Assembly: GCF_007860015.1 (NCBI RefSeq)
Contig: NZ_SJPS01000004.1
Coordinates: 689,567-753,566, forward strand
DNA: 64,000 bases
Source of the DNA: Bythopirellula polymerisocia
GTDB taxonomy: Bacteria > Planctomycetota > Planctomycetia > Pirellulales > Lacipirellulaceae
Direction: 5' to 3'
The position numbers and the translations under genes were made by a program. The notes under the pieces are model-generated. The model was not told the origin of the DNA. It saw only the letters and a program-made list of their open reading frames with translations, and searched no databases. Shown here piece by piece: positions 1-64,000 of the stretch (the stretch's first letter is position 1; each line of letters starts with the position of its first letter).

Positions 1-69
1 GGCTTGATCATAATCAAGGTTTCGCCAATAGAACTTTCGAATACGTTCGTTTCACTTACGAGCTGAGCT

Positions 70-1512
70 ATGGGTTATTTTCTACTGACAGGTTCCACCG
101 GATTAGTAGGACGCTATCTGGTTCGAGAATTGCTTGAGTCAGGTTACGATTTAGCAGTCGTAGTGCGCTCTTCGAAACTCGAATCCGCCTCCGAGCGTTT
201 CGATGGGGTCATGCGTTATTGGGAATCCGAGCTTGGCTACGCACTTCCCAGGCCTGTCGTATTGGAGGGAAATCTTACCTCTCCCGGCTTAGGACTGGCC
301 GACGAGGACCGACACTGGATCACTAAGCATTGTGACGCGGTTATTCACGTCGGCGCGAGTATGGTTTTCCGAGAGGACCAGTACGGCGAACCCTTCCGCA
401 CCAATGTCGGGGGTATGGAGAATATCCTTCAATTCTGCCGCGAGGCGGAATTGCGACGTTTTCATCATGTGTCGACCGCCTATATCTGTGGGCTTCGCAA
501 TGGACGCATCCTCGAATCGGATGTCGACTTGGGCCAGGAACTTGGCAACGTTTACGAACAATCGAAGCTACGCGCCGAGAAGTTGGTTCGACAAGCCGAC
601 TTCGAAGAGTTGACCATCTATCGTCCGGCAAGTGTCGTTGGGGATTATCGCACGGGCTTTGTTACAACCACACATGGATTCTACCTCCCCCTGCAACTGG
701 CACATATCGTGGCTGACAAGATATACGTCGGCGACATGAACGAGCGTTTCATGGGCCTCTTGGGCCTTGTGGGCAACGAAGGAAAGAACCTCGTTCCCGT
801 CGATTGGCTCTCAAAGGCGATTGGGAAGATCGTCACGCGCCCTGCACTACACGGCCAGACTTATCACCTCGCATCGCCAAAACCCGTAGCAGTTGCGACT
901 ATTCAGCGAATCATTCAACAAGCGATCGAGTCGTATCACCCTAAAGCTTTGCGTGCTCCTGGCAACGTCGATCTCTCGACCTATGAGTCGTTATTCCACG
1001 AATATATGCGAATCTATCAGTCACATTGGCGTGACGATCCGAAATTTGATCTCACGAACACCTCTGCGGCCTTGCCTGAGTTGCCATGTCCTGAAATGGA
1101 CGAAGCGGCGCTGATGCGAATCGCTAGGTACCCCATCGAGCGCAATTTCAATCTGTCATCATTCAAGCGGCTTGAGCCATCTTTTGATGTGGCAAGCTAC
1201 TTGAGTGACAAAATTCTCTCTGCTGATCAGTTCGTTACCACGGCAACCCGTTGCAATCTTCAAGTAAACGGTCGCGGTGGAGGCCAGTGGCAGATTTGGC
1301 TCTACAATGACCGGATTAATCGAATCGAACGCGGATTTGACCAAGATGAAGCTAACAAGTGTTACATGACTTCGGCAACCTTTGATTTGTTGCGGAACGG
1401 CCAGTTGACGGTCGCCGAATCAATTGGCGCGGGGAGACTAGTAATTGAGGGGGACCCCAATAGGCGTAAATCCCTCGCCTCTGCGTTGGAGAAGTTCGTA
1501 TCAGTTATCTGA
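70..1512 (+). CDS. Thioester-reductase-like NAD(P)-dependent SDR with C-terminal SCP2-like region
   Basis: A 480-residue protein. The N-terminal Rossmann fold opens with TGSTGLVG (residues about 7-14), and the extended-SDR active site is YEQSK (Tyr162, Lys166) after an STAY segment. This is the pattern of NAD_binding_4/thioester reductase proteins, which reductively release acyl chains from carrier proteins or CoA as aldehyde or alcohol. The last 100 residues or so (LSADQF...LEKFVSVI) look like an SCP2/sterol-carrier fold, which would bind a lipid. The gene lies 61 bp upstream of the megasynthase on the same strand, so it probably offloads or reduces that product; HglB of heterocyst glycolipid clusters is a comparable partner. 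Function is inferred from family and context. ATG at 70 is the first start before the nucleotide-binding motif. Confidence 0.8.
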   Translation: MGYFLLTGSTGLVGRYLVRELLESGYDLAVVVRSSKLESASERFDGVMRYWESELGYALPRPVVLEGNLTSPGLGLADEDRHWITKHCDAVIHVGASMVFREDQYGEPFRTNVGGMENILQFCREAELRRFHHVSTAYICGLRNGRILESDVDLGQELGNVYEQSKLRAEKLVRQADFEELTIYRPASVVGDYRTGFVTTTHGFYLPLQLAHIVADKIYVGDMNERFMGLLGLVGNEGKNLVPVDWLSKAIGKIVTRPALHGQTYHLASPKPVAVATIQRIIQQAIESYHPKALRAPGNVDLSTYESLFHEYMRIYQSHWRDDPKFDLTNTSAALPELPCPEMDEAALMRIARYPIERNFNLSSFKRLEPSFDVASYLSDKILSADQFVTTATRCNLQVNGRGGGQWQIWLYNDRINRIERGFDQDEANKCYMTSATFDLLRNGQLTVAESIGAGRLVIEGDPNRRKSLASALEKFVSVI

Positions 1513-1573
1513 TTTATTATCACAGTATCAATCGAGGAACGGATTCTTTAGACCATGAAAGCGTGAGCAAACG

Positions 1574-4500
1574 GTGTCAAATTCGCCCCTCACTCCACGG
1601 CCTGAAAGCATCCCTATCGCAATTGTTGGAATGGCTTGCAAATTGCCAGGCGCCGACAATCTAGAGCAGTATTGGCAGCTACTTAGCGAGGGCCGCAGTG
1701 CGGTCGTCGAGTTGCCAACGGATCGACTTGATCAGGAACTCTACTTCGATCCCAAAGTCGGAGAACTCGGCAAGTGCTACTCAAAGCTTGGCGCGATCAT
1801 TTCGAGTCGCGAATTCAACCATAAGAACTGCCCAATCCCCGAGAAACTCCTTCACGGAGTAGATCCGGTGCATCTGCTGATGTGTGAAGTAGCCGGCGAT
1901 GCACTTGGTCACGCTGGTTTCGATCCGTTCAATCTACCTGAAAACGTCCGCAATTGCGGCGTCTACATTGGCCATGCTCAGGGGAGTGACCTTGCAGGTG
2001 ACTTTACCTATCACACGTGCATTGAAGAGGCCGCCGACTTCCTGCGCGAGAGTGATGAGTTCCGGAAACTTTCGTCCGCCGATCAGCAGGCCATCATCGG
2101 CGAGTTGATTGCCGATGTTCACGGTCGTAAACCGCGACGAGAACTTGATTCTCCCGACGTGTCGGCCTCGATGGTTGCCGGTACGATCACCAAGGCATTC
2201 AATCTCAACGGTCCCTACGGAGCGATTAATTCTGCTTGTGCTTCATCATTGCAATCGATCTTGCTAGCCGTTCGCGCGCTCCAATTGGGCCGCGTAGATA
2301 TGGCAATCGCTGGCGGGGCGAGCGATTGCAAGGGGGACTCTTTAGTTCTGTTCGCTGCCGCTCGGGCTATGAGTTCCACCGGCACCCGTCCGTTTGATTC
2401 TGAGGCTGACGGACTCGTGGTCGGCGAAGGTTATGCTGCAGTCGTCCTCAAGACACTCGATCGTGCATTGGCCGATGGCGACTCGATTCAAGCCGTAATC
2501 CGTGGACTAGGTGTGTCGTCGGACGGCAAAGGAAAAAGCCTCTGGGCTCCTCGCAAAGAAGGCCAGATGGAAGCAATGAAGCGAGCCTATCGCGCAGGCG
2601 TTGATATCTCAAATCTACAATATATCGAAGCCCACTCGACTGCTACGCAACTCGGCGACGCTACGGAACTCAATACACTCACCGAAATACTTTCGCAGCA
2701 TTTCCCACCGGGCAAAAAAATCCCTGTCACCAGTGTCAAAGCAAACATCGGTCATGCGTTGGAGACTGCCGGAATCGCCAGCGTCATCAAGGCCGTGCTA
2801 TGCATACGCGCGGGCGTCGTTCCACCGGCGATCAACGTCCAGCACCTCAATCCGAAAATCGATTGGGAAACTGCGCCGATTTACGTTCCTACCGCTGCAG
2901 CACCTTGGATGAGACCTGCTGATGGCTCACCGCGACTTGCGGGCATCAACGCTTTTGGCATCGGTGGGCTGAACATGCACATAGCGCTCGAGGAGTTCAC
3001 CGAAGCGAGCCGCCAGCAAGCTGTACCCGCCCTTCGACCGACCGATGTAGACGCTGTCGCGGTAATTGGGATGGGCTGCATACTTCCCGGTGCCGCGAAT
3101 ATCGACGAATATTGGCAACTCCTAGCGTCGGGTCGGGATCCCAAATCACCCGCGCCAGTAGATCGCTTGCGTCATGACCTACTTCCCACAAATAACGGCG
3201 CACGCATAACGACACCCCCTGTGGGCGGATTCATTTATGGATTCGAATACGATTGGCGCCGCCACAAGGTACCTCCCAAGCAAATTGCCCAGGCCGATCC
3301 GCTGCAATTCATGCTCCTTGAGGCGGCAGATCAGGCGCTAATCGATTCAGGCTACGACAAGAAAGCCTTCGATCGTGGCAAAGTCGGTGTGTTGGTCGGT
3401 ACCGAATTCGGCGGCGACTTCTCATTTCAACTTCAAATGGGCCTCCGCTTGCCAGACATGCGACGGGTTATTGAACGGAGTCTCGCCAAACGAAACTTCT
3501 CGCCTGAGCAATCAAAGCTCGTCGCCGATCAGTTCTCAAAGGCCCTGCTCAAACAGTGGCCAGCGTTGATAGACGAAACGGGCAGCTTTAGTACAAGCTC
3601 GCTAGCGTCACGTATCGGCAAGACATGGAATCTTATGGGTGGCGCAGCCGCATTGGATGCCGGCGAAGCATCTTCGCTCATGGCTGTTGGCATAAGCCTC
3701 GACATGCTTCTCACCGGGGATTGCGACATGATGATCTGCGCTGCGGGTCAGCGGCGTATGGGTCTCCCAGAGTATGAGGGCCTTGCCATGGCCGGCTTGC
3801 TTTCCAATGGCAACTCCGTGCGTTCGGCTCTGGATGCCGACGGAAATGGCTTTATTCCCGGTGAAGGAGTTGGCGTAGTATTGCTCAAGCGCTTGGCCGA
3901 CGCCCGTCGCGATGGGGATAACATTCGTGCCGTCATTCGTGGTGTCGGAGCTGCGCACTTTGCCTCCGGACAACTAGCACTTGAGACGGCACTGCAGCGA
4001 TCATTTCAGACTAGTGACGTGAGTCCTGACAAAGTAACAGTTATTGAGTTGGACTCGCTATCCCGCGAAATGACCGATGAACAACTTCAAGCGATCTCCT
4101 CCGTACAGGGACAATCACCCAGTCGTGAACCGATTGTCGTTGGCTCAGCCGCTAGTCAGGTGGGTTTCTCCCATGGCGCGTCAGGCATGGCCTCGCTTTT
4201 GAAAGCAGTTCTTGAACTAGAGCATGGGCAAGTGTCTGCCACATTGGGCGTAGAAAATCCTGTGCCCGTTCCCGCCGAACATGCCAACTTGCTTCGGATT
4301 GCGAACGAAAAAATCGACGTTTCACGAGCCTTTCAAAGTGGTGCGTCGATGGCATCGATCATCTCTTGTGGACGCGGCGTCGCGTATAATCTCCTCTGCG
4401 ATTTGGGAACATCCGCAGCCGATATGCCAGAGATGAATAATGTCACCCAACACTTGGCTCCCGCAGTTGTAGATTCGGTTGCCGAGCCGCTCCCCGGCGC

Positions 4501-7500
4501 ATCTGCTACCGAGTTGGAAGCGTTTCTCATCAACTTCGTTGTTGAGCAAACCGGCTACCCGGCAGAGGTGGTGGAACTTGACGCCGATCTTGAGGCCGAC
4601 CTCGGCATCGACAGTATCAAGAAAGCCCAACTCTTCGGGGAACTGCAAGAGTACTTCGATGTGACTCCTGACGAAAACCTAACACTCGATGATTTTCCCA
4701 CGCTACGACATGTAGTGAAGTTCTTAGAGCGTTCAACTAGCACGGGCAGTAGTCCTGCCTCCGCACCAAATCTTGATCAAGAAACGCAGGCTGTTCCGCA
4801 GTTTACGGAACCCGCGCCAGTTGCAACCACAGAGTCTGACGAACCGGAGCTTGTCCAATCTGCCGCAACTACCTGGCGCGTTATTCGCTTTGGTGCTGAC
4901 TCAGCAGAAGGATTGCGCAAGAAACTCGTCGCTGAAACTGGTAACAGCTTCTTCACCACTCCAAGCGTCTTCGCGCGACATCACAGTACGCGCCTGGCAA
5001 TCGTTGCCGAGAACAGCGAAACTCTGCTCAAAAAAGTTCAGCTTGCCATCTCGCAACTTAGCAATCCCACCGGACTTGCCGCGCTCGAGCGGCAGGGAAT
5101 CTTCTTCTGTTCGTCGCTCGAAGTCACTCGGCCACGGATTGCATTCATGTTTCCCGGTCAAGGTTCACAGTACGAAGGCATGCTTCGCGGTCTAATAGAA
5201 TTTCACCCAGCCGCGGCAACCGCACATCGCGAGGTCGAGCAGGCTTTGACCGAGATAGGTTCCCCCAGCTTCTCGCAAATGGCTTGGAGCGGCTCAGATC
5301 TGCTGGGCAACGACGCCTGGGCTACACAATCCTCGATGATGGCTGCCAGCCACATTCTCAATTCTGTCCTGCGTGCTGAAGGTATCAAACCTGAAATCGC
5401 CGCTGGCCATAGCTACGGCGAGTATTGCGCTTTGGTCGCCACCGGCGCATGGAGTCTCACCACAGCCTTGCGAGTCACTCGCGCACGCTGTGCTGGGATT
5501 GAGGCATGTAAAAGCGCTCGCGGTGGGTTGGTTGCGACGACCGCCACTCCGATACAAGTCCGTGAAGTGCTGTCCGGCTCAGGACTCGACGTGCATGTCG
5601 CCATCAGTAATGCCCCTTCACAAACTGTTGTTGGCGGGGACGTTGAGCAACTTGAACTCGCTGCCAAACACCTGGAGCGAGCTGGCTATCAAGCTCGTAA
5701 GCTGCCAGTTCCTTGCCCCTTCCACACCCCACTGATGGCGGATTCATGCGGCCCCTTACGTGACGCGCTACGCTCCGCCGAGATCGGTCTCCCAAGTATC
5801 AGCACTTTCAGTCTGGTGACCAACCGTGAGATTGATAACGCCGATGATATCCGTGCGAATCTTGAAGCACACATGACCCGGCCTCAGCTCTACACCGACG
5901 CCGTGCGCTCGCTTGCTGAAGATCGTCCCACTGTATTCATTGAAGTGGGACCACAACAGACTTTGACGCGACTGAACGAACAGATCCTCAGCGGAGCACA
6001 GGCACGGTTCATCGCTAGTGACAGCCCTAAGGGTTCAGCGATGGAACAAATCTGCCGCGTGCGTGCGCACTTGGAATGTTGCGGTGCACTCGACGAACTT
6101 CCTGTCACCAAGTTTACCGCCAAATCCGCTGTCCGCCAGGAGATCGTCCACTTCGACGCCACGCAGCGCCGGGCTGAGAAAATGCGACGAGCTGCCACCA
6201 TGGAGAAAAAGCCTGTATCGCCCTCCGTGTCCTCGCAGGATCCAAACGATCTCCTTTCGCACGCTCTATTGTGGAATCCCATTGGCCAAAATGGTCATGA
6301 CGATTCCAACGGAAATACGAATGGCGAGTCCAATGGCCATTCAAACGGCAGCAGTCCCGTCGAAGCCCCGGAAGTCTCAACACCTCGCACACCCGCTATG
6401 TGGCAAGCGCGTGAGGGGTTCGCAGTCGAGACTCAACAAGCACAACAGAAGATCGACACCGCGGTTCAGCTCATGGAAGCACCTGACAGCTACGCGAGCA
6501 TCGATGTCAGTGATCTGGAAGCGTTCCTCATTAATTTCGTCGTAGAGCAGACAGGCTATCCGCCCGAGGTGGTCGAGCTCGATGCCGATTTGGAAGCCGA
6601 CCTGGGAATCGACAGCATCAAGAAGGCTCAACTTTTCGGTGAGTTGCAAGAATACTTCGATGTGACCCCCGACGAAAATCTAACACTCGATGATTTCCCA
6701 ACCCTGCGACATGTGGTGAACTTCCTGGCCCGTTCCACAACCTCATCCTCCCCAGCACCCTCTGCAAGTCCCGCCTACGATGCACCGGTGGCCGCTGCCC
6801 CAGTTGAAGTCACACCAGAGCCTGTTGCCGATACAAATACTGCCGAGCTCGAAGCATTCCTCGTAAACTTTGTCGTCGAGCAGACTGGATATCCGCCTGA
6901 ACTGGTTGAGCTTGATGCCGATCTTGAGGCCGACCTGGGAATCGACAGCATCAAGAAGGCCCAGTTATTTGGAGAGCTACAAGAGTATTTCGATGTCACT
7001 CCAGACGAAAATCTAACACTCGACGATTTCCCGACCTTGCGCCACGTCGTAGATTTCCTGGCTCGCTCCAAAACAACTGCGCCGTCTGCAAGTCCCACCT
7101 ACGATGCGGCACCTGTTCCTGTGCGCATGCCTGAAGCCCCTTCGGCTACCGTCGCTGATCCCGTTGTTCCAGATGCGGCCACACCTGCCGGTTCCAATAC
7201 CGCCGAGCTCGAAGCATTCCTCGTGAACTTTGTCGTCGAGCAGACCGGCTACCCGCCCGATCTGGTCGAGCTTGATGCCGATCTGGAAGCCGACTTAGGA
7301 ATCGACAGCATCAAGAAGGCCCAACTTTTTGGTGAGTTGCAAGAATACTTCGATGTGACCCCTTCCGAGAATCTTACCCTCGATGATTTCCCGACGTTGC
7401 GGCACGTGGTCTCTTACCTCACCGAGAATCTAGCCCCAACCCCCATCATCGAAGAAGCTCCCTCTACCGCGACACAAACTTTCGTTGCGCCGACCCCCAT

Positions 7501-10500
7501 GGCGCATTTCCTGGAACCACCTCAGGCCTCGGTAGTAACTCCGCCAGAGCCTGTGGAAGTCGCTAAACATGTCGTAGAGGTGGCCGCGAACGCTACACTC
7601 ACGGCCTTCCATGTTACAGATGAGATTCGAAAGTTGCGACTTGCGGGATCTGCCTACGAAATGGGCGTCATTCATGGCCAGAAATTTCGTACAGAAATTC
7701 GACGCCTGATGTACCGAGTAGCAGACTTGGCCGATTCTGAAGAATCTGCAGCCTGGACAAAGTTGGCCAAGCAGCCTGAGCTGACCTTTACCGAAGACCA
7801 ATTGGCAGAACTCGAGGGCATCGCCGACGCGGTCCACGTCCCTATTGCGAATGTTGTCGCGCTGAACCTCGCGATGTTTGCCGAACTAAGTAGCAGTTCG
7901 ATTCAATTCGCTATGGAAGTCGAACGCAATGGTAAAGCCGTCCGTCACGGACTCCGCGACGAAAGTTTCCAGGGTTCTAGGTTGGGCGACTGCTTTGTGC
8001 CGATCCTCCAGATCCGCCAGCCGAAGTCAGGCATTCCATCGGTCGCTGTCACCTACGCCGGTTGTGTTGGCGCGCTCGCTGGACTGAACGTCAGTGGGCT
8101 TGCCGTAACGAGCGGATTGATCGTGAGTGGACCTGCGACCATGTCGCAACGCCATGCTCTGCTGACACAACAAATCCTTACGGAAGCTGGCGATATACCT
8201 GCTGCCCTAGATGCCTTGAAACACGCTCCGCAATCAGGCCCTTGGAACATGGTGTTAAGTTCGCAAAACCGATTGCCAGTTAGTGTAGAATGCTCCGGCG
8301 ATTCTCTGGAGATGGTCGAATCAAACCTCGTCGTGGCCGCCAACCATAGTGCGGTCAATCCCGAGAGTGGCTCGTCCGTAAAGCGATTGAACAACCTGCA
8401 ACAGTTTCTGACCGGCTCATCGTATAGTCCGTCAGACCTGGAAATGGCTCTCACCAGCTTCGGTGTGGAATCTGATGAGTACTTAAGCGTACTTATCGAT
8501 CACAATGCAGGCGAACTTGGCGTGTATTATGGGGTCGACCACGAGAAGAATCAGCAGCCATTTACTCGCTTTAATCTCGAACAGTTACTTGCTGATGTTT
8601 CTTCAACCGAAAAAAAACAGCTAAAGGGTCCCGAGTTTTCAGTCAAGCCTTACGATCTCGGCGATGAGCCGGGAATGGCTGAACGGTTCGTTATGCGACT
8701 CGTAGATGTCGCATGGCCCCCCAATTCACCGGCGATGCCTACGCTCAACGGACCGGTCCTCGTGATCGGCGACAACCCATCCGCCGATGCGCTCTCAGAT
8801 CGGCTGACAGGTGTAGGAGCCAAAGTACACCGGCTCAACTCGCTCGACTCCCAGCAACATGCAGTTGATTCTATCGAGCAACTTTGTGCCGACGAGCCAG
8901 TCATGCACTTGTTTCTCATGTCCTCGCGAGACAAGAACGACAGTGATTTTTTCGACACAGCCGCTTGGCACCATGCTTACGAATCCCAAGTTATTGCACC
9001 ATTCTTCCTTTGCCAACGCTGGGTACAACTTGCTAGTGAAGGGAAATGGCTCGACAAGTGCACGCTCGTCGCGACTGCCAACTGCAACGGCGATTTCGGC
9101 TTCTGCGGCGATGTTCCCACACCCGCTACCGGCGCACTGACTGGGCTTGTTAAATCGCTTTATCTTGAAATTAACCACATGGGTGGCAAACGCTCTTTCC
9201 TCGCCAAGGCTATCGACTTTCCGGACGATGAAACTCCCTGCCAGGTGGCCCGCTTCATCTGTGGCGAGCTGGCCGTCGGTACGCCCGACTATGAGGTTTC
9301 CTATGTGAATGGCACGCGTTACTTGCAAGTGGCGATTCCTCGTGAGGCACAGGTCCAGGAGAAGCCTGAGCATCCGCCTCGCGGCAACTGGATCGTCACC
9401 GGAGGCGCCCGGGGCATCACGGCCGAGTGTGCCTTGGAACTCGGTCGCCGGTTTGGTGTAAAATTGCATCTCTTGGGGACAAGCCTGCTACCCGAGATCG
9501 ACCCAGCCTGGCGAAATCTCGATGAAGCTGGCCGCGCCGCGCTGCGCAGCGAAACCATCTTGCGAGCACGCGAGACGAACGACAAGCCAAACGAGGCTTG
9601 GGACCGCGTACAGAAGCAAATCGAGATCGACCAGAACCTCCGCGCGTTCTCCGATGCGGGCCTCGACATCACTTACCATACTTGTGACGTCGCCGACTGT
9701 GCAGCTTTGAACAAGGTGCTCGAATCAATCCGTCGAAGGCATGGCCCTATCAAGGGTATTCTCCATGGCGCTGGCATTGAACGTTCCTGCCGACTGGAAA
9801 AGAAGCGTACCGAGGATGTGCAGGCCACTTTCGATTCAAAAGTCCTCGGCGCTTGGAACCTTATGCAGCTTACACGAGAGGATCCCATCGGCCACTTCGT
9901 AGGGTTTGGCTCGGTAAGCGGCCGATTTGGGAGTAATGGTCAAGTCGACTACTGCATGGCGAGCGACATGCTCTGCAAACTAGTCTCATGGTATGGCAAC
10001 CAGAGGCCATCGTGTCATGCGGTGGGTTTTCACTGGCATCCATGGGACGAAATCGGTATGGCTTTCCGCCCGGAGACCCGTTCTGCTCTCGAAAACACCA
10101 CAGGGCTCAAGCTCATGCCAAAGCGTGAAGGCCTGCGGCAGTTCTTGCGAGAACTCTACTCTGAAAAGTCCGATAGCGAAGTTCTCGTCACCGATCGTGC
10201 CTACCATAATCGCTTTTATCCGAAGAATGTCGAAGCGATTGCAGAGAACTTTCGCACCGAAAAAAAGATCGAGTTTCCAACTCGGAAGCCGCGGCAAATT
10301 GCCTCTCGTCACGTTCTGCGCACGCGTCCTGCTCCGCTAGCTACTCAATCCGCAGGTCAACCTGGAATCACCGGCCCGGCTTACATTCTCGGCGACAATG
10401 ACGACGCGTTGGCCCTGCGAGAAAAACTCATGGCAAGCGGCATAGCTGTACACATGCTTCCAGTTTGCGACGACTCTGAAACGGCGATTTCCCACTTGGA

Positions 10501-12778
10501 AGCCGCCTGGAAGTCACAGCCAGCCCGCAATTTGTTTTTATTCTCAGCCCGTGACTCCGACGCCGGTGAATTTCGAACAGCGGAAGCATTCCGCCGTCGT
10601 ATGCAACGGGGTGTCTATTTGCCGTTTCAACTGACGCAACGATGGTTCCAGCTAGTTTCTGAACTGCCATTCAATGAGCCTGCGACACTTGTTGCAGTTA
10701 CGTCTCTGGGTGGCGATTTCGGATTCAATGCCAGCGTTAAGTCACCCGAGAGTGGCGCACTAGCCGGCTTGCTCAAGAGCGTCTATGTCGAAGACTCCCG
10801 TTATCAACACACACGCTTTCGTGTGAAAGTGATCGACAGCCCCTCTGACGAAGCCCCCACCGATCTCGCCTCGGGAATTTGCTCTGAACTTGCCTCTGAT
10901 GCGCCCGAAGTGGAAGTTGCCTGGTCACACGGCGAGCGTCGAACCGTAGCGATCTACCCCGCACCTGTGGAAAAACTTCCTCAACGTGAGATACCCTTAG
11001 GCGGTACTTGGGTTGTCACCGGCGGTGGCCGTGGCATCACCTCTTTTGCAGCATGTATGTTTGCTCGTCGGTATGGACTCAAAATTCACATGATTGGCAA
11101 GAGTCCTGCGCCCGACAAAACAGCACCTTGGCTTAAGTGCAGCGACGAAGAACTAAAGAAGTACAAGTCGACAATCGTCCGAGAGGCAATCGCCGCTGGA
11201 CGTTCGCCGGAAGAGGATTGGGGCCGAATTCGAAAGGCGCGTGAGATCGAACTCGTACTTGGCAAATATGCCGAGGCCGGTGTTGAGCCCCATTATCATA
11301 GTTGCGACATTACCGACGAAGCAGCATTAGAGAAAGTCCTCGCTGAAATCCGCAGGATTGATGGGCCAATCGATGGGGTCATCCATGGCGCAGGTTATGC
11401 CAAGGCTGCACGATTTGAAAGTCGCGCTGGTGATCGGATCCGCCACACATTTGGTCCTAAGGCTGACGGAACCGCGGCACTCATGCGTCTAACCATGAAG
11501 GATCCTTTGCGCTACTTCCTTGCGTTCGGCTCTTTGAGCGGACGGTATGGCGGCAACGGACTGAGCGACTACGCCGCAGCCAATGAAATGCTCGCCAAAT
11601 TATGCGACTGGCATCGAAAAGATCGGCCCGACTGCGCCACCACATGCTTCCACTGGCAAACATGGGACCGCTTCGGCATGGCACTACTTGCCGATGCCGT
11701 CGATATCACGAAGAGTTCGTTCAAGATGGAGTTCATGCAGCCTGAGGAAGGAATCGAACACATGCTTCAGGAGGTCCTTGCTGGCGCGCCTGAATCAGAA
11801 GTTCTCATCGCCGATGACTACTTCGAGAAGTCGTTTTATCCCTATTCAATCATGAAAAGTGAAGCACCTCCTGCAGGTCCGCCGGCAGCGGCTTCCGCTC
11901 CTGAGGCAAAGAGTGGAACGGACCGACCATTGATCGATTCGATCGGTACCAACGCCGATGGTTCCACCACAGCAGAAGTCACTTTCGATCCAATACACGA
12001 CCCTTTCTTGGTCGAGCACCTTCTGAAACAAAGCCCGTTTCTCCCAGGCGTGCTGGGGTTAGAAGCTGTCTTGGAAGCGGCATCTCTCTGGCGCCCTGGA
12101 CAAGAGATAGCTGAGGTCCACGACGTTGAGATTATCAACGGTCTCATGTTTCGCAGTGACGATCCGATCGTGACCAAAGTCCGGCTCGCTAACGATGGTA
12201 ATGTGGTCGAATCGCAGCTCACCAGCGAGCTCCGCAATCGCGCTGGCCAAGTCATCGATCCGAATCGTGTTCACGTTCGCGCCAAGGTGCACTTTGGAGC
12301 CCCCGAGCCACTTGCGCCTTCCACCGCAGGTACGCCCCCTTTGGGAATGCATCCATTTACCTATCCTGACGACGCATTGCTCTACCATGGCCAGCCGCTG
12401 CGATGCCTCAAAAACTACGGCATTCAATATGATGGCGGTTGGGGGCAGATTATCGCTCCACCACTGTCCGAACTGGCCGGCCCTCGGTCAGACACCGGTT
12501 GGATCCTGCCAACCGCGGTACTTGACGCGTGTGTAGTCTGCTGCGGGAGTTTTGTGTTCCTCCAATTCGGAGGAATTCTGGAAGTGCCGCACGGTTTCGA
12601 GTTGATACGTTGGGCGCGCCAACCACGCGCGGGCGAAGTCTGCATCGCCCGCTTCTGGTTTCGTGCTCGCGAAGCCCGCCACAGCCTATTCGACTTCACG
12701 CTCTACGGTGAAGACGGTTCTCCTGTTCTTGAGGTTACCGGTTATCGCACCATTCGTGTCGGAGAAGAAACCCCATGA
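1574..12778 (+). CDS. PfaA/HglE-like multidomain polyketide (secondary lipid) synthase, 3734 aa
   Basis: Iterative type I synthase with a GTG start. Domains in order: KS1 (about 12-480; Cys222, His354 and His394 all present); a second KS (about 492-950) with Glu698 at the cysteine position, so chain-length-factor-like; ACP1 (Ser1014 in GIDSIKK); AT (about 1190-1480; GHSYGE Ser1280, PFH His1384); three ACPs (Ser1681, Ser1792, Ser1912); an Ntn-hydrolase/C45 acyltransferase-like domain (about 2012-2340); KR1 (about 2600-2870; GGARGI, Ser2780, Tyr2793); KR2 (about 3140-3400; GGGRGI, Ser3320, Tyr3333); and a hotdog dehydratase (about 3460-3734; His3482). No enoyl reductase or thioesterase is fused; the FabL-like protein downstream and the reductase upstream could supply those steps. 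The layout recalls pfa and heterocyst-glycolipid synthases. The product cannot be read from sequence. The stop overlaps the PPTase start (ATGA). Confidence 0.93.
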   Translation: MSNSPLTPRPESIPIAIVGMACKLPGADNLEQYWQLLSEGRSAVVELPTDRLDQELYFDPKVGELGKCYSKLGAIISSREFNHKNCPIPEKLLHGVDPVHLLMCEVAGDALGHAGFDPFNLPENVRNCGVYIGHAQGSDLAGDFTYHTCIEEAADFLRESDEFRKLSSADQQAIIGELIADVHGRKPRRELDSPDVSASMVAGTITKAFNLNGPYGAINSACASSLQSILLAVRALQLGRVDMAIAGGASDCKGDSLVLFAAARAMSSTGTRPFDSEADGLVVGEGYAAVVLKTLDRALADGDSIQAVIRGLGVSSDGKGKSLWAPRKEGQMEAMKRAYRAGVDISNLQYIEAHSTATQLGDATELNTLTEILSQHFPPGKKIPVTSVKANIGHALETAGIASVIKAVLCIRAGVVPPAINVQHLNPKIDWETAPIYVPTAAAPWMRPADGSPRLAGINAFGIGGLNMHIALEEFTEASRQQAVPALRPTDVDAVAVIGMGCILPGAANIDEYWQLLASGRDPKSPAPVDRLRHDLLPTNNGARITTPPVGGFIYGFEYDWRRHKVPPKQIAQADPLQFMLLEAADQALIDSGYDKKAFDRGKVGVLVGTEFGGDFSFQLQMGLRLPDMRRVIERSLAKRNFSPEQSKLVADQFSKALLKQWPALIDETGSFSTSSLASRIGKTWNLMGGAAALDAGEASSLMAVGISLDMLLTGDCDMMICAAGQRRMGLPEYEGLAMAGLLSNGNSVRSALDADGNGFIPGEGVGVVLLKRLADARRDGDNIRAVIRGVGAAHFASGQLALETALQRSFQTSDVSPDKVTVIELDSLSREMTDEQLQAISSVQGQSPSREPIVVGSAASQVGFSHGASGMASLLKAVLELEHGQVSATLGVENPVPVPAEHANLLRIANEKIDVSRAFQSGASMASIISCGRGVAYNLLCDLGTSAADMPEMNNVTQHLAPAVVDSVAEPLPGASATELEAFLINFVVEQTGYPAEVVELDADLEADLGIDSIKKAQLFGELQEYFDVTPDENLTLDDFPTLRHVVKFLERSTSTGSSPASAPNLDQETQAVPQFTEPAPVATTESDEPELVQSAATTWRVIRFGADSAEGLRKKLVAETGNSFFTTPSVFARHHSTRLAIVAENSETLLKKVQLAISQLSNPTGLAALERQGIFFCSSLEVTRPRIAFMFPGQGSQYEGMLRGLIEFHPAAATAHREVEQALTEIGSPSFSQMAWSGSDLLGNDAWATQSSMMAASHILNSVLRAEGIKPEIAAGHSYGEYCALVATGAWSLTTALRVTRARCAGIEACKSARGGLVATTATPIQVREVLSGSGLDVHVAISNAPSQTVVGGDVEQLELAAKHLERAGYQARKLPVPCPFHTPLMADSCGPLRDALRSAEIGLPSISTFSLVTNREIDNADDIRANLEAHMTRPQLYTDAVRSLAEDRPTVFIEVGPQQTLTRLNEQILSGAQARFIASDSPKGSAMEQICRVRAHLECCGALDELPVTKFTAKSAVRQEIVHFDATQRRAEKMRRAATMEKKPVSPSVSSQDPNDLLSHALLWNPIGQNGHDDSNGNTNGESNGHSNGSSPVEAPEVSTPRTPAMWQAREGFAVETQQAQQKIDTAVQLMEAPDSYASIDVSDLEAFLINFVVEQTGYPPEVVELDADLEADLGIDSIKKAQLFGELQEYFDVTPDENLTLDDFPTLRHVVNFLARSTTSSSPAPSASPAYDAPVAAAPVEVTPEPVADTNTAELEAFLVNFVVEQTGYPPELVELDADLEADLGIDSIKKAQLFGELQEYFDVTPDENLTLDDFPTLRHVVDFLARSKTTAPSASPTYDAAPVPVRMPEAPSATVADPVVPDAATPAGSNTAELEAFLVNFVVEQTGYPPDLVELDADLEADLGIDSIKKAQLFGELQEYFDVTPSENLTLDDFPTLRHVVSYLTENLAPTPIIEEAPSTATQTFVAPTPMAHFLEPPQASVVTPPEPVEVAKHVVEVAANATLTAFHVTDEIRKLRLAGSAYEMGVIHGQKFRTEIRRLMYRVADLADSEESAAWTKLAKQPELTFTEDQLAELEGIADAVHVPIANVVALNLAMFAELSSSSIQFAMEVERNGKAVRHGLRDESFQGSRLGDCFVPILQIRQPKSGIPSVAVTYAGCVGALAGLNVSGLAVTSGLIVSGPATMSQRHALLTQQILTEAGDIPAALDALKHAPQSGPWNMVLSSQNRLPVSVECSGDSLEMVESNLVVAANHSAVNPESGSSVKRLNNLQQFLTGSSYSPSDLEMALTSFGVESDEYLSVLIDHNAGELGVYYGVDHEKNQQPFTRFNLEQLLADVSSTEKKQLKGPEFSVKPYDLGDEPGMAERFVMRLVDVAWPPNSPAMPTLNGPVLVIGDNPSADALSDRLTGVGAKVHRLNSLDSQQHAVDSIEQLCADEPVMHLFLMSSRDKNDSDFFDTAAWHHAYESQVIAPFFLCQRWVQLASEGKWLDKCTLVATANCNGDFGFCGDVPTPATGALTGLVKSLYLEINHMGGKRSFLAKAIDFPDDETPCQVARFICGELAVGTPDYEVSYVNGTRYLQVAIPREAQVQEKPEHPPRGNWIVTGGARGITAECALELGRRFGVKLHLLGTSLLPEIDPAWRNLDEAGRAALRSETILRARETNDKPNEAWDRVQKQIEIDQNLRAFSDAGLDITYHTCDVADCAALNKVLESIRRRHGPIKGILHGAGIERSCRLEKKRTEDVQATFDSKVLGAWNLMQLTREDPIGHFVGFGSVSGRFGSNGQVDYCMASDMLCKLVSWYGNQRPSCHAVGFHWHPWDEIGMAFRPETRSALENTTGLKLMPKREGLRQFLRELYSEKSDSEVLVTDRAYHNRFYPKNVEAIAENFRTEKKIEFPTRKPRQIASRHVLRTRPAPLATQSAGQPGITGPAYILGDNDDALALREKLMASGIAVHMLPVCDDSETAISHLEAAWKSQPARNLFLFSARDSDAGEFRTAEAFRRRMQRGVYLPFQLTQRWFQLVSELPFNEPATLVAVTSLGGDFGFNASVKSPESGALAGLLKSVYVEDSRYQHTRFRVKVIDSPSDEAPTDLASGICSELASDAPEVEVAWSHGERRTVAIYPAPVEKLPQREIPLGGTWVVTGGGRGITSFAACMFARRYGLKIHMIGKSPAPDKTAPWLKCSDEELKKYKSTIVREAIAAGRSPEEDWGRIRKAREIELVLGKYAEAGVEPHYHSCDITDEAALEKVLAEIRRIDGPIDGVIHGAGYAKAARFESRAGDRIRHTFGPKADGTAALMRLTMKDPLRYFLAFGSLSGRYGGNGLSDYAAANEMLAKLCDWHRKDRPDCATTCFHWQTWDRFGMALLADAVDITKSSFKMEFMQPEEGIEHMLQEVLAGAPESEVLIADDYFEKSFYPYSIMKSEAPPAGPPAAASAPEAKSGTDRPLIDSIGTNADGSTTAEVTFDPIHDPFLVEHLLKQSPFLPGVLGLEAVLEAASLWRPGQEIAEVHDVEIINGLMFRSDDPIVTKVRLANDGNVVESQLTSELRNRAGQVIDPNRVHVRAKVHFGAPEPLAPSTAGTPPLGMHPFTYPDDALLYHGQPLRCLKNYGIQYDGGWGQIIAPPLSELAGPRSDTGWILPTAVLDACVVCCGSFVFLQFGGILEVPHGFELIRWARQPRAGEVCIARFWFRAREARHSLFDFTLYGEDGSPVLEVTGYRTIRVGEETP
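6514..7425 (+). repeat. Three tandem acyl-carrier-protein repeats inside the megasynthase
   Basis: Three nearly identical ACP modules of about 75 codons are separated by Pro/Ala-rich linkers. Each contains GIDSIKKAQLFGEL with the phosphopantetheine-accepting serine (Ser1681, 1792, 1912). A fourth near-identical copy (Ser1014, nt 4613) sits before the AT. Tandem ACPs are a hallmark of pfa-type synthases, where they raise flux. The sequence identity suggests recent duplication or gene conversion. Confidence 0.92.
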
Positions 12779-13545
12779 TCGTCTCCGCACAATGCGACCT
12801 CCGCTATGCGCCATTTACGGATTTGGAACTTCAAAGAACTACCACTGGCACGGACTGGCTTTCACAGGACGAGCTTGCCTCGTGGCGAACATTTCGTTCA
12901 GACGTACGACGCAACACATTTCTTGCGGGCCGCATTCTAGCCAAGCGACTATTGCGAGCTCAACACTGCACATCGTGGTTTACCGCTCCATCACAAATCT
13001 CGATTTACAGCAATGATGTTTCGTCGGGAGTCCGACCCTACATCAAGCTTGGCGAAAACCGGCTCGGATATTCTCTCTCGATTTCGCACACATCCAATGC
13101 GGTACTTGTGGGTGGCACGAACCGTAACGGCGTCTCCGTAGGGGTCGATCTTGTGGAGATGCGCTCGCTGAGCGCAGGGTTTGAACGGAGTTGGCTTACC
13201 GACGCTGAGATCGCCTTGCTACGGCAAAATGAAGACAACATGACCGTTGCCGACATCTGGGCGATGAAGGAGGCGGTCTACAAGGCCGTCCACACTGGTG
13301 AATCATTCGCACCCCGCAATGTCGAGATCTGTCTTCAACCCGAAGGCGTCACAGTATTTTACCAAGGCGAGGACATCAGCGATCATTGCAAAGTGCGAGT
13401 TTGGCGATTCCGAGGCCAAATCGCCGCGGTCGCCACATTTCAACGACACCACAAATTGCCTAAATCGTACCTCGACAATCACGATGCACTCATCACCCTT
13501 TCTAAGTCTCCTGACCCCCGCTCCCTTTCGAGAAACCAATCATGA
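12775..13545 (+). CDS. 4'-phosphopantetheinyl transferase, Sfp type
   Basis: A 256-residue protein that transfers phosphopantetheine from CoA to the ACP serines. It carries both family signatures: GVDLVE (residues 123-128, Mg-binding Asp/Glu) and WAMKEAVYK (162-170). An SISHT segment upstream matches the substrate-binding motif. Length and motifs fit the Sfp/HetI class rather than the short AcpS class. It starts within the stop codon of the synthase (ATGA) and its own stop overlaps the next start, so translation is coupled along the operon. The obvious substrates are the four ACP domains of the adjacent megasynthase. Confidence 0.92.
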   Translation: MIVSAQCDLRYAPFTDLELQRTTTGTDWLSQDELASWRTFRSDVRRNTFLAGRILAKRLLRAQHCTSWFTAPSQISIYSNDVSSGVRPYIKLGENRLGYSLSISHTSNAVLVGGTNRNGVSVGVDLVEMRSLSAGFERSWLTDAEIALLRQNEDNMTVADIWAMKEAVYKAVHTGESFAPRNVEICLQPEGVTVFYQGEDISDHCKVRVWRFRGQIAAVATFQRHHKLPKSYLDNHDALITLSKSPDPRSLSRNQS

Positions 13546-14306
13546 TCGACCTAACCGGATACGTAGCTCTCGTGACCGGCAGCTCCCGTGGCATCGGCGC
13601 AGCTTGCGCAGTGCGCCTGGCAGAAGCCGGCGCTGATATTATCCTCAATTACTGTACTTCCCGTTCTGCTGCCGACCAGGTGGCAGAACAGATTCAGGCC
13701 CTCGGCCGGCGCGTTGCCGTAGTGAAGGCTGATGTATCGGAGCGAGACGATATCGAATCGCTTATCGATTTTATTGAAGAACGATTTGGCAGGTTGGACA
13801 TAATTGTCTCGAACGCAGCCTCTGGTGGCTTCCGCTCGATGATGTCGATCACTCCCCAGAATTTCGTTGGCACGATGAAGACAAACGTACTCGCGCTGAT
13901 TCAGTTGGTGCAAGTCGCTTCGAAACTCCTGGAAAAGTCACCGGGACGGGCAAAAGTGATCGGCCTCTCCAGCCATGGAGCAGCGATGGCAGTTCCCATG
14001 TACGGCAGTGTGGGGGGCTCAAAAGCGGCATTAGAAAGCTTCGCTCGCCACTTGGCGCTTGAGCTCGGTGATCGCGGCATCAATGTAAATATAGTCCGAG
14101 CTGGCCTCGTGGCTACCGATTCAACCTCGAAGCTTCCCTACGCAGACATGATGTTTGAGGGCCGCAAGTGGCGGAGTATGACTGGCGATCGTTTCGTCGA
14201 AAAAGAAGACGTCGCCAATGCGGTGCTCTTTCTGGCTAGCCCGCTCAGCGACATGGTTCAGGGCGAAACTCTTACTGTTGACTGTGGTGCGCAAGTCCAC
14301 GTCTAA
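13542..14306 (+). CDS. FabL-like enoyl-ACP reductase (SDR family)
   Basis: A 254-residue SDR with GSSRGIG at the N terminus for NAD(P)H and NNAASG-like SNAASG. The active site reads YGSVGGSK: Tyr154 is followed by six residues and then Lys161. That Y-x6-K spacing is typical of enoyl-ACP reductases (FabI/FabL), whereas ketoreductases of the FabG type have Y-x3-K. The neighbouring residues also resemble Bacillus FabL (YTTVGVSK). The megasynthase has two KRs and a DH but no ER, so this protein plausibly supplies enoyl reduction in trans. Most automatic pipelines would call it a generic 3-oxoacyl-ACP reductase. It is translationally coupled to the PPTase by a 4-bp overlap. Confidence 0.8.
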   Translation: MIDLTGYVALVTGSSRGIGAACAVRLAEAGADIILNYCTSRSAADQVAEQIQALGRRVAVVKADVSERDDIESLIDFIEERFGRLDIIVSNAASGGFRSMMSITPQNFVGTMKTNVLALIQLVQVASKLLEKSPGRAKVIGLSSHGAAMAVPMYGSVGGSKAALESFARHLALELGDRGINVNIVRAGLVATDSTSKLPYADMMFEGRKWRSMTGDRFVEKEDVANAVLFLASPLSDMVQGETLTVDCGAQVHV

Positions 14307-14322
14307 CCTCGCGAGTCCTGCG

Positions 14323-15951
14323 ATGAAAGATTTCATCAGTTTGCTATTCGTTACGATGGTCCTCAGGGGACTACCTGCAAATGCGCGCGAACCCTCGCTC
14401 ACTACTCTCGTTCCAGCCAACGCGATTGCATACATTGCGGCACCAAATCTGGGACAGCTCGACTCCGGATGGACTGCAACTGGTTTTGCGGACCTCTGGC
14501 GAAGCGAGGGCTTTGCTGATTTTAGGAAGACTTTCTACGATGCATCTCGACTAAATCCAAACAGTGATCTTTCACTCCTTGGAATAAATTGGCAACAACT
14601 GCTGAGCGTTTCCTCAGGTGAAGCGTGTTGGGCGCTAGTGCCGTTAGACGACGAAGTAGGCTTTCTTTTGCTCGTCGATGTCGCCGAACACGCTGCTCAA
14701 GCTGCAAAGCTCATTGCTGAGTTGCGACAGAAAGCACCTTTCCGGATCTACTTCCTAGAAAATGGTGTCCTAGGCATCACCAACCGGCAAGAGTTAACTA
14801 AGTCACCAACCGAGATCCTAGCGTCGAACGAACAATTCATGGCCATTGCGGCACACACACACTCCACCACCGCACAGCTCACCTGGTACGTCAAGCCATG
14901 GGCAATCCAATCGATCGCCTCTCGATCCGGTTCAAATGAAGAAGGCAAGAGTTGGCAACAACTTGCCGACAACGGTTTTGAGGTAGTCCAGGCAGAGGGA
15001 GGTGCGATAACTCTCGCCACGGATAAACATGACGTCGAGCACAATTGCTTCATCTACTCCCCCGGCCAGAAGGAAAAAGCAGCGCGACTACTCAATTTCC
15101 TGCCTCTCAAAGACGAAAGCCTTCCGAACTGGATCCCTACTGAAATCGACTCGGTCTCATCGACTCAATGGAATCTTGCCGGTGCACTCGCAGGCTATGG
15201 TTCGTATTTCGACGCAACCTATGCCGAGGGAATTGATGGCACATTCGATGCCGTTCTCGATGACATTCACCAGGAGACGACCGGCCCGCAGGTCGACATC
15301 CTGGCACTTCTGGAGATTCAGTCCGGACCAGTGCTACGCCTCACTAAGACGTTGCAGAACGGTCTCACGGCAGTAGTTTACGCGGTAAAAGTTACCGACG
15401 AAGCGAAAATGAAAGATGCCCTCTTGCGGATGTTCGGCCCCGACGAAGAGGTTGAGAAAAAAAGTAGAGGCCAGTTCAAGTTGTGGGTCTTTAAGGATAT
15501 CCAAGACGATCCCGATGCTGGTGAATCAATGGGACCCGATCTCGCCGACTATGCTTTGACAGTTGCCTGGAACTACTTCTTGGTCTCCACATCAGAGTCA
15601 GCCCTTGAAGCGCTCCTTGATGCTAACACGACCCCTCGGGTGGTCCACGATGAAACCGAAGACCCTCTGGAGAGCCTCCTGAAGGATCATAGTTCCGAAA
15701 ACACAATCAGCGCCCATAATTCGCCGAGCGCTGCCGGACTCCGCCCCGCCTTCGAGGGAATCCGCACGCGTGGCTCCGTCGACTTGGGCCAACTTCTGGG
15801 AGATCCTGAGGACCCACAACACCTTCTTGACTTCTCTACACTCCCCGAGAGTAATACCCTCCCAAGATTCATTGCTTCTGGTTTCGGCTTTGTCAATCAA
15901 TCAGAAGATGGCTGGCACTTGCAAGATTTCGTAGATAAGAAAGTGAAATAA
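14323..15951 (+). CDS. Exported DUF3352-like protein of unknown function
   Basis: A 542-residue protein from the ATG at 14323. I prefer this start because it gives a clean signal peptide (KDFISLLFVTMVLRG...ANA-RE) and lies 16 bp after the previous stop; upstream in-frame starts overlap that gene. The mature part alternates short beta-rich stretches typical of planctomycete DUF3352-like proteins (FLLLVDV, FRIYFLENGVLGITNR, YALTVAWNYFLVS). No catalytic motif is visible. It belongs to the synthase operon by orientation and spacing (4 bp before the next gene), so a role in handling or exporting the lipid product is possible but is only inference from position. Confidence 0.65.
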   Translation: MKDFISLLFVTMVLRGLPANAREPSLTTLVPANAIAYIAAPNLGQLDSGWTATGFADLWRSEGFADFRKTFYDASRLNPNSDLSLLGINWQQLLSVSSGEACWALVPLDDEVGFLLLVDVAEHAAQAAKLIAELRQKAPFRIYFLENGVLGITNRQELTKSPTEILASNEQFMAIAAHTHSTTAQLTWYVKPWAIQSIASRSGSNEEGKSWQQLADNGFEVVQAEGGAITLATDKHDVEHNCFIYSPGQKEKAARLLNFLPLKDESLPNWIPTEIDSVSSTQWNLAGALAGYGSYFDATYAEGIDGTFDAVLDDIHQETTGPQVDILALLEIQSGPVLRLTKTLQNGLTAVVYAVKVTDEAKMKDALLRMFGPDEEVEKKSRGQFKLWVFKDIQDDPDAGESMGPDLADYALTVAWNYFLVSTSESALEALLDANTTPRVVHDETEDPLESLLKDHSSENTISAHNSPSAAGLRPAFEGIRTRGSVDLGQLLGDPEDPQHLLDFSTLPESNTLPRFIASGFGFVNQSEDGWHLQDFVDKKVK

Positions 15952-15955
15952 CACC

Positions 15956-17533
15956 ATGATTCGAGTTCATTTATCCGCTGGCTTTGTGCTATTGGTATTA
16001 CTAGTTTGTGCAGCCGTTGCCAATTTGCCTGATACTATCAATGCTCCTGCAGTCTCGATTCCGACAGATACAGTTCCGGCAGAGCCAGCTGGTCAACTGC
16101 AAACTGATGCGGCTCCAGTAGAACCAGTGCCCTCTGATCCGGTGCCAGTAGACGCAGAGCAAGTTGATACGGTGCCCGCTGACCCAGAGCCAGTTTCGAC
16201 CGAGCCTATTTCTCCCAAATACCGCTTTCCTAATGTCCATCTAGATGTCTCTGAGGAGCTGTTGAACGCCGCGCTCGGCTCCAATACTCGTACATGTGGA
16301 CCTTTCAGTGAATGTATCAGAGGTTCGCGCTACAGGGGCACGAGCACCAGAGATGCTCAGTTCAGCATTCAGACGTTGCCTGCGGAAGACTCGGTCGCAC
16401 TCAACCTCGCCTGGGATGCCACTGTCAATTCCAAATCTCATACGACTCAGCGACGAACTACCGTCTCCAGTGTTGGCACCACTTATATCAAAGCCAGTAA
16501 GAATGCTACTTTCGAAGATGATGGCTGGCACGTCCAACCCACTCAGGCAACTGCGAAGTCCAGTTCGCGCATCACTGGTATTAGCAGCAACCGTATTCTC
16601 GGTCGACGTATTGCCGAGAGCAGAGCCCGTAGTGCTGCATCTCAGCAGAGCGGAGCAGTGAACTACAGCGTCGCACGTCTTGCCGAACGCCGGACTCGCT
16701 CAGAGTTCGACAATCAGACGGACGAAATGCTCGCTTCCTGGGAACAAGACCTGGATAGCAACTTCCGCGAACCTCTCACCGAACGCGGCCAACTGACACA
16801 ACTTGTGTCGAAGCGATCTACCGACGACCGAGTTGAGCTTGCCTTTCTACAAGCGCAAGATGACGAACTTGGAGCCGTCACCGAACTCTCAACTCCACTC
16901 CAGCAACAGGCCTGCGATTTATTCTTGAGCCTGCACCAATCTGCTATAAACAATTTTACTGATGGAATGTGTGCCGGCCGTCTGTTCCGGGAAGACGAGG
17001 TTGCCGATTTGCTGGAAGAGCGCCTTGGCTGGAAGCTAGCGGGACTCGAACCGGATGACTTGTCTAAGGTATGGTCGATCGACTTTGCCGAGGAGAAACC
17101 TCTCCGCTTCAAATTCCACAACGGCATCGCCAAGGTCACTCTTGAGACTCGTGGGTTCACAGTCGGCGATCAGCAAATCCCCGGCGCGCGGCTGCAAGTT
17201 GCCTACGAACTTAGTACCGTCAGCGGAGAACTTCTAGGCAAGCGTCAAGGTCGCATCGAAATTACGCCATTGTCTGCGGAGAAAGACGATGAAAAGGTTG
17301 GTGTGCGTTTTCAAGTCTTCCGCAGCATGCTCCGCCGTCGCTTTGAGCGAGTCTTTCCTGAAGAATTCGTACTTGAGGAGTTTCCCACTCCTGCGTCATG
17401 GCCGACTCATGCCGCTCTTCATTTCGCCACCGCTTCTGCTGAGGACGAGTGGCTCCAACTTGCCTGTGATCTCCCAGGTAAAGAGGCTACACACACTGCA
17501 GGCTTGGTTGCTAAAAATTCGGTCACGGAATAA
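15956..17533 (+). CDS. Exported Pro/Val-rich hypothetical protein
   Basis: A 525-residue protein with an N-terminal signal peptide or anchor (FVLLVLLVCAAVANL). A low-complexity stretch of repeated PVxxDPVP/VDTVP-type units follows at residues about 25-85, then a globular part. No family is recognised. A CxxxxxxC-like pair (TCGPFSEC) follows the linker. It begins 4 bp after the DUF3352-like gene and ends 7 bp before the convergent acyltransferase, so it is the last gene of the lipid operon. The linker suggests a periplasmic or surface protein held away from the membrane. Function unknown. Confidence 0.6.
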   Translation: MIRVHLSAGFVLLVLLVCAAVANLPDTINAPAVSIPTDTVPAEPAGQLQTDAAPVEPVPSDPVPVDAEQVDTVPADPEPVSTEPISPKYRFPNVHLDVSEELLNAALGSNTRTCGPFSECIRGSRYRGTSTRDAQFSIQTLPAEDSVALNLAWDATVNSKSHTTQRRTTVSSVGTTYIKASKNATFEDDGWHVQPTQATAKSSSRITGISSNRILGRRIAESRARSAASQQSGAVNYSVARLAERRTRSEFDNQTDEMLASWEQDLDSNFREPLTERGQLTQLVSKRSTDDRVELAFLQAQDDELGAVTELSTPLQQQACDLFLSLHQSAINNFTDGMCAGRLFREDEVADLLEERLGWKLAGLEPDDLSKVWSIDFAEEKPLRFKFHNGIAKVTLETRGFTVGDQQIPGARLQVAYELSTVSGELLGKRQGRIEITPLSAEKDDEKVGVRFQVFRSMLRRRFERVFPEEFVLEEFPTPASWPTHAALHFATASAEDEWLQLACDLPGKEATHTAGLVAKNSVTE

Positions 17534-17540
17534 TAGAGGC

Positions 17541-18869
17541 CTACGATTTCAAAATTCGACGGACATATGCGTCCAACAACGCACGGGCTGCGGTTTCGTC
17601 GAGTTCGAGTGGGTCCCAGTGAAGATTTATGGTCGTCGTGTAGGCGTAGTTGGCCACGATGATGGAGACCCGCGTCCCAGGCCTCACGGGTGGCACGCCT
17701 GTGATTTGCTCCAATACCGCGCCCCCTGAGATCCACTGTCGATGCTGGTGCTCAAGCGGCAATTTCGCCAGTGCTCTACCCGAGTTGCTTAGAACCGCTG
17801 TTGCGAACGATTTGTTCCCCCGCAGTACTCGCCGAATGAGTGTGGGAAATCGGCAGGCGTATCCCAGTCCGCCGATAAAATAGAGCGGCAAGCGCCACTT
17901 CTTAACGGCTTCCAGTTCCTCACGAATTCCACGCAAGAGGGCTCTATCATCATTACACTGACTCGCCTTGCGGTCTAGGAACCAAAAGCCTAGCACGTTC
18001 GCAGCAGGTAGCTTTTGATCAATTCGCGTCCGCAAACTTACCGGCACATTCACTACCAGCCGCCGCTGGTCGCCTCCATGCTTGCGATTCCATTCGCTTA
18101 GCGCCACCAGGAACTCTGTCAGCAATAGATCGTTGATACTCGCATCAGCCTCATTCGCTCGCGACTGTAAACGACCACGATCTTCTTTGCTGAGCACATG
18201 AGTGATGTATCCGAGGTCTGTCTGGTTCGCTGGCTTTGTGTTCTGGCTATGCGGAGCCGCGACTATTGCCGGCTTACACATAAGTCGGCTTAACCAGAAT
18301 CGTGCCGTCCGCAGGGCATCTCGCCAATTCGGCTTGTATCCAGCTTCTGTGAGCCCATAGTCAGCACGCATGATCAGCCGCTCCGGTTCTAGCGGCTCAA
18401 GCTTTACATTTGGCTCATTGCCTGCGACGGCAGAGTCGTAGGCCACAAGTAGGTCTGCTACGAACTGCAACGCACCCAAGGCATCGCAACATGCATGATG
18501 AAATTGCAGCACCAATCGACTTCGCTCTGCCGTAGTCCTGGCCCAAACACGCACGCCAATTTTCTGAGCAAGATCAATGAATCTCCCGGCGGCATAGTCG
18601 ATTGGCGTCAAATCATCGTGCCAATCAAGTGGCAACAACTTTTCTTGCGATGCGACCCACTGAGGAAACTTGGCTGAAACATCGAGATTTGCATTCAACA
18701 GCGGATGGCGATCCAGGCAAGCAAGAATCGCGGCCTCCAGCGGTTCGCGCTTGAGCGGCCCGCGAAACAATAGTTCCAACGGAAACGTTGTCGGATATTC
18801 TGGGCGATCGTCACACCAGTAGTAATACTCGAACGGTGTTAAGGGCAAAGGAAACAGCTCTTCGGCCAT
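17541..18869 (-). CDS. Condensation-domain/PapA-like acyltransferase
   Basis: About 442 residues from the internal Met at 18869 (MAEELFPLPLTPFEYYYW), which has an AGAGAAAG-like ribosome site; a longer reading to 18941 adds a basic, unconserved leader. The HHxxxDG motif is present as HHACCDALG around residue 145, and a second conserved NVPVSLR segment is seen. This is the CoA-dependent acyltransferase/condensation fold used by WS/DGAT, PapA and NRPS condensation domains for ester or amide bonds. It is convergent with the synthase operon and divergent from the enoyl-CoA hydratase. Acylation of the megasynthase product is a reasonable guess, but a free wax-ester or glycolipid acyltransferase is equally possible. 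Confidence 0.75.
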   Translation of the reverse strand: MAEELFPLPLTPFEYYYWCDDRPEYPTTFPLELLFRGPLKREPLEAAILACLDRHPLLNANLDVSAKFPQWVASQEKLLPLDWHDDLTPIDYAAGRFIDLAQKIGVRVWARTTAERSRLVLQFHHACCDALGALQFVADLLVAYDSAVAGNEPNVKLEPLEPERLIMRADYGLTEAGYKPNWRDALRTARFWLSRLMCKPAIVAAPHSQNTKPANQTDLGYITHVLSKEDRGRLQSRANEADASINDLLLTEFLVALSEWNRKHGGDQRRLVVNVPVSLRTRIDQKLPAANVLGFWFLDRKASQCNDDRALLRGIREELEAVKKWRLPLYFIGGLGYACRFPTLIRRVLRGNKSFATAVLSNSGRALAKLPLEHQHRQWISGGAVLEQITGVPPVRPGTRVSIIVANYAYTTTINLHWDPLELDETAARALLDAYVRRILKS

Positions 18870-19023
18870 GGCTTTCTCTGCCCGTGTGGGCCAAGTTCTC
18901 GCTCGTTTTGAGGTGTCGTCTAAGCAATAATTGCCTGACACCGATTGTGTTTGTGGTTACAATATTAGTTTACTTGCCATCGCAACCCCGCCGGGGGAAA
19001 AAGTCCTTTCTTCAGGAATTACT

Positions 19024-19794
19024 ATGCCGATCGACTACGCTTGTCAGGGCGCCGTAGGCTATATCACGCTTAACCGACCACCCGGAAACAACTACGATCT
19101 GGCTGGCATGGAAGAGCTTAACCGTGCGATTCAAGCCGCCGCTAATGATACCTCATCACGGGTGGTCATTCTACGGAGCGGCATTCGGGCGCTTTTTTGC
19201 TTGGGGGCAGATGTCGGTTACCTCAGCGAGGCCGCTCTGGAGAATAACATCCACCTTGCCGAGTGTGCCCATGCCACCCTGAGCAGCATTGCCGAAGTTC
19301 CCAAGCCATTTATCGCATTGCTCGAAGGTCACACACTCGGTGGGGGCCTGGAAATTGCACTCGCATGCGACTTTCGGTTCGCTGCGAAAGGAAATTATTT
19401 TATTGGCCTCCCGGAAGCGGGGTTAGGCATCATGCCTGGAAACGGCGGGACCCAGCGACTGTCTCGCCTTGTGGGTCCTACCAAGGCCCTCGACCTGCTC
19501 TTCTCTGCTCGCCGACTCAATCCAAGCGAAGCCAACGAATTGGGAATCGTCGATCATTTGTTTCCGCTGGCGGAAGCGGCTCGCAGCACGCACGAATATG
19601 CCGAACGGCTCGCCGCAGGTGCGAGCACAGCCATCGGGGCAATCAAACTTGCCGTCTGGCAAGGCATCGAGCGTCCCCTTAGCGAAGCCTTGACGATTGA
19701 GAAGAATCACGCCACTCCATTGCTTACCAGTCCTCAATTCCGTGAAGGTTTGCAGGCTTTCCTCGAAAAGCGACCTCCGAAGTTTCACTCATGA
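19024..19794 (+). CDS. Enoyl-CoA hydratase/isomerase (crotonase family)
   Basis: A 256-residue protein from the ATG at 19024. Longer in-frame starts add an unrelated hydrophobic leader. Crotonase signatures are present: the oxyanion-hole region (IRALFCLGADV), GHTLGGGLEIALACDFR with the first catalytic Glu, and PEAGLGIMPGNGGTQRL with the second. Both catalytic glutamates are therefore retained, consistent with hydration of a trans-2-enoyl-CoA. It is transcribed divergently from the condensation-like acyltransferase. It may belong to fatty-acid oxidation or to tailoring of the nearby lipid; the sequence does not decide. Confidence 0.88.
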   Translation: MPIDYACQGAVGYITLNRPPGNNYDLAGMEELNRAIQAAANDTSSRVVILRSGIRALFCLGADVGYLSEAALENNIHLAECAHATLSSIAEVPKPFIALLEGHTLGGGLEIALACDFRFAAKGNYFIGLPEAGLGIMPGNGGTQRLSRLVGPTKALDLLFSARRLNPSEANELGIVDHLFPLAEAARSTHEYAERLAAGASTAIGAIKLAVWQGIERPLSEALTIEKNHATPLLTSPQFREGLQAFLEKRPPKFHS

Positions 19795-19889
19795 CGCTCT
19801 AATCAGCTCACTATTTCAAGGGATGAATCGCCCCTGGCCGTAGTTTTCGTTTTTGCGTCCTCCAGAACCGCGTTGCGTTTCTTCGAAGA

Positions 19890-20621
19890 TCACGGAAGCG
19901 GATGTTGTTCTGATAGCTTCGTATCCATCACCGCATAGATGAAGACGAACACCGCATAGAAGCTGACAAAGAAGCACCAATAACTGGCACCGCTGTCGGT
20001 GAGAAGAAAACTTACTGTTGCCCAGAACCAGCCCCATGACACAATGAGCAAGCTTTGCCAAAAAGGCCGCCACCAGAGCAAAAAGGGAGTGCCGATCACA
20101 ACCGCCCACAGTCCGAATGCCCAAGAAAGGAATACAGGTGGGTTCTGCGGCGACCACCAGTTCAGATGGCCTTGTGGCGTCACCAGGGTATGGGTTGGGT
20201 GATAAATAATGCGGGCAGTGACAACCATGAGTAACCCAGCAACGAGAAGCAGGAAAAATGGCAGGCGACGCTGTCGCAGGGGCACAACAAATGTCGAGCC
20301 GAACAGCGGTCCCCAAGCTTGAGCCAATAGAGCTAACGGAATCAGACCGACGGTTATTAATTGGTTTATCGTTCCGTGCGGCAAAGGTCCGTCGAGCCAC
20401 AACACGGCCTCGACCCACTGCATGGCGGTGACTCCCATCAGTGCTACCGCGGCAAACTTGAGCCGCGGTTGTTCATGTCGCAGCAAATAGGCAGCAACAC
20501 CATAAGAACAACCGCCAGCAACCAGACTAGATGTTGCATCGAAACAGATACGATTAGCCCTCCATCTTTCTCTCACCCGCTCTTGCGGGTATTTTGCTAT
20601 TATGAGCACTTGGCATCGCAA
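19890..20621 (-). CDS. Multi-pass integral membrane protein, unknown function
   Basis: Up to 243 residues with about seven hydrophobic segments (for example VALMGVTAMQWVEAVLWL, LITVGLIPLALLAQAW, FFLLLVAGLLMVVTA, FYAVFVFIYAVM). No recognised motif. The first 30 residues or so are basic, overlap a hairpin (20576-20593) and leave only 17 bp to the divergent S1/P1 gene, so the real start may be downstream, near the first transmembrane segment. No in-frame ATG is available there, so I leave the longest form. Confidence 0.6.
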   Translation of the reverse strand: MRCQVLIIAKYPQERVRERWRANRICFDATSSLVAGGCSYGVAAYLLRHEQPRLKFAAVALMGVTAMQWVEAVLWLDGPLPHGTINQLITVGLIPLALLAQAWGPLFGSTFVVPLRQRRLPFFLLLVAGLLMVVTARIIYHPTHTLVTPQGHLNWWSPQNPPVFLSWAFGLWAVVIGTPFLLWWRPFWQSLLIVSWGWFWATVSFLLTDSGASYWCFFVSFYAVFVFIYAVMDTKLSEQHPLP

Positions 20622-20638
20622 GTAAAAGCGTCCTGTTA

Positions 20639-21640
20639 ATGCAGTTAGAATACGAGAAAAATGCGAACGTGAAACCTCTAATGAGATTACTGCTGGGTGT
20701 ATTAGCTCTTCTGTCTGGATCTTCCGATCGGGCGTTCGCCTGGTTCGAATCGGGTCATCATCTTATTGCCTTAGTAGCTTTCGATCAGCTCACAGTCGAA
20801 GAGCAACAGCAATTGCTAGAAATTCTGGCTGCACACCCGCGCTATCGAGAAGACTTCACCCCACTGGCTCCGATTAAGAATGTCGACCGCTGGCGGATCG
20901 GGACAGCAGCTTATTGGCCAGACATAGCCCGTGACCAACCGAATTACAACCGACCAACGTGGCACTACCAACTCGGGGCAACGCTCACGATCGGCGATCC
21001 AGCACAAATGCAAATTCCCAAAGCGCCTGGCCCCTTGCCTTCGGGTGTGTCTCTTGAAACTCAAGAACTCTACATTGCTCAGGCTTTTGAATTGTGTCGG
21101 AATGTCTTGCAGTCTAATGACGCCACACCTGGAGACAAAGCGATAGCCCTTTGCTGGCTTGCACACTTGGCAGGCGATGCTCACCAACCTTGTCATGCAG
21201 GAAGTCTTTACGCAGGGGGGCTCTTCCCGGAAGGGGACCGCGGCGCGAATCTGATTCCAACTCTCCAGCGGGACAATATGCATGCCCTATGGGATTCACT
21301 GTTAGGTGCGGAATATGACGAAGTTGAGATTGCAAATAGATTGCAAACAATCAGTGATGATCCTCGCTACGCTAGGTTTGGTCAGAAGTGTCTGGAAGAC
21401 TCTAGTGCTTTTCACCCATTGTGGTGGCTAAGCGAAAGCCGCACCTTGGCAAAAGAATTCACTTACTCCCATGAAGTCTTAGGGCCTCTCCAAGCTGCGA
21501 TGAGAGAGCAGGTTAGATTGCCGACGCTTTATCTCTCTCAGAGGTACATTGATTTCGCTGGCAAGCTAGCCAATGTGCGAGCGATCCAAGCTGGCTACCG
21601 CCTGGCAGAAGTTTGGCGGGAAGGATTGAGGAGCCCTTGA
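20639..21640 (+). CDS. Secreted S1/P1-type zinc nuclease
   Basis: Up to 333 residues. After a signal peptide the mature protein starts AFA-W, and the N-terminal Trp is itself a zinc ligand in this family. Further metal ligands follow in order: GHHLIA, an Asp in AAYWPDIAR, WHYQ, the signature WLAHLAGDAHQPCHAG (HxxGDxHQPxH), and DRGAN...NMHALWDSLL. All features of a trinuclear-zinc S1/P1 nuclease are visible, so it should degrade single-stranded nucleic acid or 3'-nucleotides outside the cytoplasm and release phosphate and nucleosides. GTG at 20669 or ATG at 20681 would give a more usual signal peptide than 20639. Confidence 0.9.
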   Translation: MQLEYEKNANVKPLMRLLLGVLALLSGSSDRAFAWFESGHHLIALVAFDQLTVEEQQQLLEILAAHPRYREDFTPLAPIKNVDRWRIGTAAYWPDIARDQPNYNRPTWHYQLGATLTIGDPAQMQIPKAPGPLPSGVSLETQELYIAQAFELCRNVLQSNDATPGDKAIALCWLAHLAGDAHQPCHAGSLYAGGLFPEGDRGANLIPTLQRDNMHALWDSLLGAEYDEVEIANRLQTISDDPRYARFGQKCLEDSSAFHPLWWLSESRTLAKEFTYSHEVLGPLQAAMREQVRLPTLYLSQRYIDFAGKLANVRAIQAGYRLAEVWREGLRSP

Positions 21641-21899
21641 AACGTAAAATTGTAGAGCCTCTTTTGCTCCTCTCTCGGGTCTCTTTGCCAGTTTGCAGTC
21701 ACAATCGAGTTGCTCGCCGAATCGGTGTAAGTTCTCGCAGGCCGAGTTTTTTCAGCTCTGCCTGAGGGAATGCCACCCTTGAGTACAGGGTTACAACACA
21801 TAGCTGAATGAAAATCGGGAGAGTGACAAGTGAATGGTATTAGCTTATGCTATGGCTATCTCGTTCTACTGTCCCACGAACCTGAAAGGAGTGTTATTC

Positions 21900-22256
21900 A
21901 TGATCGAACAAATCAAGCACGATTCTGAAAAAGTTCTAGGCTTCAAGCTTTCGGGGAAGCTGCACGACGAAGACTACAAGACATTTGTGCCCACGGTCGA
22001 TGCCGCGATTGCCGAGCAGGGCAAGGTACGAATGTTGGCGTTGTTCGAAGATTTCCACGGTTGGGACATGCACGCCTTATGGGATGATACCAAATTTGCC
22101 ACAACCCATTGCACTAAGATTGAGCGAATCGCTCTGGTCGGTGACAAAAAATGGGAAGAGTGGATGGCGAAGGTCTGCAAGCCTTTTACGATGGCGAAAG
22201 TCAAATACTTCGATGTCCACCAGATTGACGACGCTTGGAAGTGGCTTGACGAGTAG
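21900..22256 (+). CDS. SpoIIAA-like (STAS-related) protein
   Basis: A 118-residue cytosolic protein. I use the ATG at 21900 because AAAGGAG sits just upstream and the family begins near MIEQI. The pattern (VLGFKLSGKLHDEDYKTF, MLALFEDFHGWDMHALWDD, RIALVGDKKWEEWM, EVRYF-like KVKYFDVHQIDDAWKWL) matches the SpoIIAA-like/PF11964 family, which has a STAS-like fold and no known enzymatic role. It probably forms a small monocistronic unit, as it faces the GH2 gene with 32 bp between the stops. Confidence 0.85.
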   Translation: MIEQIKHDSEKVLGFKLSGKLHDEDYKTFVPTVDAAIAEQGKVRMLALFEDFHGWDMHALWDDTKFATTHCTKIERIALVGDKKWEEWMAKVCKPFTMAKVKYFDVHQIDDAWKWLDE

Positions 22257-22288
22257 TGGAATCGTTTAGATCATTTGCAGTTGGCCTG

Positions 22289-24511
22289 CTATTGCTGATC
22301 TTGTTCGGTGGCAATCTCTAAGCCAATATCAATATACTGGCCGCCGCCGGTCTGATGGCAGTGGACAGCCAACACGTTTTTGCCATCTCGCAATGCTATC
22401 ATCGAGTTGTCTTTCGTGGGCAATGTCACGTATTCATTAACGTATTTAGGGTATTCAGTTAGCAATTGGCCGTTGAGATATACTTCAGAATCTTCATCGT
22501 GATGTATCCGCAAATAAAGCCGGCCATCTTTCGGCAGTGAATCGATTTGAAACGATCGCCGCAGCCAGATGTCGCTTGTGTCCCAGTTAGTCCTGACGAC
22601 GGCACCTGGCGTTCCCTCGGTGCCGAAACCTCCCTGTCCACTCTGCCAGCTTGAATCATCGAAATCGGTTTTCTTCCAGTCTAATACTGGTTCGGTCGTC
22701 GTGAAGCTCCACTCCTGAGGGATCTTTTCGCTTGTCGGTGCCAACACAGACAGAGTCGGAGGCGGACCATAGAGCCGTTTGGCGGCCGCAGCGATCTGAT
22801 CGGGATCCATTTTTTCTAGTTTACGATCGTAGGTGAGCATTCCATTCACCTCGATCTCAACGTCGGATGTCTGTGTATAGACAGCGGCTGACAACCCTTC
22901 TCCAATCAGGAATCGCATCGCATCGAGCAAGGCCACGTAGGCGTCGGTTAATTCATCCTTCGTTTTGTAAGAGACGTATCCCCAATTCGACTGGTCTTGC
23001 CAGGTATGCCCCGGGATGGGCAGACCTAAGCCACCAAATTCGCCGAGGACCACAGCGCGATTCTCTTCGATTGGCCTCATGCCTGGGCCAGGGTAGTTGT
23101 GCATATCAGACATTTGGCTGCTACCGCGGTCATGCCACCCGCTTGCTTCATTCACGGGCCGTGTGGGATCGTATTGTTCCAACCAGGCCACGACCTCGGG
23201 GGTATCGTGCTGCCCCCAACCTTCATTGAAAGGTACCCACATCACAATCGACGGATAATTGTGCAAGGTATCAATCATTGCCTTTAGTTCGCGGCGGTAG
23301 TTGGCTTTACTTTCAGGAGTCTTATCGGCATCACCAGAAGGCATGTCCTGCCACACGAGCAAACCCAGTTTGTCGCACCAGTAGTACCAGCGCGCAGGTT
23401 CATACTTGGTGTGCTTGCGAGCCATATTCATGCCAAACTTCTTGGTCATCTCTATATCAAAAACAATCGCTTCATCGGTGGGGGGCGTGTACAACCCGTC
23501 AGGCCACCATCCTTGATCGAGCGGACCGTACTGGAAAAGCACTTCGTTATTCAAGAACAGGCGATTAATCCCCTTGTCGTCCTTGCGGACCTCGATCTTG
23601 CGGAGCGCACAATAGCTCTCAACCGAGTCAGCAACTTCTCCACTATCCAAGAGTTCGACTTTGAGATCGTACAGGTGGGGGGAGTCGGGAGACCACAACT
23701 TAGGCTTCTGGAACTTCACTTTAATCGCTTCACCGACCTTGCCTTCGGCTTCAGAAGTGCCATCCTGGTCACTAGCGATTATTCTCACGCCCTCACCGCC
23801 GATAGCATTCACAGTGATGAGTACGGTACTGGTATCCACATCTGGTACGATCTTAAGAGAACTGATGTACTCATTAGGGACAGACTCAAGCCACACAGTT
23901 TGCCAAATTCCAGTGACCGCCGTGTACCAGATCCCTTTTGGATTGAGTACCTGCTTGCCGCGCGGCTGAGTCCCAGCGTCCGTCGGGTCCCATACGGCTA
24001 TCACAATTTCGTTGTTTCCGTCGTGTACCGAATCGGTAATGTCAATGCTGAACGGATCAAAGCCACCTTCGTGTTCGCCCACTTGCTGGCCGTTGAGCCA
24101 TACGGTGCATTGCCAGTCTACCGCTCCAAAATGAAGCAGCAGGCGATTTCTCCCATTTGAGGGTGCATGCGAAAACTGCCGACGATACCAAAGTGTTTGG
24201 TCAGGTGTCACTGCCCTGGCCACACCACTCAGCGCGGATTCGACCGCAAACGGAACCAGAATTTTCCCATCCCATGTTTGAGGCTGAGCATCACTTCGCG
24301 GACGGATCGCATAGTCCCATAGTCCATTGAGATTCGTCCACTCGGATCGCACCATCTGCGGGCGAGGGTACTCCTGCCAGACGTTTTCGGGCGAAACGTC
24401 CTTCGTCCAGCGAGTTGCGAGGGGTGCCTTAGCAGGTTGCCAATCCGCGGCAACGCACCGAGTCACCATACAAGCAAGCAATCCGATGATAATTGTGAAT
24501 TTAAAGGACAT
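22289..24511 (-). CDS. Secreted glycoside hydrolase family 2 protein (beta-galactosidase/glucuronidase type)
   Basis: About 740 residues with a signal peptide (FTIIIGLLACMVTRCVAA). The N-terminal jelly-roll sugar-binding domain contains LNGLWDYA, an immunoglobulin-like domain follows, then the TIM barrel. The acid/base Glu430 lies in FNEGWG and the nucleophile Glu491 in LGEFGG, so the enzyme should be active. A C-terminal beta-sandwich (WQSGQGGFG...RSF...LYLRIHHDEDSEVYLNG) is an added galactose-binding-like module. ATG at 24511 is used because the codon before it is TTG. The exact sugar cannot be predicted. It is next to an IS200-like insertion. Confidence 0.9.
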   Translation of the reverse strand: MSFKFTIIIGLLACMVTRCVAADWQPAKAPLATRWTKDVSPENVWQEYPRPQMVRSEWTNLNGLWDYAIRPRSDAQPQTWDGKILVPFAVESALSGVARAVTPDQTLWYRRQFSHAPSNGRNRLLLHFGAVDWQCTVWLNGQQVGEHEGGFDPFSIDITDSVHDGNNEIVIAVWDPTDAGTQPRGKQVLNPKGIWYTAVTGIWQTVWLESVPNEYISSLKIVPDVDTSTVLITVNAIGGEGVRIIASDQDGTSEAEGKVGEAIKVKFQKPKLWSPDSPHLYDLKVELLDSGEVADSVESYCALRKIEVRKDDKGINRLFLNNEVLFQYGPLDQGWWPDGLYTPPTDEAIVFDIEMTKKFGMNMARKHTKYEPARWYYWCDKLGLLVWQDMPSGDADKTPESKANYRRELKAMIDTLHNYPSIVMWVPFNEGWGQHDTPEVVAWLEQYDPTRPVNEASGWHDRGSSQMSDMHNYPGPGMRPIEENRAVVLGEFGGLGLPIPGHTWQDQSNWGYVSYKTKDELTDAYVALLDAMRFLIGEGLSAAVYTQTSDVEIEVNGMLTYDRKLEKMDPDQIAAAAKRLYGPPPTLSVLAPTSEKIPQEWSFTTTEPVLDWKKTDFDDSSWQSGQGGFGTEGTPGAVVRTNWDTSDIWLRRSFQIDSLPKDGRLYLRIHHDEDSEVYLNGQLLTEYPKYVNEYVTLPTKDNSMIALRDGKNVLAVHCHQTGGGQYIDIGLEIATEQDQQ

Positions 24512-24583
24512 CAAAGAGGCAGCTCCAATGGTTCATAGATGAGACATCTGATTTCAGCCAGGACTAATTCAAATTCGTAAACT

Positions 24584-25169
24584 ACCAGCTCTGCTGGTGC
24601 GTACCCAATAGGCTCCGCCGTTCCCGGAGTATAAACAGGATCCTCTTGAGGAAGGCCCCGAGGGGCTCAGGAGGATCCCCAATGAAAGACTGGCGTAGCC
24701 AATCCCATGTGAAGTGGGACTGCAAGTATCATGTAGTGATTGTTCCAAAATACAGGAGGCGCAAGTTTTATGGAAGTCTTCGCGGGGAGATCGGAAAGAT
24801 TCTCCGCGATCTTTGCCGGCAGAAGGACATGGACTTGGTGAAGGGTAATGCATTGCCTGACCACGTTCATCTGCTGTTGAGTGCTCCCCCGAAATACAGC
24901 ATTGCCAACACGGTGGGATTTTCGAAGGGGAAGAGTGCCATTCGGATCAACCGAGACCTCGAAAAAGTGAAAGGAAACTTGTACGGACGAGCGTTTTGGT
25001 CACGCGGCTATTGCGTGAGTACTGTGGGACTGGATGAAGCGATGATTCGAGAGTATATCCAGAACCAGGAGAAACATGAGCGTGACCAAGAACGCGGATT
25101 ATTTGACATAGACTAAACCAAGTGGCCCCTTTTAGGGGCCTTCCTCATACTACCGGCTCTGCCGGTAGT
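24584..25169 (+). mobile_element. IS200/REP-associated transposon with terminal TCT-loop hairpins
   Basis: A unit of about 590 bp with a single Y1 transposase gene. The left end has a hairpin ACCAGC-TCT-GCTGGT (24584-24598); the right end has CTACCGGC-TCT-GCCGGTAG (25150-25168). Both share a TCT loop and a CTACC..C arm, as expected for subterminal hairpins recognised by HUH tyrosine transposases. A second right-hand hairpin, GGCCCCT-TTT-AGGGGCC (25124-25140), probably ends transcription. Exact cleavage sites cannot be fixed. It sits between the GH2 and porin genes and interrupts neither. Confidence 0.75.
24682..25116 (+). CDS. IS200-like/REP-associated tyrosine transposase (Y1, HUH)
   Basis: A 144-residue protein from the ATG at 24682, supported by a perfect AGGAGG seven bases upstream; a longer start at 24646 would add a Gly/Ser leader. 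The HUH metal motif is DHVHLLL (His61, His63) and the nucleophilic tyrosine is Tyr125 in REYIQNQ. The N terminus (HVKWDCKYHVVIVPKYRRR) is typical of IS200-type TnpA. Length is normal for the family, so it appears intact. It would nick and rejoin single-stranded DNA at the hairpin ends. A GGCCCC/GGGGCT pairing just before the ribosome site may limit its translation. Confidence 0.93.
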   Translation: MKDWRSQSHVKWDCKYHVVIVPKYRRRKFYGSLRGEIGKILRDLCRQKDMDLVKGNALPDHVHLLLSAPPKYSIANTVGFSKGKSAIRINRDLEKVKGNLYGRAFWSRGYCVSTVGLDEAMIREYIQNQEKHERDQERGLFDID

Positions 25170-25317
25170 TATTGATTTAAGAATGGAGAGAAAACTAAAG
25201 CGAATAGCTTCTTGAGGAGACGACATTTGCAAGTCGAATGGTAAAAATTAGCAGTCGCCAAATTGCCGGCCTATAAGCCAAGTAGCTGACAATAGACCAC
25301 GGCCAGGCCAGAAATTC

Positions 25318-26781
25318 CTAGAAGGCAAATTGAATTTGCGAACGAAAGAGCCACCCGATGTCGCCGGGCGACATGTCCAAGGAGGCAGAGTCGATGGGAG
25401 CTCCATTGATATAAGTTGCATCAGCCGTCAGCTTGGCATTCTGTTCACGAATGTACCAGGCAAAACCACCTGCGATCTCTTCAGAGCTTTGATTTGCGAC
25501 TCCCAGCGTTCCAGAGTTTCCATCAACGCGCGACCATCTCGAAAGTAATTCGAGTTTACCCGGTACGATGAATTTGCCGAGCTGAAACCAGAATCCATGA
25601 TCGAATAAGTCGGGGATTGCCCCTCCCTCGAAGTCATTGATATTGCGAAAATAATATTCAAATGTTTGAGACCATCCCCGCCACTTACAAGAATGATTGA
25701 TCGAGTAGAGATTGACCGTATATTGATCGATATTGGCTGGAAGTATTGAGGCAAGAGTCTGCCCCGAGTCCACGACGCGACTACTATCGAATTCAGTACT
25801 GCCACTCTTATTGATCGCCGAGTTGGCCCATCCTGCTCCGACGCGTGTTGCCAGCGTTTCATGCCATTCGAAATCGGCCAATTCACCGTATCCCCATTCT
25901 CCAATTGGATAGGCCATGGCTCGCGCAGAATAAGCGAAGTTGTCGTCTAGTTGGCCGCTACTGCCAGTCTCGGCGCCACCAGTCACCAGTCCATTGAATA
26001 TCGCGGTTTCCCAGTGCCAGGGGATGATTAATCCATCTACAGTTCCGTACAATCCCCAGGCCAAACTGCGGTTGGCATCGAAGTACATGCTGGCCATTGA
26101 TCGGTCCGTGAATTCGAATTCGCGACCAGAGAGATAGCGAGCTAACGAAAAGGGAATCTTGTATTTGCCGGTTTTAAATCCGAGTGTTCCCTTTTCATAT
26201 CCCAGTCGATGGTGGCCTACATCGTAGGTCATATAATAATCCAGCAAGCGAAGATTGTCCCCGCTGCTGCTCCTACCATCTAACTGAACGAAATATTCAA
26301 AGTCGGGAGTAAAGGCGCTGCCAGAGAAGACAATCCGAGCTCGCTTCAATTGAAACTGATTTTGATTCGGATTCGCGCCTTCCGATTCAAACGTGGTATG
26401 CCTCAATTGACCCCAACCATTCAGTCGCATGACAAAGGGAAATTCGTCATCGCCCAAATCGAGATCCCTCTCACTGGCTAGTACGAAGCCATTATCGTAT
26501 CCGCATCTTACCTGGGTAAACCACTGATAATCCCCCGAATTTGGATAGTAATCTGAGTAGGAAGCCAAGCTTACGTCGGACACATCTGATAATCCTAGTG
26601 ACTCAATTTGGGTGCTTGTTTGCTGAGCGGTTAATGGATCAGAAACTTCTTGAACCGTTTCTGCAAGCGCAGGCAGCGGGACGAATTCTTGCGCGGAAGA
26701 GGTGGAGAACCATCCGCCAAGGGCAGCCAATCCCAAAGCGATTGTCCATCGAATTCGTTGGTATGCGAACGATGACTTCAT
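25318..26781 (-). CDS. Outer-membrane porin of the OprO/OprP (phosphate-selective) family
   Basis: About 487 residues from the ATG at 26781; the codon at 26790 is TTG. There is a signal peptide ending around SSAQE. The body has alternating beta-strand patterns such as FQLKRARIVFSGSAFTPDFEYFVQLDGR and LGYEKGTLGFKTGKYKIPFSLARYLSG, followed by the C-terminal strand FRSQIQFAF ending in Phe, as required for insertion by BamA. This matches the phosphate-selective porin O/P family common in planctomycetes. Actual anion selectivity cannot be inferred. Confidence 0.85.
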   Translation of the reverse strand: MKSSFAYQRIRWTIALGLAALGGWFSTSSAQEFVPLPALAETVQEVSDPLTAQQTSTQIESLGLSDVSDVSLASYSDYYPNSGDYQWFTQVRCGYDNGFVLASERDLDLGDDEFPFVMRLNGWGQLRHTTFESEGANPNQNQFQLKRARIVFSGSAFTPDFEYFVQLDGRSSSGDNLRLLDYYMTYDVGHHRLGYEKGTLGFKTGKYKIPFSLARYLSGREFEFTDRSMASMYFDANRSLAWGLYGTVDGLIIPWHWETAIFNGLVTGGAETGSSGQLDDNFAYSARAMAYPIGEWGYGELADFEWHETLATRVGAGWANSAINKSGSTEFDSSRVVDSGQTLASILPANIDQYTVNLYSINHSCKWRGWSQTFEYYFRNINDFEGGAIPDLFDHGFWFQLGKFIVPGKLELLSRWSRVDGNSGTLGVANQSSEEIAGGFAWYIREQNAKLTADATYINGAPIDSASLDMSPGDIGWLFRSQIQFAF

Positions 26782-26968
26782 GGTCAGCAATCACTTCATG
26801 CAAATCGAGAATAGAAAGAGCGATAAATGGGCGCGCAGGAGTGCCCAGCCACCATTTACGTAATCGGCATAATCACTAGATTTCCTGCAGTTTGACAGCA
26901 CGCAGTGCTAGCAAGTGGATGCTGCCATGCGACAATGCCGCTAAACTGCAATCGCGCCAGCCACAAGA

Positions 26969-26996
26969 ACCCCTCCCCCAACCTACGGGGAGGGGT
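26969..26996. terminator. Strong GC hairpin between porin and surface-protein genes
   Basis: ACCCCTCCCC (26969-26978) pairs perfectly with GGGGAGGGGT (26987-26996) across an 8-nt loop. It lies in the gap between the porin and surface-protein genes, 46 bp beyond the stop of the latter. No U-run follows on either strand, so termination is uncertain; it may instead protect the 3' end of the minus-strand mRNA. Confidence 0.4.
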
Positions 26997-27042
26997 GATG
27001 TGTGTACGACAGAAAGTGTGGGAAACCCCGCGAACTCTGAGG

Positions 27043-28881
27043 CTACTGGTCTTTCTGCTCGTCAAGTCTCACCATCAGCCACTGCTGGGTTGTCCCATCT
27101 TCAAAGTGGATCAACGCAGGCGCAGTATCTTGCGTCAGATTGCTGATGCCTGTCTCCATCAAAGGCCGGGTTTGATCCACAATGGTCCAGGCTGCTCGCT
27201 GGCTTTCCTTGTCGACCATACCTTCGATAGACTGGACAGAATCCGTGGCTGTATTTTGGAACGAGCCAGAGAGAATGCCTTCCTTGCTGACCGACAACTG
27301 GATGAACATCGTGGGGTCTTCGTCAGAATTCTCCCCATCGTTCGTCAACGCAAACACACCCAAGGACATCCACGAATCTTCAGCCGGCTGAACATCGGGG
27401 ACGCTTGTAGCAATTTGCTCCGCTTGATAGGCGTATTCGTCAGCAGAGCAGAGCGGCTCGTTGTTGTAGTAAACCGTGTCTCCTTGATAGTAGACATTGT
27501 CTCCATAATTGTAGTATCGAGGTTCATTCCACCCCCAAGGCATCCAGCTAGCAAGTGCACCGTATGTGGCGACTCCCCAGTAATTGAAGCCTTGACGGAA
27601 TGGGTAGTGGACATGGGGATATCTTCCCCACCAATTGTTTCCATACCAACCACGGTATCTACCCCAGTTGTTATGGATGTTGGCATTGATGTTTGTGTAG
27701 TGATTGCGTCGCCAGGAATTCCATTGATTGTTATCACCGATGTGGCCAGGGCGATGATTTCCTCCGCCATGTTCCCAACCAGGACCTCCGGGTCTGCCGG
27801 GTCGATCTCCACCACCTGGCCGTCCAGGTCGTTCACCGTCTCCACCACCGGGTCGTCCTGGTCGATTGCCATCTCCACCACCCGGTCGTCCGGGTCGATC
27901 ACCGTCTCCACCACCAGGCCGTCCGGGTCGATCACCGTCCCCACCACCCGGTCGGCCAGGTCGATTGCCACCCTCTCCCTCACCCCCGCCAGGCCTACCT
28001 GGACGATTGATCCCGCCACCTTCACCACCGCCAGGGCGACCGGGGCGATTGATTCCGCCTCCGTCACCGCCGCCAGGACGGCCAGGACGGTTTATTCCAC
28101 CACCGTCACCCGCACCAGGGCGACCCGGTCGAGTTCCAGGTCCAGCCGGAAGCGTGGTTGCCCCGCCCCCGGGACGGTTGTTGAAGAAATCATTGGCTGC
28201 ACCTCCCGATGGTCGGCCAGTGCCAGGTCTTCCGGGTAGAGTTGATGGCCTGCCACCGGTCGAGGGCCTATTTGCAAGCGAAGGTCTTCCCCCTCCACCG
28301 CCGCCAGGTAGATCAAGAAAGTTGTTCAGATCTCCCCGCGATGGCCTTCCACCCGTGTTGGGGCGACTAGCCCCGCCACCGAGTTGCGGTCGATTCCCAC
28401 CCAAATTGGGACGTTGTCCAGGAGCACCCGACCCAGGCGGACGATTTCCCAGATTAGGTTGATTGCCAATGTTCGGTCGGCTGCCGAGATTAGGGCGATT
28501 TCCAGCACCCCCACCTACATTTGGTCTACTTCCTGGGTTCGGGCGACTTCCCAGATTCGGTCGGTTGCCTGCTCCTCCACCAATGTTTCCACCAACATTC
28601 GGTCGGTTCACTTGTGGCCGCTGAGCGGGTCGCTGAGTTGGGCGAGGTGCCGGTCGACTTACACTGGGCGCGCGGTTCATGGCGGGACGTGCTCCACCTC
28701 CTCCGCCACGAGAGATCCCTCCACCACCGCCACCGTCACGCATTCCTCCTCCGCCACCACCACCACCGTGGAAACCACCTCCGCCCCCACCTCCGCGACC
28801 ACCGCGGGCCATAATATCGCCGACCGAGTAGGTCAAAAAGGTGAGTCCAATTGCCAGTGTCAACAGAATATTTTTATTCAT
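27043..28881 (-). CDS. Gly/Arg/Pro-rich secreted surface protein (mu-protocadherin-like)
   Basis: About 612 residues from the ATG at 28881, which gives a signal peptide (NKNILLTLAIGLTFLTYSVG). Residues about 30-400 are low complexity: runs of Gly, then NRPNLGSRPN-type and GRPGGGDG-type repeats with regular Arg and Pro. An Asn/Tyr/Trp-rich stretch follows (RRNHYTNIN, YPHVHYPFRQGFNYWGV), then a folded C-terminal domain of about 120 residues (SWMSLGVFALT...QWLMVRLDEQ). Such proteins are annotated in planctomycetes as mu-protocadherin or putative cell-surface proteins, role unknown. It is followed by the SnoaL-like gene 47 bp away on its 5' side, so the two may be cotranscribed. Confidence 0.75.
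   Translation of the reverse strand: MNKNILLTLAIGLTFLTYSVGDIMARGGRGGGGGGGFHGGGGGGGGMRDGGGGGGISRGGGGGARPAMNRAPSVSRPAPRPTQRPAQRPQVNRPNVGGNIGGGAGNRPNLGSRPNPGSRPNVGGGAGNRPNLGSRPNIGNQPNLGNRPPGSGAPGQRPNLGGNRPQLGGGASRPNTGGRPSRGDLNNFLDLPGGGGGGRPSLANRPSTGGRPSTLPGRPGTGRPSGGAANDFFNNRPGGGATTLPAGPGTRPGRPGAGDGGGINRPGRPGGGDGGGINRPGRPGGGEGGGINRPGRPGGGEGEGGNRPGRPGGGDGDRPGRPGGGDGDRPGRPGGGDGNRPGRPGGGDGERPGRPGGGDRPGRPGGPGWEHGGGNHRPGHIGDNNQWNSWRRNHYTNINANIHNNWGRYRGWYGNNWWGRYPHVHYPFRQGFNYWGVATYGALASWMPWGWNEPRYYNYGDNVYYQGDTVYYNNEPLCSADEYAYQAEQIATSVPDVQPAEDSWMSLGVFALTNDGENSDEDPTMFIQLSVSKEGILSGSFQNTATDSVQSIEGMVDKESQRAAWTIVDQTRPLMETGISNLTQDTAPALIHFEDGTTQQWLMVRLDEQKDQ
27770..28830 (-). repeat. Low-complexity Gly/Pro/Arg codon repeats
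   Basis: Short in-frame repeats within the surface-protein gene, each encoding variants of GRPGGGDG or GNRPNLGS. The complementary strand contains a spurious open frame of PPPPGRPGR repeats that is only the antisense of this region. Such DNA is prone to slippage and assembly collapse, so the repeat number may be unreliable. Confidence 0.8.
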
Positions 28882-28928
28882 CGAATTACCTTTCTTGATT
28901 TGATCGAGCATCCAATAACAGTGTGCAA

Positions 28929-29900
28929 TTACTCAGCAGACCCATTCTGTTCGAGATATTCATCCTCTCCAGGTTGGTCGCGAACTATTAGCACTTCCTC
29001 GACATTTGGCAGTAACTGACCCCCGACCTGCCGGCTTACAGATTGCCAAGTGAAGGAATCCTCGTCCACAGGTATTACGATGTTCACCGACGATGATTTT
29101 TCACCCGTCGGTAATGTTCCTTTGGAGTGAATTACCCACTGATCTCCCTCGTGGGTCCAGGTTCCCTCGGCAAACCCGCCATGGGAATCGAACACCCAAG
29201 AGCGTATTGATTTGGCAGCGGCATCCCAGCCAATGACTTGTACACCCGATAAATCGATCTGATCCCTGACCACCACTGCAAAACTACGAGTCATGAAGTT
29301 GTTGTTCTTCGTCCACTTGCACTCGGTCACGATGGAGGAGTCCTCGTCCCCATCGACCCAGGAGCCAATCATCCACTCCAGTTCCTTGAGCTGTTCATAG
29401 TTGGAAGGAGGCGGGGGCGGTACCTCAGACTCTGACAACCGGTCAATGAGCCACTTCCCGTCGCGCTTCACATGCACGGCAGAATAAGCCGTTACTTCGG
29501 GTTCTTCATCCGGCAGAATCACTGTAGCTCTGCCAGTTTCGATAGCAACGTTGGGTGATACAAAATCGATCGAGTCGATTGTCACTTCGATCTTGATATC
29601 AGGTGTGGCCGCAAATTCTTCTTCGAATTGGGCCGTGATTTCTTCCAGGCCGACGATTCCGTCACCCGTGATCGGATCCATGTAGACCGCCTCTGGTGAC
29701 CACATCTCCGCAACGGCTTTCGCATCCCGTTTGTTGTAGGCCTCGACATAGGCCTCGGCATTGGCGCGAATCGCTGTCTCATCGGGGCTGGCTTGTTCGC
29801 TTTCCTCCACTTTCAATTCCTCTTCCTGTCCCCAGCAAAAACCTGGGAGTGGAAGTCCAATTAATACTAACGCCAGAAGCCAAAAGAATGATCTTTTCAT
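28929..29900 (-). CDS. Exported SnoaL/SgcJ-like (NTF2-fold) protein
   Basis: A 323-residue protein with a signal peptide (FFWLLALVLIGLPLPGFCWG). The NTF2-like domain (residues about 40-165) contains EAYVEAYNKRDAKAVAEMW and YMDPITGDGIVG, matching the SgcJ/EcaC/SnoaL family. A second beta-rich domain (about 175-310) resembles DUF1579-like lipid-binding folds (LKELEWMIGSWV). Catalytic function is not evident. It is upstream of the surface-protein gene on the same strand. Confidence 0.75.
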   Translation of the reverse strand: MKRSFFWLLALVLIGLPLPGFCWGQEEELKVEESEQASPDETAIRANAEAYVEAYNKRDAKAVAEMWSPEAVYMDPITGDGIVGLEEITAQFEEEFAATPDIKIEVTIDSIDFVSPNVAIETGRATVILPDEEPEVTAYSAVHVKRDGKWLIDRLSESEVPPPPPSNYEQLKELEWMIGSWVDGDEDSSIVTECKWTKNNNFMTRSFAVVVRDQIDLSGVQVIGWDAAAKSIRSWVFDSHGGFAEGTWTHEGDQWVIHSKGTLPTGEKSSSVNIVIPVDEDSFTWQSVSRQVGGQLLPNVEEVLIVRDQPGEDEYLEQNGSAE

Positions 29901-29967
29901 ATCCTATCTCCACTGATAAGGAATAAACTACAAGGAGGCATAAAGTCAAAGCGACAAGCTCAGTCTA

Positions 29968-31095
29968 TCAAAACAAGTATCCCAACCAACTCTTCATTCG
30001 CACAAGTACCATCATGGGGATTCCGGCAATTTGGGCATGATCCGTGTACACGGCTGCGTGGCCCTGAGAACCAGCCGGCATCCGCAAATCTTCACAATCG
30101 TCCAGCTTGATGCGGACAGCAAATCGAGTCTTTTCTTGCGATCTTAAAGTACTTGGCACGTTTCCAGAGGCGTCAAGTTGTCCAGCACTAGTCACATCAA
30201 TCGTGGTGAGGACTTTACCTGTGAAGACCTCACCAGGATAATCCGCCAAAGCAACCTCTGCATAATTCCCGGGTTCAATCAAGAGATAGTTCTTCTGGCC
30301 AAAAGTAGCCACGACGACCCCTTGTTCTTCCGAGTCGCGATCAGCCACAAAAGTCAATACAGAATTCGCGCCCACACCCCCCACGAGCATCCCTGACTGC
30401 AGTTGCAGATTAGTGATATACCCGTCTCCAGGTGCCACGATCGTGGTTTGTTCCAGGTCGTACTTTGCATCAGCTAGTTGAGTCTGAGTTTGCTCGAGTT
30501 GTGCCTTACCAAGCTCTACCGAGATTTCCGCCTGACGAAGTCCGGCGTTCGCCTGCGCCAATGCCGCTACTGCGTCTTCATAACGCGTTAACGATCGCTC
30601 ATACTCTTCTTGGGAGATTGCTTCGGTGCCAACTAGCTTTTCCGAACGGTCTCGTTCGTTGGTGGCGTACTTGAGATCGGCCGTGGCACGACGGACTGTC
30701 GCCGAAAAACTTTCGATGGAGGACTCTGCAACCTTAATTTGCTGTTCCACTTCCTGAGGGGCTGCCCTCAGCCGTTGGACCGAATTCTCATAGGGGACTT
30801 TATCGACGTCGAACAGCGGCTCTCCCTTTTTGATCGCCTCGTTGGGCTTTGCATAGATTTCAGAGACACGCCCCATTTGCTTTAGCTGGGGTATGATCGG
30901 CACAAACTTCTGGAAGACATGCACGTCCGACGTATAGGGATGGAAATATTGCATGCAGAACAGCACCGCCAGAATCGCCGCTGGCCCGATCGATGCGGTG
31001 ATGATTGCCAAAGGGAGCGACAACCTCATCAGTTTCCACTTGGCAAACACAAGCCAGAGAACTAGGCAGTAGAGCCCACCAACTAACCACATCAT
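29968..31095 (-). CDS. HlyD-family periplasmic adaptor (YiaV/YibH-like)
   Basis: About 375 residues starting at MMWLVGG (31095). Two N-terminal membrane segments (GLYCLVLWLVF and LAIITASIGPAAILAVLFCMQYF) are followed by the lipoyl half-motif (GRVSEIYAKPNEAIKKGEPLF), a coiled-coil hairpin rich in Glu/Gln/Ala (about 100-205) and the second lipoyl half (TTIVAPGDGYITNLQLQSGMLV). This is the membrane-fusion-protein pattern of efflux or export systems. In enterobacteria the YiaV-type adaptor is paired with a DUF3302 protein (YiaW), and remnants of one lie just upstream here. No partner transporter is present, so the pump may be incomplete. Confidence 0.85.
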   Translation of the reverse strand: MMWLVGGLYCLVLWLVFAKWKLMRLSLPLAIITASIGPAAILAVLFCMQYFHPYTSDVHVFQKFVPIIPQLKQMGRVSEIYAKPNEAIKKGEPLFDVDKVPYENSVQRLRAAPQEVEQQIKVAESSIESFSATVRRATADLKYATNERDRSEKLVGTEAISQEEYERSLTRYEDAVAALAQANAGLRQAEISVELGKAQLEQTQTQLADAKYDLEQTTIVAPGDGYITNLQLQSGMLVGGVGANSVLTFVADRDSEEQGVVVATFGQKNYLLIEPGNYAEVALADYPGEVFTGKVLTTIDVTSAGQLDASGNVPSTLRSQEKTRFAVRIKLDDCEDLRMPAGSQGHAAVYTDHAQIAGIPMMVLVRMKSWLGYLF

Positions 31096-31099
31096 CGAG

Positions 31100-31291
31100 T
31101 CAAGCCCTCCCTGATTGCTTGGCAAGGAGACGAATGCGCTTTTCAAGCGAATCGACTCGTTTTACCAACGCCGTTAGCTGTGCGTTTTCGTCGCCGGAAG
31201 TACCAACGGAATCAAGTGTTGGCGAGTTACCTTGATTCAGCTCGTGATAAAGATAGATCACAAAGACACAAGTTAATATTGCAGGAATCAT
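31100..31291 (-). CDS. Small membrane protein with coiled-coil tail
   Basis: A 63-residue protein with one N-terminal transmembrane segment (IPAILTCVFVIYLYHEL) and a charged C-terminal helix with heptad spacing (LTALVKRVDSLEKRIRLL). Its ATG lies one base beyond the stop of the DUF3302-like reading and its stop is 4 bp before the HlyD start, so it is embedded in the same operon. That context is the main reason to accept it as real. Confidence 0.55.
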   Translation of the reverse strand: MIPAILTCVFVIYLYHELNQGNSPTLDSVGTSGDENAQLTALVKRVDSLEKRIRLLAKQSGRA

Positions 31292-31292
31292 G

Positions 31293-31654
31293 TCATGTCA
31301 CAGTGCCTCCGGGGCTTCGTTCGAGGGTATCGACAACTCCCTCAAGTTGGTCAAGATGCGTCACCAACCTTGCAAGGGAAAGGGAACTTGCCTCATTAGA
31401 CGACACTGCATCGGCAGTGGGCCGCAAAAAGGCCCATACCAAGGCAACAACCCACAAGATTCCCGTGGGTGTCCTAGCCAGCCGCAGATGTTAATAGCAG
31501 AGGCCTGGGGATTGCCGCGTCGGGCGGCAATTCTCCCTGGCAAGCCCGCCAAATAAACTGCAAGGGCGACACCTGCCGCCACCAAGGCAAAGAGTATCAC
31601 CAGAGCCAGGACATGCAGCGCCGGACCAAGCGATTTAAACGCAAAGTCGCTCAT
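31293..31654 (-). pseudogene. DUF3302 (YiaW-like) inner-membrane protein gene with a 1-nt frameshift
   Basis: Read from the ATG at 31654, the N-terminal half encodes LGPALHVLALVILFALVAAG and GLPGRIAARRGNPQASAINICGWLG, typical of DUF3302. Past about 31467-31474 that frame becomes unrelated. In the next frame the expected continuation appears (GILWVVALVWAFLRP), followed by a helical tail ending in TGA at 31295-31293. One base appears to be missing near GGACACCC (minus strand). Rejoined length, about 121 residues, suits the family. The position upstream of the HlyD adaptor is the normal family context. Either a real recent mutation or a sequencing indel. Confidence 0.7.
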
Positions 31655-31846
31655 AGATGGGCCTAAAGTATTCGGTGTCAGAAATGGACTAACTTTATGA
31701 GAAAGAGTGAATGCCTTGATTTCCTCACATTTAACTACAATTTGCAAGGAGTCATTTCGAATCTCTTCACACTCCCATTCCCATTCACGGCAAAAACCAC
31801 AAGCAGGTAGTTCGGCTTCGAGTACACCTTTGTGAGACGCAGCGGC

Positions 31847-32629
31847 CTAATTGGCCATTGACCCAAGTAACTCAAGAAGAGGGGCATGACTGACTTGGAT
31901 TAACCTCCGCCGAGGCCGATCGAAGTCGAACACTACTAACAGCACTAATGCCATCAGAAGATTCAGCACGGCCCACATCCCCCCAATGGCGTCGTCCAGA
32001 GAGTCCCGAACTATGACCGATGAGCAGACTTGACATCAACACCGAGGCCACAAGCAATACCAACACAGGCGTCTGCAAATGACTTGAAACTAGCCACTTG
32101 CGTGTTGCAGCCAGGTCGATTGTTTCATTCGTGCTCTGAACCAACGTGTTGAGTCGCGTCGGTTGTGCATCTTCCAAAAGGCGGTTGCAATTTGGTTCCA
32201 CAATTGATCGAGCAATTCACGGAGTCTCGCATTGTTCTTGACCGTGGCCGTCGTATCACGTCCCTCCTCAAGTAATCTGAGACGTGCCTCAACACACTCG
32301 CGGAGAATGTCCTGTACTGCCTCACGGGCAGCTTCGTTCAAGAAATCGGCCCGCATATACGTGGTCCCCAGCGCATTAGCTTCATCCAGCACGACATGGC
32401 GGCGCTCGAAGTGCCTCGTGGAAGTCAGGGAAAATGAAAACGCGAGCAACGACCCGGCCAGGCCAAACACACTTCCCTCGACTGTGGAAACGGCACTGCG
32501 CGAAAGCTCGGAATCATCTCAGGCTCTTTTCACAGCCCAGCGGAAGCCCAGCTCATTCGATATAAAAGTGAAACATAGCAAGCACGCAATAATGGACCAC
32601 GTGGGAAGCTCGTGCAAAAGTGTCAATAT
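31847..32629 (-). pseudogene. DUF4239/bestrophin-like membrane protein gene, nonsense codon plus two frameshifts
   Basis: The pieces rejoin into one membrane protein. The N-terminal part has LPTWSIIACLLCFTFISNELGFR, then an in-frame TGA after AVKRA (near 32524), then STVEGSVFGLAGSLLAFSFS and RRHVVLDEANALGTTYMRADFL, all typical of DUF4239. Near 32185 the frame shifts by one base to continue with TNETIDLAATRKWLVSSHLQ. Near 32015 it shifts back to give DDAIGGMWAVLNLLMALVLLVV and DFDRPRRRLIQV, ending in TAG at 31849-31847. Three independent lesions mark a decayed gene. The TGA could derive from CGA (Arg). No good start codon remains; TTG at 32629 is a guess. Confidence 0.7.
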
Positions 32630-32721
32630 GCCTAATATGGTATGGCTCCCTCCAAGCCAAAATCATTAAACACTGGCAGGGCAGGGAGCCTCAAAGTTCA
32701 CTTACTCACCTCTTCCCTTAA

Positions 32722-34320
32722 CTAGTGCGAACTCCCACTCCCTTGCAACATTTCCATGGCATCGCCGACAGTAAAACTTGCTGCTTTTTGGCGGGGTGGG
32801 AACTCTTTGAAAGTTGCCATGAACTCACCCACCACATCTTGAGCAGGCAGTAACAAAAAGGCGTGGTCGAGATACCAATCCCAGTAGGTATTGGAAGTGA
32901 CCGTCGCTTTTTCATAAGGATCCGTTCTTAGGTTGTAGAGCCAAGGGATGCGCGTCTTTACAAACGGCTCGCCCCAGACGGCTAGAGTGCCGGGGGAACG
33001 CTGCTGGGCGAATACGACCTTCCAATTATCAAACCGCAATCCAGTGAGATCTCCATCGTCGGAAAAATAAAGAAAGCCCTTCCGCGGTCCTTTTTCTTCT
33101 TGGCCGGTCAAATAGGGCAAGAAGTTTTGACCATCCAGGTGGACCTTAAAGTCTTTCCCGTTTGCCGAGTAACCTTTGAGCAACTTCTCCTTCACGTCGT
33201 CTTCGCCGACAGCGGCCAACAACGTCGGCAACCAGTCCATATTGGACATGATCTCGTTGCATACGGCTCCTTCTTTGATCTTGCCGGGCCAGCGGATGAT
33301 ACAGGGGACCCGATAAGCACCTTCCCAGTTAGTGTTCTTCTCGCTGCGGAAAGGGGTCATGGCTCCATCAGGCCAAGTGTTCATGTGCGGGCCGTTGTCC
33401 GTGCCATAGATCACGATCGTATTGTCATCCAAGCCAAGTTCGTCGAGTTTATCGAGGATCGTGCCGACGTTCTTGTCGTGGTCGATCATCGTGTCGTGAT
33501 ACTGGGACTGCCAGCGCCCGGCTTGCCCCACGCTTTCTGGCTTAGTGTGCGTGCGAAAATGCATGTGCGTGAAGTTTACCCACACAAAGAACGGCTTGTC
33601 TGCCTTGGCCTCGCGCTCGATGAAGTCCACCGCCCGATCGGCTACATCATCATCGATAGTTTCCATTCGTTTCTTGGTCAGCGGCCCGGTGTCCTTGATC
33701 ACCTGCTTACCCACGCGACCCCAGCGAGGTTGTTCCGTCGGATCGTCCGTAGCGGAAGCCTTGCAGTCCATCACGCCTCGTGGCCCAAATTTTTCGCGAA
33801 ACTTTGGATCCTTAGGATAGTCAGGCAGCTCCGGTTCCTCTTCAGCATTGAGATGATAGAGATTGCCATAAAACTCATCGAATCCATGCACCGTGGGCAA
33901 AAACTCATTGCGATCTCCCAAATGGTTCTTGCCGAATTGACCCGTCGCGTAACCGTGGTTCTTGAGTAGCTCGGCAATCGTGGGATCTTTGCTGCTAAGC
34001 CCAACCGGAGCCGCCGGCATGCCAACCTTGCTTAGACCCGTGCGGAAGACACATTGCCCCGTAATAAACGCCGAGCGACCAGCCGTGCAACTCTGCTCGG
34101 CATAGTAGTCCGTAAACAGCATCCCCTCGCGCGCCAGCCGGTCGATATTAGGCGTCTTATAGCCCATTAACCCATGGGTGTAAGCACTGATGTTTGACTG
34201 ACCAATATCGTCACCCCAAATCACAACAATGTTCGGTTTATCGACAGCTTGAACGACTCCTGTGGCGAGTGCTATGCACGACAGAATTTGACAAGAGATC
34301 ACACTGAACTTGAATCGCAT
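32722..34320 (-). CDS. Secreted arylsulfatase (formylglycine type, C-T-A-G-R)
   Basis: About 532 residues from the ATG at 34320, chosen because it gives a signal peptide (SVISCQILSCIALATGVVQA); the frame stays open to 34500 with no sensible leader. Metal-binding Asp pair in IWGDDIG. The nucleophile region is SCTAGRSAFITG with Cys78 as the formylglycine precursor, a C-x-A-x-R variant accepted by the maturation enzyme. The downstream GKNHLGD and TDNGPH motifs complete the alkaline-phosphatase-like site. It should hydrolyse sulfate esters in the periplasm or outside. Its role and substrate are unknown. No linked maturation gene is visible. Confidence 0.92.
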   Translation of the reverse strand: MRFKFSVISCQILSCIALATGVVQAVDKPNIVVIWGDDIGQSNISAYTHGLMGYKTPNIDRLAREGMLFTDYYAEQSCTAGRSAFITGQCVFRTGLSKVGMPAAPVGLSSKDPTIAELLKNHGYATGQFGKNHLGDRNEFLPTVHGFDEFYGNLYHLNAEEEPELPDYPKDPKFREKFGPRGVMDCKASATDDPTEQPRWGRVGKQVIKDTGPLTKKRMETIDDDVADRAVDFIEREAKADKPFFVWVNFTHMHFRTHTKPESVGQAGRWQSQYHDTMIDHDKNVGTILDKLDELGLDDNTIVIYGTDNGPHMNTWPDGAMTPFRSEKNTNWEGAYRVPCIIRWPGKIKEGAVCNEIMSNMDWLPTLLAAVGEDDVKEKLLKGYSANGKDFKVHLDGQNFLPYLTGQEEKGPRKGFLYFSDDGDLTGLRFDNWKVVFAQQRSPGTLAVWGEPFVKTRIPWLYNLRTDPYEKATVTSNTYWDWYLDHAFLLLPAQDVVGEFMATFKEFPPRQKAASFTVGDAMEMLQGSGSSH

Positions 34321-34811
34321 GGTTGAGTTTTCCAGAGAGTTCAAAAAGAAAGAAAAAACAGATTCTTCGGGCTTAAACAGCCACCGTGTCAAGAACCATA
34401 AGCTAACTCGGTAAGCCGATACTTTCAATAGTTTAGATCGCTCGCGGAAAAAAGATGGACTATTGTCGATGTTTTTGGAGGAAGTATTATCCCAGCACAT
34501 TCAGTGCACAGTCCTGAAACGAATCGAAATCAGGACACGGTGTGCAACCCATCGCCGCAACCAGTTTTTTGATTATGAGTAAACTCAGCAGGAGTCAATT
34601 CAGCTCAACGAATACTGGAATAAGAAAGAAAGTTAGACTCAGATGAACACTGTTTGGACGGATTTACACGGATTCCAGAGGAAGTCGGTCTGATTATGAT
34701 CCGCGCTTCATCCGCTAAATCTGCGTTTGTCCGCGACTAATTTTCCCTCTTTGATTCATGCTGAAATAGTTTTTCGCACCCTGCAAGAAATTGAATCGAT
34801 AATAGCACAAG
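34321..34811. other. Intergenic stretch, no gene seen
   Basis: 491 bp between divergent-free minus-strand genes. No coding pattern is convincing. It contains A-rich tracts near 34345-34360 and, at 34717-34734, a short phrase (AATCTGCGTTTGTCCGCG) that recurs with one change at 35250-35267. The promoter of the sulfatase presumably lies in the first 150 bp. Confidence 0.5.
34717..34734. repeat. Dispersed 18-mer, copy 1
   Basis: AATCTGCGTTTGTCCGCG, matching the copy at 35250-35267 at 17 of 18 positions. Both lie in non-coding DNA on either side of the DUF202 gene. Confidence 0.45.
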
Positions 34812-35075
34812 TTACTCAGAGGAGAGATAATGCTTTTTAAAGTGGCGAAACCTCAGGACCCCCAGGCCACCAACGGTAATGCCCCCCACGATGATGAGCC
34901 ATCCAACTATCATCAGGGGAAGAGTCTCCGCCAACAATTTCAGAATGGTTCCACCCGTGGCGAGAAGCATTAATGCCGTGCGAAGATAAGCCAGCAAAGT
35001 CCGTTCATTGGCCATCCGCGTCCGCATGAGAGCCAACTGATCGCGGACCGCACTATCGCCTTCCTTTGTAAGCAT
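34812..35075 (-). CDS. DUF202 (YidH-like) small membrane protein
   Basis: An 87-residue protein. The N-terminal family signature RDQLALMRTRMANERTLLAYLRTALMLL is clear, and two or three membrane segments follow (MLLATGGTILKLL, MIVGWLIIVGGITVGGLGVL). The C-terminal tail is basic. Function of DUF202 proteins is unknown; some are linked to inner-membrane transporters such as the VTC domain family. It appears monocistronic and intact. Confidence 0.88.
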   Translation of the reverse strand: MLTKEGDSAVRDQLALMRTRMANERTLLAYLRTALMLLATGGTILKLLAETLPLMIVGWLIIVGGITVGGLGVLRFRHFKKHYLSSE

Positions 35076-35249
35076 ACAAGCTACCAGCCAAGATTAAAGA
35101 ACCGCGAGGCAAAGAATTCGTTTCAACTAAGAGTGACAGTTGATCGTAACCAAAGTGAAGGGATGATTCAACAACCGAAGGAACTAGGAATGAGCTCACG
35201 CTTTTTTTCGCTTAGAAGCACAATCTCTCCCATCGGCGCAAATCAGCCC

Positions 35250-35267
35250 AATCAGCGTTTGTCCGCG
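35250..35267. repeat. Dispersed 18-mer, copy 2
   Basis: AATCAGCGTTTGTCCGCG; one mismatch to the copy at 34717-34734. Confidence 0.45.
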
Positions 35268-35316
35268 TTCCATTTCTCCCAAAACCTCTGTTACCTCCGC
35301 TTCTTCATGTTCAATC

Positions 35317-35712
35317 TTATTCCTTGCGTCGAAACCCAGTCGTGAGCCAGATCTCCCGATCCCCCAGGTCTTGCAGCATGGAGAGCAAATGACCCTGGTG
35401 GTCGTACAGTTCCCAGATCGTACAATGCGATGCTAAGCGATTGTGATCGTCCAGTTCGATCCGAACTGCCACACGCTCACAGGCCAATTCGCGGACCTCG
35501 ACAATACGCCGATGCACATTGCTCGACAGCACCCGCCATCGGCCGATCTTGACGTTGATGATGTTATCCTCACCATCGCGATACACGTCCAAGGCAGAGC
35601 GTGCCACTTTTTTGGACTCATCAGACAGGCAACTCCGCTCTTGAAGCATGTTCAACAAAATGGAATCAGTCGGGGATTGCGGCTTGAGTGAATTAGTACA
35701 GACAGAAACCAT
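35317..35712 (-). CDS. Small cytosolic hypothetical protein
   Basis: 131 residues from the ATG at 35712, which has GGAGG eight bases upstream. Composition is charged and soluble. The core (NIINVKIGRWRVLSSNVHRRIVEVREL...RVAVRIELDDHNRLASHCTIWELYD) has alternating beta strands. No family recognised. An inverted repeat GGACGG/CCGTCC (35737-35756) sits just upstream in the 5' region and could be an operator or a leader hairpin. Confidence 0.55.
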   Translation of the reverse strand: MVSVCTNSLKPQSPTDSILLNMLQERSCLSDESKKVARSALDVYRDGEDNIINVKIGRWRVLSSNVHRRIVEVRELACERVAVRIELDDHNRLASHCTIWELYDHQGHLLSMLQDLGDREIWLTTGFRRKE

Positions 35713-35961
35713 GTTCAGCACCTCCAGAATTGAAAAGGACGGGAGACGCTCCGTCCCCTGGAGTACTAAGCGAAGGGGGGATCGGGGTGTTACAAAGAAT
35801 TTCTAAACCCCTGGTTTGCCGAGAAATACCCTGTTTTTGGCCGCAATTCCACCACTACCCGCATATTGGCAATTGGTGAAGATCGGGAGATTCACGCCCT
35901 ATTCAAACAGAAAACTTCCCATTCACGAGATGACAGATCACTGAAGAGTTGCTGAAGTTGC

Positions 35962-37398
35962 TTAGAGGTTTTTCTTAGTCTTGGCTCGCTTGATCGCTTG
36001 GCTTTCAGCGGCAGCATTGTATTGAGGATTTAGATCGGTTGGCATCGGCGCTTTCAGATCGTGCTGCCATTCTTTCAGGATGCGATGTAACTCATCGCGC
36101 TTTTCCGGCAATTCTCCAGCAAGATTATTCCTCTCACGAATATCCTCACGAAGATTGAATAGCGAGATATGGCCATCCTCAATAAACTCCATCAACTTGA
36201 AATCGCCGACCCTAACAGCACTCACGGGTCGCGAGCGGAAGAGAGGGTCTCGCTGCTCAGAGTAGACAGAATAGCTTTCAAGATATGCCGGGAAATGCCA
36301 GAAAATCGGACGATCCCCGAAGCTCTCTTGTTTTCCTTGGACCAGTGGCACGATACTTCGACCATCGAGCGGCTGGTGAGGCAATGGTGCTCCGGCCATC
36401 TCGCATATTGTCGGAAAGAGATCGACTCCAATGATTGGCTCGAGTGATATTGTTCCTGGCTCTATGACACCCGGCCAATTCACAAAAAACGGGACTCGAA
36501 TACCACCTTCGAAGTAGGTCCCCTTGTATCCCCATAAAGGATCCATATCCGTTGCTGGTCCATAGCCTCCGTTGTCTGAGAAGAAGAGGACAATTGTGTT
36601 TTCGCGAATCTTCAATTGATTCAGGACGGTCATTAATCTACCAATCCCGTCATCAACGGCTTGAATCATGGTCGCCATCACAACGTGATTATGAAGTTTA
36701 CCCGGCTTCTTTGACTCATATTTTGACAGTAGCTCTTGTTTCGCTTGCAGAGGTGTATGAACTGCAAAATGAGAGAGAAAGACACACCACGGCTCGTCCT
36801 TGCTCTGTTTGATAAAATCGATTGCCTGGTCCGTCAATACATCGGCTAGATATTCGCCATTAGGCCCAAAATGGCCTTTGAAACCGGGCAACTTATTATA
36901 CTCAACGGCCACATCGAAACCTTGTGTCTTGGGATCAGTTCCCAAGTGCCACTTTCCGAAAATGCCAGTACGATACACTGATGCCTGCAGAACTTCTGCC
37001 CATGTGACAATTTCCGGGCTCAAAGTATCAGTCCCTGAAATCGGAATCAAGCGGCGATGCTTGGCCTTTCCACGAGGCTTCGTGCCAACGTTAAAAATCT
37101 GATGTCGCGGAGTGTACTGGCCTGATAAAAGACAAGCTCGGGCTGGGGCACAATTTGCCGCGCAAGAATAGGCGTCTTGAAAGATCATTCCCTCACGCGC
37201 CAGTGTATCAATGTGTGGAGTTTCATAGAAGTCGGATCCCATGTAACCCGCATCTCTCCAACCGAAATCATCCAGATAAACAAACAAGATATTTGGGCGA
37301 TCCTTCGCATAGCAACAGGCAGAGAGGACTGTTAATAGCAAGAGACAACCGACAGATTCCGTATAACGTCGATGGAGGTTGATTGAGATCGAGTTCAT
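35962..37398 (-). CDS. Secreted sulfatase (formylglycine type, C-A-P-A-R)
   Basis: About 478 residues from the ATG at 37398, giving a signal peptide (SVGCLLLLTVLSACCYA). The N-terminal PNILFVYLDDFGWRDAGYMG holds the Asp pair. Cys83 in CAPARACLLSG is the formylglycine site, and GKWHLG and FFSDNGG follow. This resembles N-acetylgalactosamine- or iduronate-sulfatase-like planctomycete enzymes. Together with the sulfatases at 32722 and 39472 it makes three in about 8 kb, pointing to degradation of sulfated algal or animal polysaccharides. It is not preceded by the GlpP-type leader found upstream of the 39472 gene. Confidence 0.92.
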   Translation of the reverse strand: MNSISINLHRRYTESVGCLLLLTVLSACCYAKDRPNILFVYLDDFGWRDAGYMGSDFYETPHIDTLAREGMIFQDAYSCAANCAPARACLLSGQYTPRHQIFNVGTKPRGKAKHRRLIPISGTDTLSPEIVTWAEVLQASVYRTGIFGKWHLGTDPKTQGFDVAVEYNKLPGFKGHFGPNGEYLADVLTDQAIDFIKQSKDEPWCVFLSHFAVHTPLQAKQELLSKYESKKPGKLHNHVVMATMIQAVDDGIGRLMTVLNQLKIRENTIVLFFSDNGGYGPATDMDPLWGYKGTYFEGGIRVPFFVNWPGVIEPGTISLEPIIGVDLFPTICEMAGAPLPHQPLDGRSIVPLVQGKQESFGDRPIFWHFPAYLESYSVYSEQRDPLFRSRPVSAVRVGDFKLMEFIEDGHISLFNLREDIRERNNLAGELPEKRDELHRILKEWQHDLKAPMPTDLNPQYNAAAESQAIKRAKTKKNL

Positions 37399-37771
37399 AG
37401 GAATCACATCTTGTAACTCGAAGGACAACATTTTGATCGATTCATCTGAATCAACTGTGAGAAGTCAGATCTTGATTTGGCCGGTAAACGACTACGGGAA
37501 TTAGAGAAGAAGTTCGACAGATAGTACACATGATAACTGTTTCAAGGAGAAACGAAAGAGAAATGTGGGGAAATGAGCGTTCTCTATATTCTAACCGAGA
37601 TGAAATCCTAAAGAGATTAAAGCCACTAGCCCAGCGCAATTCAAAGTGAGTACCACGAACTTTGACGCCACTCTGGGTTTAATTTCGATAATTTCTTAGT
37701 GAGAACACTATGCACTCAAAACGTTGACCGAGATTGCCAATCCGCGCAGGCAGAATGCTGAGGCGGAAAGC
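37399..37771. other. Intergenic stretch, no gene seen
   Basis: 373 bp of AT-rich DNA between the sulfatase start and the end of the next minus-strand gene. No conserved reading frame, no hairpin with a T-run, and no repeat was noticed. It should contain the sulfatase promoter on the minus strand. Confidence 0.45.
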
Positions 37772-38476
37772 TTACTGAGGAAATTCCAGTAGCGGCAGGG
37801 GCAGCTCTTCCACTGGTTGCTCGACCGGAGACGGTATCTCTACCGGCGGCTGTTCATCGGCTGCTGGGCCAGATGTCAACGGCTCCTCGCTCGGCAGGCT
37901 CAGCAAAGAGACGTATTCCCGAAGCAGCCGATGCGTCGAGCGGAAGGAATGGAGTTGTGCGATCTTTCGCAATTGGTCATTGCTGGCCACCTCATCGAAG
38001 TTGTCGAGCGCAGATTTAACGGCGATCGGATCGGGTTGAACCATCGAGCTTTCGCCAGCAGTCTGTCCCTGCCTGAATTCAGCCGGCAGTCGTAAGATCG
38101 CTTGCCAATGACTGGCCGAGCGGAATCCGCTCAGATCGCGTTCCAGTCGCGAGGCGGACTTGGCAACGAGGCGGCGTTGGCGTTCCAATAGCGAGAGGTC
38201 GGCACCTTGATCGACGTCGTTATAGGTATCGACTTGCTGATCCACAGAGGGTCGTTGGCGATAATGTCGGCCGTATGCAGGTGTACCGCCGTCAACTCTC
38301 GTAAACGGCGCCCGCACGGACGTACCATAGGGAGTTCGATAGACTCGCACAAACGGCGCCTTCACATACCCCGGTCCGACTTGAACCAACTGAGCCTCAG
38401 AGACCCCCGCCGCAGCCAGAAAACTAGTGAGCATTGCCAGTTGAGAGAATATTGAATGGGAGAGCATTCGCTTCAT
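37772..38476 (-). CDS. Exported hypothetical protein
   Basis: A 234-residue protein with a signal peptide (SIFSQLAMLTSFLAAAGVSEAQ). The segment after cleavage (VQVGPGYVKAPFVRVYRTPYGTSVRAPFTRV) is a repeat-like Tyr/Val/Pro motif. A helical region follows (LLERQRRLVAKSASRLERDL), then a Pro/Glu-rich tail (VEIPSPVEQPVEELPLP). No known domain. Likely periplasmic or surface-exposed. Similar short exported proteins are frequent in planctomycetes. Confidence 0.6.
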   Translation of the reverse strand: MKRMLSHSIFSQLAMLTSFLAAAGVSEAQLVQVGPGYVKAPFVRVYRTPYGTSVRAPFTRVDGGTPAYGRHYRQRPSVDQQVDTYNDVDQGADLSLLERQRRLVAKSASRLERDLSGFRSASHWQAILRLPAEFRQGQTAGESSMVQPDPIAVKSALDNFDEVASNDQLRKIAQLHSFRSTHRLLREYVSLLSLPSEEPLTSGPAADEQPPVEIPSPVEQPVEELPLPLLEFPQ

Positions 38477-38754
38477 TGAGTACCTCGAGAATCTTTGCCA
38501 GCGTGAAGTGCCCCCCTATAAGTACCTCGGTGCATGCTTCGCCCGAACTTCACCCTCATCGCCACTCAGCCATCGCTTGCTGGATCTCCTACAACGATTA
38601 TGCGGAATGGCTCAGAACTGCCGGCCCACACCGGGGCCAAGATCGTGGCATCCGATGTTTTGATCCACCAGCGAATCATTCCATTAGATCCATATCCATT
38701 CAGCTCCGCACCGCGCACCACATCAACTATTACCAACAGCAACGAAGCTGGTTC
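38477..38754. other. Intergenic stretch before the IS1380 remnant
   Basis: About 280 bp with no convincing gene. Open frames on both strands here have no recognisable domain and run into the transposase remnant, so they look accidental. Confidence 0.4.
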
Positions 38755-39272
38755 ATAGTCGCGGCACGTCCAACAGCTTACCGATCGTGGACCGCGGCGC
38801 GCGTCTACCAGGATTTTCGTTATCAAACCAGAAAAAGCTGGAGCCGAGATCGACGTGTCATTGGCAAGGCCGAACATCTGGCCAAGGGAGCAAAACCACG
38901 CTTTGTGTTCACCGGTTTGTCGACTGAAGATTATGAGGCAGCGACCGTTTATGAAAAATAGTATTGCGGACGCGGTAACAAGAAGAATCGCATCAAAGAG
39001 CAGCAATTGCATCTATTTGCGGACCGACGAGTACCTCCACCATGCGGGCTAAACAACTTCTACTCTGGCTTTCGAGTGTTGCTTATGTCTTGGCCAACAC
39101 GCTCCGTGAGGTGGGCTTACAGGGAACCCAATTCGCCAAGGGAGGGCAGCCTCAATTACCGTTGCGGCCAGTTGCCGAAGGCATTATTTATGTGTTCGGT
39201 ACGGGAGATAAATGGAGTGGTCGAAAACATTATCAGCCTCTTGCGGCATTTCTCAGCAGTTTTGTTGACTGA
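38755..39272 (+). pseudogene. IS1380-family transposase remnant (C-terminal third)
   Basis: Reading forward, RVYQDFRYQTRKSWSRDRR, VIGKAEHLAKGAKPRFVFTG and YEAATVYEK match the IS1380 transposase core. A TAG replaces an expected Leu codon (near 38959). The next codons give YCGRGN...NRIKEQQLHLFADR, and after a shift near 39035 the frame continues with MRAKQLLLWLSSVAYVLANTLREVGLQGTQFAKG. The N-terminal two thirds and the terminal inverted repeats are missing. A dead fragment that marks an old insertion just upstream of the sulfatase-GH16 operon. Confidence 0.8.
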
Positions 39273-39307
39273 CGGCAGCCAAAGGTCGTTATCGTAACTC
39301 TCAGGGG

Positions 39308-39336
39308 TTGATTTAGTTTTAGACAGAGTTCATATT
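39308..39336 (+). promoter_or_regulatory. Putative sigma70-like promoter of sulfatase-GH16 operon
   Basis: TTGATT and CATATT separated by 17 bp. The -10 ends 52 bp before the first arm of the leader element, close to the spacing at the other three copies. Matches to consensus are only moderate. Confidence 0.4.
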
Positions 39337-39387
39337 CAAAAGGCAAAAATTACATATTTCCGTTGAACAGCGTTAATAAGATCCATC

Positions 39388-39440
39388 GAGCCAGAGAATT
39401 ATTAGAAGGGCTCCACGGTTTAACCGTGGAGCCTTTTTTT
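39388..39440 (+). promoter_or_regulatory. Predicted GlpP-type antiterminator/terminator leader, copy D
   Basis: GAGCC (39388-39392), a 16-nt loop AGAGAATTATTAGAAG, then GGCTC (39409-39413), which can pair with GAGCC. GGCTC is also the first half of the terminator that follows, so the two hairpins exclude each other, the classic antitermination design. Loop boxes AGAGA and AGAA are shared with three other leaders near 44.3, 47.3 and 53.3 kb. The sulfatase ATG is 31 nt after the T-run. Binding by the nearby GlpP is inferred. Confidence 0.75.
39409..39440 (+). terminator. Intrinsic terminator inside leader D
   Basis: GGCTCCACGG pairs perfectly with CCGTGGAGCC (39424-39433) around TTTAA, followed by seven T. 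It lies before, not after, a gene, so it must be conditionally read through for sulfatase expression. Confidence 0.9.
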
Positions 39441-39471
39441 GTAGCTCAGACGTATTTTTTGAAAGTTAATC

Positions 39472-40878
39472 ATGTTACATCGATCACTGATCTGTTTTCT
39501 ATCACTAACTATCGTCGCTGGAGTTATTCACGCTGCAGAGCGGCCAAATTTTGTCGTAATATTTGCTGATGACTTGGGTTACGCGGACTTGGGTTGTTTC
39601 GGTGCGAAAGATATTGAAACACCTGCTATTGATCGAATGGCTCGCGAAGGGCGTCGGTTCACAGATTTCTATGTTGCTTCTCCAACATGTACTCCTTCCA
39701 GAGCCGCGCTGCTGACCGGTTGTTATCCGCTGCGCGCCGGATTTGATGTTTCAATTGCAGTTCGCAAGGATGGGAGTCGGTCCCCAAGCCGTGTTCTTTG
39801 GCCCGGATCACCTATGGGTCTCAATCCTGAAGAGGTCACTGTGGCAGAAGCACTTCAGGATGCAGGGTATGCCACTTGCATGGTCGGTAAATGGCACCTT
39901 GGAGATCAGCCGGAATTCAATCCTGTGAATCATGGGTTTGATAAATACTTTGGCGTCTTATACAGCAATGATATGTCCCCTTATGAGTATGTTCGCGGGA
40001 CTGAGCGACTCGATGAACCGCTGGATCGAGATGAGCAGCTTCAGCGGTACACCGAGGAAGCGGTCGACTTTATCCAGCGAGAACGGGATAAGCCGTTTTT
40101 TCTGTACTTAGCCCATACAATGCCCCATACGCCTTTAGGGGTGTCAGAGAAGTTTAGAGGTGTGTCCAAACGAGGCCTTTATGGGGATGTGGTTTCCGAA
40201 ATCGACTGGAGCGTCGGCAAGATATTGGAAGTCCTCCGCGAGCTGGAATTAGACGAACGAACATTGGTGGTTTTCACATCTGATAATGGCCCTTGGCTAC
40301 ACCGCGGGGAAGATGGTGGATTAGCGACTCCGCTACGCGGGGGCAAAGGAAGTACCTATGAAGGTGGGGTGAGAGTACCGTGTATCATGTGGCAGCCAAA
40401 TACCGTGCCCGCCGATTCTGTTTGCAATGAAATCTCTACTACGATGGATATTTTACCGACCTTTGTTTCGATGTCGGGGGGGGAAGTACCTACGGATCGT
40501 ACCATCGATGGTTATGACATCTCGCAGCTCGTCTTAGGAGAATCCCAGGCCGCTTCACCCTATGAATATTTGCTATACTATTTTGGCAACGAACTGCATG
40601 GTGTCCGTAGCGGTCGTTGGAAGTTGCGTGCGAAGAATAATCTTCGCAATGAAAACATCTATAATTACAGCGCTCCTAAGGATGTTTACCTCCCCGCAGC
40701 ACTTTACGATCTAGAGCGTGATCCCGGAGAGCAGAAATCAGTCCTCAAAGACCACCCCAAGATAGTCAAACGTCTTCAGGGTTATCTGGATGCAGCGAGG
40801 GCCGACTTAGGCGACTCGCTAACAGGTATTAAGCCTTCCAACATGCGGCCTATCGGACGAGTTGTGTCGGCACAGTAA
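39472..40878 (+). CDS. Secreted sulfatase (formylglycine type, C-T-P-S-R)
   Basis: A 468-residue protein with a short signal peptide (SLICFLSLTIVAGVIHA). FADDLGYADLG holds the metal-binding Asp pair. Cys73 in CTPSRAALLTG is the canonical C-x-P-x-R formylglycine site, and GKWHLGD and TSDNGPW follow. It is first in an operon with a GH16 enzyme (58 bp downstream), an arrangement suited to desulfating and then cutting a sulfated beta-glycan such as an agar-, porphyran- or carrageenan-like polymer. Transcription is predicted to depend on antitermination at leader D, which would tie it to glycerol-phosphate status. Confidence 0.93.
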   Translation: MLHRSLICFLSLTIVAGVIHAAERPNFVVIFADDLGYADLGCFGAKDIETPAIDRMAREGRRFTDFYVASPTCTPSRAALLTGCYPLRAGFDVSIAVRKDGSRSPSRVLWPGSPMGLNPEEVTVAEALQDAGYATCMVGKWHLGDQPEFNPVNHGFDKYFGVLYSNDMSPYEYVRGTERLDEPLDRDEQLQRYTEEAVDFIQRERDKPFFLYLAHTMPHTPLGVSEKFRGVSKRGLYGDVVSEIDWSVGKILEVLRELELDERTLVVFTSDNGPWLHRGEDGGLATPLRGGKGSTYEGGVRVPCIMWQPNTVPADSVCNEISTTMDILPTFVSMSGGEVPTDRTIDGYDISQLVLGESQAASPYEYLLYYFGNELHGVRSGRWKLRAKNNLRNENIYNYSAPKDVYLPAALYDLERDPGEQKSVLKDHPKIVKRLQGYLDAARADLGDSLTGIKPSNMRPIGRVVSAQ

Positions 40879-40936
40879 AGAGATTTTGCTTTTCCTAGCC
40901 TCCGTGTTCCAATAATTCAGCCCTAAGAAAGACTTC

Positions 40937-41890
40937 ATGACTACTCTCAATTGGCAAACTCGTATCGTAGTCACTTCGGTTTTATTGAATGTGCTTTTTT
41001 CAACACTGAGCCATGGCCAATCACAAGCTGCCGAAACCGTAGAATCGACTTGCGAATCTGAAGTTCTATTTTTTGACGATTTCTCCACTTCTGCTTTAGA
41101 TCGTTCGCAGTGGAATGTAGAGGTCGTGGAAAAACCGCATAATAATGAACAGCAGACTTATGTGGACTCCCCGGAGACACATTATCAATTACAGGGCAGC
41201 CAAGTCGTGGGTGCTCTAAATGGTACTCTCGTGCTACACCCCCGATTTAAGGCTGGATATAGAACTCCTGGGGGAAGAACTGTCGATTTTGTTTCCAGCC
41301 GGATCAACACCAAGGGAAAGGCAGAATTTGTCTACGGTAGTATTGAATCGAGAATAAAACTTCCCAAGGGGTCGGGAATCTGGCCAGCGTTCTGGGCACT
41401 TGGGTCTGGTCCTTGGCCGGCAACTGGAGAGATTGACATCATGGAGTGTGTGGGCGAGCCGGATTGGACTAGCGTGGCACTGCACGGTCCAGGTTACTCA
41501 GGCAATACGCCTTTGGTCGAAAAACATTTCTTTAAAAGTGACGAGGACGTAGCACACTGGCATGTCTATTCCGTCGATTGGTTACCGGCGGAACTTTTAT
41601 TCAAAGTAGATGGACATCCGGTCTACCGTGTGACTCGGAAAATGGTTGAGCAATACGGTGAGTGGGTGTTTGACAGCCCCAAGTATCTTATTCTCAATGT
41701 TGCATTAGGAGGGACTTACCCATCCAAGACGAATAATGTGAAATTGCCTTACTCAGGGATTCCGGAGTCCACGGTCGAACTAATTCAGAATGACAAAGCA
41801 AAGATGTTCGTCGATTGGGTCCGTGTAACAAAACATGTAAGTAATGCGCCAGCTAGTGATGGATCACATGCTGATTCGCTTGATAAATAG
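40937..41890 (+). CDS. Secreted glycoside hydrolase family 16 endo-beta-glucanase/galactanase
   Basis: A 317-residue protein. A signal peptide precedes ATIE-like FFDDFSTSALDRSQWNVEV. The GH16 catalytic signature E-x-D-x-x-E is GEIDIMECVG with nucleophile Glu165, Asp167 and acid/base Glu170. Conserved substrate-binding segments follow (FHVYSVDW-like WHVYSVDWLPAELLFKVDG, YLILNVALGG). GH16 enzymes cut laminarin, lichenan, agarose, porphyran or kappa-carrageenan; the regular E-I-D-I-M-E fits laminarinases but does not settle the matter. It is second in an operon with a sulfatase, which favours a sulfated substrate. It is convergent with glpF, 41 bp away. Confidence 0.92.
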   Translation: MTTLNWQTRIVVTSVLLNVLFSTLSHGQSQAAETVESTCESEVLFFDDFSTSALDRSQWNVEVVEKPHNNEQQTYVDSPETHYQLQGSQVVGALNGTLVLHPRFKAGYRTPGGRTVDFVSSRINTKGKAEFVYGSIESRIKLPKGSGIWPAFWALGSGPWPATGEIDIMECVGEPDWTSVALHGPGYSGNTPLVEKHFFKSDEDVAHWHVYSVDWLPAELLFKVDGHPVYRVTRKMVEQYGEWVFDSPKYLILNVALGGTYPSKTNNVKLPYSGIPESTVELIQNDKAKMFVDWVRVTKHVSNAPASDGSHADSLDK

Positions 41891-41931
41891 ATTTCTATTG
41901 ATCGAACTTTTACTGGTTTTGCTGGTGGACC

Positions 41932-42690
41932 TCAACTGATCTGCAAGTAGATGACGGCCGCCAAGACCGCGCCGGCAATGGGGCCCGCTACAGGTATCCA
42001 AGCATAGTCCCAATCGGAATCACGTTTCCCGGGGATCGGTAAGAATGCGTGGACGAGGCGAGGCCCCAGATCTCGCGCTGGGTTTATGGCATAGCCCGTG
42101 GTTCCCCCCAGAGATAAACCGATCGAGAGTACTAGCAATCCAACCGGTAGAGCACCTAGCGTCCCTAAGCCAATCTTCGCGCTGGGAGAATCGATTCCGG
42201 CAATGGTTGGCCCTTCGGCCAGCAAAGATGGCTCAACCGCTAATAAGACGGCCAGAACCAGAACCATGGTCCCAACGGCTTCGCTCAAGAAATTGCTAAA
42301 GTTCCGTCTAATTGCTGGGCCGGTTGAGAACGTAGCCAGCTTGGCATTGGCATCATCTGTCACAGCATAGTGATCTAGGTAGACAAGATACACCAGCACA
42401 GCACCTGCAATCGCCCCTGCCATTTGCGCCCCGAGGTAACCCGCTACATTCGCCCAGTCAAATTCACCCGCCGCGGCCAGGCCCAAGGTGACTGCCGGAT
42501 TGAGGTGGGCTCCGCTCATCGGGCCAACACACCAGACACCGACAAACACTGCCATTCCCCAGCCAAAGGTAATGACGATCCAACCGGAATGATGCCCCTT
42601 GGTTTCAGATAAGTTGACATTGGCAACAACCCCGTTGCCCAGCAGAACCAATAGCAAAGTGCCCAGAAATTCACCTAAATAAGCAACCAT
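41932..42690 (-). CDS. glpF: Aquaglyceroporin / glycerol uptake facilitator
   Basis: A 252-residue MIP-family channel with six membrane segments and both pore motifs: HLNPAVTLG and GYAINPARDLGPR. The Asp after the second NPAR is the glycerol-facilitator signature, in contrast to strict water channels. It lies 66 bp after glpD on the same strand, so the two form an operon driven from the glpD leader (copy A). It admits glycerol, which glpK at the right edge of the window would phosphorylate. Confidence 0.93.
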   Translation of the reverse strand: MVAYLGEFLGTLLLVLLGNGVVANVNLSETKGHHSGWIVITFGWGMAVFVGVWCVGPMSGAHLNPAVTLGLAAAGEFDWANVAGYLGAQMAGAIAGAVLVYLVYLDHYAVTDDANAKLATFSTGPAIRRNFSNFLSEAVGTMVLVLAVLLAVEPSLLAEGPTIAGIDSPSAKIGLGTLGALPVGLLVLSIGLSLGGTTGYAINPARDLGPRLVHAFLPIPGKRDSDWDYAWIPVAGPIAGAVLAAVIYLQIS

Positions 42691-42756
42691 CCGCGAAAGC
42701 TCCTATAGAACAAGATCAGATTCAAAGTTTGTCAAAAGAGTAGTCTGAAGACCAAG

Positions 42757-44280
42757 TCACGATTTGCTATATGTATCTTCTCGCGACAAAATACTTGGGT
42801 TTCCATTCAAACTATTATTGAAGTGGGGTGGAGGAACTTTGCCGGATTCAGCAAGCATTTCATAGTGGCTAAGTTCTCGATTCATTGCAACATCGCTCCA
42901 GCCAAGGAAGTTCCCCATCCAGTCTGCTACAATCCTGGCAATGCTCATGTGGTCTGAGTGATAATAGCGCCAACTCGTGCGTCGAATCATCACGTCATCA
43001 AGATGCACTGCCCATTCCTGGTTGCAATAGTGTTCAACTGCCGCTTCTGACACTTCGGGGGGGAGAATGCCACTCACATGAATTGAATTCGGAGTCTCTA
43101 AGAGTGGCGTTGTGGCAGTACGGCAGGGTTCGATAGATGGTCGAAGAAAATGAGCTACGGCATCCACTGTTTCCTCAGCCATTAGCCGATAAGAAGTTAG
43201 TTTGCCACCCGTTACATCCCACCATCCCGGATGACTCATCTTGATCTCGTGCCGACGAGAAATGTCCGATGGATTTCCATGCTTGTCGGCTACTAGAGGC
43301 CGCAAGCCAGCCCATGTGGAGAGGACGTCTTGGTTCGAAAGGCCGACGGCAGGAAACGCCTCGTTTACTACGTCGAGCACGTATTGTTGATCTTCAGGTT
43401 CGCAGCGAGGAGAGTCGATCGGTCCGTCGTAGTCTGTGTCGGTGGTCCCCAGTATTACACGTTCACCCCAGGGGATAGCGAAAAGAATCCTTGACCCTTC
43501 CGCAAATACTACTGCGTCCGGCACGGGGAGACGCGAACGATCGATGACCAGATGAACTCCTTTGGTAAGACGCAGAGAAGTTTTGGAGTGTGGCAGATTA
43601 TGAGACCAGGGCCCCGTCGCGTTGATGACACACTTGGCATGAATTTCATAGGACACATTTGTTGTCGTATTTTGCAATTCGCAACGCCAGATATCATTTT
43701 CTTGGTGTGCGTCGATAAAACGAACGTAATTGGTAACTGAGGCACCGTGATTACATGCCGATCGGAGGGTGTCTACTGTCAATCGCGCATCGTTGGTTAT
43801 GCCGTCAAAGTAGCGCACTGCACCGCTCAAATTCGAGGTCTGCAAACCTGGGAGAAGTTCGAGAATCTGTTTTCGATTAAGAACGGTGCTTTTCCCTAGA
43901 TTACGTCTACCGCATAGAAGATCGTAAACTTTGACACCGATCCCCAGTTTCCAGAGTGACCATGTCGATCTCTTGTGGGTGGGGAAAATGAAAGCTAAGG
44001 GATCAGAAAGATGAGGTGCGATTTTGTGGATGACCATTTTCTCGCGGCTGGCCTCGCGGACGAGTCCAATGTTGCCTTGTGCGAGATAGCGAATACCCCC
44101 ATGCAGCAGTCGACTTGATCGGCTACTTGTCCCTGATGCGAAATCCTGTTTGTCGATCACCGCAGTGGCTAACCCTCGCATCGCGGCATCCCGGGCCACG
44201 CCGGAACCAACGATCCCGCCCCCGACGACAAGCAGATCGAATTCACGATTAGAGAGATCTTTCTCGGTTGCTAAAGCCAT
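42757..44280 (-). CDS. glpD: Aerobic glycerol-3-phosphate dehydrogenase (FAD-dependent)
   Basis: A 507-residue flavoprotein that oxidises glycerol-3-phosphate to dihydroxyacetone phosphate at the membrane. The N-terminal dinucleotide fold is DLLVVGGGIVGSGVARDAAMRG, followed by the family motif SSRSSRLLHGGIRYL. The C-terminal DAO_C helical domain (about 395-490) has ERLIRR-like VMIRRTSWRYYH. Length matches bacterial GlpD. Its start lies 27 nt after the T-run of leader A, the same arrangement as the glpD leader that GlpP controls in Bacillus. It is divergent from glpP across 277 bp. Confidence 0.95.
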   Translation of the reverse strand: MALATEKDLSNREFDLLVVGGGIVGSGVARDAAMRGLATAVIDKQDFASGTSSRSSRLLHGGIRYLAQGNIGLVREASREKMVIHKIAPHLSDPLAFIFPTHKRSTWSLWKLGIGVKVYDLLCGRRNLGKSTVLNRKQILELLPGLQTSNLSGAVRYFDGITNDARLTVDTLRSACNHGASVTNYVRFIDAHQENDIWRCELQNTTTNVSYEIHAKCVINATGPWSHNLPHSKTSLRLTKGVHLVIDRSRLPVPDAVVFAEGSRILFAIPWGERVILGTTDTDYDGPIDSPRCEPEDQQYVLDVVNEAFPAVGLSNQDVLSTWAGLRPLVADKHGNPSDISRRHEIKMSHPGWWDVTGGKLTSYRLMAEETVDAVAHFLRPSIEPCRTATTPLLETPNSIHVSGILPPEVSEAAVEHYCNQEWAVHLDDVMIRRTSWRYYHSDHMSIARIVADWMGNFLGWSDVAMNRELSHYEMLAESGKVPPPHFNNSLNGNPSILSREDTYSKS

Positions 44281-44306
44281 GGGCGATATTCCAGTGATTG
44301 CGCAAT

Positions 44307-44338
44307 AAAAAAAGGCCCCGCGGTAACACCGCAGGGCC
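44307..44338 (-). terminator. Intrinsic terminator inside glpD leader A
   Basis: On the minus strand, GGCCCTGCGGT pairs with ACCGCGGGGCC over a GTT loop (11 bp, one G-T pair), followed by seven T just before glpD. It must be read through for glpD-glpF expression. Confidence 0.9.
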
Positions 44339-44358
44339 TTCTATTTTTTCTCTAGGCC
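44307..44358 (-). promoter_or_regulatory. Predicted GlpP antiterminator/terminator leader, copy A (glpD-glpF)
   Basis: On the minus strand GGCCT (44358-44354), then a 14-nt loop with AGAGA and TAGA boxes, then AGGCC (44339-44335), which overlaps the left arm of the terminator. The pairing GGCCT/AGGCC replaces GAGCC/GGCTC of copies C and D, so the arms covary while the loop boxes stay fixed. Bacillus GlpP with glycerol-3-phosphate is known to antiterminate in the glpD leader, so this copy links the element to that regulator. Confidence 0.82.
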
Positions 44359-44420
44359 ACTAAGTGCACTAACCGGCAATTGCCGAGATAGCAAATATCG
44401 AATTGTTCTTACTAGTTTAT

Positions 44421-44448
44421 ACTGTACACTTGATCGAAGTAGTGTCAA
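44421..44448 (-). promoter_or_regulatory. Putative glpD promoter
   Basis: On the minus strand a perfect TTGACA (44448-44443), a 16-bp spacer and TACAGT (44426-44421). The -10 ends 62 bp before the first arm of leader A. Confidence 0.55.
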
Positions 44449-44557
44449 TTAACTTGTTGCAGTTAATAGCAGTTACTTTATACGCTTGCCATTCGGTATT
44501 GACAGGCTTGATTGGTCGAACCGTCGCTGATTCCCGCAACTTTTCACTTCCAGTAAG

Positions 44558-45145
44558 ATGCCAAGTTCTCATCAAATAGATCGTTTTTTCACAAAGCCCG
44601 TCATACCGGTCCTCTGGGATATTGGAGCATATTCCGATGTGATTGCCTTAGCAAGTAGCGTAATTCTGCAAGGGGGGCCAATTGTAGAATTATCGAGAGC
44701 CATTGATCGCTTTGCCAATCCTCCACTCGATCATTTGCGAATCTTGGTGCATATTGATCTCGTCGCAGGTCTCGAAGCCAACGAAGCTGGACTCGAACTA
44801 TTGGCTGACATGGGGAATATTGATGGCATAGTAACGGTTCATCATCAGTTAACGAAAGCAGCAAAACGCTTGGGGCTTCTCTCGATCGTCAGAATGTTTC
44901 TCTCCGATAGTCGGGCCTTGGAACGCGGGCTAAACGTCGCTGAAAAATCGCGAGCAGATGTTGTCGAAATCTTGCCTGCGGCGGCAGCTGTCAAGGTAGC
45001 TTATGAACTCCGTTCCTGTTCCATTCCACACATTACTGGGGGCCTTTGTCGTACAGAAGTCGACATCCGAGAGGCTCTCGAAAGTGGGTGCCTGGCAGTC
45101 ACGAGCACACGTCCAGAGCTTTGGAGACTGAACGAGAAGATATAG
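44558..45145 (+). CDS. glpP: Glycerol-3-phosphate-responsive antiterminator GlpP
   Basis: A 195-residue cytosolic protein of the PF04309 family, close to the length of Bacillus GlpP. Signatures: PVIPVLWD, LVHIDLVAGLEANEAGLELL, GIVTVHH, SRALERGL, DVVEILPAAAAVKVA, and PHITGGLCRTEVDIREALESGCLAVTSTRPELW. The TIM-barrel-like family binds glycerol-3-phosphate and leader RNA to prevent termination. It sits next to glpD and between leader-bearing operons, so it is the natural candidate to act on all four leaders in this window. No such leader precedes glpP itself, so it is likely made constitutively. The phosphoesterase gene follows 50 bp downstream. Confidence 0.92.
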   Translation: MPSSHQIDRFFTKPVIPVLWDIGAYSDVIALASSVILQGGPIVELSRAIDRFANPPLDHLRILVHIDLVAGLEANEAGLELLADMGNIDGIVTVHHQLTKAAKRLGLLSIVRMFLSDSRALERGLNVAEKSRADVVEILPAAAAVKVAYELRSCSIPHITGGLCRTEVDIREALESGCLAVTSTRPELWRLNEKI

Positions 45146-45195
45146 GCGAGTATTGGTATAATAGATCAATTCGGCGTTTCTGAGGTAGTCTTGCC

Positions 45196-47127
45196 ATGTG
45201 TGTTATCAGTTCTGCTCGTGCTTTAATCCCTTTCATGCTGCCCAGCATTCAATTGGTGGTATTTCTACTCACTTGCTTTTCTACTCGGCTGGCTGTCGCT
45301 GAGGTGATTATTAGTGAGATTATGTATGATCCTCAGGGTTCGGATACTAATAAGGAATGGGTCGAACTATTTAATACCGGGTCTTCAGCGGTTGATCTCG
45401 GTGGGTGGACACTTGAGGACATACAAGACGGCAGCGTATCTTCGGTGATTCAATCCGGTGTCGTATTGTTACCGAGTCAGGCTCTCGTCCTCACTGGAGA
45501 TTCTGCGTTGTTTGATGTGAATTGGGGGCTGGGGATTAATCGCTTGCAACTTAGTTCCTTTCCGACTTTGGCCAATACTCCCTCACCAACAAATGAAATC
45601 ATCGCAATCCGCGATCATCTAGGAATCGTTCGTGACCAGGTGAACTATGACGATGAATTTGGCTGGCCTGACCTGGTAGGCTCGGACGGGGAGAGTATTT
45701 TTCTGCGGCCGAACGCTCTTTCCGCATCACAGAATGACGACGGTACAAACTGGCTTCCCTCAATGACCGGACTCTATGGCGCTTTTTTTACCAGCATGGG
45801 TGGCCTCGGAGAAAACCACGGCTCTCCCGGCTATGTGGAACGTCAAATCCAGGAACCGTTTGTTCCATCACCTGATGCCGCTTGGTCGATGGTAATTTTT
45901 CCAGATACGCAGAACTATGTGAAGAACGCCTCCCAAGTTCCAATACTGAGCGAGATGACTCAGTGGGTGAGAGACAATCGAGAATCTTGGGGCATCCAAC
46001 TGGTCTTGCAAGAAGGTGATATCGTCAATAACAACGACACAGTAACTCCAAATAGTGGAGACCAAGACAGTTCGCAACAGTGGCAACATGCCAAAGATGC
46101 TTTTTCTCTACTCGATGGGCAAGTGCCTTACATTTTTGCTACTGGCAACCATGATCACGGTTTTCTGAACACGGAAAACCGCGACACGGAGTTTAATACT
46201 TATTTTAGCTCCTCAGATAATCCTTTGGTCGACCCCACTCAAGGGGGTATTCTGAAAGGAGTCAAGGATCCAGGCGAATTGCAGAATGCGTATTACGAGT
46301 TCACCGCTCCCGACGGACGGGAAATTCTTGTCGTTAGCCTGGAGTGGGCACCGCGCCAACAGACCGTCGCCTGGGCGAATCAAATTGTTTCGCAATCCAA
46401 GTATGAGGAGCATACAACAATACTACTCACTCACGGCTATACGGATCAGGATGACACCAGATGGCAAATAGATCCCGCTACTTATCCAGCAGTTACTGAT
46501 GGGAACGATGGGGAGGATCTTTGGAACGAACTCGTCAAACTTCACGGAAATTTTGAGTTCGTATTTAGCGGTCATGTAGGTGGGGACGGCCTGGGATACC
46601 TAACCAGCAATGGCGTTGAAGGAAATCTCGTGCACCAAATCCTTTTCAACACGCAGTTCGAAGCGAATGGCGGCAGCGGTTGGATTCGTGTGTTGGAATT
46701 TCTCGATGATGGGCATACTGTGCGCGTGCGAACCTACTCTCCGCACCACGATCTGCAAAAAACTGATCTCGCCAATGCGTTCTTGATGGACATTTCCCCA
46801 ATCCCAATTTTCACTGCTGATTTCGATGGCGATGGAGATGTCGATGCTGCTGATCTGGTTAAATGGCAAGAAGCCTATGGTTTGACTTCATTGGCGGATG
46901 CAGATCAGGATGGAGATAGTGACGGAGCAGATTTCTTGGAATGGCAAAGGCAGTTCGGATCAGGAACTCCTGGCACAGAATCGCTTCGCACAGTACCAGA
47001 ACCGAATTCAATTCTACTAATCATAATTGTCGGATTTTTTCAATCGTGGTATTTTCGTTGCGTACAACAATTGACCTGCCCAGGGATTGCGATAATTTCG
47101 GACCATTTGGTTACAAATCGTCGGTAG
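45196..47127 (+). CDS. Secreted lamin-tail / metallophosphoesterase / dockerin-like protein
   Basis: A 643-residue protein. Signal peptide, then a lamin-tail domain (ISEIMYDPQGSDTNKEWVELFN, about 35-150), then a calcineurin-type phosphoesterase (about 225-535) with its metal-binding blocks: FPDTQNY, QEGDIVNNN, ATGNHDHG, LLTHGY and FSGHVGGD. Two dockerin-like calcium loops follow (DFDGDGDVDAADL and DADQDGDSDGADF), then a degenerate PEP-CTERM end (VPEPNSILL). It lies directly downstream of glpP, so it may release phosphate from an extracellular glycerophospho-compound, but the substrate is not evident. Surface attachment or sorting is expected. Confidence 0.82.
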   Translation: MCVISSARALIPFMLPSIQLVVFLLTCFSTRLAVAEVIISEIMYDPQGSDTNKEWVELFNTGSSAVDLGGWTLEDIQDGSVSSVIQSGVVLLPSQALVLTGDSALFDVNWGLGINRLQLSSFPTLANTPSPTNEIIAIRDHLGIVRDQVNYDDEFGWPDLVGSDGESIFLRPNALSASQNDDGTNWLPSMTGLYGAFFTSMGGLGENHGSPGYVERQIQEPFVPSPDAAWSMVIFPDTQNYVKNASQVPILSEMTQWVRDNRESWGIQLVLQEGDIVNNNDTVTPNSGDQDSSQQWQHAKDAFSLLDGQVPYIFATGNHDHGFLNTENRDTEFNTYFSSSDNPLVDPTQGGILKGVKDPGELQNAYYEFTAPDGREILVVSLEWAPRQQTVAWANQIVSQSKYEEHTTILLTHGYTDQDDTRWQIDPATYPAVTDGNDGEDLWNELVKLHGNFEFVFSGHVGGDGLGYLTSNGVEGNLVHQILFNTQFEANGGSGWIRVLEFLDDGHTVRVRTYSPHHDLQKTDLANAFLMDISPIPIFTADFDGDGDVDAADLVKWQEAYGLTSLADADQDGDSDGADFLEWQRQFGSGTPGTESLRTVPEPNSILLIIIVGFFQSWYFRCVQQLTCPGIAIISDHLVTNRR

Positions 47128-47243
47128 AAGGATATTTCTCCGAGAAATTCACTGGATTTACTGGTATCTGCTGGATGCTGGTAAAGGCATTTTCTTGTTC
47201 GCCCCTCAGTAAACTGAGCCGGAGGAATCAAACTCCCAAACTG

Positions 47244-47271
47244 TTGACAAGCATTCTATAGCTGTTAATAT
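47244..47271 (+). promoter_or_regulatory. Putative promoter of PEP-CTERM/GDPD block 1
   Basis: Perfect TTGACA (47244-47249), a 16-bp spacer and TAATAT (47266-47271). The -10 ends 48 bp before the first leader arm, as at the other copies. Confidence 0.55.
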
Positions 47272-47319
47272 CTGGAGATAACTTGAAAACTTAGCCTTTT
47301 GTGGGCACTAAGGTCGAGT

Positions 47320-47374
47320 GAGCCAGAGAATAATGAGAAAGGCTCCGCGAACTGTTCGCGGAGTCTTTTTTTTT
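47320..47374 (+). promoter_or_regulatory. Predicted GlpP-type antiterminator/terminator leader, copy C
   Basis: GAGCC (47320-47324), loop AGAGAATAATGAGAAA (16 nt), GGCTC (47341-47345). Loop length and boxes match copies A, B and D. The sequence before it (CGAGTGAGCCAGAGAAT) is almost the same as in copy D, showing common origin or strong constraint. Confidence 0.77.
47341..47374 (+). terminator. Intrinsic terminator inside leader C
   Basis: GGCTCCGCGAA (47341-47351) pairs with TTCGCGGAGTC (47355-47365) with one G-T pair and a 3-nt loop, followed by nine T. It precedes the block-1 genes. Confidence 0.9.
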
Positions 47375-47580
47375 GCAAACCCTTTTCAAGATAGGTTTTC
47401 TTTTCATTGTAGCGGAGAGATTAACGGTTTTTTCACAAACAGATCGTAAAATCTCCCCCAAATGGGCAGCAATTGTTCTGAACGAACACTAGTTTTAGGG
47501 CGATCAACTTATTCATAGTCACGCACATTTCTACCGATTGGCATCAAAAAGGTCCACTTGAATAACAAACGAGGAATACT

Positions 47581-50007
47581 ATGAAGCGATTACTTTTCAG
47601 CATTGCATGCAGAGTTTCCACAGCATCTTTGGCAATAGCTTGCTTTACCTCGATTCAGGTACTTCAAGTTTATGCAGTTGAAAATGCAAACATTAATGTA
47701 AGTGGCGCCGGAGCCGTTACTATTCCGGCAGGCCAATCAACGAGTGACTTTAATATCTCAGGCAATGGCGGAACTGGTGATATTCCTATTCGAATTGGTG
47801 CTAGTTCCACTGATGACGCATCGGGCGGGATCCTCATCGGATCGATCTCTGAGAATGGGAGATCTGCAAACACAACGACTGCGGGTTCGGAAACTCTTTA
47901 TGCTTCTAGTTCCACCTCGCTTGATGGATCAGGTGGATTGAATCTGATTACAAGAAGAGCGGGTGAGGACACACCCGACACAGTATTCCCGGGCGGGGCA
48001 CGATTCGACGCTAATCTCGGGGCCGGCTATTTCCCTTTCTCTGAAGGCTGGTTGGGTGGAACCGTTTCGTCCACCGCAGGATCCACCTTCAACTCCTTTA
48101 ATCTCAACGGGCTCACTTCGGCGAACATTTCGCAAAACCTCTACGGGAACGGTGACAATGTTGTGACCTTCCCGGGGGTCACCGACTCACGTCGCCAGGG
48201 CATACTATTGGCCAACCACGCGAGCGATACCAATCAGTATACGCTGGCAACTCCTACTCCAAGTGGTGATGGATTCACTATTACCACAAAGCCGAACAAC
48301 ACTAATGGCAGTGCAGGAACTAGCAACCAATCCATGTCTTTCGTTTTTATCCCACGAAATACACCAGGCGTCACATTGGGTCGGGTCAATGGCGGTAATT
48401 CGGCGCTTCCCCCTTCGACTGCCTTCCAAAGTGGCAGCGCGGTGACAATTGTTCGCGAACTCGAGGGCCAGTACCGAATGAGTATTGCTGGTCAAACACC
48501 TTCCTCGGGAACTCTGCTTGTGACTACCCATGGTGGACCTACTGGAGAAGGAACTCGCGCGAGCGACAATATGATTACTTATCAAGCATCTGGAAATGAC
48601 TGGGTAATTCTTTCACAGGATTTGGCTGGCTTAAATGGTTCGGGGCAAGATACGAACGAAAACGAATACTACTTCGATTTCGCATTCTTGCCATTTTCAG
48701 GTGGTGCTACGGGACCGGGTGCGATTCCTTCGGTCAGTTCACTCACTAATTTCAGTAAATCCCGAGTTTTTGCTTGGAATGCGAATGTAGCTGAACTTTC
48801 TGCGGGCAATAACCCTGGTGAAACTTTGACAACAGTTCCCCAAAAAACCTCAGACGTAGAAGTCACTCCTTTAGGTTTTAACCGAGGGGATAACTTCTAT
48901 GCCGTTGACGGCGCGTTCCTTGCCGCCACCGACGGCGTCATGCTTGCGTCGGTTCGTGAAGGTCTCCGCGACAACAGCTTAACTGGTGGATTCACTGAAT
49001 ATGGCCTCGCTAGCACAACGCTTTTGCGGGATAGTTGGCAAGTTGGAACAGCCACCTCAAGTGCTTCGCCCGGTGGAAGTACAGAATTTAACATCAATCA
49101 CGCAGTTGCTTTTTTTGGAGCTGATTCAGGTTTTCAAATGGGAAGCAATCAGTTGGTAAACATGACAACTAGTGAGTTGAGTTTCACACTATCCGGACTT
49201 GATCCGGAATCGAATGGTGTATTGATGGTGAATCCCAACACCAACGAAGACAATTTCTTGACTGTGACTCCCCAAGGCGGGTCGGGCACGGGTTGGGACG
49301 TTGTTCTGCTAGACAATAGTGGTGAACCCGAGCAAACGCCCGCTTCAACAACTAACGATGGATTCAACTATGTTTACTTGCCCTATGATGCCCAGAATTT
49401 AGTGGCCGGAGTTACTCAGGCAAACGGATCATTGATTAGTTCAACCAACACAGCTGGTTTTACGCTCTCTAAAGTCGGCACGGGCGAGTACAAGCTTACG
49501 ATCCCGGGGAAAAACCCAAATACTGGTATGTTACTGCTTAACTCAACGGCAGAGGGTAATGGCGATAACAGTGTCGTTTATGAGAACGACCCCGATGGAT
49601 TTAGTTTCCGCATTCTCGGCATCGATCACAAAACTGTCGACGAGATTGAAAATCAGTTCTTGCTGACAGAACCTGAGGACACCGGGTTTTCATTTGCTTA
49701 CATTGACTTCGAATCGCCACCTGTTTTGCAGATGATAAACGATGCAGATTTTGATCAAGATGGCGACGTCGATGGCAAGGACTTCTTAACTTGGCAACGA
49801 GGATTTGGTACAGGATCGACGCTTGCTGAAGGAGATGCCAACGGCAATGGGAGTGTCGGTCCCGAGGACCTTGCCATTTGGAAGACTCAATATGGAAATA
49901 CGCCACTCGCAGGTGCGGCAACCGCTGTTCCGGAACCCTCCTCAGCAGCAGTCGTTCTGCTGTTGAGCACGATGATTGTAAGTTTTCGCAAACCGAAGGT
50001 GAATTAG
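47581..50007 (+). CDS. Large PEP-CTERM secreted protein with dockerin-like repeats
   Basis: An 808-residue protein. Signal peptide (ASLAIACFTSIQVLQVYA), then a long beta-rich region full of Gly, Asn, Ser and Thr. Within it two related segments are visible (YTLATPTPSGDGFTITT and FLTVTPQGGSGTGWDVVL), each near an LxGxxGTL/GVLMVN motif, suggesting internal duplication. Two calcium loops (DFDQDGDVDGKDF and DANGNGSVGPEDL) precede the PEP-CTERM sorting signal VPEPSS, a hydrophobic helix and basic residues. It should be exported and processed by an exosortase encoded elsewhere. No enzymatic motif is recognised. First gene after leader C. Confidence 0.82.
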   Translation: MKRLLFSIACRVSTASLAIACFTSIQVLQVYAVENANINVSGAGAVTIPAGQSTSDFNISGNGGTGDIPIRIGASSTDDASGGILIGSISENGRSANTTTAGSETLYASSSTSLDGSGGLNLITRRAGEDTPDTVFPGGARFDANLGAGYFPFSEGWLGGTVSSTAGSTFNSFNLNGLTSANISQNLYGNGDNVVTFPGVTDSRRQGILLANHASDTNQYTLATPTPSGDGFTITTKPNNTNGSAGTSNQSMSFVFIPRNTPGVTLGRVNGGNSALPPSTAFQSGSAVTIVRELEGQYRMSIAGQTPSSGTLLVTTHGGPTGEGTRASDNMITYQASGNDWVILSQDLAGLNGSGQDTNENEYYFDFAFLPFSGGATGPGAIPSVSSLTNFSKSRVFAWNANVAELSAGNNPGETLTTVPQKTSDVEVTPLGFNRGDNFYAVDGAFLAATDGVMLASVREGLRDNSLTGGFTEYGLASTTLLRDSWQVGTATSSASPGGSTEFNINHAVAFFGADSGFQMGSNQLVNMTTSELSFTLSGLDPESNGVLMVNPNTNEDNFLTVTPQGGSGTGWDVVLLDNSGEPEQTPASTTNDGFNYVYLPYDAQNLVAGVTQANGSLISSTNTAGFTLSKVGTGEYKLTIPGKNPNTGMLLLNSTAEGNGDNSVVYENDPDGFSFRILGIDHKTVDEIENQFLLTEPEDTGFSFAYIDFESPPVLQMINDADFDQDGDVDGKDFLTWQRGFGTGSTLAEGDANGNGSVGPEDLAIWKTQYGNTPLAGAATAVPEPSSAAVVLLLSTMIVSFRKPKVN

Positions 50008-50066
50008 AGAAACCGGTTGAGGAAGACTTCCCGTTTTGCTAAGGATGCAAAGTTAAGGAATTCTCT

Positions 50067-51074
50067 ATGAACAAACTGAAATCTAATTTGGAAGTTCGAA
50101 CGTTTGACCAACGGAGTTTTGGTTTTACGTTGGTCGAACTCTTGGTAGTGATTGCGATTATCGGTGTTCTGGTCGCGCTGTTGTTGCCGGCTATTCAGGC
50201 GGCTCGCGAGTCTGCCAGGCGCAGTCAATGTACAAGTCAAATGAAACAGATTGGCTTGGCCTGCCTGATGTATGAGGGCCAAAAAAAAGAATTACCTCCT
50301 GCATACACCTCTGGAGGAGTTAATGTCACCAATGACCAGGCGGCATTTTACAGTCACAACCTGATTACTTTTTTGCTGCCTTTTATCGAGCAGCAGAATA
50401 TAGCAGATCTCTATAATTTTAAGCAGAATTGGAACGAACAACGCAAGAAGAATCCCAATGGGATGACTAACTTCGAGGTCTCTCGCAGCTACCCATTGTC
50501 GTTGATGCAGTGCCCGTCTGTTGGTAGCCGAGAAGAAGATGTCGTCTCGGATTATTCGGTAAGCGCATACATATCGGCAGCTCAAACAACGGGTTTTGCC
50601 CTTCAAGAACTTGAACAACGCTTGAATCGATTAGCTCCGGAAGACCAGTGGGCGAGCATTCTAAACAACTACGATCCCACAAGGACCTATTATAAGCCGG
50701 TCAGATTAGCACAAATAAGTGATGGAACCTCCAATTCCTTCATGCTTTTTGAGATCGGTGGACGCCCCACGGTCTACAATCGATCGCATATTGTAAATGG
50801 ACAAACAAACTCATACGGAAGGTTCTGGGCGAATAGCGAAAACTGGTTTGCACTGCATGGAAACTACACGGATGAATCGGGAAATGACAAGAATAATTGT
50901 GACGGCCAGATGATCAATTGCACGAATCTGGAGGAAATTTATTCTTTTCATCCCGGCGGGGCTAATTTTACTTATGGTGATGGATCGGTCCACTTTATTT
51001 CCGAGGACTTGGATATTGTTACTTTCGCAGCTCTGCACAGTCGTGCCGGTGGCGAGGTGGTGGAGTTGCCATAG
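50067..51074 (+). CDS. DUF1559 prepilin-like protein
   Basis: A 335-residue protein. The N terminus has the type IV prepilin pattern [22 protein letters not shown] with a processing site before Phe and Glu at +5. The body is the planctomycete DUF1559 domain, ending with the H-x9-DG signature in [17 protein letters not shown]. Function of this very large family is unknown; pilin-like assembly or surface display is presumed. It is 59 bp after the PEP-CTERM gene and shares its operon. A paralogue occurs at 60361 in the second block. Confidence 0.92.
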
Positions 51075-51167
51075 TAAGAGTGCCGTTTTTATTTGTTTGT
51101 GTCGGAATGTGCGTTAGAATGGAACTTTGTACTGACTTCTTTGAACTTTACTTGGGAGGTAACGCTG

Positions 51168-52019
51168 ATGAAAAATTTTATGATTGTACTATTATTGGTC
51201 TTTAGTTTTATGCTAATGGCCAACCACTCACAGGCAGCTCTTTTGATTAACGAAATTGAAGTAAATACAGAGAATGACGGCCCAAATTCTAGTGATAGTG
51301 GAAAAGAGTTCTTTGAGATCCTTAGCGACTTGGGTTCAGAGAGCCTCTCGGGTTTGACTTTTCTCGTGATTGAAGGAGACGGTGGTGGGTCCGGCACCAT
51401 CGACAAAGCGTTGAGTCTTGACGGTTTCTCAACGGGCACTAATGGACTCTTCCTTTGGAGGGATGATTCAGCAGTCTTGTTGCCTGCTCCAGATGCGGCG
51501 ACTGTAATCAATGTAGCCGATTTCGATCCCGATCTTGAAAATGGTTCAAATACATTCGCCCTTGTCAGAGGCTTTACCGGCCTAGAAGGCGATGACTTGG
51601 ACACCGACGATGATGGAACAATCGATGTTGCGTTGCCCTGGTCATCTGTCCTTGACGCAGTATCAGCTAAGGACTCAGGGAGTTCCGACAACGGCTATGC
51701 AGCTGCGATGCTTGCTGGAGGGATTGATTTCCCAAATATTTCCTTCGCAGCAGACTCCTTGATCCGTCTTACTACGGGGCAATGGATTGCTGCTGACATC
51801 GACGAGGCAAATAGTGATTACCCTGGGCCCTACCCCCTTGATGACACTCAGGCCATCTTTTCCGATGGCACAGCACTTGTCCCCTCGACGGCTCTAACCT
51901 TCAATACCCTCAGCCCTGGCAGCGCCAATCCAGCTTTGGTTCCTGAGCCTGCGAGCTTGGTATTAATGTGTTTAAGTGGGTTGTTGGCGGTCGCAGGTTT
52001 AAGGCGTCGACAATCATAG
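51168..52019 (+). CDS. PEP-CTERM protein, lamin-tail-like
   Basis: 283 residues from the ATG at 51168, supported by GGGAGG upstream. Signal peptide (FMIVLLLVFSFMLMANHSQA). The mature start LLINEIEVNTENDGPNSSDSGKEFFEI resembles lamin-tail/nuclease-associated domains, and the rest is acidic and beta-rich. It ends with VPEPASLVLMCLSGLLAVAGLRRR, a textbook PEP-CTERM signal. No catalytic residues are evident. It lies between the DUF1559 and glycerophosphodiesterase genes of block 1 and ends before a strong hairpin. Confidence 0.82.
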   Translation: MKNFMIVLLLVFSFMLMANHSQAALLINEIEVNTENDGPNSSDSGKEFFEILSDLGSESLSGLTFLVIEGDGGGSGTIDKALSLDGFSTGTNGLFLWRDDSAVLLPAPDAATVINVADFDPDLENGSNTFALVRGFTGLEGDDLDTDDDGTIDVALPWSSVLDAVSAKDSGSSDNGYAAAMLAGGIDFPNISFAADSLIRLTTGQWIAADIDEANSDYPGPYPLDDTQAIFSDGTALVPSTALTFNTLSPGSANPALVPEPASLVLMCLSGLLAVAGLRRRQS

Positions 52020-52087
52020 TCAAGGCCGTCGAGGCCAGATTAGACTTTTTTAGGATGCACTCTCAAGAGTCGCGTTATGTATCAATC

Positions 52088-52118
52088 CACCCCTCCCTGG
52101 GCATTTCAGGGAGGGGTG
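52088..52118 (+). terminator. 12-bp GC-rich hairpin after PEP-CTERM gene
   Basis: CACCCCTCCCTG pairs with CAGGGAGGGGTG around a 7-nt loop. A T-rich but not pure T stretch follows. It may partly terminate or stabilise transcripts upstream of the interrupted glycerophosphodiesterase gene. Confidence 0.5.
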
Positions 52119-52187
52119 TTGTATATTGAGTTTTCTTCTCCCAATCTCAAGCTACTTAGTTACCATTTCACTGGGAATTGATTTAGT

Positions 52188-53120
52188 ATGCCTGTTTCTC
52201 CTAGCCGTGCTTTTCGCATGAGAATTTTCGTTGTTGTCGGTCTTTTTTGGGTCTGCCAACTCTTCTGCCTTGGGACTTCGGTTTACGCCCAACTTCTAGT
52301 AGCACATCGAGGAGCATCTGCTGATGCTCCAGAAAATACGCTCAGTTCATTTCAACTCGCTTGGGAAGAAGGAGCCGACGCCATCGAAGGAGACTTTTAT
52401 CTTACGTCCGACAACCAGATCGTCTGCATCCACGATGACACCACAGAACGTGTCAGCGGCGTGGATTTGGATGTTGCTAGCGCCACACTTGAAGAACTGC
52501 GTAAACTGGACGTGGGCAGTTGGAAAGAACGCAAGTATATCAATGAGCGAATTCCCACTCTTTAGGAGGTTATGGATACAATTCCGCCGGAGAAGAAGTT
52601 TTTTATCGAGATCAAGTGTGGCCCAGAAATTGTTCCCCATTTAAAATGCGTCTTACTCGACTCCAGTGTTCCTCTGGAAAACTTGAAGATTATTTCATTT
52701 GATGAAGAGGTAATTCGGGTAGCGAAGCAAGACCTGCCAGAAATCGAAGCCTTTTGGATCGTCCGTTTCAAAGAAGTTAAGAATCAAAACAGACTGACTC
52801 CAGAAGTAGACGAAATAATTGCGATCGCGTCACGCATAGGCGCAGATGGGCTGGACTTACAGGCCCGAACCGAAGTCCTCGATGCGGGGTTTGTAATGCG
52901 ATGTCGATACGCGGGCTTTGGTCTTCATACGTGGGTTGTTGATGATCCTGCCTTGGCAAAGCAACTGGGAGGACTAGGATTCGAGTCGATTACGACCAAT
53001 CGCCCCGGATTCTTGCGAAAGTCGCTTTCGGCACAGGAGGGAACCGTTCCAGTGACGTCGGAATCGCTTCCTCTCCGAAACAATCCTTCCATTTCGCTTG
53101 AGAATGCTTCGACAAGGTAA
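52188..53120 (+). pseudogene. Glycerophosphodiester phosphodiesterase interrupted by an in-frame TAG
   Basis: Two pieces in the same frame, 52188-52565 and 52572-53120. The first has a signal peptide and the catalytic half: [20 protein letters not shown] and CIHDD. The second continues with FFIEIKCGPEIVPHL and GLHTWVVDDP, as in the intact paralogue at 61479. The stop sits after ERIPTL, where the paralogue has Gln (PTLQEVL), so CAG to TAG is the simplest explanation. The TAG overlaps AGGAGG (52564-52569), and an ATG follows two bases later, too close for normal initiation. Either a young pseudogene or a product split into two chains. Confidence 0.8.
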
Positions 53121-53239
53121 GTCATCATGTCTTTTACTAACCGGAGCATCCTTGGCTGCTCTCTCGATAGGTGTGAGAGTGTGGAAACTGAGAAAAACTG
53201 GTATTCAGCCCTTTTTTTCACCCAATACGCCCAGAATAA

Positions 53240-53266
53240 TTGACACGGAGATCCCCTTTCTATTAA
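53240..53266 (+). promoter_or_regulatory. Putative promoter of block 2
   Basis: Perfect TTGACA (53240-53245) with TATTAA (53261-53266) at a slightly short 15-bp spacing. The -10 ends 50 bp before the first arm of leader B. Confidence 0.45.
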
Positions 53267-53316
53267 GCTGAGGAGTAGTAGAAAACAGATTTGTAGTTTA
53301 TTGTGGCTTAACCGCC

Positions 53317-53369
53317 GGCCTAGAGATATCGAGAAAGGCCCCACCCGGTTTCGGGAGGGGTCTTTTTTT
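53317..53369 (+). promoter_or_regulatory. Predicted GlpP-type antiterminator/terminator leader, copy B
   Basis: GGCCT (53317-53321), a loop with AGAGA and GAGAA boxes, AGGCC (53336-53340). Arms as in the glpD copy A, and 16 nt between GGCC and GGCC as in all copies. It stands upstream of the AraC remnant and of the long block that ends in glpK. Confidence 0.75.
53337..53369 (+). terminator. Intrinsic terminator inside leader B
   Basis: GGCCCCACCCG (53337-53347) pairs with CGGGAGGGGTC (53352-53362), with one A-A mismatch and one G-T pair, followed by seven T. Confidence 0.85.
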
Positions 53370-53480
53370 GTGGGTTGCTTTTTGTAGGTCGGAGGGAGAT
53401 TTGAAGAGTTTTAGGCTGTTTTCGCGGCGCGAATAGAAACGGCCCCTTATCATGGAATTGACTAGGGTGCGAATAGTGAA

Positions 53481-53885
53481 ATGACTAAGGATGCCCCAGA
53501 TTTCGATTGGTTTCTGGAGAAGCTCCTGGCGACTCAGACTGGCATTCAAGCCAAGGACAAACTCGTCAGAGAAGTCGCAGTTGTGATTTGGAGCAATATA
53601 CATCGTTCGATTGACGTTAATGCGATCGTGCGAGAGATACCAGCGACTCGTCGAACCCTGGAGCGACGTTTTCGGGATCAGTTAGGACTCACGATTTGCG
53701 AGGTTGTTGCTATTGCCTGATTTGAGTTAGCAAAATGGCTCTTAACAGAAACTTCATTGCCAATCCATATAGTAGCAAGACAAGCTGGGTATGCTTCTAG
53801 CGATTGGATGGGCAAAGTGATTCGCCAAAATTTGGGGATGACCCCTAGCAACTATCGACTCAAGAGCAGAGAACGACAAAACTAA
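53481..53885 (+). pseudogene. AraC/XylR-type regulator fragment with in-frame TGA
   Basis: Only the C-terminal DNA-binding part remains. The first helix-turn-helix is IDVNAIVREIPATRRTLERRFRDQLG; a TGA (53718-53720) follows EVVAIA, and the same frame continues as FELAKWLLTET, LPIHIVARQAGYASSDWMG and GMTPSNYR to TAA at 53885. In intact relatives the position of the stop is an Arg (RxxxAKxLL), so CGA to TGA is likely. The usual N-terminal ligand domain of about 250 residues is absent and no ribosome site is seen. A dead regulator sitting between leader B and the block-2 genes. Confidence 0.8.
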
Positions 53886-54147
53886 GATGCATTGAGGTCC
53901 ATTGAATGGACTGTAACCCTTTAATTGGACTGGAAATTTCGGAAAGGAGAGACTTTAGAGGTCCGATCACTACTTTGTCAGGCATTGCGAAATCGACAAG
54001 TTTTTTGGGTTTGTCGCATCAGTCTGATGAAGCATTTGTAGTAGCTGACAAAAATTAACTATATGGGGCCGACTTTTCCTGAGTGTGCGCTCGTGTGCAC
54101 ACGTCTGTATCGGCTCTAAGACCCTGTACCCATTTGGGAGGAGACTA
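53886..54147. other. Intergenic stretch before block-2 PEP-CTERM genes
   Basis: 262 bp with no gene. A possible TGTGCAC-containing palindrome-like stretch (near 54082-54100) is the only feature noticed. Confidence 0.35.
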
Positions 54148-54909
54148 ATGATGAGCACTCGAATAACTACAACTCTCGCCGCGCTGGGCCTTGTGGCCCT
54201 TCTGGTCGGACCGACTCAGGCAACTGTGCTGGAGTTTGGCGGTCATGGCAGCAACGAAGATATGGCCTTTGACTACGGCAGCAATATATCTGCTGGCATC
54301 GCAGGTGAATTTGACATTTCGAATGGGGCTACCCCTAATGTGGCTCTTACGTGGGGACCTCAAATTCCTAACGTGCTTGAGTTTCACAATGCCTCGACTT
54401 GGGTAGCTCCTTTAGTAGCGCCCGGTGTATTGCAATTGGATGTGGACACTTCCAGTCAAAACGGGCAATTCCCTGCGGATCCTACGGTCGACTTTTCAGT
54501 GCCCGCGGGCGTCCGAGTGAGAATTAATTCTCTGATCATCGGCAACGCCAATGACCAGCACATAGATGACGGTCATGAGCCTGCCAACGATTGGACCATC
54601 AATCTGATCCGACTCAGTGACAGCGCAACTGTATTCACGCACACTACCACCGCCTGTGGCGTGGCAACGCAGGGTAGTGGGTGCGGTGAAGTTGTGAACA
54701 TTGATTACACTGGTGATCCAGGTGTGAGCTATCGGTTGCTCTTCGATGACGGTGGCGACAATACGACTCCTAGCCACACCGGTGGAATTGGTGATCATCC
54801 TCGTGGTGCAATTGATAACCTGAGTTTCAACCAGATTCCGGAGCCCACAACAATGGCTCTCTTGGCTTTGCTTGGCTTGGGGGCTGTCGGCACACGGCGC
54901 CGAAGCTAA
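54148..54909 (+). CDS. PEP-CTERM secreted protein (family shared with 56171 ORF)
   Basis: 253 residues from the ATG at 54148, chosen for GGGAGGAG just upstream and the resulting signal peptide (TLAALGLVALLVGPTQA). The mature domain (VLEFGG, NEDMAFDYGSNI, TPNVALTW, NVLEFHNASTW, WTINLIRLSD) is shared with the first two modules of the 56171 ORF, so three tandem paralogues exist. It ends with IPEPTTMALLALLGLGAVGTRRRS. The domain pattern resembles beta-sandwich carbohydrate-binding folds, but no family is certain. Confidence 0.8.
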   Translation: MMSTRITTTLAALGLVALLVGPTQATVLEFGGHGSNEDMAFDYGSNISAGIAGEFDISNGATPNVALTWGPQIPNVLEFHNASTWVAPLVAPGVLQLDVDTSSQNGQFPADPTVDFSVPAGVRVRINSLIIGNANDQHIDDGHEPANDWTINLIRLSDSATVFTHTTTACGVATQGSGCGEVVNIDYTGDPGVSYRLLFDDGGDNTTPSHTGGIGDHPRGAIDNLSFNQIPEPTTMALLALLGLGAVGTRRRS

Positions 54910-55065
54910 AGGAGTTGATTTACAGATAGCTCGAATCGATCCGGCCTGCCTCATCGAGAATGATGAGGCAGCCGGGTGGATCGGTCTAGCGGCTTATTAC
55001 AATGTTTTGTTGACAGACAGAGAATTGGACCAAGAGGAATCGAGCTTCGAATCCTCTGGCTGAGA

Positions 55066-56160
55066 ATGATTATCGGCTATCGTAGATTTATTTTGGCGGC
55101 GATCGTCTTCATCGCAAGTACTCCACTGGCAGTGGGCAGGGTACTTGTGGAAGCACATCGCGGTTATTCGGCTGTGGCACCCGAAAACACCATTGCCTCT
55201 GTTGTTGCGGCGCAGGGAATAGCGGACTTAACTGAATTCGATGTTCGTCCGACTTCGGATGGGGTACTAGTTGTCATGCACGACGGCACAGTCAATCGCA
55301 CAACCAACGGCACGGGGAGTGTCTCCTCACTGACGCTGGCACAAACAAAAACACTTGATGCGGGATCATGGTTTTCTCCCGCGTATGTAGGCGAACAAGT
55401 TCCGACCATGAACGAATTAATGACTTCCGCAATCTCAGTGGGCTTAAAGCCTCTTGTCGAACGTAAGGCAGGCGATGCTCAAGCCTATCACAATGAGTTC
55501 GTGACAATGGGACTGGCGACTACAGATTTTAGTGTGATCTCGTTCGATTGGAATTTTCTCAGCGACATGGATGCCTTGGATACAAATTACAACTTGGGAG
55601 CCTTGGGCAGCGGTACCCTAACACAAACAACAATCAGCCAGATTCAAGCCCAGGGGGTCGACTTTTTGGACTGGAATCATAGTACGATCGATCAGTCAGT
55701 CGTCGACCTGGTGCATGCCAATGGCATGGAACTGCATGCCTGGACCGTCGACAGCCAAGCACGAATGCAACAACTTATTGATTTTGGAATCGACGGAATT
55801 ACAACGAACCAACCAGCTTCCCTACACCAGTTGGTGATCAATACGCCTGAGTGGGCGGATTTGAATGGAGATGGAATGCTTACTAATGAGGATTGGTTCC
55901 AATACAACTCGGGCCGGGGTGTCGATCTGAAGGGAATGTCCCTCGCCGAAGCGCATGCCTGGGGAGATATGGACGACGACTTTGACAATGATATTGCAGA
56001 TTTCGTGAGGTTCAAGAATCTGTATATCCAAGGCCGGGGATTGAACGCATTAGAGAACCTCTTATCCATACCTGAACCCGCTTCGATTCACTCCGTTCTA
56101 TGCGGACTCCTGGCGGTTTTTTCTTATTTAACTTGCGCAAAGCGGCACTTTGGCATTTAG
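55066..56160 (+). CDS. Glycerophosphodiester phosphodiesterase with dockerin-like and PEP-CTERM tail
   Basis: About 364 residues from the ATG at 55066. Signal peptide, then the GDPD barrel: EAHRGYSAVAPENT, TEFDVRPTSDGVLVVMHDGTVNRT, TVDS and GITTNQP. The catalytic His pair and acidic metal ligands are present. A domain with a DLNGDGMLTNEDW calcium loop follows at about 270-340, then the weak PEP-CTERM tail IPEPASIHS. The enzyme should cleave glycerophosphodiesters to glycerol-3-phosphate outside the cytoplasm or at the surface, feeding glpD. It is only distantly similar to the 52188 and 61479 copies. Confidence 0.85.
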   Translation: MIIGYRRFILAAIVFIASTPLAVGRVLVEAHRGYSAVAPENTIASVVAAQGIADLTEFDVRPTSDGVLVVMHDGTVNRTTNGTGSVSSLTLAQTKTLDAGSWFSPAYVGEQVPTMNELMTSAISVGLKPLVERKAGDAQAYHNEFVTMGLATTDFSVISFDWNFLSDMDALDTNYNLGALGSGTLTQTTISQIQAQGVDFLDWNHSTIDQSVVDLVHANGMELHAWTVDSQARMQQLIDFGIDGITTNQPASLHQLVINTPEWADLNGDGMLTNEDWFQYNSGRGVDLKGMSLAEAHAWGDMDDDFDNDIADFVRFKNLYIQGRGLNALENLLSIPEPASIHSVLCGLLAVFSYLTCAKRHFGI

Positions 56161-56170
56161 AGAGGCTACG

Positions 56171-59100
56171 ATGATAACCCGAATAAATTCCCTATTGTTT
56201 GTTTCTGTTGTTGGTGCATTCTTGGTCCAGTCGGCCCATGCGACAAGAATTACGTTTGATAATGCGGCTGGCGGTAACAATGAGGACATTCCGCTCAATT
56301 ACGGCAGCAACATAGCTGGCAATAGCACTGGTTTCGTAACGACTGACGGATCGGGAGCCACACCAAAGATTGGACTCACTTGGCTGGGAAATGTCCCTGA
56401 TGAGTGGGAGTATCACACCGCAACCACTTGGACTCACGAATCTCCAGTCCATGTGGCCCAAATTGATCAAAATCGTTTCGAAGGGAAAGATGGCGTTTCA
56501 GAGATTCTCTTTAAACCCATCGATGGTCGATCCGTTGTAATTAATTCGTTCCTGTTGAGCGGAGCGAACAATCAAGGTGGGACTGCCGAATGGACTTGGG
56601 AAGTTGTCGGCACCGCTTTTAGTAACACAGTGAATGTGCCAAATGACGGTAATACAGGAACCATTAACGTAGGTTTCACAGGTACCCCAGGCTCGGCCTA
56701 CACACTGCGATTTACCCGAACTCCAAGTGAAATCGATTCGGGGTTTGGAACTGCCTTGGATGATCTTAGCTTCAGTGAGACTTTGCAGGCCGGAGCACCG
56801 GTTTTCAAGTTGACCGTAGATCGCTCTACTGGTGGAATTACGCTTACCAACATTGGCTCCTCAGCTGTGAATATCAAAGGCTATTCGATTACCTCCGAAG
56901 CCGGTTCGATGAACCAAACCGGCTGGAAATCGATCTCCGGTAACTACGACGTGAACGGTAATAAATCGGTGGATATCAACGACGACTGGACGAAACTTCC
57001 TCAAGCGGGAACCAATTCGGATTTGAGTGAATATGAATTCGGAGGGAATGGTGGCACAATTGCTGCCTCTGCCTCGGTGGTTCTCAACCAAGCATCCCCT
57101 AATCCCAAAGGGATTGCCTGGCTCAAATCACCCTTTGAAGACTTGAAGCTGGATTTAGTACTCGCTAATGGCAATATCAATCAATACAGTGTCGAGTACG
57201 TCAATGGTCCAACGAGCGGCTACGCCATCGGGGACTTGAATTTTGACGGGAGCGTCACAGCCTTGGATTGGCCTATTTTTAATGCTGGACGCGGAGTCGA
57301 TCTGTTGAACAAATCCTTAGCGGCTGCCTACCAGCAAGGCGATTTAGATGGTGACAAGGACAATGACATCGTCGATTTCGTACTGTTCAAGAGTCTCTTT
57401 ATTGCATCACAAGGGGCAGCCGCTTGGGCCGCCCTCGAAGCCATTCCAGAACCAACTTCGGGTTTGCTGGTAATTACCGCGCTGGTCTCTTGCCTAGGTG
57501 TAAGACCAGGAAGACGAGAGAAATCCCCTAGTAGTCATTTTCAACATCAACGGAGATATTTCGTGAAATCTCAATGTATAGCACTTATCGGTGCGCTGGC
57601 TCTGCTATTCACATTAGCCGGACCGTCAAGGGCTACAATTCTCAACTTCAACATGAATGCTGCTGGAGCTATTCCCGCAAGCAATAGCGACATCAATACT
57701 ACTTACGGCAGCAACATCACCGCAGGAAATATCATCGGTGCCACGGCTGGTGCTGAAGGTTTTACTCCAAATATTGCCCTCACTTGGGCTCCCACAGGAG
57801 GTGTAACGCCAGGTGGTCCAGATATTGACATCTTAGAATTCCACAGTGCGGCTTCGTTCTCTGGTGCCGGGTTTAATGTTCCTGTGTTGCAGTTTGATCT
57901 GGATTTAAGCCAGCACTCTGAACTGCCGGCCGACCCGACAATTGATTTTACGGTGAGTGGAGGAAAAGCCCTCAAGCTAAATTCCTTCAAGATTGGCAAT
58001 GCGACAGACCAAGGAGAGCCTGCCTATTCATGGACAATTAATTTGATCCGACTCTCAGATATGAGCACGGTCGCCACCCAAACAACAGGACTCCTGAGCG
58101 CAGGAAGTATGGAAACGGTAACTTTCAACTACACAGGCAACAATAACGAGAGTTATCGACTCCACTTCGACGATGGAGGTGCAAATACCGTGCGGAGTGC
58201 CATCGATGACCTGAACTTCGCCGAAGTCACCGGTGGTGTAACTCCCCAGCTAAAACTCATCGTTAATACCACGACTGGAAACGTATCTCTAGAAAACACA
58301 TCGGGACAGAATTTTGACATTGATTCGTATGAAATAACTAGTTCTACGAATTCCCTGAATCCGAGTGGTTGGAGCAGTCTTCAAGATAAAGATTTTGAAG
58401 GGAATGGAGCACCAGGAACAGGAAACGGCTGGGAAGAAGCTGGTGGCATTGGAGCGCATCAGTTGATCGAATCCTATGGTTTCGGCAGCAGTGTGTTTGC
58501 GAACGGAATGACGCCCATTTCCCTAGGAAACGCCTTTGATACCAGCAAACCTGCTAATGTTTCTTTCGGATATCATGTGACGGGAACGGGAGGCTTCTTG
58601 ACGGGCGCGGCGGTCGAGTTCATTTCACCTGTCGTCGACGCAGATTTTGATAACGATGGAGATGTTGACGGGAAAGACTTCCTTATCTGGCAACGTGGTT
58701 TTGGCTTAACTGGCTCGGCTACGAATTCGCAGGGGGATGCTGATGGCGACATGGATGTCGATGGCCAGGACCTCGCCGCATGGAAGGGCACTTATGGAAA
58801 CAGTAGTCTAGCTGCCGCTTCGGCAGCCGTTCCAGAACCCAATACTGCCGGATTGTTGGTGTTCGGCTTAATCGCTGCATCGCTTAGCTTCAGGAGAAAA
58901 CGAACGTCTAGTGAGGAACCCACGATGATGGGTAATTCATTTATGTTATTGCCCTTGGCGTGCTTAGCTATGACGATCTGCTCCACGGAGTTGGCATTAG
59001 CAGCCAAGACCACGGATCGCCTGTACAAATTCGGCGATGGAGCTACAAGCAATACGCTGGACTCAGTCTCTCAATCCTCTTCTGACCAACAAAATCTTTC

Positions 59101-60232
59101 AGTTGGATTTGGAGGTACTTCACCTACCTACGTGAACGTAAGTTCCACCGGATTGAATCGACCTGGAGCTGCCACGGGTGACCTCGGTGCTCAATTCAAT
59201 GGCATCAACAATGTCCTTTCAGGAACGCCGCTTAACCGACCTGATGAGACCGGTGGCCCCGATTTTGTAGGTATCGGTCCCCTCCTCTTCCCATTTCCTT
59301 ATAATTACGACAACATTACTGCTCGTGGATTGCAGATGTGGGTTCGCCCAGACGCCTCAGCGCTCGGTACCCATCGTCAAGGCATTGTTTTTGACACCCA
59401 GGCTGCGGGTGGCGTATCAATCACCGCTGATGGTAAATGGACTCAGTCCAACGATAGTAGAGTTACAGACGGACTCATCGGCGCTACCGTTCCAGTCGTC
59501 GGCAATCAATGGTATCACGTAATGCATCACGTATATCGGTCGGTTGATCCAGGCGCTCCTCAAACATTGCCCGGCGGGTCGGTCCTTGATGCGGGTTTTA
59601 CAAGCGTGGTCTATGTCAATGGAATGGCAGTTTCTGCCAACAACGGTAATCCTACCCCAGGCGAATTAGACAATGGGATGAGAGTAGGCGTTCTGGCCGT
59701 AGGTGCCGAAGAAATCTCCGGTGATGGCTTTACTCCCGTATTCGATAACTATTTCAAAGGAGTCGTCGACAATCTTGAAATGTATGTATATGGAGATAAT
59801 TCGTCACTCGCAGGACCACCTGCCGGACAAAATTACGGCACATTCAACTTATTAGCCGACAACATATGGATTGCCGACCAAATTGCTTTAATTCCCAATG
59901 GCGGCATTCTTCGCGCTGGCGACATCAACCGCGACGGTTTTGTAAACCAGGGAGATGTTACACCCTTTGTGGCTGGCTGGATGAAGGAAAAACGGTTCCA
60001 GGGCGCTCTGAACGAAATAAACGTCGGTGACTGGCAGACCTGGGGGTGGGGTGACATCAATCTAGACGGCATCGTGAACCTGAAAGACGCCATCATCCTT
60101 GATCAACAACTACAATCTGGGGGGCTGGCCGGACTTGACTTCAATCTATTGGGAACGAGCGTTCCCGAACCAGGAGCTTTTGTATTAGCATTCATGGGGG
60201 TGACTGCTCTGATGCTGCGGCGTGCGAGATGA
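56171..60232 (+). CDS. Open frame joining three PEP-CTERM secreted proteins
   Basis: One frame of 1353 residues with three complete secreted units. Unit 1 (56171 to about 57530): signal peptide, domain like the 54148 protein, dockerin-like loops, IPEPTSG plus helix and RPGRR. Unit 2 (from GTG 57563): new signal peptide (LIGALALLFTLAGPSRA), same domain, dockerin-like loops, VPEPNTAG and RRKR. Unit 3 (from ATG 58925): new signal peptide, LamG-like domain (GLQMWVRPD), dockerin-like loops, VPEPGAF and RRAR. Units 2 and 3 keep their own ribosome sites. Paired stops TAGTAG (57529) and TAGTGA (58909) lie one frame off at both junctions, so one added base in each nearby C4 or A4 run would separate the genes. 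Confidence 0.75.
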   Translation: MITRINSLLFVSVVGAFLVQSAHATRITFDNAAGGNNEDIPLNYGSNIAGNSTGFVTTDGSGATPKIGLTWLGNVPDEWEYHTATTWTHESPVHVAQIDQNRFEGKDGVSEILFKPIDGRSVVINSFLLSGANNQGGTAEWTWEVVGTAFSNTVNVPNDGNTGTINVGFTGTPGSAYTLRFTRTPSEIDSGFGTALDDLSFSETLQAGAPVFKLTVDRSTGGITLTNIGSSAVNIKGYSITSEAGSMNQTGWKSISGNYDVNGNKSVDINDDWTKLPQAGTNSDLSEYEFGGNGGTIAASASVVLNQASPNPKGIAWLKSPFEDLKLDLVLANGNINQYSVEYVNGPTSGYAIGDLNFDGSVTALDWPIFNAGRGVDLLNKSLAAAYQQGDLDGDKDNDIVDFVLFKSLFIASQGAAAWAALEAIPEPTSGLLVITALVSCLGVRPGRREKSPSSHFQHQRRYFVKSQCIALIGALALLFTLAGPSRATILNFNMNAAGAIPASNSDINTTYGSNITAGNIIGATAGAEGFTPNIALTWAPTGGVTPGGPDIDILEFHSAASFSGAGFNVPVLQFDLDLSQHSELPADPTIDFTVSGGKALKLNSFKIGNATDQGEPAYSWTINLIRLSDMSTVATQTTGLLSAGSMETVTFNYTGNNNESYRLHFDDGGANTVRSAIDDLNFAEVTGGVTPQLKLIVNTTTGNVSLENTSGQNFDIDSYEITSSTNSLNPSGWSSLQDKDFEGNGAPGTGNGWEEAGGIGAHQLIESYGFGSSVFANGMTPISLGNAFDTSKPANVSFGYHVTGTGGFLTGAAVEFISPVVDADFDNDGDVDGKDFLIWQRGFGLTGSATNSQGDADGDMDVDGQDLAAWKGTYGNSSLAAASAAVPEPNTAGLLVFGLIAASLSFRRKRTSSEEPTMMGNSFMLLPLACLAMTICSTELALAAKTTDRLYKFGDGATSNTLDSVSQSSSDQQNLSVGFGGTSPTYVNVSSTGLNRPGAATGDLGAQFNGINNVLSGTPLNRPDETGGPDFVGIGPLLFPFPYNYDNITARGLQMWVRPDASALGTHRQGIVFDTQAAGGVSITADGKWTQSNDSRVTDGLIGATVPVVGNQWYHVMHHVYRSVDPGAPQTLPGGSVLDAGFTSVVYVNGMAVSANNGNPTPGELDNGMRVGVLAVGAEEISGDGFTPVFDNYFKGVVDNLEMYVYGDNSSLAGPPAGQNYGTFNLLADNIWIADQIALIPNGGILRAGDINRDGFVNQGDVTPFVAGWMKEKRFQGALNEINVGDWQTWGWGDINLDGIVNLKDAIILDQQLQSGGLAGLDFNLLGTSVPEPGAFVLAFMGVTALMLRRAR
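57552..57565 (+). promoter_or_regulatory. Internal ribosome site and GTG start of unit 2
   Basis: GGAG (57552-57555), seven bases, then GTG (57563) opening a signal peptide. It supports a formerly or still separate gene within the 56171 frame. Confidence 0.6.
58913..58927 (+). promoter_or_regulatory. Internal ribosome site and ATG start of unit 3
   Basis: GAGGA (58913-58917), seven bases, then ATG (58925) opening a signal peptide (LLPLACLAMTICSTELALA). It overlaps an out-of-frame TGA, the layout of coupled genes. Confidence 0.65.
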
Positions 60233-60360
60233 GAGCCCAAGATCACTTGGAAAAAGACTCCTTAAGGAATTTTCCTTTCATTTCGCGATTAATTTAGAGC
60301 ATCATGGCAGTCTCTTTTATTATTGCTTTAATCCAATAAGGTAACGAAAAGGAACTCAAA

Positions 60361-61371
60361 ATGAGATCAGCCCAACTTGGCAGATCCCGATCAAATTACG
60401 GCTTTACGTTAGTCGAGCTCTTGGTGGTAATCGCAATCATAGGTGTATTGGTAGGCTTGCTTTTGCCGGCGGTCCAGGCTGCCAGGGAAGCAGCCCGCCG
60501 CATCCAATGCACGAACAAAATAAAGCAGCTTGCATTGGCTGTGCAGAATCACACTGATACCCATCGCTATATGCCTAGTGGAGGCTGGGGCTGGAACTGG
60601 GTGGGGGACCCTGACCGGGGTTTTGGCGAGTCTCAACCAGGAGGTTGGACCTACTCGGTTCTTCCTTTTATGGAACAAGCCAATATCTGGAATATGGGAA
60701 AAGGTCTACCCGACGGCGCAGATAAAAGAAAGCTCTTGGCAGACATGAATGCGATCCAAATTGCGGATTTTATTTGTCCCAGTCGCCGTCCAGCTGTTCC
60801 AACAGGAGTCAAGCCGCACTGGACGCCAAGGAACTGCGAAAAGCTAGAGTTCTCTGGCAAGAGTGATTATGCGATCTCGGTCGGCGACACTGACACGGCG
60901 GACGGCCCCGACGGCCCAACGACAATTGCGCAAGCTGAAAACCCTAATTATCCCTGGCTCAAAGATGATAAACATCCTTGGAATGGTGTCTGTGACATGC
61001 ATAGCGAGCTGCGGCTCGCTGAGATTGAGGACGGGCTTTCGCAAACCTATTTGATTGGCGACAAATACCTCCGTCCAGAGGCCTACGAAGGGGTAGGGGC
61101 CATTGGTTCTCCCATGTACACGACTGGAGACAATGAAACGATCTTCACCGGATTCAATCGAGACGTTCAACGTTCCACTAAACTACCTCCTTTCCAGGAT
61201 CGACCTAGTTTAGTTTTGCCGGAGAGCTTTGGCAGTGCCCATCCAGGAGTCTTCAATATGTCGATGTGCGATGGCTCCGTTCAAAGCATTTCATTCGATA
61301 TCGACGAAGAGACTCATCGATGGCTCGGGGTCCGCAACGATGGAAGAACCGTATCCAATTCCCAGTTATAG
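60361..61371 (+). CDS. DUF1559 prepilin-like protein
   Basis: A 336-residue paralogue of the 50067 gene. It has the prepilin N terminus [22 protein letters not shown] and the C-terminal H-x9-DG signature in [20 protein letters not shown] lies just before the ATG. It follows the PEP-CTERM frame by 128 bp and precedes a glycerophosphodiesterase, repeating the gene order of block 1. Confidence 0.92.
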
Positions 61372-61478
61372 TCACCTTAGAGAGTGACAAAACACAAAGA
61401 GAGTGTTGCAATTTAGAGTGCCTCTATCTCCTTCTCCTTGTCATGATATAGTGACGATCTCCTCTCAGATTGAAATAC

Positions 61479-62396
61479 ATGAAAATCGCTGTTCTGCTTT
61501 GTCTTCTAATATTTAACCAAACTGTCGGAAAAGCTAAATCTGCTTTAGCACAAGTTATCGTAGCACATCGCGGGGCATCGGCGGATGCACCGGAGAATTC
61601 GATTAGTTCATTTAATCTTGCTTGGAAACAAGGTGCGGATGCGGTGGAGGGTGATTTTTATCTTACAGCAGATAAGCATATTGTCTGTATACATGATAAA
61701 GATACACAACGTGTCAGTGGCGAGGACCTAGAAGTTTCAGAGTCCACTTTAGAGGTCTTGCAGAAGCTGGATGTAGGGAGCTGGAAGGGGCCGCAATTCT
61801 GTAACGAACGGATGCCGACTCTGCAGGAAGTACTGGCTGTCATTCCGTCAGGAAAGATTCTCTACATCGAAATCAAATGCGGTCCAGAGATCTTGCCGTA
61901 TTTGAAGCCCTTGCTAATGGGTTCTAAATTAGAGGCCCAGCAGTTGCGGATCATTTCGTTTAATAAAGACGTTATTCGAACCTCTAAGTTGGTCATGCCA
62001 AGCATTGAGGCCTATTGGCTCGTCGATTTTCAGAAGGACAATGACAAGGGCCTTTGGTATCCCTCTGTAGATGTTATAGTGGATGTCGCTCAACGCATTG
62101 GAGCGGACGGAGTTGATGTAAGGGCAAAAATGGATTTGCTTGATCCACAGTTCATCTCTCGATGTCAAGAAGCTGGTTTGAGCTTGCATGCATGGACTGT
62201 TGACGACTCAAATGATGCCAGAGAATTACAGCGACTGGGATTTGACTCAATTACTACGAATCGACCAGAGTTCCTCCGCCAAGCAATTTCCCAGCTAGAG
62301 AACATGCGATCAGGGACTTCTTCGTTCCAAACTCCCGCTGTGTCTCACACCGAAAGACCTTCATCAGCTATTCGCATGGAAGCCAGCACAGAGTGA
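61479..62396 (+). CDS. Glycerophosphodiester phosphodiesterase (intact paralogue)
   Basis: About 305 residues from the ATG at 61479; the upstream in-frame codon is TTG. Signal peptide (KIAVLLCLLIFNQTVGKAKSALA), then [50 protein letters not shown] and LHAWTVDDSNDA, all GDPD signatures, with the HRG and IHD histidines and the E-x-D pair kept. It is closely related to the interrupted 52188 gene, showing what that gene looked like. No dockerin or PEP-CTERM tail, so it is probably soluble and periplasmic. It releases glycerol-3-phosphate for GlpD. Confidence 0.92.
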   Translation: MKIAVLLCLLIFNQTVGKAKSALAQVIVAHRGASADAPENSISSFNLAWKQGADAVEGDFYLTADKHIVCIHDKDTQRVSGEDLEVSESTLEVLQKLDVGSWKGPQFCNERMPTLQEVLAVIPSGKILYIEIKCGPEILPYLKPLLMGSKLEAQQLRIISFNKDVIRTSKLVMPSIEAYWLVDFQKDNDKGLWYPSVDVIVDVAQRIGADGVDVRAKMDLLDPQFISRCQEAGLSLHAWTVDDSNDARELQRLGFDSITTNRPEFLRQAISQLENMRSGTSSFQTPAVSHTERPSSAIRMEASTE

Positions 62397-62449
62397 TTTG
62401 TTTTACTCTCACAAAATTAGAAAGAATCAACTGGTAGCGTAGGAGAACA

Positions 62450-63073
62450 ATGCTCATGCGAAGTTCACATTATAAGCTTATGGCACTTGTTTTTGGTGCC
62501 GTTACAATACTTGGTTGCTATGGTCGACCGGGCGCAGTTGAAGTTCCACATATTGATGCAGATTCGGCAGCGGAGGACGCGCTTAGCAAATACGATACAA
62601 ATGGCGATAGTAAGCTATCGAAGGATGAGCTAAAGAACTGTCCCTCACTGCTTTCAGCAATTGGCAGTTTTGATAAGAATAATGACAAGAGCATCGACAA
62701 GGAAGAATTGACGGATCGATTAGCTATGTGGACCAACAGTGGCCTTGGCGTATCTAACTTGGCCTGCCGTGTCTTTTTTAAGGGCCGACCTTTGTCTGGA
62801 GCGAATGTCGAGCTGATTCCCGAAGATTTCCTCCACGATGTGGTGAAACCAGCGAAAGGAGTCACTCAGGACTCGGGGTCTGCGCAGCTAGGTATCGACA
62901 GTGCATTTTTGCCCGATGATTTAAAACGATTAAAAGGGGTCCACCAAGGGCTCTATCGCGTAGTGATCACTCACCCGGATATCGAAATTCCATCAAAATA
63001 CAATGCAGATACAGAACTTGGATTAGAAGTTTCGTACGAAACTGGAAAGAACATGGTTGAGTTTAAACTCTGA
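62450..63073 (+). CDS. EF-hand lipoprotein
   Basis: A 207-residue protein with a lipoprotein signal ([11 protein letters not shown], lipobox Cys about residue 24). Two EF-hand loops follow: [13 protein letters not shown] and [13 protein letters not shown] (about 48-90). The C-terminal part ([23 protein letters not shown]...[19 protein letters not shown]) is a carboxypeptidase-regulatory-like beta fold common in planctomycete lipoproteins of unknown role. GGAG precedes the ATG by five bases. It lies between a GDPD gene and glpK and may anchor calcium-dependent surface assembly. Confidence 0.82.
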
Positions 63074-63117
63074 ATCCAATTTATATATTTGATGTTTTTC
63101 CAATGGAGAAAACACGA

Positions 63118-64000
63118 ATGCCCTATCTCTTAGCCCTCGATCAAGGGACCACCTCCTCGCGCGCGATTATTTTTTCTGATGCGGGTGACATTAAAGCGAT
63201 CGAGCAGAATGAGTTTAAGCAATATTACCCCCAGCCGGGGTGGGTGGAGCATGACCCTGAGGAAATTTGGCAATCTCAACTCGAGGTAGTAACCGCCGTC
63301 TTGGACTCGGCGCGGCTAAAGCCTGCTGATATTTCAGCTTTGGGTATCACCAATCAGCGCGAAACGACGGTTGTGTGGGATCGTAAATCGGGGCAGCCGA
63401 TCCACCCAGCGATTGTCTGGCAGGATCGCCGCACGGCTGATGTCTGCCAAAAATTGCGATCAGCAGGGCATTTGCAAACAGTTCGAGAGAAAACTGGATT
63501 GCTACTAGATCCCTATTTCAGTGGGACTAAGATTGCCTGGATTCTGGACCATGTTCCTTCGGCACGCAAGTTGGCAGATTCAGGTCAGCTCGCCTGTGGA
63601 ACCATAGACACCTGGTTAGTTAATAAGCTTACAGGAGGCTCACTCCACATAACGGATGTTTCCAATGCATCACGTACGTTGTTGATGAATATTCACACGG
63701 GTGATTGGGATAATGAACTTTTAGAATTATTCCGTATACCTCGCAGCATCTTGCCAGAGATTCGCCCCTCTAGCGAAATCTACGGAGAAGTAGATTCATC
63801 ACTTCAGCTTTCAGGAATGAAGATCGGGGGGATTGCTGGCGACCAGCAGTCTGCCTTGTTTGGACAATCATGTTTTGAGAAGGGTGCGACCAAGAACACC
63901 TACGGCACCGGTTGTTTCATGCTCATGAATACCTCGACCGAGGCCGCTGCTTCACAGAACAATTTGCTCACCACGGTTGCATGGAAGATTGACGACAAGA
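63118..64000 (+). CDS. glpK: Glycerol kinase, partial (runs off the window)
   Basis: The first 294 codons are present; the gene continues beyond 64000. The FGGY N-terminal ATPase motif is [18 protein letters not shown]. Further GlpK signatures: [35 protein letters not shown], the active-site region [14 protein letters not shown] and [15 protein letters not shown]. It phosphorylates glycerol to glycerol-3-phosphate, the inducer expected for GlpP and the substrate of GlpD. GGAG lies 9 bp before the ATG. It sits 45 bp after the lipoprotein gene, at the end of the unit that begins with leader B. Confidence 0.95.

Follow-up and report, generated by a model that had tools for sequence, protein, structure and literature searches.

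Genes and leaders around glpP

The window, a 64,000-nt stretch of the Bythopirellula polymerisocia genome (contig NZ_SJPS01000004.1, positions 689,567 to 753,566), carries a glpP gene (44558..45145, plus strand) for a predicted glycerol-3-phosphate responsive antiterminator (PF04309, 130.8 bits against a cut-off of 27). The PDB relatives of this GlpP are 3kts and 1vkf, and an NCBIfam search with it gave no match. Divergent from glpP lie glpD, a glycerol-3-phosphate dehydrogenase gene with DAO and DAO_C domains (42757..44280, minus strand), and glpF, encoding an aquaglyceroporin-type channel (MIP, PF00230; 41932..42690, minus). Directly downstream of glpP, domain search identified a gene for a protein with lamin-tail and metallophosphoesterase domains (45196..47127, plus).

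Four leaders of one build were proposed from the sequence, and all are present. Leader 1 (39388..39440, plus) precedes genes for a sulfatase (PF00884; 39472..40878, plus) and a GH16 hydrolase (PF00722; 40937..41890, plus). Leader 2 (44307..44358, minus) precedes glpD-glpF; it is the one whose intrinsic terminator stands before a glp gene, the other three preceding non-glp or mixed targets. Leader 3 (47320..47374, plus) lies upstream of genes for an 808-aa exported protein (47581..50007, plus) and, by domain search, a DUF1559 pseudopilin-like protein (50067..51074, plus). The 808-aa protein has a C terminus that looks PEP-like by eye, gave nothing above a cut-off in HMM searches, and has a 44%-identical relative in Adhaeretor mobilis that is also preceded by the same kind of element. 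Leader 4 (53317..53369, plus) is followed by a remnant gene, presumably AraC-like, then by its first intact target, a PEP-CTERM protein gene (54085..54909, plus; PF07589 22.8 bits, cut-off 20.7) whose true coding start is probably slightly downstream, and by a gene for a GDPD-domain exported protein (54976..56160, plus; PF03009 140.9 bits).

In all four leaders a 5-bp small hairpin with the loop AGAGA...(T/G)AGAA overlaps a U-tailed terminator, a single segment serving as 3' arm of the former and 5' arm of the latter. As the sequence-only reading had it, the arms are GAGCC/GGCTC in leaders 1 and 3 and GGCCT/AGGCC in leaders 2 and 4, and the T runs fall within 7-9 (7, 7, 9 and 7 in leaders 1 to 4). 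The right box is TAGAA in leaders 1 and 2 and GAGAA in leaders 3 and 4. The proposed spacing of exactly 16 nt holds between the GAGCC/GGCTC or GGCC/GGCC cores but not between the 5-bp arms, which enclose 16 nt in the GAGCC/GGCTC leaders (1 and 3) but 14 nt in the GGCCT/AGGCC leaders (2 and 4). A 26-base degenerate pattern, derived from the copies themselves and tolerating three mismatches, matches exactly the four leaders in the window (mean 0.02 and maximum 1 in 100 shuffles). A loose genome-wide pattern was uninformative, matching 32 times forward and 34 times in reverse, whereas a reversed control matched 44 and 52 times. Unconstrained folding of the leaders gives the terminator (-24.5 to -27.1 kcal/mol), and forcing the small hairpin gives -13.6 to -16.9 kcal/mol. 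Promoter-like sequences, as consensus matches only, lie upstream of leader 2 (TTGACA-16-TACAGT, 44421..44448, minus; shuffles average 0.5) and leader 3 (TTGACA-16-TAATAT, 47244..47271, plus; shuffles average 0.9), and none was found upstream of leaders 1 and 4. A transcription start at the hairpin's foot was considered and rejected, the -10 boxes ending 62 and 48 nt upstream of leaders 2 and 3, respectively.

Homologous leaders and their link to glpP

A covariance model built from three window copies (R1) recovered the held-out leader 4 with 33.8 bits (E 8.4e-6). At E<=2e-5 it gave 12 matches in 7 of the 145 other Pirellulales genomes; six of these seven encode GlpP, which occurs in seven of the 145 (hypergeometric 4e-9). 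Among 43 Lacipirellulaceae genomes, a second model (R2) reached at least 47 bits in 11/11 with GlpP and in 1/32 without (Fisher 2e-9); both P values are uncorrected for relatedness, and the cut-offs were chosen after the scores were known. The 25 R2 matches comprise 24 in the 11 GlpP genomes and one in G452; 16 are training elements, and eight of the nine held-out matches show a perfect 5-bp small hairpin by eye, though R2 models no pairs there. Adhaeretor mobilis HG15A2 carries glpP together with two elements. Leader presence thus tracks glpP, and the sequence-only expectation that matches would occur mainly in genomes with PF04309 was largely borne out by the strong ones.

In G391, which has GlpP, R1 found no match; there glpP sits at a contig end. 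Conversely, G452 (86% complete) and G437 (79% complete, with an intact hairpin) carry the element with no glpP detected, which incomplete assemblies could explain. At lower scores R1 (E<=0.05) matched in 43 of 146 Pirellulales genomes and R2 (E<=1e-4) in 16 of 43 Lacipirellulaceae genomes, so the models also catch plain terminators; the weak matches inspected, elements named here aside, were plain terminators or partial matches. On the window's own genome (6.14 Mb), R2 at E<=0.01 returned the four leaders and two antisense matches on the same palindromes, 38 of 1239 first-look candidates being scored in this run and 132 in a second. No element was seen on inspection of five further loci with GlpP relatives (L110, L114, L115, L116 and L118). 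A regex scan of the fetched loci was noisy and served only for spotting candidates.

Both hairpins covary across homologous leaders, as had been predicted. They were compared in an alignment of 24 chosen elements, from which six R1 matches without the small hairpin (L086, L087, L088, L093, L094 and L105) had been removed by eye beforehand; L086 nonetheless scores 49.3 bits with R2. In the terminator stem 95.1% of cells are paired and double changes occur at 7 of 11 pairs (0/500 shuffles as good). A small hairpin of at least 5 bp occurs in 24/24 elements (permutation mean 17.1, maximum 22; 0/20000). Shuffled alignments matched its double-change pairs in 33/500 cases and its further pair types in 500/500; these counts are weak partly because the GGCCT rows lie one column off. 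The feature taken to mark a GlpP-controlled leader, a hairpin exclusive with the terminator and conserved in homologues, is present in all 24 chosen elements.

The glpD leaders also reflect the presence or absence of GlpP. Among the 11 Lacipirellulaceae genomes with GlpP, 10 have the element before glpD; in G424 GlpP is present and glpD lacks an element upstream. By comparison, eight relatives without GlpP have a close glpD (59-79% identity), and in six of them no element lies in the ~350 nt upstream (Fisher 0.006); two of the eight (G404 and G357) have a stop within glpD, and five further GlpP-less genomes (G388, G392, G408, G412 and G449) were left out because identity to their best GlpD match is no more than 36-40%. 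The six include G435, of the same genus (glpD 79%), and G450, which has a broken copy farther upstream, as decay after GlpP loss would lead one to expect. The remaining two, both incomplete genomes, retain an element or relic before glpD. Decayed-looking glpD leaders with no glpP detected were seen in G444 (72% complete) and G356 (84% complete), and G443 (83% complete) gave a partial match with the left box only; here too the missing glpP could be a matter of incomplete assemblies.

The targets inspected include glpD, glpF, a glpT-like transporter gene (TIGR00712 414 bits, under its cut-off of 632.55), GDPD genes and, often, genes for exported PEP-CTERM-like proteins. The sequence-only reading had named glp, GDPD, sulfatase and PEP-CTERM genes; glpD, GDPD and PEP-CTERM genes recur, but a sulfatase was found only in this window among the targets inspected. 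Of the 17 first targets that lie outside glpD operons, about 15 do not belong to the classical glp genes. Five of the 17 pass a PEP-CTERM HMM cut-off (window gene 54085 and those at L176, L179, L182 and L184), and six more (window gene 47581, its L076 relative, L080, L089, L091 and L177) were assigned by eye or fall just below a cut-off, so the tally of 11/17 is soft; the corresponding binomial test used an assumed background of 0.05, the genome having at least 150 matches with 150 of 334 candidates scored. First targets at L091 and L177 encode lamin-tail proteins, and that at L089 a matrixin-like protease. The operons at L106 and L079 were taken as HAD phosphatase operons from translations alone; that at L104 was profile-tested.

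A probable GlpP-read switch and its alternatives

We consider it probable (roughly 0.85) that the four leaders act as transcription attenuators and that the GlpP encoded beside glpD reads them, which supports the GlpP regulon that the sequence-only reading had suggested. When the ligand is absent, the 3' arm of the small hairpin would pair downstream into the strong terminator, and polymerase would halt before the gene. When glycerol-3-phosphate accumulates, ligand-bound GlpP would grip the purine loop (AGAGA...GAGAA) and so keep the weak 5-bp hairpin in place, the terminator could not form fully, and the operon would be transcribed. We infer binding, ligand response and read-through from sequence comparison.

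The element might be read by GlpP and yet serve only as a docking site, from which the protein mainly blocks the terminator directly or protects the mRNA. The small-hairpin state is ~10-12 kcal/mol weaker than the terminator, and the B. subtilis literature, in the portions available, notes that GlpP also stabilises glpD mRNA (PMC7430163) and words the mechanism as disruption of the terminator (PMC9604022). Yet the right arm of the small hairpin is the left arm of the terminator in the 24 chosen elements, with complementarity surviving changes of the arms, and the same overlap is found in 14/14 Firmicutes leaders; this is expected of a mutually exclusive switch and makes a mere docking site unlikely. 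Another RNA-binding protein, or glycerol-3-phosphate itself as a riboswitch ligand, could instead read the element, with glpP a frequent neighbour, and the few incomplete genomes with elements and no detected glpP would fit. A loop of 14-17 nt on ~5 bp is, however, small for a metabolite-binding RNA, and since presence follows glpP over 43 genomes of the family and 146 of the order, and the element is missing before glpD in six of the eight relatives without GlpP, we regard such a reader as less likely still.

The leaders could also be ordinary terminators or a mobile repeat, the match of the 5' arm being incidental. Leaders 3 and 4 sit 193 and 197 nt downstream of same-strand ORFs and leader 1 lies 427 nt downstream of a same-strand transposase-fragment ORF, so they could also terminate those transcripts, and at low scores both models also pick up plain terminators, on either strand. 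Leader 2, in contrast, lies between the divergent glpP and glpD with no same-strand ORF of at least 100 aa close upstream; the AGAGA...GAGAA boxes and the 5' arm, which are outside the terminator, are kept across genera despite changed arms; and the DNA flanking the element differs among copies, unlike a recent repeat. We therefore consider this explanation very improbable.

The proposed GlpP switch would control genes for oxidising and taking up glycerol-3-phosphate (glpD, glpF), for breaking down phosphodiesters (GDPD) and for exported proteins, PEP-CTERM proteins among them. Such a set suggests that the cell scavenges glycerophosphodiesters at its surface. Few regulons have been worked out in the planctomycete phylum. 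The element offers a testable glycerol-3-phosphate regulon there and a clue to the timing of PEP-CTERM surface protein production, and the GlpP family gains a comparative RNA signature.

Relation to known antiterminators

The sequence-only reading knew of no description of the element. Rfam yielded no family at gathering score in the window and, in six loci (L076, L185, L176, L109, L112 and L117), one tRNA and nothing else; the kind, however, has a precedent, since in Bacillus subtilis it is already established that GlpP antiterminates glp leaders, as the available parts of PMC9604022 and PMC7430163 describe, the former also giving glpT as a GlpP target. Those accounts of the B. subtilis glpD, glpFK and glpT leaders likewise combine a PF04309 protein, adjoining glp genes and a leader terminator. 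In glp leaders of Bacillus relatives, too, a short hairpin overlaps the terminator, in most of them with a putatively related purine loop, the B. subtilis side being known from papers.

The right arm of the hairpin overlaps the left arm of the terminator in 14/14 Firmicutes glp leaders, and 10/14 have an RGAGA...GAG(A) loop on a 4-7 bp stem, in a search that favoured such loops. Taken by itself the loop motif is weak there, with shuffle p <0.05 in 2/14 (combined 0.001) over 180 nt scanned, a span that excluded the L113 glpD leader and in which the best L111 glpF site was not the leader. No Firmicutes leader was found with R2 at E<=0.02; three R1 matches inspected in the non-planctomycete loci (L108, L111 and L113) proved to be generic terminators, and a terminator-first scan of such loci, which missed AT-rich leaders, was replaced by direct inspection. 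The planctomycete leaders differ from those of Firmicutes in their G+C-rich arms of different sequence and in lacking AAGTTAAT, which is directly upstream in 14/14 Firmicutes leaders (leader 1 has GTTAATAAG). Planctomycete GlpPs mostly have (T/S)VHH where the solved relatives have STR and TIK, and their proposed targets are wider than in B. subtilis, adding sulfatase, GDPD, DUF1559 and PEP-CTERM-like genes. Most likely, the element is a planctomycete version of the known GlpP antiterminator and serves a wider regulon. We give about even odds to a broader proposal, that a purine-box hairpin for GlpP (RGAGA-N-GAGA) is common to planctomycetes and Firmicutes and in one planctomycete family has been co-opted for a surface programme, in which glycerol-3-phosphate from phosphodiester breakdown would turn on exported phosphodiesterases, PEP-CTERM-sorted proteins and glpD.

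Antiterminators of the BglG/SacY/LicT type likewise stabilise a hairpin that excludes a terminator, although, in the descriptions available, they belong to another protein family and their RAT hairpin has two internal bulges, not seen here. ANTAR antiterminators, as far as those descriptions extend, also act on RNA at leader terminators. They combine an ANTAR domain with two small hexaloop hairpins, whereas the planctomycete element has a single hairpin, its loop 14-17 nt long, and GlpP as its putative protein partner.

Leader architecture and gene context

The four leaders described by the sequence-only reading (copies 1 to 4: 39388-39440 (+), 44307-44358 (-), 47320-47374 (+) and 53317-53369 (+)) are present in the window and match that description, both by direct reading and by pattern search. 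Each holds a small hairpin of 5 bp whose loop carries AGAGA on its left side and either TAGAA or GAGAA on its right. The sequence that forms the right arm of this hairpin also serves as the terminator's left arm, and the terminator ends in 7 or 9 T. Folding energies are -24.5 to -27.1 kcal/mol for the terminators and -13.6 to -16.9 kcal/mol for the leaders with the small hairpin enforced. The small hairpin would be able to form first, yet would require help to win over the terminator. We consider it quite probable (about 0.85) that the four elements are transcription attenuators read by the GlpP encoded beside glpD, a confidence that allows for the background of weak matches and the soft cut-offs of the searches. 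In this reading GlpP would bind the leaders, respond to a ligand and allow read-through.

The glpP gene (44558-45145, a match to family PF04309) and glpD-glpF point away from each other, and copy 2 is the leader of the latter. Copy 1 lies upstream of a sulfatase gene and then a GH16 gene, copy 3 upstream of a gene for an 808-aa exported protein and then one for a DUF1559 protein, and copy 4 upstream of a broken AraC-like remnant followed by one gene for a PEP-CTERM protein and one for a GDPD protein. Promoter-like sites were found upstream of copies 2 and 3; a search upstream of copies 1 and 4 found none. The remnant (53481-53880), which we take to belong to the AraC-type regulator family, has in-frame stops and separates leader 4 from the gene that it probably controls. 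A GDPD-like gene at 52188-53120 looks interrupted, since the domain match lies in a short ORF and breaks off at position 88 of 244, and a Pfam search with the adjacent ORF gave no match. A transposase-fragment ORF (38434-38961; PF13701, 41.7 bits) lies upstream of leader 1. Lamin-tail proteins are encoded directly 3' of glpP (45196-47127, with a metallophosphoesterase domain) and at 51093-52019 (with a PEP-CTERM end), and recur in two loci of other genomes (L091 and L177), each downstream of an element.

Covariation and co-occurrence with GlpP

Covariation was analysed on 24 elements, chosen after six matches had been dropped by eye. In their alignment 95.1% of terminator cells are paired, with double changes in 7 of 11 pairs, and 0/500 shuffles reached the observed value on any measure. 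For the small hairpin 92.5% of cells are paired; 0/500 shuffles equalled it in paired cells, in cells with changes on both sides or in score, 33/500 did so in pairs with double changes and 500/500 in further pair types, the last partly because the GGCCT rows are shifted by one column. In an alignment-free test 24/24 elements had a small hairpin of at least 5 bp; permuting arms among elements gave 17.1 on average and never more than 22. The summed stem length was reached by 1 of 20000 permutations.

PF04309 is patchily distributed above its cut-off, in 1/294 sampled phylum genomes, 8/146 order genomes and 11/43 family genomes. Co-occurrence was assessed with model R1, built from three window copies, and model R2, built from the 24 chosen elements; both cut-offs (E<=2e-5 and 47 bits) were chosen after the scores were seen, and the p-values ignore relatedness among genomes. 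R1 recovered the held-out fourth copy. Outside the window's genome it matched seven order genomes at E<=2e-5, six of them with GlpP; in the exception, G332, the match is to a terminator and falls on both strands. Of the other GlpP-encoding order genomes, seven in number, six were matched, and the one missed (G391) has its GlpP at a contig end. Low R1 scores mean little, as 43/146 order genomes match at E<=0.05. R2 gave 25 matches of at least 47 bits in the family genomes, covering all 11 with GlpP and one more, G452. Sixteen of these are training elements; among the nine held out, eight show a perfect small hairpin when read by eye and the ninth (L086) does not. Matches of 35-39 bits occur in four further genomes without GlpP: those in G408 and G444 (L160) are plain terminators, that in G347 looks like one, and that in G443 has the left box only.

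Eight family genomes in which GlpP was not detected carry a close glpD orthologue (59-79% identity). Six of these have no element within about 350 nt upstream of glpD, among them G435, of the same genus, 96% complete and with a glpD of 79% identity. An intact element precedes glpD in G437 (79% complete) and a decayed one in G444 (72% complete). The element precedes glpD in 10 of the 11 GlpP genomes, G424 being the exception (Fisher p = 0.006 against the eight, ignoring relatedness). Among the six GlpP-less genomes with no element close before glpD, G450 carries a broken copy roughly 0.5 kb ahead of the gene (L203 945-990) that keeps the boxes and has lost the right arm and T run.

The putative regulon

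Across loci glpD is among the targets, often divergent from glpP, and the element also precedes an HAD-IIA phosphatase gene followed by glpD (L104; L106 and L079 were judged by translation only). Other targets encode a glpT-like transporter (L082; its best named families are glycerol-3-phosphate transporters, with scores below cut-offs), GDPD (L084) and DUF1559 proteins (L083, and L081 with GDPD behind). For the element of G424 the contig ends before any target gene could be read. Outside glpD operons, five of 17 first targets are PEP-CTERM-like above an HMM cut-off, and six more were called so by eye or fall just under one; this share seems large next to the 150 matches scored across the window's genome, an informal background. 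The regulon may have a surface role. Locus L185 holds an element before glpD and a second, strong one (9564-9618 (+), 66.6 bits) directly behind the glpP 3' end on the opposite strand; in L176 a PEP-CTERM gene lies behind the element corresponding to the latter.

Comparison with known GlpP systems

A literature search within open-licence papers found no description of a planctomycete GlpP leader or GlpP RNA family, and 'glp' and 'glycerol' are absent from the main text, supplements aside, of three RNA-discovery papers (PMC2965389, PMC11109978, PMC8632094). In five other non-planctomycete loci with GlpP relatives (L110, L114, L115, L116, L118) nothing passes R2 at E<=0.02, R1 gave weak matches only (15.8-17.8 bits) in four, and the sequence before the glp genes of L114 and L115 held no recognisable element. 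Planctomycete GlpPs mostly have (T/S)VHH where two solved relatives, presumably those of Listeria and Thermotoga, have STR and TIK; this stretch might touch ligand or RNA.

GlpP is an established antiterminator of glpD, glpFK and glpT in B. subtilis (PMC9604022; PMC7430163). We compared 14 glpF and glpD leaders from seven Firmicutes GlpP loci (two Macrococcus, three Bacillus, Heyndrickxia and an unclassified Bacillales). As in the planctomycete element, the right arm of a hairpin overlaps the left arm of a terminator in 14/14. In ten of the 14 the loop reads RGAGA...GAG(A) and the stem has 4-7 bp with unrelated arms, as scored by a script that favoured such loops; the four Macrococcus leaders are weaker. 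When loops were scanned against shuffled controls, the combined p was 0.001, and 2/14 leaders fell singly below 0.05. One Heyndrickxia loop, TAGAGAATTTGAGAA, is nearly identical to the planctomycete loop. A second patch (TAGTGCACT / TTATGCATG, with a TGCA core) is present in several planctomycete glpD leaders and in the L078 element, in most cases 6-7 nt before the hairpin (window 44360-44380 (minus); L097, L098, L099, L100, L101, L078, L196, L199), and AAGTTAAT occurs upstream in 14/14 Firmicutes leaders, in a comparable place. The comparison with known GlpP antitermination and with these leaders suggests that the planctomycete element is a variant of the GlpP antiterminator.
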